Positions 1 through 44,170 of a stretch of 44,170 nt of DNA are shown piece after piece (positions within the stretch are counted from its first letter, which is position 1; every line of letters starts with the position of its first letter). The position numbers and the translations under genes are program-made. The notes below the pieces were generated by a model that made no database searches, was not told the DNA's origin, and saw only the letters and a program-made list of their open reading frames with translations. This DNA is from Planctomycetaceae bacterium (GTDB lineage Bacteria > Planctomycetota > Planctomycetia > Planctomycetales > Planctomycetaceae), in contig JAKFWA010000062.1 of assembly GCA_021732995.1 (NCBI GenBank), positions 1-44,170 on the forward strand. The letters run 5' to 3'.

Positions 1-36
1 CGGCGCGATCGAGCACTGCTGCTCGCGGAGACTGAC

Positions 37-77
37 TGCCGGGGCCGGCTGGCGTCGAATGCGCCGGCCCACCGGCA
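37..77. repeat. imperfect hairpin upstream of REP pair
   Basis: The arms TGCCGGGGCCGGC and GCCGGCCCACCGGCA are reverse complements apart from a two-base bulge, and are separated by about 13 bases. The hairpin lies in the gene-free left edge (1-255), downstream of the minus-strand dehydratase. It has no T-run on either side, so it is more likely an intergenic palindrome than a simple intrinsic terminator. Confidence 0.5.
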
Positions 78-129
78 AGTTGCGATCGCTTGTCCCACCC
101 TACGTGCTACGGTCGAGTCCTGTGGCTTC

Positions 130-192
130 GTGGTCGGCACGCTCCGTGTGCCGACGGACCCAGGAAACCCGCACACGGAGAGTGCGGGCCAC
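130..192. repeat. REP-like inverted pair (GTGG / GGCACG-CTC-CGTGTGCC type)
   Basis: Two arms of 24 bases face each other (130-153 and about 169-192) and match at roughly 20 of 24 positions when one is reverse-complemented. Each arm can also fold on itself around a GGCACG...CGTGTGCC core. The architecture (short GTGG tag, then a palindrome, in head-to-head pairs) matches repetitive extragenic palindromes and resembles the GTAG family at 6840, 23090 and 26519. It lies just downstream of the dehydratase stop. Confidence 0.65.
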
Positions 193-244
193 AACGGGTG
201 CGGCACGGACGGGGGCGGCCATGCTACCTTGCCGGACGCAGGAT

Positions 245-264
245 TTATACTCGATTTATACTCG
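245..264. repeat. short tandem repeat at the dehydratase 3' end
   Basis: TTTATACTCG occurs twice, separated by one base. The right-hand unit contains the minus-strand TAA stop codon (256-258). It may be a small slippage duplication; no function is apparent. Confidence 0.4.
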
Positions 265-1557
265 CCAGGCTGGGCCGGTGGGGTATTCGTATTCGGCGAG
301 CGATTCGGGCTTCATGGTGATGCTGTAGCCGGGAGCGGTCGGGGGCATGTAGCGGCCGTTCTGCATCACGACCGGATCGAGGAAGTGTTCGTGCAGATGG
401 TCTGAGTATTCCGTCAGCCGGTTCTCCAGACTGCCGCTGACGGCGATGTAATCCACCAGAGCCAGGTGCTGCACGTACTCGCACAAGCCAACGCCGCCCG
501 CGTGCGGGCAGACCGGAATGCCGAACTTGGCGGCCAGCAGCAGCACGGCCAGCACTTCGTTTACGCCGCCGAGTCGGCAGCTATCGATCTGGCAGACCTG
601 CAAGCCGCCCGCCTGCATCAATTGCTTGAACATGACGCGGTTCTGGCACATCTCACCCGTCGCAACCTGAATGGGGGCAATGGCTTTCGCGATGCGGGCA
701 TGACCCAGAATGTCGTCGGGCGAAGTCGGTTCTTCGATGAACCACGGCTTGAATTCAGCGAGCTGCTGCATGTGGGCGATCGCCTGATCGACGTCCCAGA
801 CCTGGTTGGCGTCGGTCATCAGACGGCGTTCCCAGCCGATTTCTTCGCGGATGATGCGGCAGCGGCGAATGTCGTCTTCGAGGTTACGGCCGACCTTGAT
901 CTTGAAGTGCGTCCAGCCGCGAGCCATCAGGCTGCGACACAGCGAACGCAGCTTGTCGTCGTCGTAACCCAGCCAGCCGGCAGAGGTTGTGTAGCTCGGA
1001 TAGCCGCTGCGGTGCATGTCGGCAATGCGGTCGGCCTTGGTTGCTTCCAGCTTCTTCAGGATCTGGACGGCTTCGTCGGGCGTCAGCGCGTCGGTCATAT
1101 ACCGGAAGTCGACGCACGACACCAATTGCTCGGGAGACATGTCGACGATCAGCTTCCACAGCGGCTTGCCTTCGACCTTGGCGTACAGGTCCCAGACAGC
1201 GTTAATGACCGCCGCCGTGGCCAGATGGATGACGCCTTTCTCGGGGCCGACCCAGCGCAACTGACTGTCGCCAGTGATGTAACGGTAAAACCGACCCATG
1301 TTCTGAGTGAACGATTCCAGCGTCTGGCCGACAATCAGCGGCTCCAGGGCCTTGATGCCCGCGACGCACAGGTCATTGCCGCGGCCGATGGTGAAGGTGA
1401 TGCCGTCGCCCGCCAGTCCGGCCGGATGGTCAGTGTGCAATGTGACGTACGCACAGGAGTAGTCCGGGTCCGGGTTCATGGCGTCGGAACCGTCGAGATG
1501 CCGGGACGTCGGAAAGCGGATGTCGCGAACGGTCAGGCTGGTGATCGTGGTGGGCAT
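256..1557 (-). CDS. fucD: L-fuconate dehydratase (enolase superfamily)
   Basis: Predicted to dehydrate L-fuconate to 2-keto-3-deoxy-L-fuconate in the cytoplasmic non-phosphorylative L-fucose pathway. The 433-residue product has the full length of the family. The capping domain is residues 1-130, followed by the TIM-barrel. Catalytic residues are visible: the KxK pair K219/K221 (FKIKVG), metal ligands D249 (MTDAN), E275 (FIEEP) and E302 (ATGEM), and the barrel base H352 (CPHAGG). Their spacing is that of the characterised Xanthomonas enzyme shifted by one residue, which separates it from mandelate racemase and other relatives. The start is ATG at 1557, with no strong Shine-Dalgarno. It stands alone, pointing away from the methyltransferase region; no other fucose genes are in the window. 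Fucose is a major component of marine and algal polysaccharides that planctomycetes degrade, so a catabolic role is plausible. The antisense frame is also long and open, a codon-bias shadow. Confidence 0.9.
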   Translation of the reverse strand: MPTTITSLTVRDIRFPTSRHLDGSDAMNPDPDYSCAYVTLHTDHPAGLAGDGITFTIGRGNDLCVAGIKALEPLIVGQTLESFTQNMGRFYRYITGDSQLRWVGPEKGVIHLATAAVINAVWDLYAKVEGKPLWKLIVDMSPEQLVSCVDFRYMTDALTPDEAVQILKKLEATKADRIADMHRSGYPSYTTSAGWLGYDDDKLRSLCRSLMARGWTHFKIKVGRNLEDDIRRCRIIREEIGWERRLMTDANQVWDVDQAIAHMQQLAEFKPWFIEEPTSPDDILGHARIAKAIAPIQVATGEMCQNRVMFKQLMQAGGLQVCQIDSCRLGGVNEVLAVLLLAAKFGIPVCPHAGGVGLCEYVQHLALVDYIAVSGSLENRLTEYSDHLHEHFLDPVVMQNGRYMPPTAPGYSITMKPESLAEYEYPTGPAWRV

Positions 1558-2121
1558 GGCGGGCGGACCGAGTGAAGGGAGTTGCGGGGCGTGTCACACG
1601 GCAGGATCTTTATCGGGAACCGTCGTGGCTCGCAAAGGATGGGCTGCATGACGCCGCCGTCGATGGCATCGCGAGGCAAAATTGGATCGAATGCTCCAAT
1701 CTGCGTGCCTTACGGCAGGACGGAACAAGTGATCGCAACTCGTTGGTGGGGCTGCGTATTCGACGCGAGCCCGCTTCGAAGGTCGGTCTCCAAACACATA
1801 AGGACGCGGTAAACCCCCTGCGTCAGTGACGAGACTTGGGCGCGAACAGGGCTGAGCTGAGATGTAACCCAACTCGTGAGAGTTCGGACGCACTGAAGTC
1901 TCACGACTCCAGCTACCCAAGCTCGAAAGTGGGTCCCACCCGAAGCCGAGCCCTCCGTGGGATCAGTTGTTTAAATTTCGGGCGGAAATCCGCCGAGTTC
2001 ACCCCGCGTTAAGGCAGCTTCGCGTATTAACGAATGAATCCGTTGCGTTGTAAACATTACATCGCCGTTGGCTTATCCCTCCGAAGCGCTCAGCTTCTTT
2101 TGCCTTACGGACACTGACCTT
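1558..2121. other. gene-free interval, 564 bp
   Basis: This interval separates two divergently oriented transcription units, so it should contain both promoters. I see no convincing protein frame, RNA gene or long repeat. The only symmetry I noted is a short GTGGG-TCCCACCC palindrome near 1929-1941. Confidence 0.5.
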
Positions 2122-2259
2122 ATGTTGCTTTCCTATTTTGATCCTGGCGCCGGAAGCCTGTTGCTGCAGGCGGTTGTTGGTGGCGTCGGGGGTTTCGTGG
2201 TGTTGGGCCGGTACGTCTGGAATCAGATCGTCGCCCGCAAGTCGCCCCACCGCGAGTAA
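2122..2259 (+). CDS. small membrane protein with DPGxGS motif
   Basis: This 45-residue peptide begins MLLSYFDPGAGSLLLQ, continues with one Gly/Val-rich membrane helix (about residues 9-30) and ends in a short basic tail. Tiny proteins with a conserved DPG(T/A)GS-(L/M)-LLQ start are widespread in planctomycetes and cyanobacteria, often beside NoeA-like methyltransferase or phosphodiesterase genes, but have no assigned function that I know of. The ATG at 2122 is preferred over an upstream ATG at 2068 because the conserved motif begins a few residues after it. The next gene begins about 52 bases after its stop, so the two probably form an operon. A membrane-anchoring role for its partner is only inference. 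Confidence 0.75.
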   Translation: MLLSYFDPGAGSLLLQAVVGGVGGFVVLGRYVWNQIVARKSPHRE

Positions 2260-2311
2260 TAAACTCGCTGACCGTACTCACACAGACCTGCACGCGTTTT
2301 CGAGGCGTTTC

Positions 2312-3772
2312 GTGGTGAATGACTGCGTGGCCACACCGGACCTGGCGTTTGTTCCCGGCTCGTTTCGCGACCGCAGTTCGCGCGTCTTCGATACGGGCGA
2401 AGGGATCTATCGCGCGCTGAGCCCCGTCGGGCTGGCGGAATGGCGGGCCGTAGCCGAAAAGCCCTACTTCGCCCGGCTGATAGCTGAGGGTCAGGTTGTC
2501 GCGACCGAGGAAGTCGCCGGTTCCGAGGTGGCTCAACTCCTCGGCGAAGCCGATTACGCGGGCGTGCTGCGGCACGAGCGGGTCCCGTTCGTCTCGTACC
2601 CCTACGAGTGGTCGTTCGGCATGCTGCAGGACGCCGCCCGGCTGCAGTTGCGGATCCTGGCTGAGTCACTCCATCACGGGATCATGCTGAAGGATGCCTC
2701 GCCGTATAACGTCCAGTTCCGCGGACCAACTCCGCTCTTCATTGATGTGGGTTCGTTCGAACGACATCAGCCGGGCACGCCGTGGTCGTCCTACCAGCAG
2801 TTCTGCGAATTGTTCCTCTACCCGCTGATGCTGCAAGCCTATCGCGGCATTGATTTCACGACGCTGCTGCGCGGTGATCTGGAAGGCATCCCGGTTGAGC
2901 AGTGTGCCCACATGCTGGGCTGGGGCGACCTGTTCCGACCCGGCGTCTTTGCGCACGTCAGTCTACACCGCTGGCTGGGTCGAGCGGCTCAGAGGCAACC
3001 CACCAGCACGCTGAAGGAACTGCAGCAGAGCGGCTTTTCGGATGAACTGGTGGCTCGCAACGTGTCGCGACTGCGGGCCGTGGTGGAGAAGCTGAGCTGG
3101 GTCCCAGACCGCAGGATCTGGGTGGATTATGATCAGTCGTCGCCGATGGTCGCTCAGGACGCCGACAGCAAAGCCGCGTTCGTACGAGACGTCGTGCAGC
3201 GACGTGACTGGCCGCTGGTGTGGGACCTGGGCTGCAATCGCGGCCGCTATTCGCTGCTCGCCGCGCAGCGGGCTGGCACAGTCGTGGCGATGGATCGCGA
3301 TCCAGGCTGCGTGGAATTGCTGTATCAAAGTCTGAAGCACGATGGACCGTCCAACGTCTTGCCGCTGGTAGTAAACCTCGCAAATCCGTCGCCGGGGCTG
3401 GGCTGGCGCGGTCGCGAACGCATGCGACTCGAAGAGCGCGGCCAGCCGGACCTCGTGCTGTGCCTGGGGTTAATCCATCATCTGGTGATCAGCGCGAATC
3501 TACCGCTGCCGGATGTGGTCAAGTGGTTGAGATCGCTGAATGCGACGCTGATACTGGAATTCCCCACGCGGCAGGACCCGATGGTGCAGGCCCTGTTGCG
3601 CAATAAGCGGGATCAGTATAGCGATTATTCGCTGGAGCACCTGGAGCAACTGCTGCGACAGAATTCGTTCCGCGTAGTACAGCGCGAGCAATTACCCTCT
3701 GCCGAGCGGATTCTATTCCACTGTCACCCGGTCAGTTCTGAAGCTGACTCTGGCGCCGGGTTTCGGTCATGA
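2312..3772 (+). CDS. NoeA-like class I SAM-dependent methyltransferase with a kinase-like N-terminal half
   Basis: With GTG at 2312 (a GAGG lies six bases upstream; GTG at 2315 is the alternative) the product has about 486 residues. The C-terminal half is a Rossmann methyltransferase: motif I VWDLGCNRG at about 303-311, the acidic end of strand 2 at AMDRDPG, and an LCLGLIHHL motif near 411. The N-terminal half resembles NoeA-type proteins and carries LKDASPYN (126-133) followed by LFIDVGSF (about 142-149), which looks like the HxDxxxxN and DFG elements of the protein-kinase/aminoglycoside-phosphotransferase fold. NoeA is linked to nodulation host specificity, but homologues are common outside rhizobia; the acceptor here is unknown. 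The frame is open up to 2138, but that stretch overlaps the small membrane gene and is rich in Cys/Arg/Ser, so I do not include it. Confidence 0.8.
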   Translation: MVNDCVATPDLAFVPGSFRDRSSRVFDTGEGIYRALSPVGLAEWRAVAEKPYFARLIAEGQVVATEEVAGSEVAQLLGEADYAGVLRHERVPFVSYPYEWSFGMLQDAARLQLRILAESLHHGIMLKDASPYNVQFRGPTPLFIDVGSFERHQPGTPWSSYQQFCELFLYPLMLQAYRGIDFTTLLRGDLEGIPVEQCAHMLGWGDLFRPGVFAHVSLHRWLGRAAQRQPTSTLKELQQSGFSDELVARNVSRLRAVVEKLSWVPDRRIWVDYDQSSPMVAQDADSKAAFVRDVVQRRDWPLVWDLGCNRGRYSLLAAQRAGTVVAMDRDPGCVELLYQSLKHDGPSNVLPLVVNLANPSPGLGWRGRERMRLEERGQPDLVLCLGLIHHLVISANLPLPDVVKWLRSLNATLILEFPTRQDPMVQALLRNKRDQYSDYSLEHLEQLLRQNSFRVVQREQLPSAERILFHCHPVSSEADSGAGFRS

Positions 3773-3978
3773 CTGACGCTCTGGCTGCGACGGTATCACC
3801 GGCCCGGCGAGCGTTGCATATCGCCATCGCTCAGCCGCTGCTGCCGGGTCCGCTGCTCCGCGAACAGGCCGAAGTCGAGATCTTCCACTGGCACGAACGA
3901 AAACCAGACGAACTGCCGCGCTTCAAATCCGGTCAGTTGCAGCTCCGCCAGCAGCGCCTGCAACCGCGTTCGGCGTAG
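3769..3978 (+). pseudogene. possible remnant of a membrane protein gene
   Basis: The ATG overlaps the methyltransferase stop (ATGA), as expected for a coupled third gene. The first 25 residues (MTDALAATVSPARRALHIAI..AQPLL) resemble the start of large multi-pass membrane proteins that often follow this methyltransferase, but after about residue 28 the frame becomes hydrophilic and stops at residue 69. The opposite strand from about 3976 to 3807 is also open in a frame with ordinary codon use (...LQALLAELQLTGFEARQF...). I read this as a deletion joint between two decayed genes rather than an intact 69-residue protein. Confidence is low. Confidence 0.35.
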
Positions 3979-4110
3979 ACAACCAGCTCGTCCGGCTGCG
4001 TGAGCCGTTGATTTCCGAGGTTCGGGTAATGTGGGAATTCACAGTTGAACTGACGAACGCCGCCACAAACAATCAGCGGCGCAATCCCGCAGACGAGGCC
4101 TGAAATCGCG

Positions 4111-6843
4111 ATGCCATCCAACGTCGACTCTCTCGAAGAAGGCTGTGCTGGTCGTTGGGAAGACACGCTCCGCAAGTTTGAACGCGCGTGGCTGGATCAG
4201 CGGAACCCGCGTATCGAAGACTTCGTGCCCGCTGACGCTGTTGCGGCCAGGCATGTGCTCCCGCAACTGGTCATGGCGGATCTCGCGTTCCGACTGAAAC
4301 GGCACGACAAGGCGCGTGTCGAAGAGTATTACATCCGGTGCCCGCAATTGTGCGACATCGATATTCTGGAAGAGCTGCTCCGCACCGAGTGCTTGTGGCG
4401 TTCCAAATTTGAAAAATTCAACCCGCTGGCCGAGTATACTCGCCGGTTTCCCGAGCTGCGGGATCAAATTGAAAAGTGGGCGCCAGCCGTTGATAATCTG
4501 CCGCCTACTGTTTTTCATTTTCAGAAGAATGGTGCCGAGGGATCGGCAGCCGAACCTCAGCCGGGAAATCAGGATCAGCCCGACGGCGCGGCGCCTGGAG
4601 CTGACCACACGCTCAATCTGGATGTATTCGGTGCGGCGGCGGAAGTCATGCAGGACATTTCACTCCGGCACATGCTGGGGTACGGCGGCATGGGTGCCGT
4701 CTATCTGGCGTGGCAGCACAGTCTGCAGAGGCATGTGGCAATTAAAGTCCTGGCCGATCCCGGTCTGCGAGACGCCGAAGGGAGATCGAGATTTCAACGC
4801 GAGGCCGTGGCGATGGCACGGCTGCAGCATCCGAATATCGTGCAGGTCTACGCGACCGGAGAAGCCGCCGGACGATTATACTATATTATGGAGTATGTGC
4901 CGGGCGGAAATCTCGGTGAGCGGATCCAGGCGGAAAAGTTCTCGGCGGATGCCAGTGCGCTCACGATCGAGCAACTGGCGCATGGGCTGCATGCGGCTCA
5001 CGAGCACAAACTGATTCACCGCGATATCAAGCCCGCCAACATTCTGCTGGCTGCGGATGGCACACCGAAACTCGGCGACTTCGGGCTCGTCAAACGCCTG
5101 GATCATCAGCAGGATACCATCCTCCCTGGCCCGCTGATGGGCACTCCGAAGTATATGTCTCCCGAGCAGGCCTCCGGTCGTACCGATGCGCTGTCCCCGG
5201 CTTCGGACATCTACTCGCTGGGCGCAATTCTGTATGAACTCATCACCGGGGAACTGCCTATTACCGGCGATGGGTTGCTCGAAGTGCTGGAGAATCTCAA
5301 GACGCGTGAACCGCGCCGCCCGAGAGACCTTGTTCCTTCGCTCTCACGAGACCTCGAAGCCATCTGCCTGAAATGCCTGCGGAAGTTACCTGCGGAACGG
5401 TATGCAACGGCACTGGAACTCGCTGAGGATCTGGCACGCTACCGCACGGGACAGCCGGTTCTTGCACCTCAACAGAACGCGTGGCATTCGCTGCGCCGCC
5501 TGTGGAGCAGCCGAGCGGTCAGGCTCGGTGTTGTGGCTGCTCTGGCAATCGTTGCAGCGCTGACAGTAGCAGCGTATCAAACTCCGGAACCGGCCAGCCA
5601 GAATGCCGTCGGCGCAAACATCGTCAGTGCCAGCGAGCACGCGCAAGACATTCGCCGCGTCTTTCTGGAAGCTCACAATGCACTCAACGCGAGCTTGACG
5701 AAGGAGAGCGCCGCGAAGGCCACTCTACGTGGCAAAATTTACTACAATTCGTTTCTGCAGCAGTATCAGAACGACTCCCGTTATATTAACGAGTGCGCCA
5801 TGGCCCGCTATGGCCTCGGCCGTATCGCTCGCCTTGAGGGAAATGAAGTCGAGGCGCTCCAGCAGTGGCACAGTGCTCTGGAACTCATACCGGTCGATGG
5901 TGAGTTGATCACGGATGACGATCTTCCCAGATTGCATTGTTACGTTCAGATCAATCTGCAACTGACGCTCCTGCAGACGCGCCGCAAGGACTACGACGCT
6001 GGTAGCAATACTCTTGCGAATTTACGGCGAGTTCTGGAAAAGCATTTCGAGCGAACTCCGCAGAACGTCTCCGTCAAATATGCGTTAGGACTGTGCTACT
6101 CGCGCCACGTGTCTTTAATGGGTAAGGGCCTCGCGCCGCAGGATGTTTTGCCGTTGTGTCAGCGAGCGTGCGAACTGTTTCAGGAGTTGCATGAGACTCA
6201 GCCACCGCCTCCGTTCGAAGCGGTGCCGACGCCGGAACGATATCGCTCGTGCCTGACCGAAGCGTTGACTCGGCGTGGAGCGGTGTTCGCGGAACTTGAA
6301 GACTACGGCACAGCCCGGCGAGACTTCGAAGCGGCGTTGAAGCATGCGGAAGCCGGATTGGCTGCGGGTGATATTGCGGACCCCAATGACGACGCCCCAT
6401 TGCAGAAGTGGGGCGAACTGCTGCGAGACGCCCAGCACGGACTCGCCCGTTCCAGCTACATGATCGGCAAGCAGCACCTGAACGATTCGCACCCCGAACT
6501 GGCGGATAAAGAGCTTGAACTGGCGATTCGCTTATGGTCGCAGATCATTGACTCCAAAACATCGACAGCCTCGCAGCGGTTTTATTTTGCGTCCAGCTAT
6601 TATCACCTCGCGATCGGCCAGCGACGACGGGGAGAACAGGCCGCGGCGTTAGATAATTATCAGACGGCGGTCACTTTGTGGGAAGCATTGCTCGCTGAGA
6701 AGCCATCCACGTATTTCAATCGGCAGCTCACGGAATCTCACCTCGCCGAAAGCCGCGCCGAGATCGCGAAGCTCACCGTGACGCTGTCGCTCAACGCGCT
6801 GCTGAAGCCGACGAATAATACTCAAAACGCCCCCGTAAAGTAG
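4111..6843 (+). CDS. transmembrane Ser/Thr protein kinase with C-terminal TPR-like region
   Basis: Hanks-type kinase of 910 residues. Residues 1-130 form the helical region seen before the kinase domain in many planctomycete kinases (NPRIEDF...VEEYYIRCPQL...EYTRRFPEL). The catalytic domain spans about 183-455: glycine loop GYGGMG (190-195), lysine K212 in VAIK, catalytic HRDIKPAN (303-310), DFG 323-325, activation segment GTPKYMSPEQ ending at E352, and SDIYSLG. All key residues are present, so it should be active. A membrane helix follows at about 470-489, placing the remaining 420 residues, helical and TPR-like, outside the cytoplasm. Five LRR membrane proteins follow on the same strand, so the kinase may be their signalling partner; that is inference. 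Its TAG stop lies inside the GTAG motif of the repeat at 6840. Confidence 0.9.
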   Translation: MPSNVDSLEEGCAGRWEDTLRKFERAWLDQRNPRIEDFVPADAVAARHVLPQLVMADLAFRLKRHDKARVEEYYIRCPQLCDIDILEELLRTECLWRSKFEKFNPLAEYTRRFPELRDQIEKWAPAVDNLPPTVFHFQKNGAEGSAAEPQPGNQDQPDGAAPGADHTLNLDVFGAAAEVMQDISLRHMLGYGGMGAVYLAWQHSLQRHVAIKVLADPGLRDAEGRSRFQREAVAMARLQHPNIVQVYATGEAAGRLYYIMEYVPGGNLGERIQAEKFSADASALTIEQLAHGLHAAHEHKLIHRDIKPANILLAADGTPKLGDFGLVKRLDHQQDTILPGPLMGTPKYMSPEQASGRTDALSPASDIYSLGAILYELITGELPITGDGLLEVLENLKTREPRRPRDLVPSLSRDLEAICLKCLRKLPAERYATALELAEDLARYRTGQPVLAPQQNAWHSLRRLWSSRAVRLGVVAALAIVAALTVAAYQTPEPASQNAVGANIVSASEHAQDIRRVFLEAHNALNASLTKESAAKATLRGKIYYNSFLQQYQNDSRYINECAMARYGLGRIARLEGNEVEALQQWHSALELIPVDGELITDDDLPRLHCYVQINLQLTLLQTRRKDYDAGSNTLANLRRVLEKHFERTPQNVSVKYALGLCYSRHVSLMGKGLAPQDVLPLCQRACELFQELHETQPPPPFEAVPTPERYRSCLTEALTRRGAVFAELEDYGTARRDFEAALKHAEAGLAAGDIADPNDDAPLQKWGELLRDAQHGLARSSYMIGKQHLNDSHPELADKELELAIRLWSQIIDSKTSTASQRFYFASSYYHLAIGQRRRGEQAAALDNYQTAVTLWEALLAEKPSTYFNRQLTESHLAESRAEIAKLTVTLSLNALLKPTNNTQNAPVK

Positions 6844-6900
6844 CAGGCAAGTTCCATGTGCCGTCCGCTCGGGCTACGGCACATGGAATGTGCCTGCTAC
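6840..6900. repeat. GTAG-type REP head-to-head pair, copy 1
   Basis: Two 25-base arms face each other. Each starts (or, reversed, ends) with GTAG, followed by a self-complementary core GGCACAT-TCC-ATGTGCC; one base differs in the left arm. The loop between the arms is about 11 bases. The left GTAG provides the TAG stop codon of the kinase. Related copies are at 23090 and 26519. GTAG plus palindrome in inverted pairs is the organisation described for REP sequences mobilised by RAYT (Y1) transposases; no such gene is in the window. Confidence 0.8.
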
Positions 6901-7007
6901 TGTCATTCGAAAGACGGATTGGTGGAAGCATGGCCTGGTACTCCGCGTGGCGCAAGGACCGATCGAACAAGACGCCCCCGGAGCCCGGCATCGCAGAGAA
7001 CACACTC

Positions 7008-8522
7008 ATGCCCGAACTCGAACCATCCCAACCCGCCGATGAACCTCGTCCGCCCTCCGCATGGGGCTGGCTGAAGCACCCGTGGCTGCTGCTGATTTTC
7101 GGCAGCGTGATCTCACTGGGGTTGTGGGTGGGGATCGGTGTGTGGATTGAGCACCGGCGAGAGCTCGCGCAAATCGAACTGGAGGAAACACATGGCCTCG
7201 GAAAGTGGATTGCTACAGGGAATCCGCGGTTTCCGATCTGGCTGCCGGAATGGTTGGGTGAGCAACTTCCGGACGACTGGCAGGAGAGAATTCTGATCAT
7301 CGATGCCGGTGCATGGATAATCGACAGGCCTCCGACGGATCACGAATTGCGACTGCTTGATCGCGGGCCACCCATCTTGGCAATTGAGTTCCGTGATCCT
7401 CATGCGATTTCCGACGAGGCTCTCTTGATGATCCTGGAACGACATCGCTTGAGGCATCTGGAGTTCTCTAGTGGCAGGAAACTGACCCGGCAGCACTTTG
7501 CTGCCCTTAGTCGTCAGGAGCACCTGGCGGCTCTGCACGGCCTCCAAGGACCGTTCGATCGGTCCCATTGGGATGACTTGGCCAAGATCAAGACCTTGAA
7601 CGGCCTCTCGCTGGATGGACCTCTGGCAGGATCCGCAAGCCTCGGATCGATGCCCAACTTGGAGTCTGTTAAGTGGGATCATTCGCAATTAACCGACGAA
7701 CAATTTGCAGAGCTTGCCGCCAACACCAAACTAAATTCGTTGCACCTGCGTCAAACACGCCTCACTTCCAAGTCATGGCCGGTGCTCGCGCGGATGAAGG
7801 ATCTTGTCGCCGTACAACTCGAAAGCCCGCACATCGATGACGCGACCGCTCATAGCCTGATCGACAAGCAGCCTCTGATGGAAGTTCGGCTCAGGGGAGG
7901 CAGCCTGTCCGATGCGGGAGTCAAGGAGTTGCTTGCATTGCCCAACTGGTACACGCTGGAAGTCGAAGGGCGTGGTCTCACCATCGCCACCCCTCGACTC
8001 GTACGGTCGTTGATGCCCAGATCAAACCGCGATTTGCCATCAGGACCTGGATTTGGGACGTCGCCTGTCCGCTCCATCGTGATTCGAGGCGGTCCCCCTG
8101 TGGTGGATGATTGGCTGGCTGAATTGGCCGAAGCCGACTTGTGGGGATTGGGATTCGTGAATTCCGCGATTACCGACAAAGGCGTCGAACACCTCAAAAA
8201 CCTCCCCGACCTTGAACACCTTATTCTGGCGGGGACTCGCATCACCGACCGTAGTATGGCGATTCTCAGCACGCTGCAGTACCTGCGGCGTCTGGATCTT
8301 CGCAATACCGCCATCACCGATGCCGGATTGAAACAACTCTCAATCAAAAAGAAGTCCGGGGTTAAATTGATCCTGCATGTTGATGGTACTCATATTACGA
8401 AGGAGGGGGTTGAAGAGTTTCTCAGCCGTCATCCTCATGTGAATGTATATGGGGTAGCCGACTTGCAGTACGACCAGACACTTGGCTACCTGATTCCATT
8501 GGACGAGGAACAGATGCCGTAA
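7008..8522 (+). CDS. single-pass membrane leucine-rich-repeat protein, array member 1
   Basis: First of five tandem paralogues; 504 residues from ATG 7008. The frame is open further upstream through the REP at 6840; I chose 7008 because the first residues (MPELEPSQPADE...WGWLKHPW) align with the starts of the other members. An ATG at 6930, preceded by GGTGG, is the alternative. Order: a short Pro-rich cytoplasmic tail (1-24), membrane helix about 25-47 (ending GVWIEHRR), a membrane-proximal block with RFPIWLPEWLGEQLPDDW, then LRRs to the C-terminus. The LRRs are of the bacterial ITDAGL type (e.g. GTRITDRSMAIL, NTAITDAGLKQL). The topology puts the LRRs outside the cytoplasm. Ligand unknown; a sensor or adhesin role is inference. 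Confidence 0.85.
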   Translation: MPELEPSQPADEPRPPSAWGWLKHPWLLLIFGSVISLGLWVGIGVWIEHRRELAQIELEETHGLGKWIATGNPRFPIWLPEWLGEQLPDDWQERILIIDAGAWIIDRPPTDHELRLLDRGPPILAIEFRDPHAISDEALLMILERHRLRHLEFSSGRKLTRQHFAALSRQEHLAALHGLQGPFDRSHWDDLAKIKTLNGLSLDGPLAGSASLGSMPNLESVKWDHSQLTDEQFAELAANTKLNSLHLRQTRLTSKSWPVLARMKDLVAVQLESPHIDDATAHSLIDKQPLMEVRLRGGSLSDAGVKELLALPNWYTLEVEGRGLTIATPRLVRSLMPRSNRDLPSGPGFGTSPVRSIVIRGGPPVVDDWLAELAEADLWGLGFVNSAITDKGVEHLKNLPDLEHLILAGTRITDRSMAILSTLQYLRRLDLRNTAITDAGLKQLSIKKKSGVKLILHVDGTHITKEGVEEFLSRHPHVNVYGVADLQYDQTLGYLIPLDEEQMP

Positions 8523-8585
8523 GCCAACTTAGTCAGCTCCGTGCACCATACGCAGTGCTAGTTTCTATTTTTCAGGACAGCTTTG

Positions 8586-10046
8586 ATGGAAGACTCAGAA
8601 CTCACACAACCCGCTGACGAACTTCGCCCGCCGTCCGCATGGGGCTGGCTGAAGCATCCGTGGGTGCTGCTGATCTTCGGCGGCCTCCTGTTGCTTGGCG
8701 TGTGGATCGGCGCCGGTGTATTTCTCGAGCATCGCAGAGCGGAAATCATCAAAACTCTGCAGGGTCGCGAGGGTATCAAGCTGGGTTACAACCACATGCG
8801 GTATCCTCTCTGGCTCCCGGAGTTCATCGGGAAAAGGTTGCCCCGTCCGAAGGGCTTCTTGGTTCGTATGGTCTCGAATGCCGACTTCTCCGGGGCTGTT
8901 TCTCCTGCGGATCTGGCATTGGTCAATCGCCTGCCTGAAATCAGTAGCTTCTCCTTTGAAGATGCGACTGAACTGTCAGAAGCCCAGTGGATCGAATTGC
9001 TGGAAGCCCATGAAGTCGAGTGGCTGGAATTTACAACTCCTCGCCGCCTCGCCGACACAGCATTCGCAGCCTTATCTCGTAACGGAAAGCTGACACATTT
9101 ATCCGTGCTGGCTGGCCCGTTCAAGCAGTCAGCGATTGATGCGCTGGGCCAGCAGCGTGACTTGAAAACGTTGAGGATCAACGGCGCGGCAACAACCGCG
9201 GACCTGACCTGCTTAGCGAAGCTGCCCGAGTTAGCGGATCTGGATTGGAGAAATTCCGACCTGAGTGACCAGCAGCTTGCTCAGTTGGCTGCCAGTAAGT
9301 CGCTGAATGAGCTCAAGCTGACCGGCACGAATCTGACAACTCGGTCATGGCCAGTGCTCGGTGCGTTGCGGGTCGAATCGCTCTGGCTCGAAGATCCCCA
9401 GATCAATGATGATACTCTGCGCGAAGTAAGCAAGAATCACTCGCTGCTCGCGCTCGCGTTCCGGGGAGGAACCATCACCGATGCGGGTGTGAAAGAGCTG
9501 CGAGCCCTGCCCGTTTTATCATCCCTGGAGTTGGACACCGCCGGACTGAGTCCTGCCAGTGCTCGCGCGATCGCCGAGTTCCCCAAGCTGCAGGGCTTGG
9601 GAGCTGTCGATGGCTCCGGAATTACCGATGAATGGCTGGCTGAACTGGGAGGCCAGCAACTTCGAGTCCTCGTACTTCGTAACTCGCAGGTGACGGACGC
9701 GGGCGTCGCCTGTCTGTCAGGCCAGGAATCGCTGGACGCGCTCAGTCTGCAGGGCAGCCAGATCACCGACGCATGCCTGTGCACACTGGGTCGCATGGTT
9801 ACTTCTCAAGGAATCCTGGATCTCAGCAATACGGCCATTACCGATTCGGGGCTGTGGTTATTCTCAACATCAATCAATCCGGAATCGAAGTGCACGCTTC
9901 TCTTGAGCGGGACCCAGGTCACCCAGGCCGGAGCGGAGCGTTTCCTGAAGGAACGCCCCAACGTCAATCTGGCGGGAATTGAAGGCGTCGGGCCTAGCGA
10001 TGTCGGTGACTGGACCATGCTGGTCTTGGACTGGAACCCGTACTGA
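8586..10046 (+). CDS. single-pass membrane leucine-rich-repeat protein, array member 2
   Basis: Paralogue of 486 residues. ATG 8586 is preceded by AGGA about eight bases upstream and gives MEDSELTQPADELRPPSAWG, closely matching member 1. The membrane helix is at about 25-48, followed by the membrane-proximal block RYPLWLPEFIGKRLP and LRRs of the ITDAGV type (GTITDAGVKEL, NSQVTDAGVACL, GSQITDACLCTL, NTAITDSGLWLF). It begins 63 bases after member 1. The conserved tail and helix with diverged repeats suggest a shared partner on the inner side and different ligands outside, but that is inference. Confidence 0.85.
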   Translation: MEDSELTQPADELRPPSAWGWLKHPWVLLIFGGLLLLGVWIGAGVFLEHRRAEIIKTLQGREGIKLGYNHMRYPLWLPEFIGKRLPRPKGFLVRMVSNADFSGAVSPADLALVNRLPEISSFSFEDATELSEAQWIELLEAHEVEWLEFTTPRRLADTAFAALSRNGKLTHLSVLAGPFKQSAIDALGQQRDLKTLRINGAATTADLTCLAKLPELADLDWRNSDLSDQQLAQLAASKSLNELKLTGTNLTTRSWPVLGALRVESLWLEDPQINDDTLREVSKNHSLLALAFRGGTITDAGVKELRALPVLSSLELDTAGLSPASARAIAEFPKLQGLGAVDGSGITDEWLAELGGQQLRVLVLRNSQVTDAGVACLSGQESLDALSLQGSQITDACLCTLGRMVTSQGILDLSNTAITDSGLWLFSTSINPESKCTLLLSGTQVTQAGAERFLKERPNVNLAGIEGVGPSDVGDWTMLVLDWNPY

Positions 10047-10098
10047 TCCGAGCGTGTGGTGTGAATATTCGACAGTATTAATACCCGCAGGAAATCGC

Positions 10099-11073
10099 AT
10101 GGACGACAATGCCGCAACATCTCCCGCCAACACCCCTCCGAGCGGCGGAGTCTGGTCCTGGCTAAAGCACCCGTGGCAACTGTTGATCTTCGGCAGTGTA
10201 ATCTCACTGGGGCTGTGGGTGGGAATTGGAGTGTGGATTGAACATCGGCGAGCACGTGCTTTCGAGGAATTGATGCAGACGTCCGGCATCGTACCCATCG
10301 AATTCGGTAGAGGACGTTCCCGTTATCCGATCTGGTTACCGAATTTGATTGGTAACCGGCTTCCCGAAGAGTGGAAGAGAAACGTTCTGATCGAGATCCC
10401 CGGTTGCTGGTTTTTCGAACGATCTCTCACAGACCGCGAGCTGCGACTGTTCGATCAGGTTTCGGGCGTCGCGTCCGTCGAGTTTAAAGACCCGCGATCC
10501 ATTTCCGATAAGGACCTGCTGCATTTCATTGAGCAGCACCCGTTGCAGATTCTGCAGTTTAACGGCTCACGGAAACTGACTCCGCAGCATCTTGGCGCTC
10601 TGGCGCGCCATGAACATATCCGTGTACTGGAGGGCGTGCTGGGACCATTCGACCAGCCCACACTGGATGGGTTGGCCAGAATCGCCAGCTTACGTCCACA
10701 CTTCGAATTAAGGCTTGATGGCCCCATCGAAAAATCCGTGCGCGTCAAACCGATGTCATCGCTGGCCACTCTGGAATGGGACCATTCCGATCTGACCGAC
10801 GATCAGTTTGCAGGTCTCGCAGCGGGGTTGTCGCCGCGTAAACTGGTACTTCGTGAGACATGCCTCACAACCAAATCGTGGCCGCTGCTTGAAAAGATGC
10901 CGCTGCAGTCTCTGGAACTCGAAAGCCCTCACCTGGATGACGCCATTCTTCCAAGTGTGCTCAGGCTGCGGCAGTTGGAAGGAATTCGATTGCGAGGTGG
11001 ATACGTGCCGAGGCTCTCAGTTGAGAAACTCATGATGACACTGCCTGAACTCACAGACGTAGATATTCAGTAA
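10099..11073 (+). CDS. single-pass membrane leucine-rich-repeat protein, array member 3 (C-terminally truncated)
   Basis: Starts at ATG 10099 with AGGA seven bases upstream; 324 residues against 480-504 in its neighbours. The N-terminus (MDDNAATSPAN...WSWLKHPW), membrane helix (about 27-49), block RYPIWLPNLIGNRLP and the first LRRs align with members 1, 2, 4 and 5. It stops (TAA 11071) just after LRGGYVPRLSVEKLMMTLPELTDV, where the others continue for about 150-180 residues of ITDAG repeats. I see no homologous continuation in the 74 bases before the next gene, so the end was probably deleted. The N-terminal part may still be made and anchored. Confidence 0.8.
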   Translation: MDDNAATSPANTPPSGGVWSWLKHPWQLLIFGSVISLGLWVGIGVWIEHRRARAFEELMQTSGIVPIEFGRGRSRYPIWLPNLIGNRLPEEWKRNVLIEIPGCWFFERSLTDRELRLFDQVSGVASVEFKDPRSISDKDLLHFIEQHPLQILQFNGSRKLTPQHLGALARHEHIRVLEGVLGPFDQPTLDGLARIASLRPHFELRLDGPIEKSVRVKPMSSLATLEWDHSDLTDDQFAGLAAGLSPRKLVLRETCLTTKSWPLLEKMPLQSLELESPHLDDAILPSVLRLRQLEGIRLRGGYVPRLSVEKLMMTLPELTDVDIQ

Positions 11074-11147
11074 CGGGGATCGCCTGGTGAGTTGGCGGCC
11101 AGGTTGAAGCCGTCGACTTCCACGCGAGACCGCAGGAATCATTGGTC

Positions 11148-12596
11148 ATGCAGGATTCACACACATCATCAGCACCTGTTGACTCACACCCCATTCCATC
11201 GCCGTCCTGGCTAAAGCACCCGTGGCTGCTGTTGATCTTCGGCGGAGTGATCGCTTTCGGCCTGTGGATGGGAATTGGTTTGTGGATCGAGCATCAGCAA
11301 TATCTCATCCTGCAAGATGTAAAACGTCATCCCGGAATCTATCTCGCACCTTCGGGTAACGAAAGATTTCCGGTCTGGCTGCCTCATTGGATTGGCAAAC
11401 ACTTACCGCCCAAATGGGGATTGGCAATTCCGACTCACTACGCCGTCGGTATTTCTGATCCTGCGTCTGACGAGCACTTGATGTTACTCAACCGACAAGC
11501 TGATTTCGTCGGAGAGATCACGTTTTGGAAAGACGCCAGTGGCATTTCAGATGACGCGCTCCTGCAATTCATCCAGGAGCAACCACTGTGGGACTTGACG
11601 TTTTGGAAGGGGCGGCGCCTGCAACCGAAACACCTGGATGCCCTGAGTGAGAAACAGGAATTCGGGACACTCGTCGGGATTCAAGGGCCACTCAATCAGA
11701 CCGTTGTCGATGCACTGGGAAAGTTGACGACTCTCGAAAATCTCTGGATTGATGGACCGATCCAAGCTGGCGTAAGTACCAGGAGCCTCACAAAGCTGAC
11801 TGCCCTCCACCTCCTCCACTGGGATGGTTCCGAGATCGCGGATGAGCAGTTTCTAAATATCGCGCGACTGCCAGCCCTGCGCTCGTTGTCTATTCGCCAG
11901 ACAAATCTCACGACGAAATCGTGGCCACTTTTCAGGTCAACAGATTTACGCATAGTCGAACTGGAGAGTCCCGGTATTGACGACACGACCGTTCGCTTCC
12001 TGGCACGGAATACATCCCTGTTCGAGATCTGTTTAAGAGGCGGCGCTCTGACGGATGAGGGTGTCGAAGAACTTTTCAAGTTGCCGAAGCTCTCTGCCAT
12101 TGAAATTGATGCGCGCCATCTGACCGTCGCGAGTGCTCGTCATCTGAGCGCCATGCCAGAATTGAGTCGAGTCAGCCTTAAAGGCGGGGCGAACATCACT
12201 GACGAATGGATTGCCCTGTTGGCACACAAAGAGTTCAGTCGCTTCGAGGTCTCAAACTCCGCGATTACAGATGACGGTGTCGCACTGCTGAAACATAATC
12301 CGCCAGTCATCAGCAGCCTGAGTCTGCCGGGAAGCCGCATTTCTGACAGCAGCATCGACGCGTTAAGCGTCATGGATCTGTCTCAATTAGACGTTCGTAA
12401 TACGAATATTACCGACACCGGCTTAAAGCGACTTGTCTTTGACGGCTACCTGCACCTCGGTGGTACCCAGGTCACCCCACAAGGTGCCGCCGAGTTCCTC
12501 AGCAGAAACCCCGAAGCTGTCGTATCTGGCATCAAAGGCATTCAACCCGATGCCGAGTTTGATTGGCTTATTCCGCTTGATGATGAATCGCCATGA
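11148..12596 (+). CDS. single-pass membrane leucine-rich-repeat protein, array member 4
   Basis: Paralogue of 482 residues from ATG 11148 (AGGA about ten bases upstream; a TTG six bases earlier is less likely). Short tail, then WLKHPWLLLIFGGVIAFGLW as the membrane segment (about 21-45), the block RFPVWLPHWIGKHLPPKWG, then LRRs (GGALTDEGVEEL, NSAITDDGVALL, GSRISDSSIDAL, NTNITDTGLKRL). It has a complete C-terminus, unlike member 3. It ends 62 bases before member 5. Confidence 0.85.
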   Translation: MQDSHTSSAPVDSHPIPSPSWLKHPWLLLIFGGVIAFGLWMGIGLWIEHQQYLILQDVKRHPGIYLAPSGNERFPVWLPHWIGKHLPPKWGLAIPTHYAVGISDPASDEHLMLLNRQADFVGEITFWKDASGISDDALLQFIQEQPLWDLTFWKGRRLQPKHLDALSEKQEFGTLVGIQGPLNQTVVDALGKLTTLENLWIDGPIQAGVSTRSLTKLTALHLLHWDGSEIADEQFLNIARLPALRSLSIRQTNLTTKSWPLFRSTDLRIVELESPGIDDTTVRFLARNTSLFEICLRGGALTDEGVEELFKLPKLSAIEIDARHLTVASARHLSAMPELSRVSLKGGANITDEWIALLAHKEFSRFEVSNSAITDDGVALLKHNPPVISSLSLPGSRISDSSIDALSVMDLSQLDVRNTNITDTGLKRLVFDGYLHLGGTQVTPQGAAEFLSRNPEAVVSGIKGIQPDAEFDWLIPLDDESP

Positions 12597-12658
12597 GTTA
12601 GCTGGATGCGTGTGGTACATTTGACGCGCCTGCCCTCCACAATTTCAAGACAGCCGCT

Positions 12659-14101
12659 ATGGAAGTTCCTGAACCCTCGCAGTCAATCGAAAAGCCCGGC
12701 TCATCGCCCAGCGTGAGCTGGCTGAAGCATCCGTGGCTGGTGTTGATTTGCGGGAGCGCGCTGTTGCTCGCGCTGTGGGTGGGACTCAGGGTGCGGATTG
12801 AGTATCAACGCAACGCGGCCCTTGAGGAACTCAGGAACCGCGATGACGTTCGGCTTCGTGAGAACGGGACGCGAGTTCCGGAGTGGCTGCCGGGCTGGCT
12901 GCGCGATCTGCTGCCGGAAAACTTGGAGAGCGAATGGAGCCAGTTGACGCAGGTTAATCTCCACGACTGCCAGGACGATCGCGTTCTGCTCCTGCTCAGC
13001 CGGATTGGAGAAGCCTACAATCTGGCACTTCACGGAGACTGCAAGTTCTCAGACGACGCTCTGCTGCAGCTATTTGAGTCGCATCGATTTCATGACATCA
13101 TCTTTTGGAGTCAGTCATTCAAGCTGACGGCGCAACATCTGGCGGTACTGAGGCAGCAGGGTAACATCTCTCAGTTATGGGGACTTGGCGGCCCGTTCAA
13201 CGAACAGCAACTCCGCGAACTGGCCGGGATGAGCAGTCTGGAATCCCTGCACCTCGACGGACCGCTCGACACCACGGCCAAGGTTCCAGTCATCCACTGG
13301 CCTCGACTGACAGAATTCCGATGGCACGAGTCTCAGCTCACCGACGCGCAATTTGAGAAACTGGTTGCTGCATCGCCAGTGACAAACTTGCAGCTCGATG
13401 AAACTCGCCTCACATCACAATCGTGGCCGCTGCTGGAACGCATGCCGCTTGAGCTTGTGCGCATTGCACGTCAGCACATTGATGACACATTACTGACGAG
13501 CCTGGCCCGCATTCCGTCGCTGGAAATCATCTACTTGCCAGATGCAACGATCACCGACTCCGGCGTGCAGGAACTTGCAGCCCTGCCTCGGTTGGAGTCC
13601 TTTGAGATACCTGCCAGCGGCTTGACGATTGCCGGCGCGCGACATCTTCGAGAATGCAAGAGTCTGCGGAGCCTCAGGCTCAATGGCGGGTCGAATGTGA
13701 CTGATGAGTGGATTGCCGAAATGGTTCAAGATCGGCTCAAGCATCTTGATATTCCCGATTCAGCCATCACCGATGCCGGCGTGGCAACACTTCAGAAAAC
13801 CTGCCGTCTGGAGTACCTGGACCTGTCTGGCAGTCGCGTCACGGATGGTTGCCTGCAATCGCTGAGTCTGATGACCGATCTGGGGGACTTGGATCTCAGC
13901 GACACCGCGATCACGGATGAGGGTTTGAAGCACGCTCAACTCATGCGCGGCTCAGTCGGTGCCTTCTTTCCTCCTCACCTGACCCTTGATGGCACGCGTG
14001 TAACGCCTGAAGGTGTCAAAGAGTTTCTGCGTCAGAACAGGAACCCCAACGTCCGAGTATCAGTGGGACCGTCACCGGCGTTCGAGCTACGCTTGCGCTG
14101 A
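12659..14101 (+). CDS. single-pass membrane leucine-rich-repeat protein, array member 5
   Basis: Last paralogue, 480 residues, starting MEVPEPSQSIEKPG. The membrane segment is at about 21-43 (WLKHPWLVLICGSALLLALW). The membrane-proximal block is shorter (VPEWLPGWLRDLLPENL) and lacks the RFP/RYP start of the others, making this the most diverged copy. LRRs follow to the end (DATITDSGVQEL, DSAITDAGVATL, GSRVTDGCLQSL, DTAITDEGLKHA). The 198-bp repeat element starts 39 bases after its stop, marking the end of the array. Confidence 0.85.
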   Translation: MEVPEPSQSIEKPGSSPSVSWLKHPWLVLICGSALLLALWVGLRVRIEYQRNAALEELRNRDDVRLRENGTRVPEWLPGWLRDLLPENLESEWSQLTQVNLHDCQDDRVLLLLSRIGEAYNLALHGDCKFSDDALLQLFESHRFHDIIFWSQSFKLTAQHLAVLRQQGNISQLWGLGGPFNEQQLRELAGMSSLESLHLDGPLDTTAKVPVIHWPRLTEFRWHESQLTDAQFEKLVAASPVTNLQLDETRLTSQSWPLLERMPLELVRIARQHIDDTLLTSLARIPSLEIIYLPDATITDSGVQELAALPRLESFEIPASGLTIAGARHLRECKSLRSLRLNGGSNVTDEWIAEMVQDRLKHLDIPDSAITDAGVATLQKTCRLEYLDLSGSRVTDGCLQSLSLMTDLGDLDLSDTAITDEGLKHAQLMRGSVGAFFPPHLTLDGTRVTPEGVKEFLRQNRNPNVRVSVGPSPAFELRLR

Positions 14102-14139
14102 CGATGACTCGCAGTGGCCGCTGATTGCGAAGAGCGCAC

Positions 14140-14337
14140 CCTGGAGTGCTCCGGCTTGACGGAGCCCTCCATTGGCTCGTGAGTGGCGCCGGCGATTGCT
14201 GTAACGCTGAGGCTGTTACAAAGACGTGAAGATGAAGGACCTTCTGGCGAAGACCGATGAGAGGTCGCAAGCGGCTCGGTTGTTGAATGCTCTGGTTGAG
14301 GGACATGGATGGCTCCGTCGAGCCGGAGCACTCCAGG
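14140..14337. mobile_element. 198-bp MITE-like element, copy A
   Basis: Terminal inverted repeats of about 34 bases (14140-14173 and 14305-14337) enclose about 131 bp. Each terminus folds as TGGAG / CTCCG-loop-CGGAG / CTCCA. The right end has small substitutions (GGATGG, GTCGAG). The interior of this copy is not clearly related to copies B-D. No target-site duplication is obvious. It fills the gap between the last LRR gene and the heme-binding protein. Confidence 0.7.
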
Positions 14338-14457
14338 GTGACGCAACCGGGCGTCGCAGGGCGGTTCACTTCGAGCGGGGTGGCGGGGCGGTTATGGTTT
14401 ACGGGCTCGCGCTGCGAGTTTGCGGTCTGCTCTCTCTCCCACCTCAAGGAACCCTCC

Positions 14458-17400
14458 ATGCCTCGGACTGCGTTTCGGTTGTTGGCTTTGAACTTTGTGG
14501 TCACAGCGGTAGCGGCTCAGGTCGTTGCGGCCGATGTCAGTACTCAAAAGCCCGAGCGGCAGGAAGCTGTCGTGCTCAAGGACGACGGCCAGGTGGCAGT
14601 CGTCGCGAAGGCTGAGCCCAAAGCGGCCGGCAAGTTCGACTTCACGGGCGGGCCCGACGCGAGCTGGATCTGGGAAGGCAGCAACCCCGAAGCCTGCTTC
14701 CTGAAGACCGAGTTCGAAGCTGACGCCAAGTCCGCGATCCTGGCGGCGTCCTGCGACAACATCATGGACGTCTCCATCAACGGGAAGAAGATCGCCAGCA
14801 ACAGCAACTGGCAGTCGCCCAGCATGCTGGATGTGACCGCTCACCTGAAGCCGGGCAAGAACGAGATCACCGCGAAGGTTCAGAACGAAGGCGGCGGCGG
14901 TGCGCGCGGCTTCGTGCTGAAGCTGATCATCACGAAGAAGGACGGCTCGAAGCAGTACGTCGTCAGCAATACCGACTGGCAGGCGGCCAAGGGCAACGAT
15001 TTCGCCAATGCCACCAAAGCCAAGTCGCTGGCACCGTATGGAGCACAGCCGTGGGGCAAGGTCTTCGAGAACCCCGGCGAACCATCCGGCGGCAATCTGA
15101 AGGGCAAGGTTCCGGCGGGAGTCTTCCAGGTGCAGGAAGGCTTTCAGGTGGAACTCCTCTATACCGTTCCCAAAGACACGCAAGGTTCGTGGGTCAATCT
15201 GACGACCGATCACAAGGGTCGTATTATTACCAGCGATCAGGGTAATCAGGGACTATACCGGATTACACCGGCCCCGATTGGTAGCAAGGAAGAAACCAAG
15301 GTCGAAGCTCTCGACGTGAAGATCGACGGCAAACCGGTCAGTGGTGCTCAAGGTTTGCTGTCGGCGTTTGGGTCATTGTATGTGTGCTGCAACGGTGGAC
15401 CAGGCAGCGGTCTCTATCGGTGTACTGATACCGACGGCAATGATACTTATGATAAAGTTGAGCGACTGAAATCATTCCAGGGTGGCGGCGAGCATGGTCC
15501 GCACGCACTGCGACTGACTCCGGACGGAAAGAGCATCGCCGTCATCGCGGGCAATCACACGATGCCTCCGTATGAAGAGCAACGTAAGACCCGTCAGCAG
15601 ATGGGCGGAGCTCGCAGCGAACAATTGCGCGTCACATTGCCCGCCGGTGTGACAAGCCGCCTGCAGCCCAACTGGGACGAAGATCTGTTGCTGCTGCGTC
15701 AGTGGGATTCCAACGGTCATGCGCGTGGCATCCTCGCGCCGGGTGGCTGGGTCGCGAAGACCGATCCCGATGGCAAGACCTGGGAAATGGTCAGCGTCGG
15801 TTACCGCAATCCGTTTGATATGGATTACAGCCCCGAAGGTGAGCTGTTCGTCTACGACGCCGACATGGAATGGGACATGGGCACGCCGTGGTATCGACCG
15901 ACTCGCTTGAGCCACGCGGTCGACGGTAGCGAATTCGGTTGGCGCAGTGCGACGGGCAAGTGGCCGAACGGCTATCCCGACAACCTGCCGCCGGTTGTCA
16001 ACATCGGCCCCGGTTCGCCGGTGGGTGTGACTTTCGGTACGGGAGCCAAGTTCCCCGCGAAGTATCAAAAAGCAATTTACCTGTGTGACTGGACCTTCGG
16101 AACGATCTTCGCCGTGCATCTGACACCTCAAGGTGCCAGCTACGTCGGCACGAAGGAAGCGTTCCTCGGCCGTGCTCCGCTGCCGCTGACCGATGCTGTG
16201 ATCGGCCCTGACGGCGCGATGTACTTCACGGTCGGCGGTCGCGGCACTCAGTCGGCGCTCTATCGAGTGACCTATACCGGCAGCGAATCGACCGCTCCGG
16301 TCAAGATTGAAAAAGACTCGGGCACGGAGCTGCGAGCCCTGCGTCACAAGCTGGAAACTCTGCAGTACGCCGGTAAGTCGAGCCAGGCGAATGTCGACAT
16401 GGTCTGGCCGCTGTTGAGCCATCCTGATCGCTTCATTCGCTACGCGGCCCGCGTTGGCCTCGAGTTCCAGGACGTCGCTTTGTGGGAAGATCGCCTGCTC
16501 GCCGAGAAGAACCCGATCGCTCTGATCAACGGTGCGATTGGACTGGCTCACGTCGGTGAACCAACGAAGCGAGCTGCTCTTATCGCACGCCTCGCGGCTA
16601 TTGACTTCAAGAGTCTGGACGACGCTCAGAAGATTGAACTGCTGCGTGCCGAGCAACTCGTCTTCATCCGCCTTGGTCAACCCGACGCCGCTTCGGCAGC
16701 GCTGGTGCTGAAGCAACTTGATGAACATTATCCCTCGAAGTCGATGCCAGTCGATCGAGAATTGTGTATCAACCTGGTGTTCCTGAATTCCCCCACCGTC
16801 ATCGGTAAGACGCTGGCCATGATGGATACCAAATCCACTCCCGAGCAGACGCCGGTGGATGCCGCTCTGGAAGTACTGGCCCGCAATCAAGGCTACGGTG
16901 GCACAGTCGCCAAGATCCTTTCCAATCAGCCGAATCTGCAGCAGATGCACTACGCCTTCACGCTCCGCAACATGCGGTTCGGTTGGACGCTGGAGCAGCG
17001 CAAGCAGTACTTCGCGTGGTATGACGAAGCGGCGAAGCGTTCGGGTGGTAACAGCTACCTGGGCTTCCTGAAGAATATGAAAACCGAGGCATTGGCCAAC
17101 GCCTCTGATAATGAAAAGAAGGCCCTCGAAGGTGTGATCAACACTGCTCCCATCAAGGAAGCCGAACTGCCCAAGCCGATCGGTCCCGGCAAGGAATATA
17201 CCCTCGATGAAGTCATCGGAATGGTCGGCGGCGGCTTGAAAGGCCGCAACTTCGAAGCCGGTCAACGAGCCTTCAAAGCCTCACGCTGCATCAGTTGCCA
17301 TCGCTTCGACGGAGAAGGCGGCAGCACCGGCCCGGACCTCACCAACACCGCCGGCCGCTTCAGCCAGAAGGATCTGCTGGAGTCCATCATCGACCCCAGC

Positions 17401-17691
17401 AAGGTGATCTCGGACCAGTATAAAGCTTCGATCATCGAAACGAAGAGCGGCAAGGTCATCACCGGCCGTATCCTGACCGAAGTCGATGGCAAGCTGACAG
17501 TGCTCACCGACCCCATCGATCACACCAAGATCGTCGAGATCGCGAAGTCCGACATCGAAGAGATGGTCCCGTCACCAGTGAGCCTGATGCCAAAAGAGCT
17601 GCTCAAGCCGCTCAACAAGGACGAGGTCCTCGACCTCCTCGCCTACCTCCTCAGCCGAGGCAACCCGAATGATGCGTCGTTTGGGAAGTAG
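14458..17691 (+). CDS. secreted membrane-bound-dehydrogenase-type propeller protein with C-terminal heme domain
   Basis: ATG 14458 follows AAGGA at seven bases and gives 1077 residues with a signal peptide (1-25, ...VVTAVAAQVVAA). The frame is open upstream but that part lies in repeat DNA. Domains: a galactose-binding-like beta sandwich (about 55-190; ASWIWEG...DNIMDVSINGKKI), a six-bladed PQQ-dehydrogenase-like propeller typical of planctomycetes (about 215-620; GFQVELLYTVP, HGPHALRLTPDGKS, GYRNPFDMDYSPEGELFVYDADM), a helical HEAT-like segment (about 640-900), and a C-terminal c-type heme domain with CISCH at 944-948 and the downstream GPDLTN and LLESIIDPSKVISDQY motifs. This family is expanded in planctomycetes; substrates are mostly unknown, and sugar or alcohol oxidation with periplasmic electron transfer is inferred. 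Confidence 0.88.
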   Translation: MPRTAFRLLALNFVVTAVAAQVVAADVSTQKPERQEAVVLKDDGQVAVVAKAEPKAAGKFDFTGGPDASWIWEGSNPEACFLKTEFEADAKSAILAASCDNIMDVSINGKKIASNSNWQSPSMLDVTAHLKPGKNEITAKVQNEGGGGARGFVLKLIITKKDGSKQYVVSNTDWQAAKGNDFANATKAKSLAPYGAQPWGKVFENPGEPSGGNLKGKVPAGVFQVQEGFQVELLYTVPKDTQGSWVNLTTDHKGRIITSDQGNQGLYRITPAPIGSKEETKVEALDVKIDGKPVSGAQGLLSAFGSLYVCCNGGPGSGLYRCTDTDGNDTYDKVERLKSFQGGGEHGPHALRLTPDGKSIAVIAGNHTMPPYEEQRKTRQQMGGARSEQLRVTLPAGVTSRLQPNWDEDLLLLRQWDSNGHARGILAPGGWVAKTDPDGKTWEMVSVGYRNPFDMDYSPEGELFVYDADMEWDMGTPWYRPTRLSHAVDGSEFGWRSATGKWPNGYPDNLPPVVNIGPGSPVGVTFGTGAKFPAKYQKAIYLCDWTFGTIFAVHLTPQGASYVGTKEAFLGRAPLPLTDAVIGPDGAMYFTVGGRGTQSALYRVTYTGSESTAPVKIEKDSGTELRALRHKLETLQYAGKSSQANVDMVWPLLSHPDRFIRYAARVGLEFQDVALWEDRLLAEKNPIALINGAIGLAHVGEPTKRAALIARLAAIDFKSLDDAQKIELLRAEQLVFIRLGQPDAASAALVLKQLDEHYPSKSMPVDRELCINLVFLNSPTVIGKTLAMMDTKSTPEQTPVDAALEVLARNQGYGGTVAKILSNQPNLQQMHYAFTLRNMRFGWTLEQRKQYFAWYDEAAKRSGGNSYLGFLKNMKTEALANASDNEKKALEGVINTAPIKEAELPKPIGPGKEYTLDEVIGMVGGGLKGRNFEAGQRAFKASRCISCHRFDGEGGSTGPDLTNTAGRFSQKDLLESIIDPSKVISDQYKASIIETKSGKVITGRILTEVDGKLTVLTDPIDHTKIVEIAKSDIEEMVPSPVSLMPKELLKPLNKDEVLDLLAYLLSRGNPNDASFGK

Positions 17692-17708
17692 CCCCAAGTT
17701 AGACCGAG

Positions 17709-17744
17709 CCAGCTTGAGTCCCGGAGACTGCGGACTCAAGCTGG
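17709..17744 (+). terminator. strong hairpin after the heme protein gene
   Basis: Perfect 13-bp stem CCAGCTTGAGTCC / GGACTCAAGCTGG with a 10-base loop, 17 bases after the heme gene stop. A T-rich CCTTTT follows 11 bases later (17755-17760), so it may be an intrinsic terminator; the distance to the T-run makes a REP-type palindrome equally possible. It marks the left border of the ABC-3C operon. Confidence 0.5.
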
Positions 17745-17786
17745 TCAGTGCGATCCTTTTCATGCAGAAGAACGAGGAAGCAAACT

Positions 17787-18758
17787 ATGACGATGTCTCG
17801 CGAAGAGCGTTGGCTTGCTCGGACGATGTTCGAGAACCGCGTCCTTAAAGCGAACGGTGTCGTTTTCCAATCGTTGTTCTGGTCGGTCATGAAAGCGAAG
17901 TATGGAGCTGACTTTGTAGCTGTTCGTCCGCAAGGATCGCGCGGAGACGGAGGGAATGATGGCTACCTGCCGAGGGATGGCCATTATTTCCAAGTATATG
18001 GTCCTGTTGATCCAAATGAGAAAGTTACTGAAGCTGCAAAGAAGCTGAATGAGGACTATGCTAAAGTGGCCACCGAATGGGGCTCAACAAATAAAGTAAG
18101 GCAGTATTCGTTTGTCTTCAACGACAAGTACGAAGGCACTTTTCGAGACATTGCCCAAGAGCTTGGGAATCTCGAAACCGCGAACGGTATTCCCTGCAGA
18201 CCGTTCGTGGCCGCGGACCTCGAAGATTTTTTCTGTGGCCTCGATGACTCAAAGATCGAACACGTATTGGGTAGCCTCGTTCCGAATCCTTCGACGATCT
18301 CGAGGCCTCGTTTCGATGCGTTGTCAAAGGTTGTTGACTATATCCTATCCAGTCCTGCGAATGTTCTTCAGCCTCGCTTTGGGGAGTTGCCTGACATTGA
18401 TGAAAAAGTGAAACTCAATGAACTTTCTTGCTGTTGGGCGGATCTGGTTCGTAGCGGTTGTCGTCAAGTAGGTCATGTTGATGACTTCTTCCGCAAGAAC
18501 TCAAGATTCGTCAAGCAGCATCTTCGTAACCATATGATTGAGACGTATCGTGGGGCCAAAGAATGGGCACTTCAACAAACTAAGCTGACGCATTTGCCGG
18601 ACGCTGTATTCATGGAGTTCCGTCAGAGGTTGATGCCCGCCGAAGCCACCATTGCTCACGCTCAAGCCGTCGACATTTTAGTTGCGTACTACTTCGAAGC
18701 GTGCGACGTATTTGATCCATTCGCTGAACCAGGAAGCCCGAATGCTTCTCCCCGATAA
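17787..18758 (+). CDS. ABC-three-component system effector, PD-(D/E)XK-nuclease-like
   Basis: First gene of a three-gene overlapping operon; 323 residues from ATG 17787 (GAGGAAG seven bases upstream). The N-terminal third has a restriction-endonuclease-like pattern: FENRVLKANGVVFQSLFW, then RPQGSRGDGGNDGYLP and YFQVYGP (about 42-75), where the conserved Asp and the Gln-x-Tyr segment stand where a PD-(D/E)XK active site would be. The canonical Lys is not visible, so catalysis is uncertain. The remainder is helical and may contact the partner proteins. The gene order effector, middle component, DUF2326-like ATPase is that of ABC-3C conflict systems. The gene is visibly richer in A/T than the heme gene before it, suggesting transfer. 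By guilt-by-association it should be the toxic output of an anti-invader system. Confidence 0.7.
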   Translation: MTMSREERWLARTMFENRVLKANGVVFQSLFWSVMKAKYGADFVAVRPQGSRGDGGNDGYLPRDGHYFQVYGPVDPNEKVTEAAKKLNEDYAKVATEWGSTNKVRQYSFVFNDKYEGTFRDIAQELGNLETANGIPCRPFVAADLEDFFCGLDDSKIEHVLGSLVPNPSTISRPRFDALSKVVDYILSSPANVLQPRFGELPDIDEKVKLNELSCCWADLVRSGCRQVGHVDDFFRKNSRFVKQHLRNHMIETYRGAKEWALQQTKLTHLPDAVFMEFRQRLMPAEATIAHAQAVDILVAYYFEACDVFDPFAEPGSPNASPR

Positions 18759-18987
18759 GCATATCCGCATCTCCGAATCGGTCTTAGGCGTAGCTGGCTT
18801 ATTATTGGCCACGCTTAGTCAGCCTTTGTCGCTTGATCAGTTGATGGGGCGGGTTTCGCCAATGTTCGGCAGCCCGGATTGGCCAGCAGAACATGGGACC
18901 GATTCGGTTGTGCTTGGATTGTGCTTCCTGAACGCCATTGGATTGGTCGATGTTGCTGACAATGGAGAAGTTCATCGATGCGACTAA
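18742..18987 (+). CDS. ABC-three-component system middle component (MC6-like)
   Basis: This 81-residue protein starts MLLPDKHIRISESVLGVAGL, the hallmark start of a family of ABC-3C middle components. It overlaps the effector end by 17 bases and the ATPase start by 10, implying translational coupling. A small wHTH-like fold linking ATPase and effector is the general model for these proteins. The middle (FGSPDWPAEHGTDSVVLGLCFLNAIGLVDV) agrees with family members ending in a short Cys-containing tail. The assignment rests on recognised sequence flavour plus operon position, not on an alignment. Confidence 0.72.
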   Translation: MLLPDKHIRISESVLGVAGLLLATLSQPLSLDQLMGRVSPMFGSPDWPAEHGTDSVVLGLCFLNAIGLVDVADNGEVHRCD

Positions 18988-20741
18988 TTGAGCTTTCAGC
19001 TAACCAGTCATCCTTTAAGCGAGTCAGTTTCAACTCCAGCGGCATTTCGCTGATCGTGGGACGTTATACAGCAAAAACGGCGCGCAGCTTGACTTCGACG
19101 TACAATGGTGTCGGAAAGTCGTTGATCGTTGCGCTGATTCACTACTGCCTTGGCTCAAAGAGGAACGTACATTTCGACGAACATCTCAAGGGCTGGCGAT
19201 TTACGCTGCGTTTTGAGCATGAAGGTCAGATCCATGAGGTTCATCGATCTCCCGGCGAGACAAAGATCGAGTTCGACCATAAAGAACTGACGTTAGCTAC
19301 GCTGCTTTCGCAATTTAAGGAAATGCGGATTTTCCGCTTTCCCGCCGAATGCCCTGACTACCTCACTTTTCGATCAGCGCTGTCATTCTTCTTACGCCCA
19401 AAGAAGACATCTTATTCGGCTTTCGACAAGCCCGAAGCTAAGTGGACTGATTATCAAAGTATTCTTATTCAAAGCTTCCTCTTGGGATTGGATATCCATC
19501 GAGTAGTTGAAAAGTACGGGGCAAAAACACGACTCGATCAATTGGCAACCTCGGCAAAGCAGTTTCGCAGTGATGCGGAACTGCGTTCGTTCTACGTCGC
19601 AGATCGTAATCCCGTAGTCGAACTCGCGGAGCTTGAGGCGTCGATCGCCGATCTCACGGCTAACATTCAAGCATTTCAGGTCGCAGAAGACTATGCTGAA
19701 CGACGCATTGCGTCTGATCACCTGCATCAGCGTTTGATGCAACTTAGCGATGAAGAAGTCATCCTGACAAATCTGATTGGTGATATCGACAGTTCCTTGC
19801 AGGTTCGAGCTGACGTGGCGCCTAGGGACCTCATCCAACTGTATGAAGAGGCCAGCATTGCGCTGCCAGAACTAGTTTTGAAGCGACTCGCTGATGTTGA
19901 AGAGTTTCATCGGCGACTACATGAGAACCGTCGGAAGCGCCTTCTTATTGACCGTCGCAATGCAGAATTGGAACTTTCTGCGGTGCAGAAAAAACGTGAA
20001 GTATTGCAACACGAGCTTGACACCGAGTTACAGTATCTCGCTGCGCATCGTGCTCTTGACGAATATACCGAGAATAACCGTTATTTGTCCGAACTCACGG
20101 CTCGCCGCCGAAAAATTCAAGACTACGTTGATCTGTTGGCTCTCTACGAGGAACAATCTCAGAGAATCCGCCTCGAAATGGGGCAAGCCAGTCTGGATAC
20201 GTCACACTATTTGCGAGAGTCTAAAAGCTATCTTGATGATCTGATGGAGCGTTTTCGAAACTTCGCTCACGAGCTTTATGGCGCAATTCCGTCCGGCTTG
20301 GTAATTCAGAACAATGATGGCATCAACCAGCTACGATACAACATCGAAGCTCACATTCCGTTCGATGCTGCTGATGGAATCAATCAAGGCAAGATTTTTT
20401 GCTACGACTTACTACTGCTTACACTGCACCAGAATCATTCCATGAGCTTTCTATTTCACGACAATCGCCTGTTTGCCGAGATGGATCACAGACAAAGATA
20501 CGGACTGTTTCGATTAGCCGACCGCGTCTGTCGCGAGCAGAATTTGCAGTACATTGCTTCAGTCAATGAGGATATGGTTGAGTCAGTCCGCGAAGTTTCC
20601 GGGGCAGATTTTGATCGTTTGTTTGTTGAATCTCGAATACTGGAACTCACTGACGAACCGGGAGGCGCCGGCAAGCTCCTCGGAATTCAAGTTGACATGC
20701 CGTACGAATCTGACCGGAAGAAGTCTGTCGTCGAAGCGTAG
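18978..20741 (+). CDS. ABC-three-component system ATPase (DUF2326-type, SMC/RecF-like)
   Basis: SMC-like ABC ATPase of 587 residues. Walker A is YNGVGKSL (about 42-49), unusually preceded by a TAKTARSLTS insertion. A long helical, probably coiled-coil middle follows (about 190-430, rich in E/L/R), then the C-terminal half-site with SFLFHDNRLFAEMDHRQR (Walker B/D-loop region near 490-510) and LQYIASVNEDMV, as in DUF2326 proteins. In ABC-3C systems this subunit is thought to sense invader nucleic acid and license the effector. The start overlaps the middle-component stop. The operon ends about 70 bases before the small antitoxin-like genes. The A/T-richer codons match the effector gene. Confidence 0.82.
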   Translation: MRLIELSANQSSFKRVSFNSSGISLIVGRYTAKTARSLTSTYNGVGKSLIVALIHYCLGSKRNVHFDEHLKGWRFTLRFEHEGQIHEVHRSPGETKIEFDHKELTLATLLSQFKEMRIFRFPAECPDYLTFRSALSFFLRPKKTSYSAFDKPEAKWTDYQSILIQSFLLGLDIHRVVEKYGAKTRLDQLATSAKQFRSDAELRSFYVADRNPVVELAELEASIADLTANIQAFQVAEDYAERRIASDHLHQRLMQLSDEEVILTNLIGDIDSSLQVRADVAPRDLIQLYEEASIALPELVLKRLADVEEFHRRLHENRRKRLLIDRRNAELELSAVQKKREVLQHELDTELQYLAAHRALDEYTENNRYLSELTARRRKIQDYVDLLALYEEQSQRIRLEMGQASLDTSHYLRESKSYLDDLMERFRNFAHELYGAIPSGLVIQNNDGINQLRYNIEAHIPFDAADGINQGKIFCYDLLLLTLHQNHSMSFLFHDNRLFAEMDHRQRYGLFRLADRVCREQNLQYIASVNEDMVESVREVSGADFDRLFVESRILELTDEPGGAGKLLGIQVDMPYESDRKKSVVEA

Positions 20742-20809
20742 AGGTTGTATCAGTGCTACTCCAAGAGCTCCCTTGACAGTTCTCCGCTTGATCTTTTGCA
20801 GGAGGAAGC

Positions 20810-21007
20810 ATGACTCCCAATCCCATCCTCGACGAACTGTACCGCATTCGCGATGAGTACGCGGCGAGCTTCAACTATGACCTCGACGCGATCTTTGAAG
20901 ACCTGCGAACTCGACAAACTCAGGACGGGCGGGAACTGGTCTCGTTTCCTCCCCGTCGTCCAAAAGGCTGGATTGACCCCACGTCTTCTGAGTCGCTCGC
21001 GAAGTGA
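20810..21007 (+). CDS. small antitoxin-like hypothetical protein
   Basis: Peptide of 65 residues with an excellent AGGAGG six bases before the ATG. It starts MTPNPILDELYRIRDEYAAS and contains FNYDLDAIFEDLRTRQ, then a basic/Pro tail. Short proteins of this type (NPI-x-DELYRIRDEYA) are common in cyanobacterial and planctomycete genomes beside toxin genes; the function is not established. It follows the ABC-3C operon and precedes an RHH-like antitoxin gene, consistent with an accessory defence island. Confidence 0.65.
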   Translation: MTPNPILDELYRIRDEYAASFNYDLDAIFEDLRTRQTQDGRELVSFPPRRPKGWIDPTSSESLAK

Positions 21008-21009
21008 AT

Positions 21010-21099
21010 ATGCGGCTGGCGACGTCGGATGCGCTCTTCAACAAGGGCTTGGTTTCCTTCGATGCAACGGACCAGAAGCTGGTGAAGGAGAGTGTCTGA
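21010..21099 (+). CDS. possible 29-residue coupled peptide
   Basis: ATG 21010 opens a short frame (MRLATSDALFNKGLVSFD...LVKESV) whose TGA overlaps the ATG of the next gene (TGATG at 21097-21101). The composition looks protein-like and the stop/start overlap suggests coupling, but the peptide is short and could be the tail of a decayed gene. There is no clear Shine-Dalgarno. Confidence 0.3.
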   Translation: MRLATSDALFNKGLVSFDATDQKLVKESV

Positions 21100-21362
21100 T
21101 GGCTAGTGGTGCGGTTGCGAAATTGGAGCTGCCTCTGAGCGACGATGTCTGGAGTCGCTTGCAAGAGGAAGCAAACCGAACAGGGCAGACTGCTGAAGGG
21201 CTCGTCTCGGACGTTGTCGACAACTGGCTGCGAGAGCGGCACCGGAGACGCATTGCAGAAGAGATCGCAGAGTTCGCTGCAGCTCACGCGGCCGGGCAAC
21301 TGGATCTTGATCGTGATCTGGAAGCGGCGGCGTTGATTGCATCCACCGAGGAGCAGCCATGA
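21099..21362 (+). CDS. ribbon-helix-helix-like antitoxin
   Basis: Protein of 87 residues from ATG 21099 (AAGGAG eight bases upstream). KLELPLSDDVWSRLQEEANRTGQTAEGLVSDVVDNWL (about 8-44) has the beta-helix-helix pattern of CopG/RHH repressors, followed by an acidic, Ala-rich helical tail that would wrap a toxin. The long upstream frame is not used. Its stop overlaps an ATG (ATGA at 21359), where the cognate toxin would begin, but only 25 codons follow (see the next entry). It is likely an orphaned antitoxin that still autoregulates. Confidence 0.7.
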   Translation: MASGAVAKLELPLSDDVWSRLQEEANRTGQTAEGLVSDVVDNWLRERHRRRIAEEIAEFAAAHAAGQLDLDRDLEAAALIASTEEQP

Positions 21363-21436
21363 GGCAACGGAGGGCTGAATCAAGCCTCAGCACTCCAGGA
21401 CCGTACGTGTTCGTCAAGGCAGTTCATCCAGAATAG
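21359..21436 (+). pseudogene. toxin gene remnant interrupted by a solo repeat end
   Basis: An ATG overlapping the antitoxin stop starts MRQ, then runs straight into a solo copy of the 34-base palindromic end (21366-21399) and stops at 21434-21436. The overlap geometry is that of type II toxin-antitoxin pairs, so the toxin coding sequence was probably lost on repeat insertion or deletion. What is left cannot identify the toxin family. Confidence 0.4.
21366..21399. repeat. solo right end of the 198-bp element
   Basis: AACGGAGGGCTGAATCAAGC... CAGCACTCCAGG is a right-end copy of the element terminus (variant with CTGA/TCAG inner stem, one mismatch). No matching left end lies about 198 bp upstream, where the antitoxin gene is intact, so this is a solo terminus. 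Confidence 0.7.
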
Positions 21437-21450
21437 ACAGGGCCGTATTC

Positions 21451-22155
21451 ATGGACGCGACGACTTATCGGATTTCGGATCAGGCGATTCGGCAAGGGAC
21501 CATTCGGTTGGTTTGCTCGTTGATATCTGTCGCTTTCGTTCTAGGCGCATTAAATATCTATCGAGATGGTTGGAGTAAGGCAATTGGCGAATTCATTGTC
21601 ACGCTGGTCGTGATGACGGCCATCTCGACGTTGGTTGTCCGCAAGCGGCGGGAAACCTTCAACGGTATGACATGCTCGGTATCAGACACAACGTTGACTC
21701 GCACGAGCGATGGTGGCTCTTTCTCCGACGAGTGGCAGAATATCACGTCAGTCATCGCCGTGACGAATCGAGCTGGCGAGATCGCTCAACTGATACTACG
21801 ACAGAAATCGCGTCCCGTTTCGCTGGCGGGGTACGAGAACATGGACGACCTGGCGAATCAGATTCTGAAACGTGTTCCCGCGACGGCGACCATTCATCGC
21901 ATTCCCTGGTATGAACCCTGGATCAACGCGCTGGCGATCTACGGAGGCGGCGCCCTGTTCATCGCCGGACTGGCTCGTTACGGAGCCGCTGGCCTGACGC
22001 AGCACCTCGACCAGTTGATCCCCTTCTCCGGCGGGCTGCTATTTCTGTTAGCAAAGCCGATCTCACAAACCAAGCCCGGCAGTCGCCCCATGGAGATCGG
22101 ATTGGGTATTATTCTGCTGGTGAGCCCGCTGGTCATGATCGCTGTGGGAAGATGA
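21451..22155 (+). CDS. four-helix membrane protein of unknown function
   Basis: Protein of 234 residues. Two membrane helices lie at about 20-60 (TIRLVCSLISVAFVLGALNI and FIVTLVVMTAISTLVV). A soluble beta-rich segment follows (about 70-140; SVSDTTLTRTSDGGSFSDEW...QLILRQKSRPVSL), resembling a small PH-like domain, and then two or three more helices near the C-terminus. No catalytic motif is visible. The ATG at 21451 lacks a strong Shine-Dalgarno. The next membrane-protein gene follows at about 90 bases. Function unknown. Confidence 0.7.
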   Translation: MDATTYRISDQAIRQGTIRLVCSLISVAFVLGALNIYRDGWSKAIGEFIVTLVVMTAISTLVVRKRRETFNGMTCSVSDTTLTRTSDGGSFSDEWQNITSVIAVTNRAGEIAQLILRQKSRPVSLAGYENMDDLANQILKRVPATATIHRIPWYEPWINALAIYGGGALFIAGLARYGAAGLTQHLDQLIPFSGGLLFLLAKPISQTKPGSRPMEIGLGIILLVSPLVMIAVGR

Positions 22156-22248
22156 TTTCGTCTGCGCGGCGTGTTTGATACGACAGGTATCCGACTTTCA
22201 ATTGTATCTGAAGTGTCTGGATCGAAGCCCCTTTTCACGGAGCCTGGC

Positions 22249-22950
22249 ATGTCGCCTGATACCAGCCGCGAGCCCGACGGAACGACGCGGAATCGCTCTG
22301 CGGATCGGCCTGGCCCGTTAGCGATCACTGTGCTGCTGCTACTTGGAACCCTGGGGCTTATGGGGGCTCAATACGTATCCTCGTGGACCTGGCAGTACTT
22401 TCTCGGCCTTTGTTCTATTTGCCTGTTTGGCCTGGTGGGACTGGCCGGTGTTTCCCGAGTCAAAGACAGTCTGAGAACGCCCGCTGCCGATACGCTTTCT
22501 GCGAAGCCGGCTCGCCCATTTACCGTTGTTGTCCTGTTGCTGCTCAGCGCCGTGGGGCTCCTGGGGACCTACGTGTCCCCACCGTCATTGCTTGATCCGC
22601 TCAAATGGCTTTCGATTTTCCTGATCGGAGCCGCCGGGGTAGCAATTACATCCCAACCGTGGGCAACGCGGTCTGCAAGACGCTGTGTTCGAGGCTATCG
22701 GGAACTGGGCATCTCTGGGCAGGCGTTCTTAGGCGCGGTGTGCGGTGCGTTCGGACAATTCCTTTGGTCAGCATACTTCTACTCCAAGCCCCCCAGTGGA
22801 AGTGCTCCTGACGCGGCGGTTGGGATCGGGTTGTACTGGATGTTCTACTTCCCTGTTGTTGCTCTCTTGAGTGGTTTCGCAGGCGCGGTAGTTGCGATCG
22901 CAATTGGCGCACTGATGAAGAGTGGGGTCCCTCAAAGTGGTCGTGACTGA
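22249..22950 (+). CDS. multi-pass membrane protein with internal duplication
   Basis: ATG 22249, with GGAG about eight bases upstream, gives 233 residues; a GTG at 22171 would extend it by 26. There are about six hydrophobic helices. Residues about 20-70 and 93-145 repeat the same pattern: a polar R-P-x-P lead, then VLLLLG.LGL(M/L)G..YVS, and a second helix ending GLVGLAGV / IGAAGVAI. So the first four helices look like a tandem duplication. A third unit (GISGQAFLGAVCGAFGQFLW ... VVALLSGFAGAVVAIAIG) follows. I do not recognise a family. Confidence 0.7.
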   Translation: MSPDTSREPDGTTRNRSADRPGPLAITVLLLLGTLGLMGAQYVSSWTWQYFLGLCSICLFGLVGLAGVSRVKDSLRTPAADTLSAKPARPFTVVVLLLLSAVGLLGTYVSPPSLLDPLKWLSIFLIGAAGVAITSQPWATRSARRCVRGYRELGISGQAFLGAVCGAFGQFLWSAYFYSKPPSGSAPDAAVGIGLYWMFYFPVVALLSGFAGAVVAIAIGALMKSGVPQSGRD

Positions 22951-23048
22951 CGACCACCGAGTCCTTCCATTACTTGCGGTCCGGCACAACGGGATGAATG
23001 CCCAACGCTTGGACGCTTCCACCGCGGCGAGAGCAAGCCGGTCATGTA

Positions 23049-23080
23049 ATACGGATCGCAGGAAATACTTGCGAGGTCCG
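23049..23080. repeat. dispersed ATACGGATC repeat, copy 1
   Basis: ATACGGATCGCAGGAAATA followed by CTTGCG. Similar sequences start at 24614 and 38155 in other intergenic gaps. It is not palindromic. It might be the edge of a larger repeat or a regulatory site. Confidence 0.5.
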
Positions 23081-23089
23081 CTCTGATCA

Positions 23090-23170
23090 GTAGCAGGCAC
23101 TCTGCGATTGCCCTAGCCTGAAAATCGGCCTGCAGAACTCTGCGAACGGCACATGGAATGTGCCTGCTAC
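23090..23170. repeat. GTAG-type REP pair, copy 2 (left arm diverged)
   Basis: The right arm (23147-23170) is a perfect match to the arm seen at 6876-6900 and 26556-26580. The left arm keeps only GTAGCAGGCAC, then differs, and the central part is longer (81 bases overall), suggesting partial decay or replacement. Confidence 0.65.
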
Positions 23171-23235
23171 TTTGAATGCCGGTCTGCCGCGCAGTTGATT
23201 TCTGGAATCCGTATAAGGTGAGTTTATTAATAAAG

Positions 23236-23283
23236 CCTGAGGACGACCGGCTTCTGGCGTGCCAGGTGAGCGTCGTCCTCAGG
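23236..23283 (-). terminator. hairpin downstream of the basic peptide gene
   Basis: Perfect 12-bp stem CCTGAGGACGAC / GTCGTCCTCAGG with a 24-base spacer, just after the minus-strand stop at 23301. On the minus strand GCTTTATTAATAAAC follows, weakly T-rich, as expected for a terminator of the two-gene operon. Confidence 0.55.
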
Positions 23284-23300
23284 TATCAGCCGGGAAGCGA

Positions 23301-23513
23301 TTACTTCTTCTTTCCCTTTTTGCCGCCCTTCTTGTTGCGGCGACGCTGACGGCGCTTGCGACGCTCTTTGCGGCGAGACTTCCTGGAATCCCCGTCTTTC
23401 TTATCGCCCTTCTTCTCGGCGGCTTCGGCTTCCTGCGAATCCAGCGCGCCACTGGTGAGAAGTGCTGCCAGGGGCAAGCCGAAGAGCAGCCTGAGCGCAT
23501 CACGTCGATTCAT
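23301..23513 (-). CDS. small secreted basic protein
   Basis: Protein of 70 residues: a Tat-like/Sec signal (MNRRDALRLLFGLPLAALLTSG), a short Glu/Ala linker, then about 35 residues almost entirely Lys/Arg/Gly (RRKERRKRRQRRRNKK...). GAGGAG sits eight bases before the start. It is the second gene of an operon with the acidic PepSY-like protein 31 bases upstream; opposite charges suggest they might bind each other or a surface polymer, which is inference. It has no known family that I can name. Confidence 0.7.
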   Translation of the reverse strand: MNRRDALRLLFGLPLAALLTSGALDSQEAEAAEKKGDKKDGDSRKSRRKERRKRRQRRRNKKGGKKGKKK

Positions 23514-23544
23514 ACGAACGTCTCCTCAATTAGACCGGGGAATC

Positions 23545-24063
23545 TCAGTCGTCATCAACCTCGACCGTCTTCGCATCGGCGGACACGGACACGGTGATCG
23601 GTTCCTTGTCTTTGGGACGGCGGCCCTCGAAGTCGTACGCCACGACTTTACCGTCTTCGGCGAGCTCGAAAACAAGTTTCGCTTTGAATCGCGGCAATTT
23701 CGCCTTGAGCGCCTCTTTCACGGCGGCGGGAACATCTTCCAGGCGGATTTCTGTTTCCACTTCTTCGACGTGAGCCGCAGCGGTCACGGTGACTGTGACC
23801 GGTCGCCGCTTGGTGTCCTTGCCTTCGAGGTCATACAGCAACTCGTCGTCTTCCTTGTAGCGATAGGCCGCCTCCCACTTCGCACCGGCAACGGCCTTAT
23901 CCGCGGCGGCTCGGACGGCCTGCGGGACCTCGGCGAGCTCCAGTTCCTCCTCATCGTCGTCTTCATCGGCCGCCAGCAAGTTGCTCGAACCCCCGAACCA
24001 CCACGCTGCGAGGCTGATGCCAGCCACGTTCCGCAAACACTGACGCCGAGTGAGACACCGCAT
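23545..24063 (-). CDS. secreted protein with two PepSY-like repeats
   Basis: Protein of 172 residues from ATG 24063 (AGGAG eight bases upstream); the frame runs further upstream but without a signal. The N-terminus has a twin-Arg pattern (TRRQCLRNVAG) and hydrophobic core, then an acidic stretch (ADEDDDEEELELAEV). Two similar units follow (about 45-105 and 106-172): V-P-x-A-V...A...K, a Y/V-L...D-L/F-EG segment and a terminal VTVTVTA / ITVSVSADA strand, the shape of PepSY-like or beta-lactamase-inhibitor-like domains. Such domains bind peptides or act as inhibitors; the partner is unknown. It is co-oriented with and upstream of the basic protein. Confidence 0.75.
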   Translation of the reverse strand: MRCLTRRQCLRNVAGISLAAWWFGGSSNLLAADEDDDEEELELAEVPQAVRAAADKAVAGAKWEAAYRYKEDDELLYDLEGKDTKRRPVTVTVTAAAHVEEVETEIRLEDVPAAVKEALKAKLPRFKAKLVFELAEDGKVVAYDFEGRRPKDKEPITVSVSADAKTVEVDDD

Positions 24064-24211
24064 GATCGAGTCTCCTGAATGAGGGCTTGAATGCCGAAAA
24101 CTCCTGACCTGGGCTGCGAAGCCGCAAGAGGAGCAAGACTCTGAAGACCGCTTGTCGTTCACGACCTGAGTAAGCACGTTATCCATGCCACGCGCACCTG
24201 TCGAACTCATT

Positions 24212-24574
24212 TCATGTTCTCAAGTGCCCGCCAAACGCGATCCGACCGCGCGCGTCGGGTTCGTAAATGATGTGAACGTTTTCGGGGGGCCGGCCACAAA
24301 CTCGGGCGACTCCCTCAGTCAGGGCGAGCACTTCGCTTTCCAACGCCGCGCCGGTTGGGCTCTGGGCCTGCAGAACCCTGACAAACACCGCTCGCCAGCC
24401 TGCAGGTTGAGGGCAGCCATTCTCGGCATAGAGCTGCGGCGAGAGGGTGCGCAAGCGGACCCAGGTGCTGCCGGGCGCGCCACCAAAGACCTGCCCTGCC
24501 ATCTCCGCCAGCCTGGCGGCAAGACCATTATCCAGGACTTCATCCGTGACGATTTCGACATCGAGTATTGGCAT
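24212..24574 (-). CDS. tautomerase/MIF-superfamily protein
   Basis: Protein of 120 residues starting MPILDVEIV, so the mature N-terminus would be the catalytic Pro typical of 4-oxalocrotonate tautomerase-like enzymes. VLALTEGVARVCGRPPENVHIIYEP is the characteristic second half (helix, then the -P-E-N-V-x-I-x-Y/F-E- strand). The length suits a fused two-unit tautomerase. GGAAG about nine bases upstream supports this start. Substrate unknown. It is divergent from no neighbour; about 150 bases separate it from the PepSY gene. Confidence 0.78.
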   Translation of the reverse strand: MPILDVEIVTDEVLDNGLAARLAEMAGQVFGGAPGSTWVRLRTLSPQLYAENGCPQPAGWRAVFVRVLQAQSPTGAALESEVLALTEGVARVCGRPPENVHIIYEPDARGRIAFGGHLRT

Positions 24575-24613
24575 CAGCGTGGCTTCCGCGTCGTTCTTGT
24601 TTGGGAGTTGTGA

Positions 24614-24640
24614 TACGGATCTCAGGAAATAACTGCGCTC
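24614..24640. repeat. dispersed ATACGGATC repeat, copy 2
   Basis: ATACGGATCTCAGGAAATA followed by ACTGCG. Compare 23049 and 38155. Confidence 0.5.
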
Positions 24641-24692
24641 CGTGATGTCGTTGAGAACTTGGGGGCGATGCTGATCACAACCGCCCCGAGGC

Positions 24693-24781
24693 GAGCGGTG
24701 GGACGTGAGTCCCCCGAGTTTGTCAGTTTTACCTGAAACTTCCGATCAAAGACCTCGGGGGATTAACATCCCCCGCTCGCC
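24693..24781. repeat. inverted pair of GGCGAGCGG/CCCCCGAG palindromes
   Basis: GGCGAGCGG...TCCCCCGAG (24693-24721) faces CTCGGGGGA...CCGCTCGCC (24754-24781). Each arm can fold alone; the right arm has CGGGGGA-TGTTAA-TCCCCCG as a perfect hairpin. The layout is the same head-to-head form as the GTAG families, with unrelated sequence. Confidence 0.65.
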
Positions 24782-24799
24782 TATTCCCAGACCAAAAAT

Positions 24800-24998
24800 C
24801 CTGGAGTGCTCCGGCTTGACGGAGCCCTCCATTGTTTGCGGCGCAGAGGTAACGGATGCTAAAGCAACCTGCGTCGTTATGAATTAACTTTGAGAAATGG
24901 TGTATCATCCGAACGCTGTTGAACGGCGGCAGCGTTGTCTTCAACCGCGCCGATTCCCGCAAACTATGGAGGGCTGAGTCAAGCCTCAGCACTCCAGG
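24800..24998. mobile_element. 198-bp MITE-like element, copy B
   Basis: 199 bp. The left end is the CTCCG/CGGAG variant; the right end carries the CTGAG/CTCAG variant, so the two ends have different stem sequences but the same shape. The ends extend to about 43 bases if GTTTGCGG and its complement CCGCAAAC are included. The interior near the right end (ATCCGAACGCTG...CCGATTCCCGC) is related to copy D and to inverted copy C. Confidence 0.8.
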
Positions 24999-25028
24999 GT
25001 TGTCGCCTTACGTTATAGGACGCGATTC

Positions 25029-25901
25029 ATGTCTCAGCAGAATTCGATTGGTTGCTACACGTTCCCGCAGGGGCGGCGGGAGTATGGGTTCTTTTATCGG
25101 ATGTACTGGGATGTTGAACGGCCTGACGAGGTTTATGAATTTGAAGCGTCCGAGCAAACGGAATTCGTGGTTGATACTGAGACTCGCTTGACGGTCAATT
25201 ATCTGGGTCAGGATTCCGTGAAGGTCCCAGTGCGGGCGGAATGTGCCCGTTATCCGCAGATCACGCATCGACAACAGAGCCTGGCCACGCGCGTGACTGT
25301 GGGATATACCGAAGACGGTGCCCGGGATGGTCTCATTTACTGCTTTGAGGAAGCTTATGCATTTATCGGCGTGCCGCTGTTGAACGAGCTGCTTGCGCAG
25401 GGCTTTCGCGGGATCGAATCGGCACCGGTTGTGAAAGAGCCGTACGGTTACTCCGATTGGCTGGCGGACGGTGAAATCGTCATGATTGAGGGGCGATGTA
25501 GTGCCACGACGACGCTGGTGATCGAGCCGCAAGAGTTCAACGTCTGCGCTCAGTGTGGTTTTTCGCCCCTGGTCTGTCCGGAATGTTCGGCGAATCGACT
25601 CGATCTGAACGATCGGCTCGTGTGCTGGAAATGCGGCGCGCCGTGGCTCCGTGAAGCTGATACGGATAAGAAGGATCTCGGCACTTGTCGCGTGCAGATG
25701 ACAGCTCGGCTATCGGAATCGGCAATTTGTCTTGATCGCTGGGACGGCAGCGACGTGTGTGCCGGACTGATTGTCACGCGCCGTGTTAAAGAATTCCTTG
25801 AGAACGCAGGTGTGGGATCATTCCGAGCGGAGGCTGTTCCCGTGCTGATGGACAACGTGTCTCCGGCTCAGATGGATTCACTGAAGCGTGCTCAGGGGTA
25901 G
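25029..25901 (+). CDS. hypothetical protein with a zinc ribbon
   Basis: Protein of 290 residues (AGGA eight bases before ATG 25029). The N-terminal 160 residues are a mixed alpha/beta region without recognised motifs. Then come three CxxC pairs: CAQCG and CPEC at about 178-192 and CWKCG at about 206-209, a treble or double zinc ribbon. The C-terminus has ordinary soluble composition (VTRRVKEFLENAGVGSFRAE). No signal peptide is seen. The arrangement loosely resembles double-CxxCG proteins of bacterial immunity or paralogue arrays; the function cannot be assigned. Confidence 0.65.
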   Translation: MSQQNSIGCYTFPQGRREYGFFYRMYWDVERPDEVYEFEASEQTEFVVDTETRLTVNYLGQDSVKVPVRAECARYPQITHRQQSLATRVTVGYTEDGARDGLIYCFEEAYAFIGVPLLNELLAQGFRGIESAPVVKEPYGYSDWLADGEIVMIEGRCSATTTLVIEPQEFNVCAQCGFSPLVCPECSANRLDLNDRLVCWKCGAPWLREADTDKKDLGTCRVQMTARLSESAICLDRWDGSDVCAGLIVTRRVKEFLENAGVGSFRAEAVPVLMDNVSPAQMDSLKRAQG

Positions 25902-25957
25902 CAACCAGTCACGCAACGCTCATATCAGCCAGACGAGCATGTTGCTCCCCTTGCCGC

Positions 25958-26209
25958 TTATCCCCGGAGATCACTCGCCTGAGCGAACCGCCAATAGCCG
26001 CCCCTGAGCTGGCCGCGGCTGGAGATGATGGTGTGACTCGCGCCTTCATCCGGCAGTTGTTCGTGTGGCTCGAGAATCATCGCATAGCGCTCATGCGGGC
26101 GTTGAGCGTCTTCGCAAATCGCCACGGATGCACGAGTGAAGCGATAGGTCTTGCGCACGAGAACGCTTCTGGTTCTGTCCGACAAATCGTTCGCGATCGG
26201 CTTCGTCAT
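25958..26209 (-). CDS. hypothetical 83-residue protein
   Basis: Begins MTKPIANDLSDRTRSVLVRK; the ATG overlaps the stop of the upstream minus-strand frame (ATGA), which supports translation of both. Mostly polar, basic first half, no signal peptide or known motif. It could be part of a decayed gene. Confidence 0.4.
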   Translation of the reverse strand: MTKPIANDLSDRTRSVLVRKTYRFTRASVAICEDAQRPHERYAMILEPHEQLPDEGASHTIISSRGQLRGGYWRFAQASDLRG

Positions 26210-26358
26210 TGCACACCATCCTCGACTGGCGGGGAGTAAACCACGGCATCATGCCACCTCAGGACGTGCCGCACCCAACACGCCCCGGTCGAGAGATCCT
26301 TCATTGCTGCCAAGACGCGTAGGGTAACGCCCACCAACCGCAGTCCGTCAACCGTCAT
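26206..26358 (-). CDS. hypothetical 50-residue protein
   Basis: From ATG 26358 (MTVDGLRLVGVTLRVLAAM...); a GTG at 26391 would extend it by 11 residues. It overlaps the next frame by four bases and an 18-codon frame (26348-26404, MASLRDLAAEIAVLNNDG) by eleven, so three tiny frames form an overlapping chain. It could equally be a single gene broken by frameshifts. Confidence 0.35.
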   Translation of the reverse strand: MTVDGLRLVGVTLRVLAAMKDLSTGACWVRHVLRWHDAVVYSPPVEDGVQ

Positions 26359-26518
26359 TGTTAAGAACGGCGATTTCGGCGGCGAGATCACGCAGACTCG
26401 CCATCGCGACCGACTTTCGTCGAGCAGGTGTCAACAACACTGGCTTCATGTACGGTACGGCGGTGGCAGCGATCTGCCGTTAATCACAGCAAAATCAGGA
26501 GCGGCATGGCGTTAGCTG

Positions 26519-26580
26519 GTAGCAGGCACATTCCATGTGCCGTCCGCTGAGGGCCACGGCACATGGAATGTGCCTGCTAC
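26519..26580. repeat. GTAG-type REP head-to-head pair, copy 3
   Basis: The best-preserved copy: both 25-base arms are perfect complements and each has GTAG plus GGCACAT-TCC-ATGTGCC; the loop is 12 bases. It lies 127 bases upstream of the DUF1559 gene start. Confidence 0.85.
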
Positions 26581-26706
26581 TCTGTTGTGGCTGGTCTCCG
26601 ACCGAGCCACAACACGCGACGTAGGCCTCCAAGTGATCTGCTTTGTGGTCGGCGCGGTTGTTTCTCAAAATGTGTCTTACGTCGCGTCAGTCGAAGGAGT
26701 CTTCAC

Positions 26707-29142
26707 ATGCTGCGAACGGGTATGCGGCTGTTCTGTGTGGCGTTGATTGTTGTCTCGGCAGTCTGGTGGACCGAGTCTGTTCAGGCTCAGTCCGCAAGCC
26801 CGCTGAAGCTGGCCTATGCCACGGGCGAAGAACCACTCGCCGTCATCCTCTGGAACGGGCTGGGGGAAGCGAAACCAGACTCATCCAACCGCACGCAGAA
26901 GCTGCTGGCCGAACCATCGCTGCGCGACTTCGCGAAGGATGTTTCGACTCAGCAGCACAAGTTCTTTTCTCTGGTAACGAGGCTCGGCAATGATGGGGAA
27001 CCAGACGACTTTGCGTCGAAGCTGTTCACGCTGATGGAGTCCGCCTTCGTGCATCCCTCGGTGATCATCCTGAATCACGTGGGAGCCGAGCCGCGAGACC
27101 TCCGCATCGCGGTGGTCGTTGATGTCGGAAAAGAAATTGACATTTATAAAGAGGTCCTTGATCAAGTCATCAAGCCAGGCCCCGAAGACGATCCGGACGA
27201 AATCACTGTTGTGGAGATCGCTGGCGGAAAATTCTATCGGATCCCCGGCGAGACAGATATTCCCCCGACTCATCTGGGTACGCTGGGCAGTCGTCTGGTC
27301 TTCGCGTGGGGCGACGACACGCTTGAGCCGCTGATCGCTCGACTGCAGCAGCCGAAGACTCCGAAGTGGATCGAACCACAGCTCGCCGATCTACCCGTTG
27401 ACCAGCCGAACCTGCTGGCCTATGTGAACGTCAAGCAGATCATCGCTTCGCTCGAGAAGGCCGGCGCGATCCCCAACCTGGAAGCGATCACGCAGGCCAG
27501 CGGGCTTGATACTGTGAGTCACGTTTCGCTGGTTGGCGGGTTAGACGCAACGGGTATGCGGGTCAACACGCTCGTCAGTTTTCAGGGCGAGCCGCGTGGC
27601 CTGCTGGCACTGCTACCCAATAAGCCGCTCACGATTGATAATTTCCGCCGCGTGCCGGCCAGTGCGTCAGGCGCCACGGTAGCGCGCTTCGATCTCGACC
27701 AGGCGCTGAGTCATCTGCGTGGCCTCGAGACCGTCTTTTCTCCCGAGTTTCAGCGGCTCAACGATGCGCGGTTCGATCGGTTCCAGCAGAAATTGGGCTT
27801 CTCCGTCCGCAAGCATCTGGCCGAAGGTCTCGGCGATGAATGGACTCTCTATACCGCTGGCGATGCAGGTGGTGCGGCGATCGTTCCGCCCCTCGTGCTC
27901 TCTGTAAGCATTCGCGATGCCAGCAAGATTCAGCCGATTCTGGACAGGGCCGTACGCAACCTTAAAAAGGCGTCTGAGGTGTATGAAGACCTCAGTCCCT
28001 GGACCGTCCACGACTTCACGGTCAAAGGCACCAAAGCCGTGCGAATGCAAATTAACAATGCTCCCGTAGCAGTGACTCCCGCCTGGATGCTGACAAAAGA
28101 TGAATTCGTCCTCAGCTTGCAGCCCCAGTTGTTGTACAGCCACTTGGCTCAGCCCGGTAAGCCTTCGCTCGCGGATTCAGAAATCCTGCAAGCGGCGTTC
28201 AAACAGCGGCCTAATCCCGTTCTGGTAAACTACTCGGATCCCAAACCGCGAGTTCGCAGTATTTACTCGTTGATTAATACTTTTGGTCCCGTGATCACTC
28301 AGCAATTCGATGAACTCGGGATTGAAGTGACTCCGCCGGTCCTGCCACCGTTGTCCGACCTGGAGCCGCATCTGCAACCCGGCGTGACGACCTTCTATTT
28401 CAGCAAGGATGGGTTGCGCTCTGAAACGCGAGGCGTCGTTCCGAGCGGGTTCGAGGGAGGACCAGCATCTGTTGCATGGGTCGTCGGTTCGCTATTTCCC
28501 GCCCTGGAAGAATCCTTCAAAGCGGCTCGGCAAGGCTTGAGCAAGGAAAACATGAAGGAGCTTGGTCTGGGCATTCTGACTCTTGAAGAGGACAAAGGAC
28601 GATATCCCGGACAGGCGATACGGAATAAACAGGGGAATGCGCTCTTAAGCTGGAGAGTTCGCATTCTCCCCTATCTGCACGAGGACGACCTCTATAAACA
28701 ATTTCGTTTGAATGAACCGTGGGATAGTGAGCATAATAAAACTCTGATTGAAAAAATGCCGAGCTCCCTGGCGTCGCCATTCCATCCGGAACTCCATAAG
28801 CAGGGTAAAACGACTTATCTGGCGCCGATCGCCAAGGGCACTCTTTGGGAACAACCCACCGGCAGGCGGCTGCGCGATGTGATCGATGGCTCCAGCAACA
28901 CCATCCTGCTTGTGGAAGCTCCCGCCGATGCGGCCGTGATCTGGACGAAGCCCGAGGACCTGCCCATCGATCTGAAAGATCCTCGGAAGCATCTGAAGAG
29001 CGTCTGCCCCGGCGGCTTTCAGGCCCTGTTCGGAGATGGTGTGGTGCATTTCATCTCCGATAGTCTCGATGTTGATGTCCTGCGAGGTTTATTCACCTAC
29101 GCTGGCGAAGAGGACGTCCAGAGTTGGTGGCTCGCTGAATGA
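26707..29142 (+). CDS. secreted DUF1559-domain protein, paralogue 1
   Basis: ATG 26707 with AAGGAG seven bases upstream; the long frame upstream runs through the REP and is not used. The product has 811 residues with a signal peptide (1-27, ...WWTESVQA). The large N-terminal part (about 30-600) is unassigned: LNHVGAEPRDLRIAVVVDVG, LADLPVDQPNLLAYVNVKQI, LSDLEPHLQPGVTTFYFSKDG. Residues about 605-800 are a DUF1559 domain (ALLSWRVRILPYLHEDDLYK, FRLNEPWDSEHNKTLIEKMP, TYLAP, DGSSNTILLVEAP). Typical DUF1559 proteins start with a type IV pilin-like signal; here the domain is C-terminal and there is no pilin signal, so it is probably an exported soluble or surface protein. It shares its start region and full architecture with the next gene. 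Confidence 0.85.
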   Translation: MLRTGMRLFCVALIVVSAVWWTESVQAQSASPLKLAYATGEEPLAVILWNGLGEAKPDSSNRTQKLLAEPSLRDFAKDVSTQQHKFFSLVTRLGNDGEPDDFASKLFTLMESAFVHPSVIILNHVGAEPRDLRIAVVVDVGKEIDIYKEVLDQVIKPGPEDDPDEITVVEIAGGKFYRIPGETDIPPTHLGTLGSRLVFAWGDDTLEPLIARLQQPKTPKWIEPQLADLPVDQPNLLAYVNVKQIIASLEKAGAIPNLEAITQASGLDTVSHVSLVGGLDATGMRVNTLVSFQGEPRGLLALLPNKPLTIDNFRRVPASASGATVARFDLDQALSHLRGLETVFSPEFQRLNDARFDRFQQKLGFSVRKHLAEGLGDEWTLYTAGDAGGAAIVPPLVLSVSIRDASKIQPILDRAVRNLKKASEVYEDLSPWTVHDFTVKGTKAVRMQINNAPVAVTPAWMLTKDEFVLSLQPQLLYSHLAQPGKPSLADSEILQAAFKQRPNPVLVNYSDPKPRVRSIYSLINTFGPVITQQFDELGIEVTPPVLPPLSDLEPHLQPGVTTFYFSKDGLRSETRGVVPSGFEGGPASVAWVVGSLFPALEESFKAARQGLSKENMKELGLGILTLEEDKGRYPGQAIRNKQGNALLSWRVRILPYLHEDDLYKQFRLNEPWDSEHNKTLIEKMPSSLASPFHPELHKQGKTTYLAPIAKGTLWEQPTGRRLRDVIDGSSNTILLVEAPADAAVIWTKPEDLPIDLKDPRKHLKSVCPGGFQALFGDGVVHFISDSLDVDVLRGLFTYAGEEDVQSWWLAE

Positions 29143-29157
29143 GGAGACTCACACAGT

Positions 29158-29199
29158 CCTGGAGTGCTGAGGCTTGACTCAGCCCTCCATTGTTTGCGG
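29158..29199. repeat. solo left end of the 198-bp element
   Basis: Left-end copy with the CTGAG-GCTTGA-CTCAG stem and the GTTTGCGGG extension, 16 bases after the stop of the first DUF1559 gene. No right end lies about 198 bp away; another REP pair occupies that position (29325). Confidence 0.75.
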
Positions 29200-29202
29200 G
29201 AC

Positions 29203-29280
29203 GGGTGGCACGCCTTGACCATCGGGAAGGGCGTGGCTGTAAGCGTCCACGCCCATCGCTTCGCTCTGAGCGTGCCACCC
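29203..29280. repeat. nested inverted repeat
   Basis: Outer arms GGGTGGCACG / CGTGCCACCC (29203-29212 and 29271-29280) enclose an inner perfect hairpin GGGCGTGG / CCACGCCC (29229-29236 and 29247-29254). A cruciform-like nested structure within the gap between the two DUF1559 genes. Confidence 0.6.
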
Positions 29281-29324
29281 ACACAGGCTGACCACCGGAG
29301 ATCGGCCGCAGCGAGTTCTCACCT

Positions 29325-29385
29325 GTAGCATGGACGCCCTCGTCCGTGCTGCATCGATGACGCACGGACGGGGCGTCCATGCTAC
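29325..29385. repeat. second GTAG-type REP head-to-head pair
   Basis: Arms start with GTAGCAT followed by the self-complementary core GGACG-CCCT-CGTCC and GTGC; the reverse arm ends ...GGACG...ATGCTAC. It shares the GTAG tag but has a different palindrome from the family at 6840, so it represents a separate REP family. Confidence 0.75.
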
Positions 29386-29613
29386 GGCCTAGCTGACCGG
29401 CGCCACCCAGGGACTTTTGCTACCAGCTTACCCAAACTCTGAACGGCGTTGCGTGCCACCCGACCGCCCTCCTGGCTTTGACGCGTATCGTTGCTACTGT
29501 TGTCGTGTACGGTATTATCGGTTTGTGACGATGTGGCCACTCCCCTGGCGATGAGCTGTCGGTCTTAACGGCGGCTGTTGCCGATGCGATCTTCAGTCGA
29601 AGGAGTCTTCACC

Positions 29614-32019
29614 ATGCTGCGAACGCGGGTCAGGTTGTTGTGCGTGGCGTTGATAGCTCTGTCCTCGGTTTGGGCGGAAGCTGTGCAGGCTCAGTCCAAA
29701 AGCCCGCTGAAGCTGGCGCATGTGGCGGGCGAGGAACCGCTCGTCGCCGTCCTCTGGAATGGGTTGGGCGACCCCCAGCCCGATTCCACCAATCACACAC
29801 AGAAGCTGCTGGCCGAAGAATCGCTGCGAGATTACTTCAAACAACTCACAGTCCAGTTTGAGAACCTCATTCCTCAGGGTATTCGTCCTGAGGCGAGCGA
29901 GTTCGAAAGAGCGATGGTTCCGGCCGTGCCGTTGTTCTACAAGTCGCTCTTCACGCATCCGTCCGCGATCGTGCTCAACAAGATCGGAGCGACTCCCAAC
30001 GAGTATCAATTCGCTGTCGTCGTGGATGCGGGGAAGGATATTGATACCCTCCGCTCCACTCTTGATCGACTGATCGAGCTGGCGCCGCAGGACGATCCGG
30101 ACTCCGTGACGGTGCAGAATGTTGCTGGCGGCAAGTTCTATGGGAGCAACCACAAGACCGACGATTATTCAATGCATATGGGCACGCTCGGTAACCACTT
30201 CGTTTTGACGGTTGGCGAAGACACGCTTCAGCCGCTGGTAGCGCGGCTGCAACAGTCGAAGACTCCCAAGTTGGTGGAGAAACAGCTCGCCGATTTACCC
30301 GTCGATCAGCCCAACCTGCTGGTCTCGGCGAACGTCCGGAAGCTCCTCTCAACCGTGAATGAGCCCGAGTTTGATACCATGGCGAAGGCTGCGGGAATTG
30401 ATGGAGTCAATCATTTCTCGCTGGTGGGCGGGTTCGATGCCGCGGGCGTGCAACTGAATACTCTGATCAGTTTGCAGGGCGCGCCCCGTGGTCTGCTGGC
30501 AATGGTGCCTAATAAGCCTCTCAAGCTGGACGCCTTCCGCCGTGTGCCTGCCAACGTGGCCAGTGCGGTGGTGGCGCGGTTTGACCTCGAGCATGCTCTG
30601 AATCTGGTTCTGGAGATGGCCGACGCAGCTAACCCGACAGCCAAAGAGGATATTGAAGCAGGGATCGAGCAAACTGAGCGGCAATTAGGCTTCTCGGTGC
30701 GGAAAGACTTGTGTCAGGGTCTGGGCGACGAATGGACTCTCTACGCCGCCAACAGTGTCGGCGGTGCGTTGTTCGCTCCACCCGTCGTGCTGTCGGGGAC
30801 TGTTCGCGATCAGGCCAAAGTCCAGAAGGTGCTGGACGTGGCTGTTAAATACCTGCACATCCTTGGCCCGGTGCTCGGCCCGGAACCGCCTTTCACAGTC
30901 CATGAATATACGGTCAAAGGTAACAAGGCCGTACGAGTACAGCTTAATATACCGCTCGGGATCACGCCGTGCTGGGTCCTGACGAAGGATGACTTTGTCT
31001 TCAGTCTGATGCCACAATTGTTGAGCAACCACTTGTCGCAAGCCGGTAAAGCCTCACTGGCCGATTCAGAAGCATTGAAACAAGGCTTCCAGCGCAGACC
31101 GAATCCGGTTCTGATGAGCTACTCCGATCCGAAGCCAAGGCTGCGGGGCATGTATTCTTTAGTGAATGCGTTTGCCCCAATGGCAGCGGTGAACATCGAA
31201 AAGACTGGTGTCAAGTTTGAGCCTCCGCCGCTTCCCCCACTGACAGACCTTGAACCACACCTGTTGCCAACAGTGACAGCGATCAGCTTCGACAAGGCCG
31301 GTCTCCGTCTGGAGGCTCGCGGCGTTGTCCCAGGTGGAATCGAGATGGCAGCGGCTTCAGCGGGACTCGCTCCGGGTATAATGGCGCCCGCAATCAAGCA
31401 GGCCCGCGACGCGGCCCGGATGTCAGACAACAAGAACAATCTGAAGTACATTGCATTCGCCTTGCTGAATTACCAGGAAACCTACGGAAGGTTTCCCGGA
31501 CCAGCGATCCTGGACAAGAAGCAACGGCCGCGGTTGAGTTGGCGAGTGGAAATCCTGCCTTATATCGACGAGCAAGTGCTGTATGAACAATTTCATCGGG
31601 ATGAGCCGTGGGACAGTGATCACAACAAGACTCTGATTGCCAAAATGCCGAAAGTTTTCGCATCGCCGAATCACCAGGATCTCAACAAGCAGGGCAAAAC
31701 GACATACCTGGCACCGCTGGGGGAGGGCACCATCTGGGATAATCCGAAAGGTAACAAGGTCCGCGACGTGCTCGATGGACTCAGCAACACCATCCTTATC
31801 GTGGACGCTCATCCGGACGCTGCGGTGATCTGGACCAAGCCCGATGACCTGACCATTGATTTCAAAGATCTCCAGAAGACCCTTAAGAACCTGCGCCCCG
31901 GCAGATTTCACGCCGTATTCGCCGAAGGATCGGTGCGCGTGCTCAGCGAAGACATCGACCTGGAAGTTCTGAAAGGCCTCTTCACGCGCGCCGGCAACGA
32001 AGATGTGGGTGACTTCTAA
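29614..32019 (+). CDS. secreted DUF1559-domain protein, paralogue 2
   Basis: Protein of 801 residues from ATG 29614. The 20 bases before the start are identical to those before the first paralogue (AGTCGAAGGAGTCTTCAC). Signal peptide 1-26 (...WAEAVQA), the same unassigned N-terminal region (LADLPVDQPNLLVSANVRKL; LTDLEPHLLPTVTAISF), and a DUF1559 domain at about 595-790 (RLSWRVEILPYIDEQVLYEQ, DEPWDSDHNKTLIAKMP, TYLAPLGEGT, DGLSNTILIVDA). It has an inserted ARDAARMSDNKNNLKYIAFAL segment, closer to classical DUF1559 proteins than paralogue 1, so paralogue 1 has probably diverged there. The tandem copies are separated by 471 bp of repeats. A surface or periplasmic role is inferred. Confidence 0.85.
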   Translation: MLRTRVRLLCVALIALSSVWAEAVQAQSKSPLKLAHVAGEEPLVAVLWNGLGDPQPDSTNHTQKLLAEESLRDYFKQLTVQFENLIPQGIRPEASEFERAMVPAVPLFYKSLFTHPSAIVLNKIGATPNEYQFAVVVDAGKDIDTLRSTLDRLIELAPQDDPDSVTVQNVAGGKFYGSNHKTDDYSMHMGTLGNHFVLTVGEDTLQPLVARLQQSKTPKLVEKQLADLPVDQPNLLVSANVRKLLSTVNEPEFDTMAKAAGIDGVNHFSLVGGFDAAGVQLNTLISLQGAPRGLLAMVPNKPLKLDAFRRVPANVASAVVARFDLEHALNLVLEMADAANPTAKEDIEAGIEQTERQLGFSVRKDLCQGLGDEWTLYAANSVGGALFAPPVVLSGTVRDQAKVQKVLDVAVKYLHILGPVLGPEPPFTVHEYTVKGNKAVRVQLNIPLGITPCWVLTKDDFVFSLMPQLLSNHLSQAGKASLADSEALKQGFQRRPNPVLMSYSDPKPRLRGMYSLVNAFAPMAAVNIEKTGVKFEPPPLPPLTDLEPHLLPTVTAISFDKAGLRLEARGVVPGGIEMAAASAGLAPGIMAPAIKQARDAARMSDNKNNLKYIAFALLNYQETYGRFPGPAILDKKQRPRLSWRVEILPYIDEQVLYEQFHRDEPWDSDHNKTLIAKMPKVFASPNHQDLNKQGKTTYLAPLGEGTIWDNPKGNKVRDVLDGLSNTILIVDAHPDAAVIWTKPDDLTIDFKDLQKTLKNLRPGRFHAVFAEGSVRVLSEDIDLEVLKGLFTRAGNEDVGDF

Positions 32020-32044
32020 TACGCATTTTCTGGCCTGGGCCGGT

Positions 32045-32241
32045 CCTGGAGTGCTGAGGCTTGACTCAGCCCTCCATGGTTTGCGGAAGGTCGTCTGGCT
32101 GAATCGTAGAACGTGGCCGTCCACCAGAATTCGGATAAATGGTCTTCTACCTTACTGATACTACACGGCTCTGGTTTTGTGTTACTTGTAAATCCTGCGC
32201 CGCAATGAATGGAGGGCTCCGTCAAGCCGGAGCACTCCAGG
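32045..32241. mobile_element. 198-bp MITE-like element, copy C (inverted orientation)
   Basis: 197 bp between the DUF1559 gene and the carbonic-anhydrase-like gene. The left end has the CTGAG/CTCAG stem, the right end the CTCCG/CGGAG stem, the reverse of copy B. Its reverse complement aligns with B and D in the interior (ATCCGAA...CTGGTGGACGGCCACGTTC), so it is inserted in the opposite orientation. Confidence 0.8.
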
Positions 32242-32330
32242 ACTAGAGCCGCACTTGGAATGCTTCCGGTCGCTCGGCAACCCGGCGTCGTTATTGATCG
32301 TTCAGCAATCAACACGAAAGTGAGGAGACC

Positions 32331-33062
32331 ATGGCGCGTATCGTAAAGTCCAAAGCAAAATCGACACCACCACCATCACCACCGCCACCGCCGCCACCCT
32401 ATCGGCAGGCATCGGTGTTCGCGGATCCGCCGCGGAAGAACGTGTTCCTGCTCTCGTGCATGGACCAGCGGCTGCTGGACGACATCGTCAAGTTCATGAA
32501 CTCGCTGAATTTGCATAACCGATATGATCAATTGGCGCTGGCGGGCGGAGCGATGGGCGCGCTCAAGTTGCCGGACCCGAATCTGCCGGTCGAGGAACGG
32601 TGGAGCACCGTGTTCTTCATCCACCTGGAGAAAGCGATCAACGTCCTTCACCGGCCGATCAAGGATGTGTTCCTGCTCGACCACCTGGACTGCGGGGCCT
32701 ACAAATCTCTGCACCCGGATGAGAATGTCCAAAAGGAATACGCGCAGGCCGACAAACCCCGGATGACCGAATTGCATCGGCAGGAGTTGAGCGCGTTTGC
32801 CGGGGCGGTCAACACGTTCATTCACTATCACTTGAAGAAAGCCACCGACGAATTCGACGCAGCTCGCAAGGCCTGCGAGAAGTGCGATGAGCACAATAAA
32901 GGCGACAAGGAGAAGAAGTGCTGGGAGCAGGTCAAAGATCAGGCCAAAGAGAAGGTCGAGGCGTGGTCGGATATACGAATATCATACTTCGTCATGGACC
33001 TGCTCGGCGTGGTAACGCAACTCGACCTGCCGGACGATGGGCCACCCACGCTCAAACAGTAG
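32331..33062 (+). CDS. divergent beta-carbonic-anhydrase-like protein
   Basis: Protein of 243 residues (GAGGAG before ATG 32331). Zinc-site pattern of beta-carbonic anhydrases: C43-x-D45-x-R47 (LLSCMDQRL), an AGGA turn at 71-74, and H118-x-x-C121 (LDHLDCGAY). It differs from classical members in a Pro-rich N-terminus (STPPPSPPPPPPP, about 11-23), a long charged, helical insertion (about 130-205, with C-x-x-C near 175-178 and a Lys/Glu-rich stretch) and a distinct C-terminus (SYFVMDLLGVVTQLDLP). No signal peptide. It could hydrate CO2 or have been repurposed; I cannot tell. Flanked on both sides by 198-bp elements. Confidence 0.7.
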   Translation: MARIVKSKAKSTPPPSPPPPPPPYRQASVFADPPRKNVFLLSCMDQRLLDDIVKFMNSLNLHNRYDQLALAGGAMGALKLPDPNLPVEERWSTVFFIHLEKAINVLHRPIKDVFLLDHLDCGAYKSLHPDENVQKEYAQADKPRMTELHRQELSAFAGAVNTFIHYHLKKATDEFDAARKACEKCDEHNKGDKEKKCWEQVKDQAKEKVEAWSDIRISYFVMDLLGVVTQLDLPDDGPPTLKQ

Positions 33063-33108
33063 TCGTGACAAACGCTCCCTTATGTTGGCCACAACGGGTG
33101 CTTCTGGT

Positions 33109-33304
33109 CCTGGAGTGCTCCGGCTTGACGGAGCCCTCCATTCCTGGCGGCACGGCAGCATCGGGTGATGATGGCGCTGAGCCGTGAAGCATGCGTGTTG
33201 GAAGGAGCCGTTGTCCGCACGCTGGCGGACGGCCACGTTCAATTCGTCAACTGGACCGATTCCCGCACACAATGGAGGGCTCCGTCAAGCCGGAGCACTC
33301 CAGG
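33109..33304. mobile_element. 198-bp MITE-like element, copy D
   Basis: 196 bp, both ends with the CTCCG/CGGAG stem. It lies between the convergent ends of the carbonic-anhydrase-like gene and the minus-strand WD40-like gene, 30 bases from the latter's stop codon. Its interior resembles copy B. Confidence 0.8.
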
Positions 33305-33334
33305 TTAGCAGCAACGGAAATGATATTCCGGTTA

Positions 33335-35893
33335 CTACTGCCCGCCCAGTTCGGTAACGACTGGCAGTGTCACATTGGGGTCGCCGCTGAGTCGCAGGGG
33401 CAGATCCAGAAGTGATACCTGGAGCAGCATATTCTCAAACGCGTCCTTGCGCAGACCGGCCTCGTTGGCTTCGGCCTTCAGAAGCAATCCAGCTTCCGTC
33501 GTGATTCGATTGGAGCTCACGGGCTCCGTGCGTCCGGGTGCGATGAGATCAACTTCCAGGCTGCACTCCGTATCCTGCACCATCACACCCGGCTGGTTAG
33601 TAGGCAGTCCGCCGAATGCTCCGCTGACAATTTTTCGCTGCGGGCCCGGCTTCTCGCTGTACGTGACCTTCAGCACCACCGGCTTGCCGGGCGCTATTCC
33701 GACCTTGCCGCGCTTCAGCCGATTCGTGAAGGCTTCCGTCAACGCAGTGCGGACTTCGGGTTCCGAGGAGTGCCGCAGGTTACTGATCTTGAGATCCAGA
33801 GTCAGGCTCTCACCTTCGTTCAGAATCGGCGGCACCTTGTTAAATGCATCACGCGCCGCGCGGATGGTATTCAAAGGAATTTCCACTTCGATCAGCACGC
33901 CTTTGGAGCTCTGCCTCATCGCGGCCACCACATGATTGTTATCAATCAACATACCAGGAACATAGTCGTAAGGCCGTTTGGGCTTGAGACGCCAGGCCTC
34001 GGTTAGATTGTCGCGCAGCAGCAGCAGCCGGCCATGCAGCAGCCAGCCGCTGCCATCGGGCAGCCAGACCACCGCATGCTCGCTTTCCATACTCGTGCCG
34101 AGCGTTTCAGAAAGCTCATGCTCGACCACGATCTTGCCGCGATTTGACCAGACCAGGAAGTGCTTGCCCTGAACGAGGGCGGCGAGTTCCGACATATCCG
34201 GCGAGAATGCCAGGCCATTACACAACGCAAACGGCAAGCCCACCGCTTTAGTAGGCCTCGCCATCTGAGCGACCTGACGTCCGTTTTGTGTATTAAATAC
34301 GTTCAGCTCGGTCGCACCGGCTGCGGCCAGGAACTGGCCATTGACGGTTGTCGCGCACCTGCCTCGATCGAGATCGTCAATCTCGAGCCGCTTCTCGACC
34401 TTGAACGTCTCCAGGTTCCAGATCGCAGTGGTGCGATCCCCAGAGCTGCGGCCGTGAACCAGCAACTTCGAATCGCTCAAGAACCGCAAGGTCTCGTAAC
34501 GCTGAGGCAGGTTATCCAGAACGAGTTGCACCGCTTCGCCGCCGGACGGATCAAGTGGGTGCAACACCACATGGCCCTCCCCCTTGTCGCCGTCAGCAAA
34601 CACGGCGAACCACTTGCCCTGCGGACTGAAGGTGGCCTTGTGGATTCGTTTGTAGGGCAGTTGCAGCAGCGACTCGCCTGATTCCAGGCTGTAGATCGTG
34701 TTAGCGACACAGGCAAACTTCGCCGGTGCCGGCGAGTAGAAAACCTGAGTCGCCCAGTCCTCCAGCGGAATATTCAGTTTGGAGCCGTTACCCCAGCCCG
34801 CGCCCGAGTCCCGCGTCGACGCCGCAACCGTTGGTCTCGTTGACGTGTCCACGCGCCGAGGCTCGCTGGAGGGAAGCGCCATAAAACCCGGTTGGGATGA
34901 TGGCGGCGATGATGCCAGCGACGGCGAAGGCGAAGGCGATTGCGGTGGCGGTGAGTCGCTTTCTTCGGCCGGAATCCGGGCCGAAGTTGCCGAGCGGCTG
35001 AACGATCGCGCGATCGCATTCAGCACCTGCGAGATGTTACCGTTCTCCGGTTGAGGCGACCGCAAGCTCATTGAGACATGCAGCCCAGTGTCGTACCCCT
35101 CGATCTGCAGGATGGTGCCGCCTTTGTCATCAGCCATGTTCACCACCCAGAAATTGATCTTGTCGATCATGGCCCGCTGCACCGTGCCGCCGGGAGCGAT
35201 GATCAGCGACCCGCGTCCCACGATGTTGACCGATCCGTGCCTCGTCACGACGTCGACGGGTGTGGCGGCGGTATAGCGGGGATCTCGAGTAACACGGATC
35301 TCCAGCGTTCCCGTGGGCTGACCAGGCACCATGACCTTGAACTCAAGTGCCTTGCGAGAGTCCGTCGGCACATCAACCACGCAGGCGGCTGGCACGCGTA
35401 ATCCGAAGCCGTTCGCTCCGACATACGCAGCCGTCGCCACGGTACTCACGTGCGGCGTCGGCTGAGCCAGCCTGGCGTCCAGCTTGGCCTGATCGACGCG
35501 CACCGACCTATTGATACGGTGCGGCAACGCGGCAACCGACTGAGCCGCTGACGAGGAGTTGCCGCCGGCGCCCGGTACCGACGGCGACGAATTCGCGTTG
35601 TCGACACCGAATGGAGCCCCTGCCTGTTGCGCGATCTCCTGCTGATTGTCGCCTCTCCGGAACACGCCGCTGAACAGCAGGCCCAGCAAAACGACAGCCG
35701 TAATTCCCAAGCCGATCAGCAGCCCATTGGAACTCGATCGCGAGTTCGGTCCGCGTCGCCGCCGCAACTGGTTGCGCGGCTCGGGAATCTCGATGTCAGC
35801 CCCGCATTCCCTGCATTCGATGACCGTCCCGGCGCGGTCATCACCGACTTTATACTTCTTCCCGCAAGAGTGACACTCGCAATAGACAGGCAC
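33335..35893 (-). CDS. membrane protein with N-terminal zinc ribbon and WD40-like propeller
   Basis: GTG 35893 with GAGGAAG upstream; 852 residues. The N-terminal zinc ribbon uses C7/C10 and C27/C30 (YCECHSCGKKYKV, ECRECG), a signature often found at the start of planctomycete membrane proteins. A basic linker and one membrane helix (about 56-77, GLLIGLGITAVVLLGLLFSG) follow. Then an Asn/Ser-rich linker, a beta-rich domain (about 165-300; FGLRVPAACVVDVPTDS) and a Pro/Ser stretch with many Ser-Pro repeats. From about 385 there are WD40-like repeats (YKRIHKATFSPQGKWFAVFA; GLAFSPDMSELAALV; VWLPDGSGWLL). Residues about 690-852 have a separate C-terminal domain. The ribbon would face the cytoplasm. 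Function unknown; scaffolding or signalling is inference. Confidence 0.8.
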   Translation of the reverse strand: MPVYCECHSCGKKYKVGDDRAGTVIECRECGADIEIPEPRNQLRRRRGPNSRSSSNGLLIGLGITAVVLLGLLFSGVFRRGDNQQEIAQQAGAPFGVDNANSSPSVPGAGGNSSSAAQSVAALPHRINRSVRVDQAKLDARLAQPTPHVSTVATAAYVGANGFGLRVPAACVVDVPTDSRKALEFKVMVPGQPTGTLEIRVTRDPRYTAATPVDVVTRHGSVNIVGRGSLIIAPGGTVQRAMIDKINFWVVNMADDKGGTILQIEGYDTGLHVSMSLRSPQPENGNISQVLNAIARSFSRSATSARIPAEESDSPPPQSPSPSPSLASSPPSSQPGFMALPSSEPRRVDTSTRPTVAASTRDSGAGWGNGSKLNIPLEDWATQVFYSPAPAKFACVANTIYSLESGESLLQLPYKRIHKATFSPQGKWFAVFADGDKGEGHVVLHPLDPSGGEAVQLVLDNLPQRYETLRFLSDSKLLVHGRSSGDRTTAIWNLETFKVEKRLEIDDLDRGRCATTVNGQFLAAAGATELNVFNTQNGRQVAQMARPTKAVGLPFALCNGLAFSPDMSELAALVQGKHFLVWSNRGKIVVEHELSETLGTSMESEHAVVWLPDGSGWLLHGRLLLLRDNLTEAWRLKPKRPYDYVPGMLIDNNHVVAAMRQSSKGVLIEVEIPLNTIRAARDAFNKVPPILNEGESLTLDLKISNLRHSSEPEVRTALTEAFTNRLKRGKVGIAPGKPVVLKVTYSEKPGPQRKIVSGAFGGLPTNQPGVMVQDTECSLEVDLIAPGRTEPVSSNRITTEAGLLLKAEANEAGLRKDAFENMLLQVSLLDLPLRLSGDPNVTLPVVTELGGQ

Positions 35894-36084
35894 GGCGGCT
35901 TCCTCGGATCAGCGTTGGAAGGGGACGTGACCGATCCCGACTGGGAACTGGTCTCAAGTGGTCAGTTGGACAATTTGAACCGACCGAGGACCTGAACTGA
36001 AGTCCCGAGCCGCAAGATTCGCCGCTGTCCCCGCCAACCGGCGCAACTTCACCGCTACGAACAGCAACGACACCTCTAACGACC

Positions 36085-38112
36085 TCAGACGGCAACCGGA
36101 ATCGGCGTCAGCACGCGTTCCTCGCGAGGGGATGTGTCGCCCAGCATGGGGGTGAAGCCCAGGCCGCAACCGGCAAGGTGACCGCAGCCCAGTAGCTGGC
36201 CGCTCGAGGTCAGGGCGAGAATGCCGGAGCGATCGGAGACGAGCCCGGTGCTCGACGCGACGACTCGAAAATCCACAATCGGGTCGCTGTCCAGCGGCCT
36301 CAGCACCCGCACAAATGAGCTGCGGTCGGTATTATCACCCTGGCCGAGAATACCATCATTATTATTACCGCAAGCGTATAAATTGCCGTCCGAACCCAGC
36401 ACAATGCTGGTACCGCAATCGCTGTCGAAATTCGTGGCGGCAAGCTTTGTCGCGGTCACTCCGCTGGCGACAGTAATCGCCGTGAAGGTATTGCGGTCGG
36501 TCGTATTCCCCTGACCGAGCTGCCCTTTGCCATTTCGGCCGCTGACATAGAGATTGCCCAGCACGTCGCGCACCAGCGTGAAGCCCCAGCCGGCCGTGCC
36601 GGACACCTCCGCCACATTGCCGGGCGATCCCGGCAGAGTCACCGTGACGAACGAATTCCGCTGCGTCGTCGAACCATCGCCCAGGCCGCCCCACATGTTG
36701 TGTCCGCAAGCCTTCAGAGTATTTCCATCCGCAAGGAACGTATTGCTGCTGTTCGTCGAGCCCATCGCCTTCACATAGTCGATTCCCGTCTGGCCCGAGA
36801 CGGCTGTGGGCACCGCAAGTTGAGTCGTATTACCCTGCCCGAGCTGCCCCTGATGGCATGCGCCCCAGGTATAAATTGTGCCGTCCGATTTCAGAGCGAT
36901 CACGTGCGGGATGCTGCCGCAGTCTCCGATCGACAATTGAGTAATACCGCTGATCGTGCCGCATTGAACCGGAGAATTGCGCTGCGTCGTCGAATTGTCG
37001 CCCAACTGACCGTGAAAGTTGGAACCACACCCGTAGACGGTGCCCGTGCTGGTAACGAACCAGATCGAGTCGTACGTGGTGCCGAACCCCGTCGTCGCAG
37101 CGACCACATCGGTGATCGTCAGCGAATCCAGCGCGGCAATCTTCTTTGCGACCTTGCGAGACGTCGTGTCGCCGTGGCCTAGTTGCCCGTAGCCGTTATT
37201 GCCCCAGCTCCACACCTTCCCGGCCGAAGTCAGCACGTAACCCGACGTCCGCGACAGGACCACTTTGGTAATTGTACCAGGGTCAGATTCGAACACGACG
37301 GGCCGGAAGCTGGTCGTGTGCGTGCGGCCGTTACCGAAGTCCGGAGCCGCGTGCTGACAATATCCGAGTATCCACAACGCTCCATCCACTGTCACCACCG
37401 CTACCGCGTTCGACTGCCGACAGCCACTCTGCAGAAACTTCACCGGGCGACCATCGAACTTGCGGAAGAGACCGTCACGCGGGATCTCGACGGTCGCTGT
37501 CGACCCGGCGTTCGTACCGAAGAGCACGCCCGTCGTCGCTGACGATTTCATCCGGGTAATATCCACGGATGCAGTATCAATATCCGCCTGAGCCACCGTA
37601 TTCTTGACCGCCAGCGAACCCAACCCCAATGCCCCGCGCGCCCCATTGGGAGTCGTCGCTCCAGTGCCGCCTTTAGCCACCGGAATCGTATTCTCGGTCG
37701 CCACGCTGCCCAGACCCAGATTCGTACGTGCCGCGGCGGCCGTCGTCCCGCCGGTGCCGCCCTTGGTGATCGGCACTGTGCTCTCGGTGGCGACCGTACC
37801 CAACCCCAACGCGGTCCGAGCCCCTGCCGCATCCGTCGCCCCGGTCCCGCCAAGTGCCACCGGGACGACTCCGACCGCAATCTGCGTCCAGGTATCAGCC
37901 GCCCCTTTGCCCGTGAGTTGATACAGCTTCCCTTCATCGCGCCGCCAGCAGAATTGTCCCACCTGCGAAATCGCGGAGTCAGGAAAACTCACGCCCGACC
38001 AGTTCGTCTGGAGCGTATTCGCCTTGTTCTCCAGATTGATCATGCCGTCCTTGATCTTGGTGCCGCCGGCGTTCTCGTTATTATCAACCCATGTCTGCTC
38101 AGTCCAGGGCAT
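36085..38112 (-). CDS. phage tail fibre with GGTGAT repeats and RCC1-type propeller
   Basis: ATG 38112 has AAAGG eight bases upstream and is preferred over GTG 38121; 675 residues. Residues about 85-165 contain three units of the tail-fibre repeat PVAKGGTGAT..ARTxLGLGxxA (seen in lambda-type side tail fibres). From about 235 there are seven or so RCC1-like blades: LTSAGKVWSWGNNGYGQLGHG, GCGSNFHGQLGDNSTTQRNS, YTWGACHQGQLGQGNTTQ, KACGHNMWGGLGDGSTTQRN, VSGRNGKGQLGQGNTTDRN, ACGNNNDGILGQGDNTDRS. The last blade is GCGHLAGCGLG. The RCC1 propeller would be the receptor-binding tip. Trp/Gly/Asn positions of RCC1 are kept. It lies downstream of the gpJ-like gene, in the correct order for a tail-tip operon. 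Prophage or domesticated tail; not resolvable here. Confidence 0.8.
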   Translation of the reverse strand: MPWTEQTWVDNNENAGGTKIKDGMINLENKANTLQTNWSGVSFPDSAISQVGQFCWRRDEGKLYQLTGKGAADTWTQIAVGVVPVALGGTGATDAAGARTALGLGTVATESTVPITKGGTGGTTAAAARTNLGLGSVATENTIPVAKGGTGATTPNGARGALGLGSLAVKNTVAQADIDTASVDITRMKSSATTGVLFGTNAGSTATVEIPRDGLFRKFDGRPVKFLQSGCRQSNAVAVVTVDGALWILGYCQHAAPDFGNGRTHTTSFRPVVFESDPGTITKVVLSRTSGYVLTSAGKVWSWGNNGYGQLGHGDTTSRKVAKKIAALDSLTITDVVAATTGFGTTYDSIWFVTSTGTVYGCGSNFHGQLGDNSTTQRNSPVQCGTISGITQLSIGDCGSIPHVIALKSDGTIYTWGACHQGQLGQGNTTQLAVPTAVSGQTGIDYVKAMGSTNSSNTFLADGNTLKACGHNMWGGLGDGSTTQRNSFVTVTLPGSPGNVAEVSGTAGWGFTLVRDVLGNLYVSGRNGKGQLGQGNTTDRNTFTAITVASGVTATKLAATNFDSDCGTSIVLGSDGNLYACGNNNDGILGQGDNTDRSSFVRVLRPLDSDPIVDFRVVASSTGLVSDRSGILALTSSGQLLGCGHLAGCGLGFTPMLGDTSPREERVLTPIPVAV

Positions 38113-38154
38113 GTCGCACACCTTTATAAAAAGTAATATTCAAGTATTACAATA

Positions 38155-38181
38155 ATACGGATCACAGAGAATCGCTGCGGT
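38155..38181. repeat. dispersed ATACGGATC repeat, copy 3
   Basis: ATACGGATCACAGAGAAT followed by CGCTGCG. Compare 23049 and 24614. Confidence 0.45.
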
Positions 38182-38185
38182 GCAC

Positions 38186-38292
38186 CCTGGCAGGGCGAGG
38201 CTCCTGCCGAGCCGTGCCGTTGTGCGATTGACCGTTGTGCGATTGACCGTTGCCGTGGCTCAGAGGCGGCTCGGCGGGAGCCTCGCCCTCCC
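38186..38292. repeat. inverted pair of AGGGCGAGGCTC palindromes
   Basis: AGGGCGAGGCTCCTGCCGAG (from 38192) faces CTCGGCGGGAGCCTCGCCCT (ending 38289), near-perfect complements. Each arm contains GGCTC-CTGCC-GAGCC, so it can fold alone, the same head-to-head plan as the GTAG families. The spacer holds two tandem copies of a 15-base unit (TGTGCGATTGACCGT). Confidence 0.65.
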
Positions 38293-38330
38293 ACGCCGCG
38301 TCTTGCTGACGCGGATGTTGCTTGTCGATG

Positions 38331-41300
38331 TTACGTAAACGCGAACGTCGTCAGCTCCGACAGCGCGGGGCGGATGTTGTCGGTCGCGTTGCGGCGGAAC
38401 TCCACGCGGACAGTCACGCTGCTGAATTCATGATCCGACTGCACGAACCGCTGTTCCGGCGAGAATTCCAGCAGAAACCGGATGTTCGGGTACCCGGCCG
38501 CGTTCGGCAGCACGGTGATCGGCACGTCAGCCATGCTGTTGATCTCGACATTCGCCAGATCGTTGATGTCCTGCTCATTCGCCGTGAGAAACAGCATCGT
38601 CGCGAGGTAATTCAGTCGCACTCGCTGAGTCGATGCCAAATTGAACTTATACCGATAGGCCCCAAACGTCGCACCTTCCTTGAGCGCCAGTTGATTGCTA
38701 CCATCAATTTCCAGCGTTTCGTCGATCAGGACATTCTCCCAATACTCCAGATTGCTGTTGAGCGTCACGCTGCTGAGTTCCGGATCCTGCGAATAGCTGC
38801 CCGATTCACCGGCCACGATCGACGCCTGCGAACCCTTATACTGCCCGCTGGAGGTCGTCGCCCACACGCCGGATACGAAGGCCGAACCATCGTCGGTGGA
38901 ATCTTCAGCCAGCTTGCGACCGTTGATCCACAGTCGCACGCGTCCGGCCTCGGTCGTCGAGCAGCGGAGATCACACAGAATTGTAAATTGTGTGTTCGTC
39001 GGGATGCTGGCGTTCGGAATGACCACTCGAGCCATCGCGTTCGGTGCCGAACCCGGCGCTGCACCCGAACCCGCTCGCCAGATCAGATCACCCGCACCGT
39101 TGAACCCCAGATACGCGCCCGTCGTGGATGAGCCGACTTCAAAGATGCAGCCTTGCGGAGTCGTCCCCGAGGCGACGGTCAATGAAACTCGAAAAGTGGC
39201 TGATTTGCTGCGTCCAATACTGCCCGCGACGTGCGTGAAGCTGCTGGTGATCGTGGCACCTTCGGCAAACGATTCGGTCGCTGTCGTGGCCGGAGCACGC
39301 ACGGTTTCACCCGGCCAGGTGCTGTGCTCGTGCTGCAGTTTGACGATGGTGGCGCCGATGGGCAGCGTCAAAGGGCGGTCAAAAATTGTCTCGGTCCCGT
39401 AGTAGATCGTGCCACCCAGATCGACGCAGGGCCGAACCCGGAACCGGTACGTGGTCGACGACGGCACCGACAGGTCGAATGAGATATCGCACGCCGTGGT
39501 GCGGGTCAGGTACTGAGACTCATCCCACGTCTTGGTCGTCAGTCCATACCGAATTTCATATAATACTGTTTCCGGCATTGTGAGCGGATCGAACTGCACG
39601 CGAACCCGCGTCGAATTCTGATACACAGCCAGGTTCGTCACCGCGGACAACGCCGGCGCCTGAGTCGTCAATGAGACCGGGACGGGCGAATATCGCTTTG
39701 GATCCGCATGATTCTCTCGATCATCAACCGCGCAGATCCAGTACGTCACGGGCTGCGTCGAGAGAAATCTCTCCAGGCACGTCGTGCTGTTGTGATTCGT
39801 GACGACGACTTCTCCCGAGGCCCAGGAACTCCCCCGGCGAATCTCGTAACCGAGCAGATCCAGATCGGTGACCGCAGTCCAACTGAGTTGCACGTAAGTA
39901 AACGAACGCGTCGCCGTGAAGCCGGTCACATTGTTCGGCGGCGCGGTCTTACCCACAACGGTATAATCTCCGGGAAGCGTGGAAGTCGTCGACGTCGGCT
40001 GATCAAAACCATTCAGACTGGAAACCTTGAACTTCCATTCCCCCGCGATCGCCGGACTAAGCTGCGTCTGCAACGCGGACCCGATATAAATCACCTGCCA
40101 GTTGCCCGTACCCGGCTGGCCGTCGCTGTTCGGCTCCAGAGCGTCGACGCGGTAGAGCGTTACTCGCGGATCCGGAGCCGCCCGCCATGAGATCTCCAGC
40201 CGCGTCTGTACCACGGATTTCACCTTGTAGAGCGACTCCTTGAACCCGAGATCACGTGGCGGCAGCGCCGGGCCGCTCGGCAACAGGCTGACGGGTTCAG
40301 GGTCGAAGGCCAGCCCTTCTTCGATCCGCGCGTATTTCCGGGAATCATACTTCAAAGCCGTAATCTGATACTGATGCGTCTCTTGCTCCAGCACGCTGAT
40401 CACGCGCCACTTCTCCGGAATCAGTGACTCCCCCTGCAGCAGATACATCGCGTTCGGCAGGATGCTGCGTTTGGCGAGATCCAGCACGGACAGCGTTGAG
40501 CTGTCTTCCGTTGTCGCTCGGACCCGGAGCGTATCAATGTGGCCGTCGTCCAGCGTGACGTGCATGAGATCGTCACGCTCGGCCTTGTACGGAGCGTCGA
40601 GCACGATTGAGCCCGCTGCATAAGCGCGACTCGTCGGCTGAAATTGCGCACCTTCATAATACGATAACACCGAGCACAACGTCCCGCTGAAATTGTTCGC
40701 GTACCCCGACACTTCGCCCGCCGCAACGGTACTGTCCGTGGAAATACGCCCGTAACCGCCGCCCAGCGAACTGGCGAAGGTGGAACTCGGCAGCCCCGCG
40801 GACGCCCTGGCTTCGCCCACCAGCGCCCAGTTGAGCCAGAGCCGGAGGCTGCCGCTCGCTGGCGTAATTTCCAGCATTAGATGCACGACTTGATCGCGAG
40901 GAATCGCGGCCAGCGGCACGACCATTCGAGCAAGGTTCGGCGACGTCAGCGTGCTGGAGCCGTCACCCGCGCGAACGATCAACGCTCCGTTCCCATCGAA
41001 GCCGATGTAGGTTCCGCAGAACCCGTTGCCGACTTCAAACAGGCAACCTGTCGGCACGGACCCGGACGGAATCGAGAACGCAAATGCAATAATACTGTTC
41101 GCCGCGCGATTGATGGTCGTCGGCTGATACCCGTAGCTGACATCAATATCCGTGTCGGGAGCGAACCTGGTGTCAATCGTCTGTTCGTCGGCCAGCACAT
41201 GGTTGATCTGGCCGAGTCGCCAGTACTTGAGGGGGGAACGCAGCTCGCCGTTGAACGCAGTCGAGTCTTCACCTCCGACCAGCAGCCCGGATGACATGCC

Positions 41301-43346
41301 GTAGCGACCGGGCTCTGTCGTCGCGAGCTGATTGGTGGGAAACGAGCCGCCGCCGGAAGTACCCATCTCGCCGTAGTACGTATTATTGATCCACAGTTCG
41401 ACCTTCCCCGGCTCGGTCGGCTGCACCAGCACGATCAGGTTCAGCTCGATGCCTTTCGGGATACGGGCGGCGGCGATGACCAGTCGCGCCGACGTTGCGG
41501 CACTCGGAGTTGCCGAACCATCGCCGCTGCGCAGCACCAGATTGCCGCCGGTATCAAATCCCAGATAGGTGCCGACGGCGATATTACCGATTTCAAAGAT
41601 AACGCCGCGCGGCTGCACATTTCCGGGTATCAAGATACGACACTGAAACAACGCCGTATTGAAACGATCGACGGACCCGGCGACGAAGGCACCCGCAGAC
41701 ACGGGGATCGCAGCGAGCGGCGCGTAACTCACGGTTTCCGACGTCGTGCCCAGCAGAGAAGGGAACTGGCTGGCCATCACCCGCCCGCCGCGTCGCACGC
41801 CCGCTCGACTGGGATCATTGACCTGAATGATGTCGCCGGGCCGCACGTCGGCGCACTCAAAACCGCCGGAAAACGTAACGGTTTCCGTTTCGTGAGCCTC
41901 ACTCTCGAGGATCCAGCGGCCGAGTCGCCGGGCCTGCCCGCGCGATGTCGTCGCGAACGCCACGACCTCAATCGGCCGCAGCCCGAAACGCTCGATCAAG
42001 GCCGGATCGTCGACGACCTCAATCTCCTGTTTGTACCGGTTGATGGGATCGTTCCACGTGACGAGCGCCTGCGTGTGTCGTGCCCTCAAGCCCGTGCCGC
42101 TATATGTAAATTCCCCGTTGATCACATTCGACCGGCTGAAGAGTCGCTTCGGGTCCTGCGGAGCATCCTGAGTCACCGTGACGCCGCCCGCCGACCAGAA
42201 CGCCATGCCACGAAAGCTCGACACAATGGCATTGATGACCTCAAACGCCTCGCGCCGATCGTTGATGACACCATTGAAAACGAAGCGCGGCTCCTGCCCG
42301 CCGAAGCCGTCGTCGACCAGTTCATCACAGTATTGAGCCACCGCGTACAGCGCGAACTTATCAACTTGGCCGGAAGTGATCGCATCGCCCAGTCCGTAGC
42401 GGCGATTGGTCAGCACGTCGTACAGCACCCAGGCCGGATTGTTGGTCCAGGCGCAGGTGAACGTGCCGTCCCAGAAGCCAGTATAGACGCGCGTCACCGG
42501 GTTGTAATTGGAAGGGATCTTGACCTTCAGCCCTTTCACCCGATAACTGCGCCGGGGAACTCGACCACCAAAGAGTTCACTGTCGATCTCGATAGCAATC
42601 AGCGCGGTATCAGGATACGTCAGCTTGACTTCCTGAATTTCGGTATAACTCTCGGTATAGAGATCGTTCTGCAGCTTCGCTGACGTACTGTCCTCAGTAA
42701 TTCGAACGATCTTGAATACCAGCGGGAATGTCCCTCGATTCGCCAGGCTGACGCGGACCTGATACTCGTACGGACTGCTGGCCTTGCCGGTCCGGGTGAT
42801 CTTGGGCGATGTGCCGGACATGGGGATATCGGCGAAGCTGCCTCCTTGCGGCTGACACTGAATCTTCCACTCCAGCGTGCTGCCATTGATGTCGCCGTTG
42901 TCTTCCTGCTTGAAAAGAGCCGGAATGCGGAACGTAATGCGAATGGCGTTGACGTTCGGGTCCACGATGGTGAAGACGCTCGGAGTGGCAACCGTCGTTT
43001 GAAAGTTCAGCGTGACTTCGGATTCGACTTCGCTGAACCCCGTGATCGAGTCCTGACAGCGAGTGCCGTAACGTTCATGGACGTTGGTGCCATACACAAT
43101 CTTCGGGAAATTCAGCACACCCTTGTCGGATTCCACGGGTACATCATCAAAATACACACACCGCAGCGGATGAGCCTGATCGGCCAGCCCATGAATCTCG
43201 CCCTCGCTGATGACGTCGATGACTCGTGCCACGGCCCGGCTGCGCAGCGTGTCGCTCGCCTCGACCGGCACGTGCTGCCGCCCGCGACTCTTGCCACCAC
43301 TGCCGGTGACAGGCCCGCAAGTTTGATACTGAGTATCTGGATTCAC
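38331..43346 (-). CDS. gpJ-like phage tail tip protein with LamG-like insertions
   Basis: Start is GTG 43346 with AGGA at seven bases; 1671 residues. The core, about 1-530, is the tail-tip attachment protein of lambda gpJ type (DTLRSRAVARVIDVISEGEI, YTGFWDGTFTCAWTNNPAWV, FNGVINDRREAFEVINAIVS, GQARRLGRWILESEAHETET, VRPGDIIQVNDPSRAG). Three concanavalin/LamG-like units then follow at about 545-695, 740-890 and 1355-1510, each with the same line G.(I/L)FE(I/V)G....G.Y(L/I)GFd..G.L..R.G.G and a (K/G)(V/L).LW(I/L)N strand. Between the second and third are three fibronectin-III-like units (about 1025-1320). gpJ normally contacts the host receptor; the LamG units may bind glycans. Located between the gpI-like and fibre genes. 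Confidence 0.85.
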   Translation of the reverse strand: MNPDTQYQTCGPVTGSGGKSRGRQHVPVEASDTLRSRAVARVIDVISEGEIHGLADQAHPLRCVYFDDVPVESDKGVLNFPKIVYGTNVHERYGTRCQDSITGFSEVESEVTLNFQTTVATPSVFTIVDPNVNAIRITFRIPALFKQEDNGDINGSTLEWKIQCQPQGGSFADIPMSGTSPKITRTGKASSPYEYQVRVSLANRGTFPLVFKIVRITEDSTSAKLQNDLYTESYTEIQEVKLTYPDTALIAIEIDSELFGGRVPRRSYRVKGLKVKIPSNYNPVTRVYTGFWDGTFTCAWTNNPAWVLYDVLTNRRYGLGDAITSGQVDKFALYAVAQYCDELVDDGFGGQEPRFVFNGVINDRREAFEVINAIVSSFRGMAFWSAGGVTVTQDAPQDPKRLFSRSNVINGEFTYSGTGLRARHTQALVTWNDPINRYKQEIEVVDDPALIERFGLRPIEVVAFATTSRGQARRLGRWILESEAHETETVTFSGGFECADVRPGDIIQVNDPSRAGVRRGGRVMASQFPSLLGTTSETVSYAPLAAIPVSAGAFVAGSVDRFNTALFQCRILIPGNVQPRGVIFEIGNIAVGTYLGFDTGGNLVLRSGDGSATPSAATSARLVIAAARIPKGIELNLIVLVQPTEPGKVELWINNTYYGEMGTSGGGSFPTNQLATTEPGRYGMSSGLLVGGEDSTAFNGELRSPLKYWRLGQINHVLADEQTIDTRFAPDTDIDVSYGYQPTTINRAANSIIAFAFSIPSGSVPTGCLFEVGNGFCGTYIGFDGNGALIVRAGDGSSTLTSPNLARMVVPLAAIPRDQVVHLMLEITPASGSLRLWLNWALVGEARASAGLPSSTFASSLGGGYGRISTDSTVAAGEVSGYANNFSGTLCSVLSYYEGAQFQPTSRAYAAGSIVLDAPYKAERDDLMHVTLDDGHIDTLRVRATTEDSSTLSVLDLAKRSILPNAMYLLQGESLIPEKWRVISVLEQETHQYQITALKYDSRKYARIEEGLAFDPEPVSLLPSGPALPPRDLGFKESLYKVKSVVQTRLEISWRAAPDPRVTLYRVDALEPNSDGQPGTGNWQVIYIGSALQTQLSPAIAGEWKFKVSSLNGFDQPTSTTSTLPGDYTVVGKTAPPNNVTGFTATRSFTYVQLSWTAVTDLDLLGYEIRRGSSWASGEVVVTNHNSTTCLERFLSTQPVTYWICAVDDRENHADPKRYSPVPVSLTTQAPALSAVTNLAVYQNSTRVRVQFDPLTMPETVLYEIRYGLTTKTWDESQYLTRTTACDISFDLSVPSSTTYRFRVRPCVDLGGTIYYGTETIFDRPLTLPIGATIVKLQHEHSTWPGETVRAPATTATESFAEGATITSSFTHVAGSIGRSKSATFRVSLTVASGTTPQGCIFEVGSSTTGAYLGFNGAGDLIWRAGSGAAPGSAPNAMARVVIPNASIPTNTQFTILCDLRCSTTEAGRVRLWINGRKLAEDSTDDGSAFVSGVWATTSSGQYKGSQASIVAGESGSYSQDPELSSVTLNSNLEYWENVLIDETLEIDGSNQLALKEGATFGAYRYKFNLASTQRVRLNYLATMLFLTANEQDINDLANVEINSMADVPITVLPNAAGYPNIRFLLEFSPEQRFVQSDHEFSSVTVRVEFRRNATDNIRPALSELTTFAFT

Positions 43347-43463
43347 AGGGATGTCCTGATTGCGAGTTTGATACTGGCTATCGCTGAGATGGCCATCATG
43401 TCGCTGCAGTGGTTTGCTCGCCGGTAGGGCACGTTGAAAACGCCCCGTGTCGCTCAGCGACCA
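43347..43463. other. 117-bp spacer in the tail operon
   Basis: Between the gpI-like stop and the gpJ-like start; contains a second degenerate copy of TGATACTGxxTATC (CACTGCAGCGACATGA...). No gene seen. Confidence 0.3.
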
Positions 43464-44081
43464 CTACGCACTGAGGTGCTCAATCTGAATACCCCCGGCG
43501 ACGACGGTCGATCCGGTGATGATTTCGCCGTAAACCAGAGGCACCGGCCCACCCTGCTCGACCACGTTGACCGGGCCGTCGAACAGGAAGCTGGGTTTCT
43601 CATCCTCTTTGGCCTTCTCGGTCGGGTCCTTCGGGGCAATCGCCGAGCTGATCAGATATATGACGCCCAGCAGAGTCACACCCATCAGAATCTGCCCGAC
43701 GCCGCCGAAGACGCCGGCAGCGCCCACTGCTCCAGCGGTGCTTCCCGCAAGTGATAGTCCCAGCGGCGCGAACGCCTGACCAATGAGGGGCAGGCTGAAG
43801 AACAGACCGAACAGTCCTTTGACACCACCAGACACGACGGGCTCGAAATGAATCTCGTCCGCGCCGGTGGTCATCAGAAATTGTGTATCATCCACAATTT
43901 CACGAACCACCTGCCCGGAGATGAGTCGCACGCGAAACCACTTCTCGCGAATCGCGTTAATGAACCGGCCCGGAAAGTTGGCTTCCAGCAACCGTATCGC
44001 ATCAGCCGGTCCGCTGACCGCAGCCTCAAATCGCAGCCCGAATTCGGTCGCCAGAACGCCGTGCAGGTGGATGGTTTTCAT
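43464..44081 (-). CDS. gpI-like phage tail assembly protein
   Basis: From ATG 44081 (MKTIHLHGVLATEFGLRFE), 205 residues; the frame is open 12 codons further upstream but that stretch lacks conserved sequence. N-terminal part as in lambda gpI: FEAAVSGPADAIRLLEANFPGRF, then ...REKWFRVRLISGQ, GADEIHFEPVVSGG. The middle has a Gly/Ala/Leu-rich hydrophobic region (about 95-150), as in gpI homologues. The C-terminus ends GPVPLVYGEIITGSTVVAGG, matching the family. It is the most upstream gene of the tail operon in this window; the rest of the tail genes, if present, lie beyond the right edge. No good Shine-Dalgarno. Confidence 0.85.
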   Translation of the reverse strand: MKTIHLHGVLATEFGLRFEAAVSGPADAIRLLEANFPGRFINAIREKWFRVRLISGQVVREIVDDTQFLMTTGADEIHFEPVVSGGVKGLFGLFFSLPLIGQAFAPLGLSLAGSTAGAVGAAGVFGGVGQILMGVTLLGVIYLISSAIAPKDPTEKAKEDEKPSFLFDGPVNVVEQGGPVPLVYGEIITGSTVVAGGIQIEHLSA

Positions 44082-44131
44082 GGTAGGGATTGGGGGTTGG
44101 GGAATAGGGATTAGCAATTGGAGAATGACGC

Positions 44132-44163
44132 TCCCCTCGCCCCGGTATGTCCGGGGAGAGGGG
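44132..44163. repeat. palindrome at the right window edge
   Basis: CCCCTCGCCCCGG-TATGT-CCGGGGAGAGGGG: two nested complementary blocks with a short loop. Probably another member of the intergenic palindrome collection; its partner would be outside the window. Confidence 0.5.
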
Positions 44164-44170
44164 TCGGGGG

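Follow-up and report, generated by a model that had tools for sequence, protein, structure and literature searches.

In a window of 44,170 nt from a Planctomycetaceae bacterium (contig JAKFWA010000062.1, positions 1-44,170), we identified five paralogous leucine-rich repeat (LRR) proteins following a membrane Ser/Thr kinase gene. The reading we favour, to which we give about an even chance of being right, is that they represent a family of LRR binding proteins with signal anchors, spread over several loci and confined to one genus, and that its place beside the kinase here is due to chance. Each copy would be a binding protein tethered to the membrane, with a concave face re-specified for a different ligand. 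The common helix, in which positions 38 and 42 both carry small residues in 10 of 12 copies, may pack the copies together or onto a common membrane partner. The array itself would be a cluster shaped by birth and death of copies, in which DNA exchange in the anchor segment maintains some of the likeness.

Layout of the array and conservation of its segments

The features discussed here are the following:
4111..6843, + strand: Ser/Thr kinase gene, neighbour of the array; 910-aa ORF with PF00069
6839..6901, no strand: REP-like palindromic hairpin ending in GTAG; two arms of 26 nt with 92% complementarity; overlaps the kinase stop codon
7008..8522, + strand: LRR copy W1; TM anchor and LRR solenoid; alternative start ATG 6930
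7068..7160, + strand: WLKHPW and TM segment of W1, residues 21-51
8586..10046, + strand: LRR copy W2; body groups with the copies C44 and C37a at other sites of the genome, N-terminal segment nearest W1
10099..11073, + strand: LRR copy W3; 324 codons where the other copies have 480-504, truncated at the C-terminus
11148..12596, + strand: LRR copy W4; TM helix 25-60 and LRR solenoid to ~460 in the AlphaFold2 model
12659..14101, + strand: LRR copy W5; clusters with the family member of contig C24 (100/100)
8646-8738, 10159-10251, 11208-11300 and 12719-12811, + strand: corresponding WLKHPW and TM segments of W2 to W5
14137..14340, no strand: another dispersed inverted repeat, with arms of 36 nt that lie 132 nt apart, just past W5

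The ORF list and translations gave five single-pass membrane LRR paralogues at 7008-14101, all on the strand of the kinase. The earlier note's description of same-strand paralogues was therefore correct: W2-W5 are homologous to W1 at 37-47% identity, and the five score E = 3e-146 to 4e-235 against a profile built from these same five. The spacers from the kinase to W1 and onwards to W5 measure 164, 63, 52, 74 and 62 nt (W1 start at 7008), a spacing that is compatible with co-transcription. The promoter scan found three promoter-like sites where 4.0 are expected by chance. W3 is without the final ~160 residues, and reading 10951-11157 by eye in all three forward frames showed no C-terminal remnant.

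The element at 6839-6901 is a short, dispersed, GTAG-ended palindrome of the GTAG-tagged REP type; its arm has 116 genome-wide matches at ≤2 mismatches (control 0), and several arm pairs lie 38-39 nt apart in opposite orientation. A published account of such elements describes short dispersed palindromes ending in GTAG, often as inverted dimers (PMC3733652).

As the translations and the W4 model show, each protein has one predicted N-terminal TM helix in a WLKHPW...W-x-G...E-H frame, followed by a predicted LRR solenoid of 24-residue repeats. The earlier note had described a near-identical tail, helix and membrane-proximal block, of which the helix alone stood. Pooled over the 10 window pairs, amino acid identity was 0.674 in the WLKHPW and TM segment, compared with 0.275 in the tail, 0.263 in membrane-proximal residues 52-113, 0.343 in residues 114-230 and 0.415 in LRR residues 231-330; the C-terminal part gave 0.390 (6 pairs, W3 being without this part). 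Tail and block are the least conserved of all segments and were rejected as conserved parts, and these 10 pairs gave no conserved cytoplasmic tail that could serve for coupling. W1 and W2 have 14 of 20 tail residues in common. Both WLKHPW and an R-x-P-x-WLP motif in the membrane-proximal block are invariant in all five copies, and in the model the membrane-proximal stretch comprises the helix end and the first strands and short helices leading to the solenoid.

At the nucleotide level, TM identity was 0.734 within the window against 0.636 between window and other copies (10 of 462 relabellings as large), while the body gave 0.472 against 0.467 (160 of 462). At 4-fold sites of window pairs, TM identity was 0.576 (53/92) against 0.316 expected, and body identity was 0.350 against 0.309 expected from composition, which is near saturation. 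W2 and W5 both have an N-terminal segment that is closest to W1, while their bodies are closest to C44 and C24p, respectively. Since the silent sites of the helix are unusually alike, DNA homogenisation probably accounts for part of the helix identity in the array copies. Codon constraint in the TM segment is also possible, because silent identity there is also raised, to a smaller degree, in comparisons across loci (0.465 for window against other copies, 0.393 among the other copies). The near-saturated silent sites of the body made dN/dS by segment inestimable.

Relatives, fold and orientation of the LRR proteins

Profile searches identified 11 family members at five loci in the same genome and one member in a congener. 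All 11 scored E ≤ 1.3e-132; the next match, at 6e-22, is to LRRs only and lies outside the family. Ten of the 11 align with most of the profile in reading frames uninterrupted by stop codons, and an N-terminal fragment lies at C24:95641-95790. No anchor-bearing member was found among the matches listed in 97 other genomes of the class (up to 16 candidates scored in each), where all listed matches begin at profile position 153 or later. Profile A1, run against GTDB contigs, gave 21 pattern hits with no relative among them. By these searches the family has been seen so far only within this genus, and the literature titles and abstract openings surveyed held no description of it or of an LRR array with a kinase.

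A recent tandem duplication of the window five was rejected, with a clade of these five 88 lnL units worse (AU p = 7e-68). W5 groups with C24p (100/100), W2 with C44 and C37a (99/99) and W1 with W3 (98/93), with five of nine inner branches lacking resolution. The tree shows that the window five are not one clade and that the array mixes old lineages. A single empty syntenic site in the congener could not be shown: the homologues of the flanking methyltransferase and dehydrogenase are on separate contigs, C242 and C240, and these stretches (10.5 and 14.7 kb) gave no match to the kinase, W1, W2, W4 or W5 (W3 not used).

The AlphaFold2 model of W4 has a mean pLDDT of 86.6, with strands starting at residues 222, 246, 269, 293, 317, 341, 365, 390 and 413. 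The 24-residue repeats form a strand-helix solenoid of the CC/GALA-like LRR type. W1, W2 and W5 carry Pfam LRR_6 above the cut-off; the W4 match falls short of this threshold, and W3 has none. PDB fold matches included FBXL2, ribonuclease inhibitor, RipG4/GALA, LegL1 and NLRs.

Divergent LRRs on a conserved tail, as described earlier, were found in part only. Over 10 copies the LRR as a whole is better conserved than the tail (0.383 against 0.278; post-TM helix 0.226), but the concave positions of the predicted faces are the most variable class. All 31 concave positions gave 0.167 against 0.421 for the 239 other LRR positions (p = 3e-7), and the 27 polar concave positions gave 0.174 against 0.371 for 136 other polar LRR positions (p = 2e-4), a contrast favoured by fold-fixed turn residues in the latter class. 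Two control pairs of LRR orthologues (G000/G001, 71-81% identity), the only such pairs among the loci available for comparison, were identical at 46/51 concave and 49/85 convex positions. Four disjoint family pairs, paralogues at 43-58% identity that were chosen after single results had been seen, were identical at 17/63 and 46/105, respectively. With all own ordered pairs pooled (regex classes), concave (0.185) and convex polar (0.216) identities were little different, and W1/W3 and W1/W4 singly showed no reversal. The aligned faces look like a diversified ligand face, reversed relative to the two orthologue controls in most, not all, pairs; fast concave divergence in paralogues can reflect relaxed constraint instead of selection. 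Of the idea of conservation inside and divergence outside, diversified LRR surfaces on a common anchor survive in part, and service by one kinase finds no support.

A (near-)neutral birth-and-death process has a real, if clearly minority, chance of being the better explanation. The LRRs would then drift, gene conversion and hydrophobic constraint would keep the anchor, and there would be no receptor repertoire. The truncated W3 with no remnant seen, the fragment on C24, the patchy presence (11 copies against one in the congener), the saturated silent sites, the TM segment homogenised at silent sites and the small concave/convex gap in pooled pairs are consistent with it. It agrees less well with 10 of 11 copies being open over most of the profile, and with buried and structural LRR positions that are kept (0.586 by model classes, 0.713 by regex) beside a diverged concave face, which together point to a constrained fold whose binding face has changed. 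A kinase-less, receptor-like repertoire, in which concave faces would diversify, DNA exchange and selection would preserve one common coupling helix, and many sensors would thereby connect to one membrane partner, is a tentative possibility of rather low probability.

Under the favoured reading as binding proteins, the LRRs would more likely be located outside the cytoplasm, because this is the default for a C-terminal domain behind a short N-terminal anchor. In the opposite orientation (N-out/C-in), which we consider unlikely, the solenoids would be cytoplasmic membrane-anchored adaptors or scaffolds whose diversified face binds cytoplasmic proteins. Lysine and arginine within 15 residues of the helix speak for this, being more frequent after it in 10 of 12 members and equal in 2, as do the many nearest folds that are intracellular (FBXL2, ribonuclease inhibitor, NLRs and GALA/RipG4). 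However, net charge around the helix is ambiguous across the 12 members (N-in is favoured by 4 and N-out by 3, with 5 ties), fold resemblance does not indicate a compartment, and a kinase-TM-LRR fusion on contig C27 has its LRRs beyond the TM, which is outside if its kinase is inside.

The neighbouring kinase

The membrane Ser/Thr kinase with intact catalytic residues described earlier was confirmed in the ORF at 4111-6843, which matched PF00069 in the Pfam scan (E = 1.6e-49). Its translation carries GYGGMG, VAIK, HRDIKPAN and DFG, which we take to be the kinase catalytic signature and so a sign of an intact domain. The domain (residues ~184-440) is followed by one TM at 470-488 and a C-terminal TPR-like region, and the charges flanking the TM of this single-pass protein place the kinase domain inside. 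The TPR region had three weak matches among 97 other genomes (E = 1.6e-5 to 6.7e-4), none of them a close homologue, and was not found in the congener (380-contig assembly), which has an LRR homologue. Membership of a defence system was rejected: PADLOC returned 33 families for the kinase, and all 25 shown lie over the kinase domain (PD-T4-6 models plus mad6, C3a189 and MkoA). PADLOC returned nothing for W1, W2, W4 and W5 (W3 left out).

The earlier note had paired this kinase with the array by position and orientation. No kinase match was found in the 19-kb stretch around any of the five other family loci (four in the same genome, one in the congener), and no recurrent kinase neighbourhood emerged from these loci. 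In the genome-wide search, which gave ~95 kinase genes (counted from 114 search rows), the nearest listed kinases were >20 kb from the family loci on C24 and C37, and no kinase was among the matches listed on C34 and C44. The kinase was rejected as a recurrent partner on these loci and on the TPR region not found in the congener. The pairing is not supported, and the kinase looks like a chance neighbour; it may act on its own as a single-pass kinase whose TPR region lies outside.

It is improbable that the five LRR proteins work with the kinase as a single signalling unit, in which the LRRs would sense outside and the common segment would activate the kinase: contiguous genes on one strand with spacers of 52-164 nt (start 7008), a single-pass kinase intact by its motifs with its domain inside by charge, and a small-xxx-small helix motif in 10 of 12 family members favour it, but the 19-kb stretches around the five other loci gave no kinase match, its TPR region was not found in the congener, a REP-type hairpin stands between kinase and array, chance adjacency at one of five loci is about 1 in 8 (~95 kinases, ~7,500 genes assumed), kinase-TM-LRR fusions already exist in the same genome, and conservation is lacking in the tail, the part expected to contact the kinase. 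This negative result matters, as position and orientation alone would have classed the locus as a receptor-kinase system.

Known systems and meaning of the family

Bacterial TPR-bearing Ser/Thr kinases have the kinase and TPR architecture of the 4111-6843 gene; its TPR region is without a close homologue in the 97 genomes. A 2005 publication lists Pirellula among species with TPR kinases and an LRR kinase for Pseudomonas aeruginosa (PMC1262709). The kinase-TM-LRR fusions of the same genome (C27, C32 and C18) are likewise membrane proteins with LRRs of the same general type, but they carry the kinase in one chain, and profile A1 matches them only from position 185, not in the anchor.

GALA-like/CC-type LRR proteins (RipG/GALA, LegL1) have the same 24-residue strand-then-helix repeats as the array proteins, and the best PDB profile hit of the family is the GALA protein 9j7j (E = 6e-22). 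The array proteins differ from GALA effectors by their TM anchor at the N-terminus and by the lack of an F-box; none appeared in the Pfam scan, and residues 1-60 are tail and TM helix. GALA-like LRR proteins of Gemmata and Rhodopirellula were noted already in 2008, in a study that describes the convex side of GALA as more prone to positive selection (PMC2244805), whereas the concave side is the most variable in the array family.

Plant LRR receptors are also among the PDB hits of the family profile. Plant LRR RLPs and RLKs are clustered, membrane-anchored paralogues with a variable concave face and a kept anchor, and the array resembles them in each of these respects. The homology seen is confined to the LRR repeats, which are of another class, the anchor is N-terminal in the array and C-terminal in plants, and the array has no demonstrated co-receptor kinase. 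Many LRR genes are present in the genomes searched, and the genome of the array is also kinase-rich; to our knowledge, little function has been assigned to the LRR genes and kinases of such genomes. If the array is a kinase-less repertoire, it would follow the logic of plant RLP clusters in a bacterial setting, within one planctomycete genus. An LRR family restricted to a genus, in which the anchor is fixed and the face varies, would make the diversification of a bacterial recognition repertoire tractable.

A shared helix in a tandem LRR array

The window makes up contig C75 in a genome of 9.39 Mb. The nearest named matches of its enolase-like protein, which mark the genome as planctomycete, are in assemblies of uncultured Planctomyces (83%) and of Schlesneria (76-77%), in a scan that may omit records of the genome itself. 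The earlier note read a kinase followed by five same-strand LRR paralogues as a receptor family with one signalling partner, the pairing being inferred from position and orientation, and the array itself is real, running to 14101.

4111-6843, plus strand: kinase protein, 910 residues; kinase domain about 184-440, one TM 470-488, then TPR-like repeats
7008-8522, plus strand: LRR gene W1
8586-10046, plus strand: LRR gene W2
10099-11073, plus strand: LRR gene W3
11148-12596, plus strand: LRR gene W4
12659-14101, plus strand: LRR gene W5

Successive spacers from the kinase through to W5 are 164 (given a W1 start at 7008), 63, 52, 74 and 62 nt; the ORF list has W1 starting at the GTG at 6858, but its start may be the ATG at 6930, where by eye the ribosome site is better. 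W3 ends at 11073 without C-terminal repeats, and reading 10951-11157 by eye in all three forward frames showed no remnant of them.

What is conserved is the helix. With all ten window pairs taken together, identity was 0.674 for the anchor (WLKHPW plus TM), 0.343 for residues 114-230, 0.415 for the LRRs and 0.390 for the C-terminal part (six pairs). The tail preceding WLKHPW had been called near-identical and the membrane-proximal block (residues 52-113) shared; neither description holds, as identity is only 0.275 in the tail and 0.263 in the block, both below the last three regions. In an AlphaFold2 model based on the five window sequences (mean pLDDT 86.6), the tail is disordered, a helix spans 25-60 and an LRR solenoid extends until about 460, the 'block' taking in the last part of the helix and the first of the LRR fold. 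Small residues occupy both helix positions 38 and 42 in 10 of the 12 family members, which would be compatible with helix packing.

Lysines and arginines within 15 residues of the helix are more numerous after it than before in 10/12 members and equal in 2/12, which would place the LRRs inside, whereas net charge favours N-in in four members and N-out in three, with five ties. Because the two counts disagree, the previously proposed 'inside' and 'outside' are assumptions. For the kinase TM, the preceding 15 residues contain three arginines and the following 15 contain no K/R.

The kinase and its surroundings

Kinase and array are separated by a hairpin (101 nt, -53 kcal/mol, z -6.4) that takes in the kinase stop codon and belongs to a dispersed family of GTAG-ended palindromes, with 116 arm matches genome-wide (<=2 mismatches; control 0). 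REPs of this type have been described, with Planctomycetes named among the hosts (PMC3733652). A REP at this position would be compatible with a common transcript. Several of these palindromes occur as inverted dimers, and three short contigs (C106, C113 and C124) carry many copies. A second dispersed repeat has at least 120 genome matches, counting arms on both strands, with 40 of 70 candidates scored.

6839-6901: GTAG-ended REP-like palindrome
23148-23170: GTAG-ended REP-like palindrome
26519-26580: GTAG-ended REP-like palindrome
14137-14340, 24800-25000, 32045-32241, 33109-33304: second repeat, about 200 bp, 36-nt inverted arms

The pairing of kinase and array does not hold up. The 19 kb surrounding each of the other five family loci, which extend past the family genes by 4.7 to 10.6 kb, gave no tblastn match to the kinase (0/5). 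Genome-wide, the nearest listed kinase on contigs C24 and C37 is over 20 kb away and no match was listed on C34 or C44. Among 22 chosen neighbouring ORFs at the five loci, the sole between-locus similarity was one DUF1501-like pair, on C34 and C24. Kinase residues 500-910 had no match in the congener, another genome of the genus (380 contigs, 97% complete), and of 97 genomes, its own left out, three gave weak matches (E 1.6e-5 to 6.7e-4). In the congener, the counterparts of the genes flanking this locus sit on different contigs, and the stretches examined there gave no match to the kinase or to the family LRRs. About 95 kinase genes (counted from 114 search rows) make a chance kinase neighbour unremarkable; one adjacency among five family loci would arise by chance roughly 1 in 8 times, given an assumed 7,500 genes. 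A 74-residue fragment on the 6.9-kb contig C134 (L102, 185-394) is 64-67% identical to the kinase C-terminal end (836-909); the rest of that contig gave neither a kinase match nor one to the family LRRs.

LRR-kinase coupling is possible in one chain in this organism, as kinase-TM-LRR fusions in the same genome indicate. For Pseudomonas aeruginosa, a 2005 paper already lists a kinase with LRRs (PMC1262709).

L124 (contig C27): clearest fusion, 1,393 residues; catalytic motif at 267, TM at 486, LRR units from 800
L125 (C32): single-chain frame, 3,348 residues
L126 (C32): single-chain frame, 1,769 residues, one regex LRR unit
L127 (C18): single-chain frame seen in part, running past the stretch examined

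Other genes of the window are as follows; the phage-tail genes, at the contig end, are perhaps a prophage or phage-derived element.

2138-3772: methyltransferase-like ORF; weak PADLOC mad2 match (E 1.5e-7), congener homologue 56% identical
17748-20741: ABC-3C-like pair of genes for a CTD10 and a DUF2326 protein; matches to PADLOC candidate system PDC-M68 (E 4e-10, 5e-78)
26563-29142 and 29578-32019: tandem pair, apparently paralogous by eye; the N-termini, of secreted-protein type, resemble each other, as do the C-terminal parts
36085-44117, minus strand: phage-tail genes for a tail assembly protein, the central tail fibre J and a fibre-like protein carrying RCC1-type repeats

History of the family and its anchor

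A profile built from the five window proteins recovered 11 family members in the genome: the window five, a divergent pair on C24 (with an N-terminal fragment besides), single copies on C34 and C44, and a tandem pair on C37 (C37a, C37b). The next match (6e-22) covered LRRs alone. The congener carries a single member; among matches listed in 97 other genomes (at most 16 candidates scored per genome), none started before profile position 153 or took in the anchor, and GTDB contigs, when scanned, yielded no relative. The C24 fragment (L098 10641-10791; C24:95641-95790) is an anchor without LRR domain, about 400 bp from the divergent full-member pair.

In a 12-row tree, the window five as one clade were rejected (AU p 7e-68, 88 lnL units worse). 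W5 grouped with a C24 copy, C24p (100/100), W2 with the C44 copy and C37a (99/99), and W1 with W3 (98/93). Of the nine inner branches, five lacked resolution, W4's placement included. The array lineages are therefore old, since the five are not one clade and W5 and W2 group with copies at other loci.

The anchor (93 nt, residues 21-51) may have another history. The bodies of W2 and W5 are nearest the C44 copy and C24p, respectively, and the N-terminal segments of both are nearest W1. TM nucleotide identity was 0.734 within window copies versus 0.636 between window and other loci; on relabelling the 11 genes, 10/462 arrangements were equally extreme for the TM and 160/462 for the body. At fourfold sites, window pairs were identical at 53/92 in the TM (composition expectation 0.316) and 247/706 in the body (expectation 0.309), so the helix is more alike at silent sites than protein-level selection by itself would make it. 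Gene conversion among the array copies would fit this likeness best, leaving room for codon constraint as a contributor, given that fourfold TM identity between loci is also raised (118/254 window-other, 44/112 among others).

The predicted binding face

With strands assigned from the AlphaFold2 model, in 10 copies (W3 and the congener excluded), mean pairwise identity was 0.167 at 31 concave exposed positions versus 0.421 at all 239 other LRR positions (p 3e-7). Polar positions alone gave 0.174 (27) versus 0.371 (136; p 2e-4), a contrast partly due to turn residues fixed by the fold. The same copies gave 0.278 for the tail, 0.226 for the post-TM helix and 0.586 for buried strand positions.

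As controls we used two LRR genes with a clear congener orthologue among the loci examined (overall identity 81% and 71%), in which concave positions were identical at 12/15 and 34/36 and convex polar positions at 13/25 and 36/60 (pooled 46/51 versus 49/85, p 4e-5). The order was reversed in the family pairs C34/C37b (concave 5/15, convex polar 11/25), W5/C24p (5/21, 14/35), W2/C44 (3/18, 16/30) and W2/C37a (2/18, 10/30), slightly so in W4/congener (2/9, 4/15), and not in W1/W3 (4/9, 5/15) or W1/W4 (7/18, 8/29). Four disjoint pairs (C34/C37b, W5/C24p, W2/C44 and W1/W3), chosen after the single-pair results were known, pooled to 17/63 versus 46/105 (Fisher p 0.03); all own ordered pairs, in the same regex classes, gave a small gap (0.185 versus 0.216). 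These comparisons support a predicted binding face that would be diverging in the family, although, with silent sites saturated, concave divergence is no proof of selection.

The array belongs to an LRR family that, among the matches listed, is confined to one genus; its members share one helix and diverge in the predicted binding face, and most likely act as membrane-tethered binding proteins.
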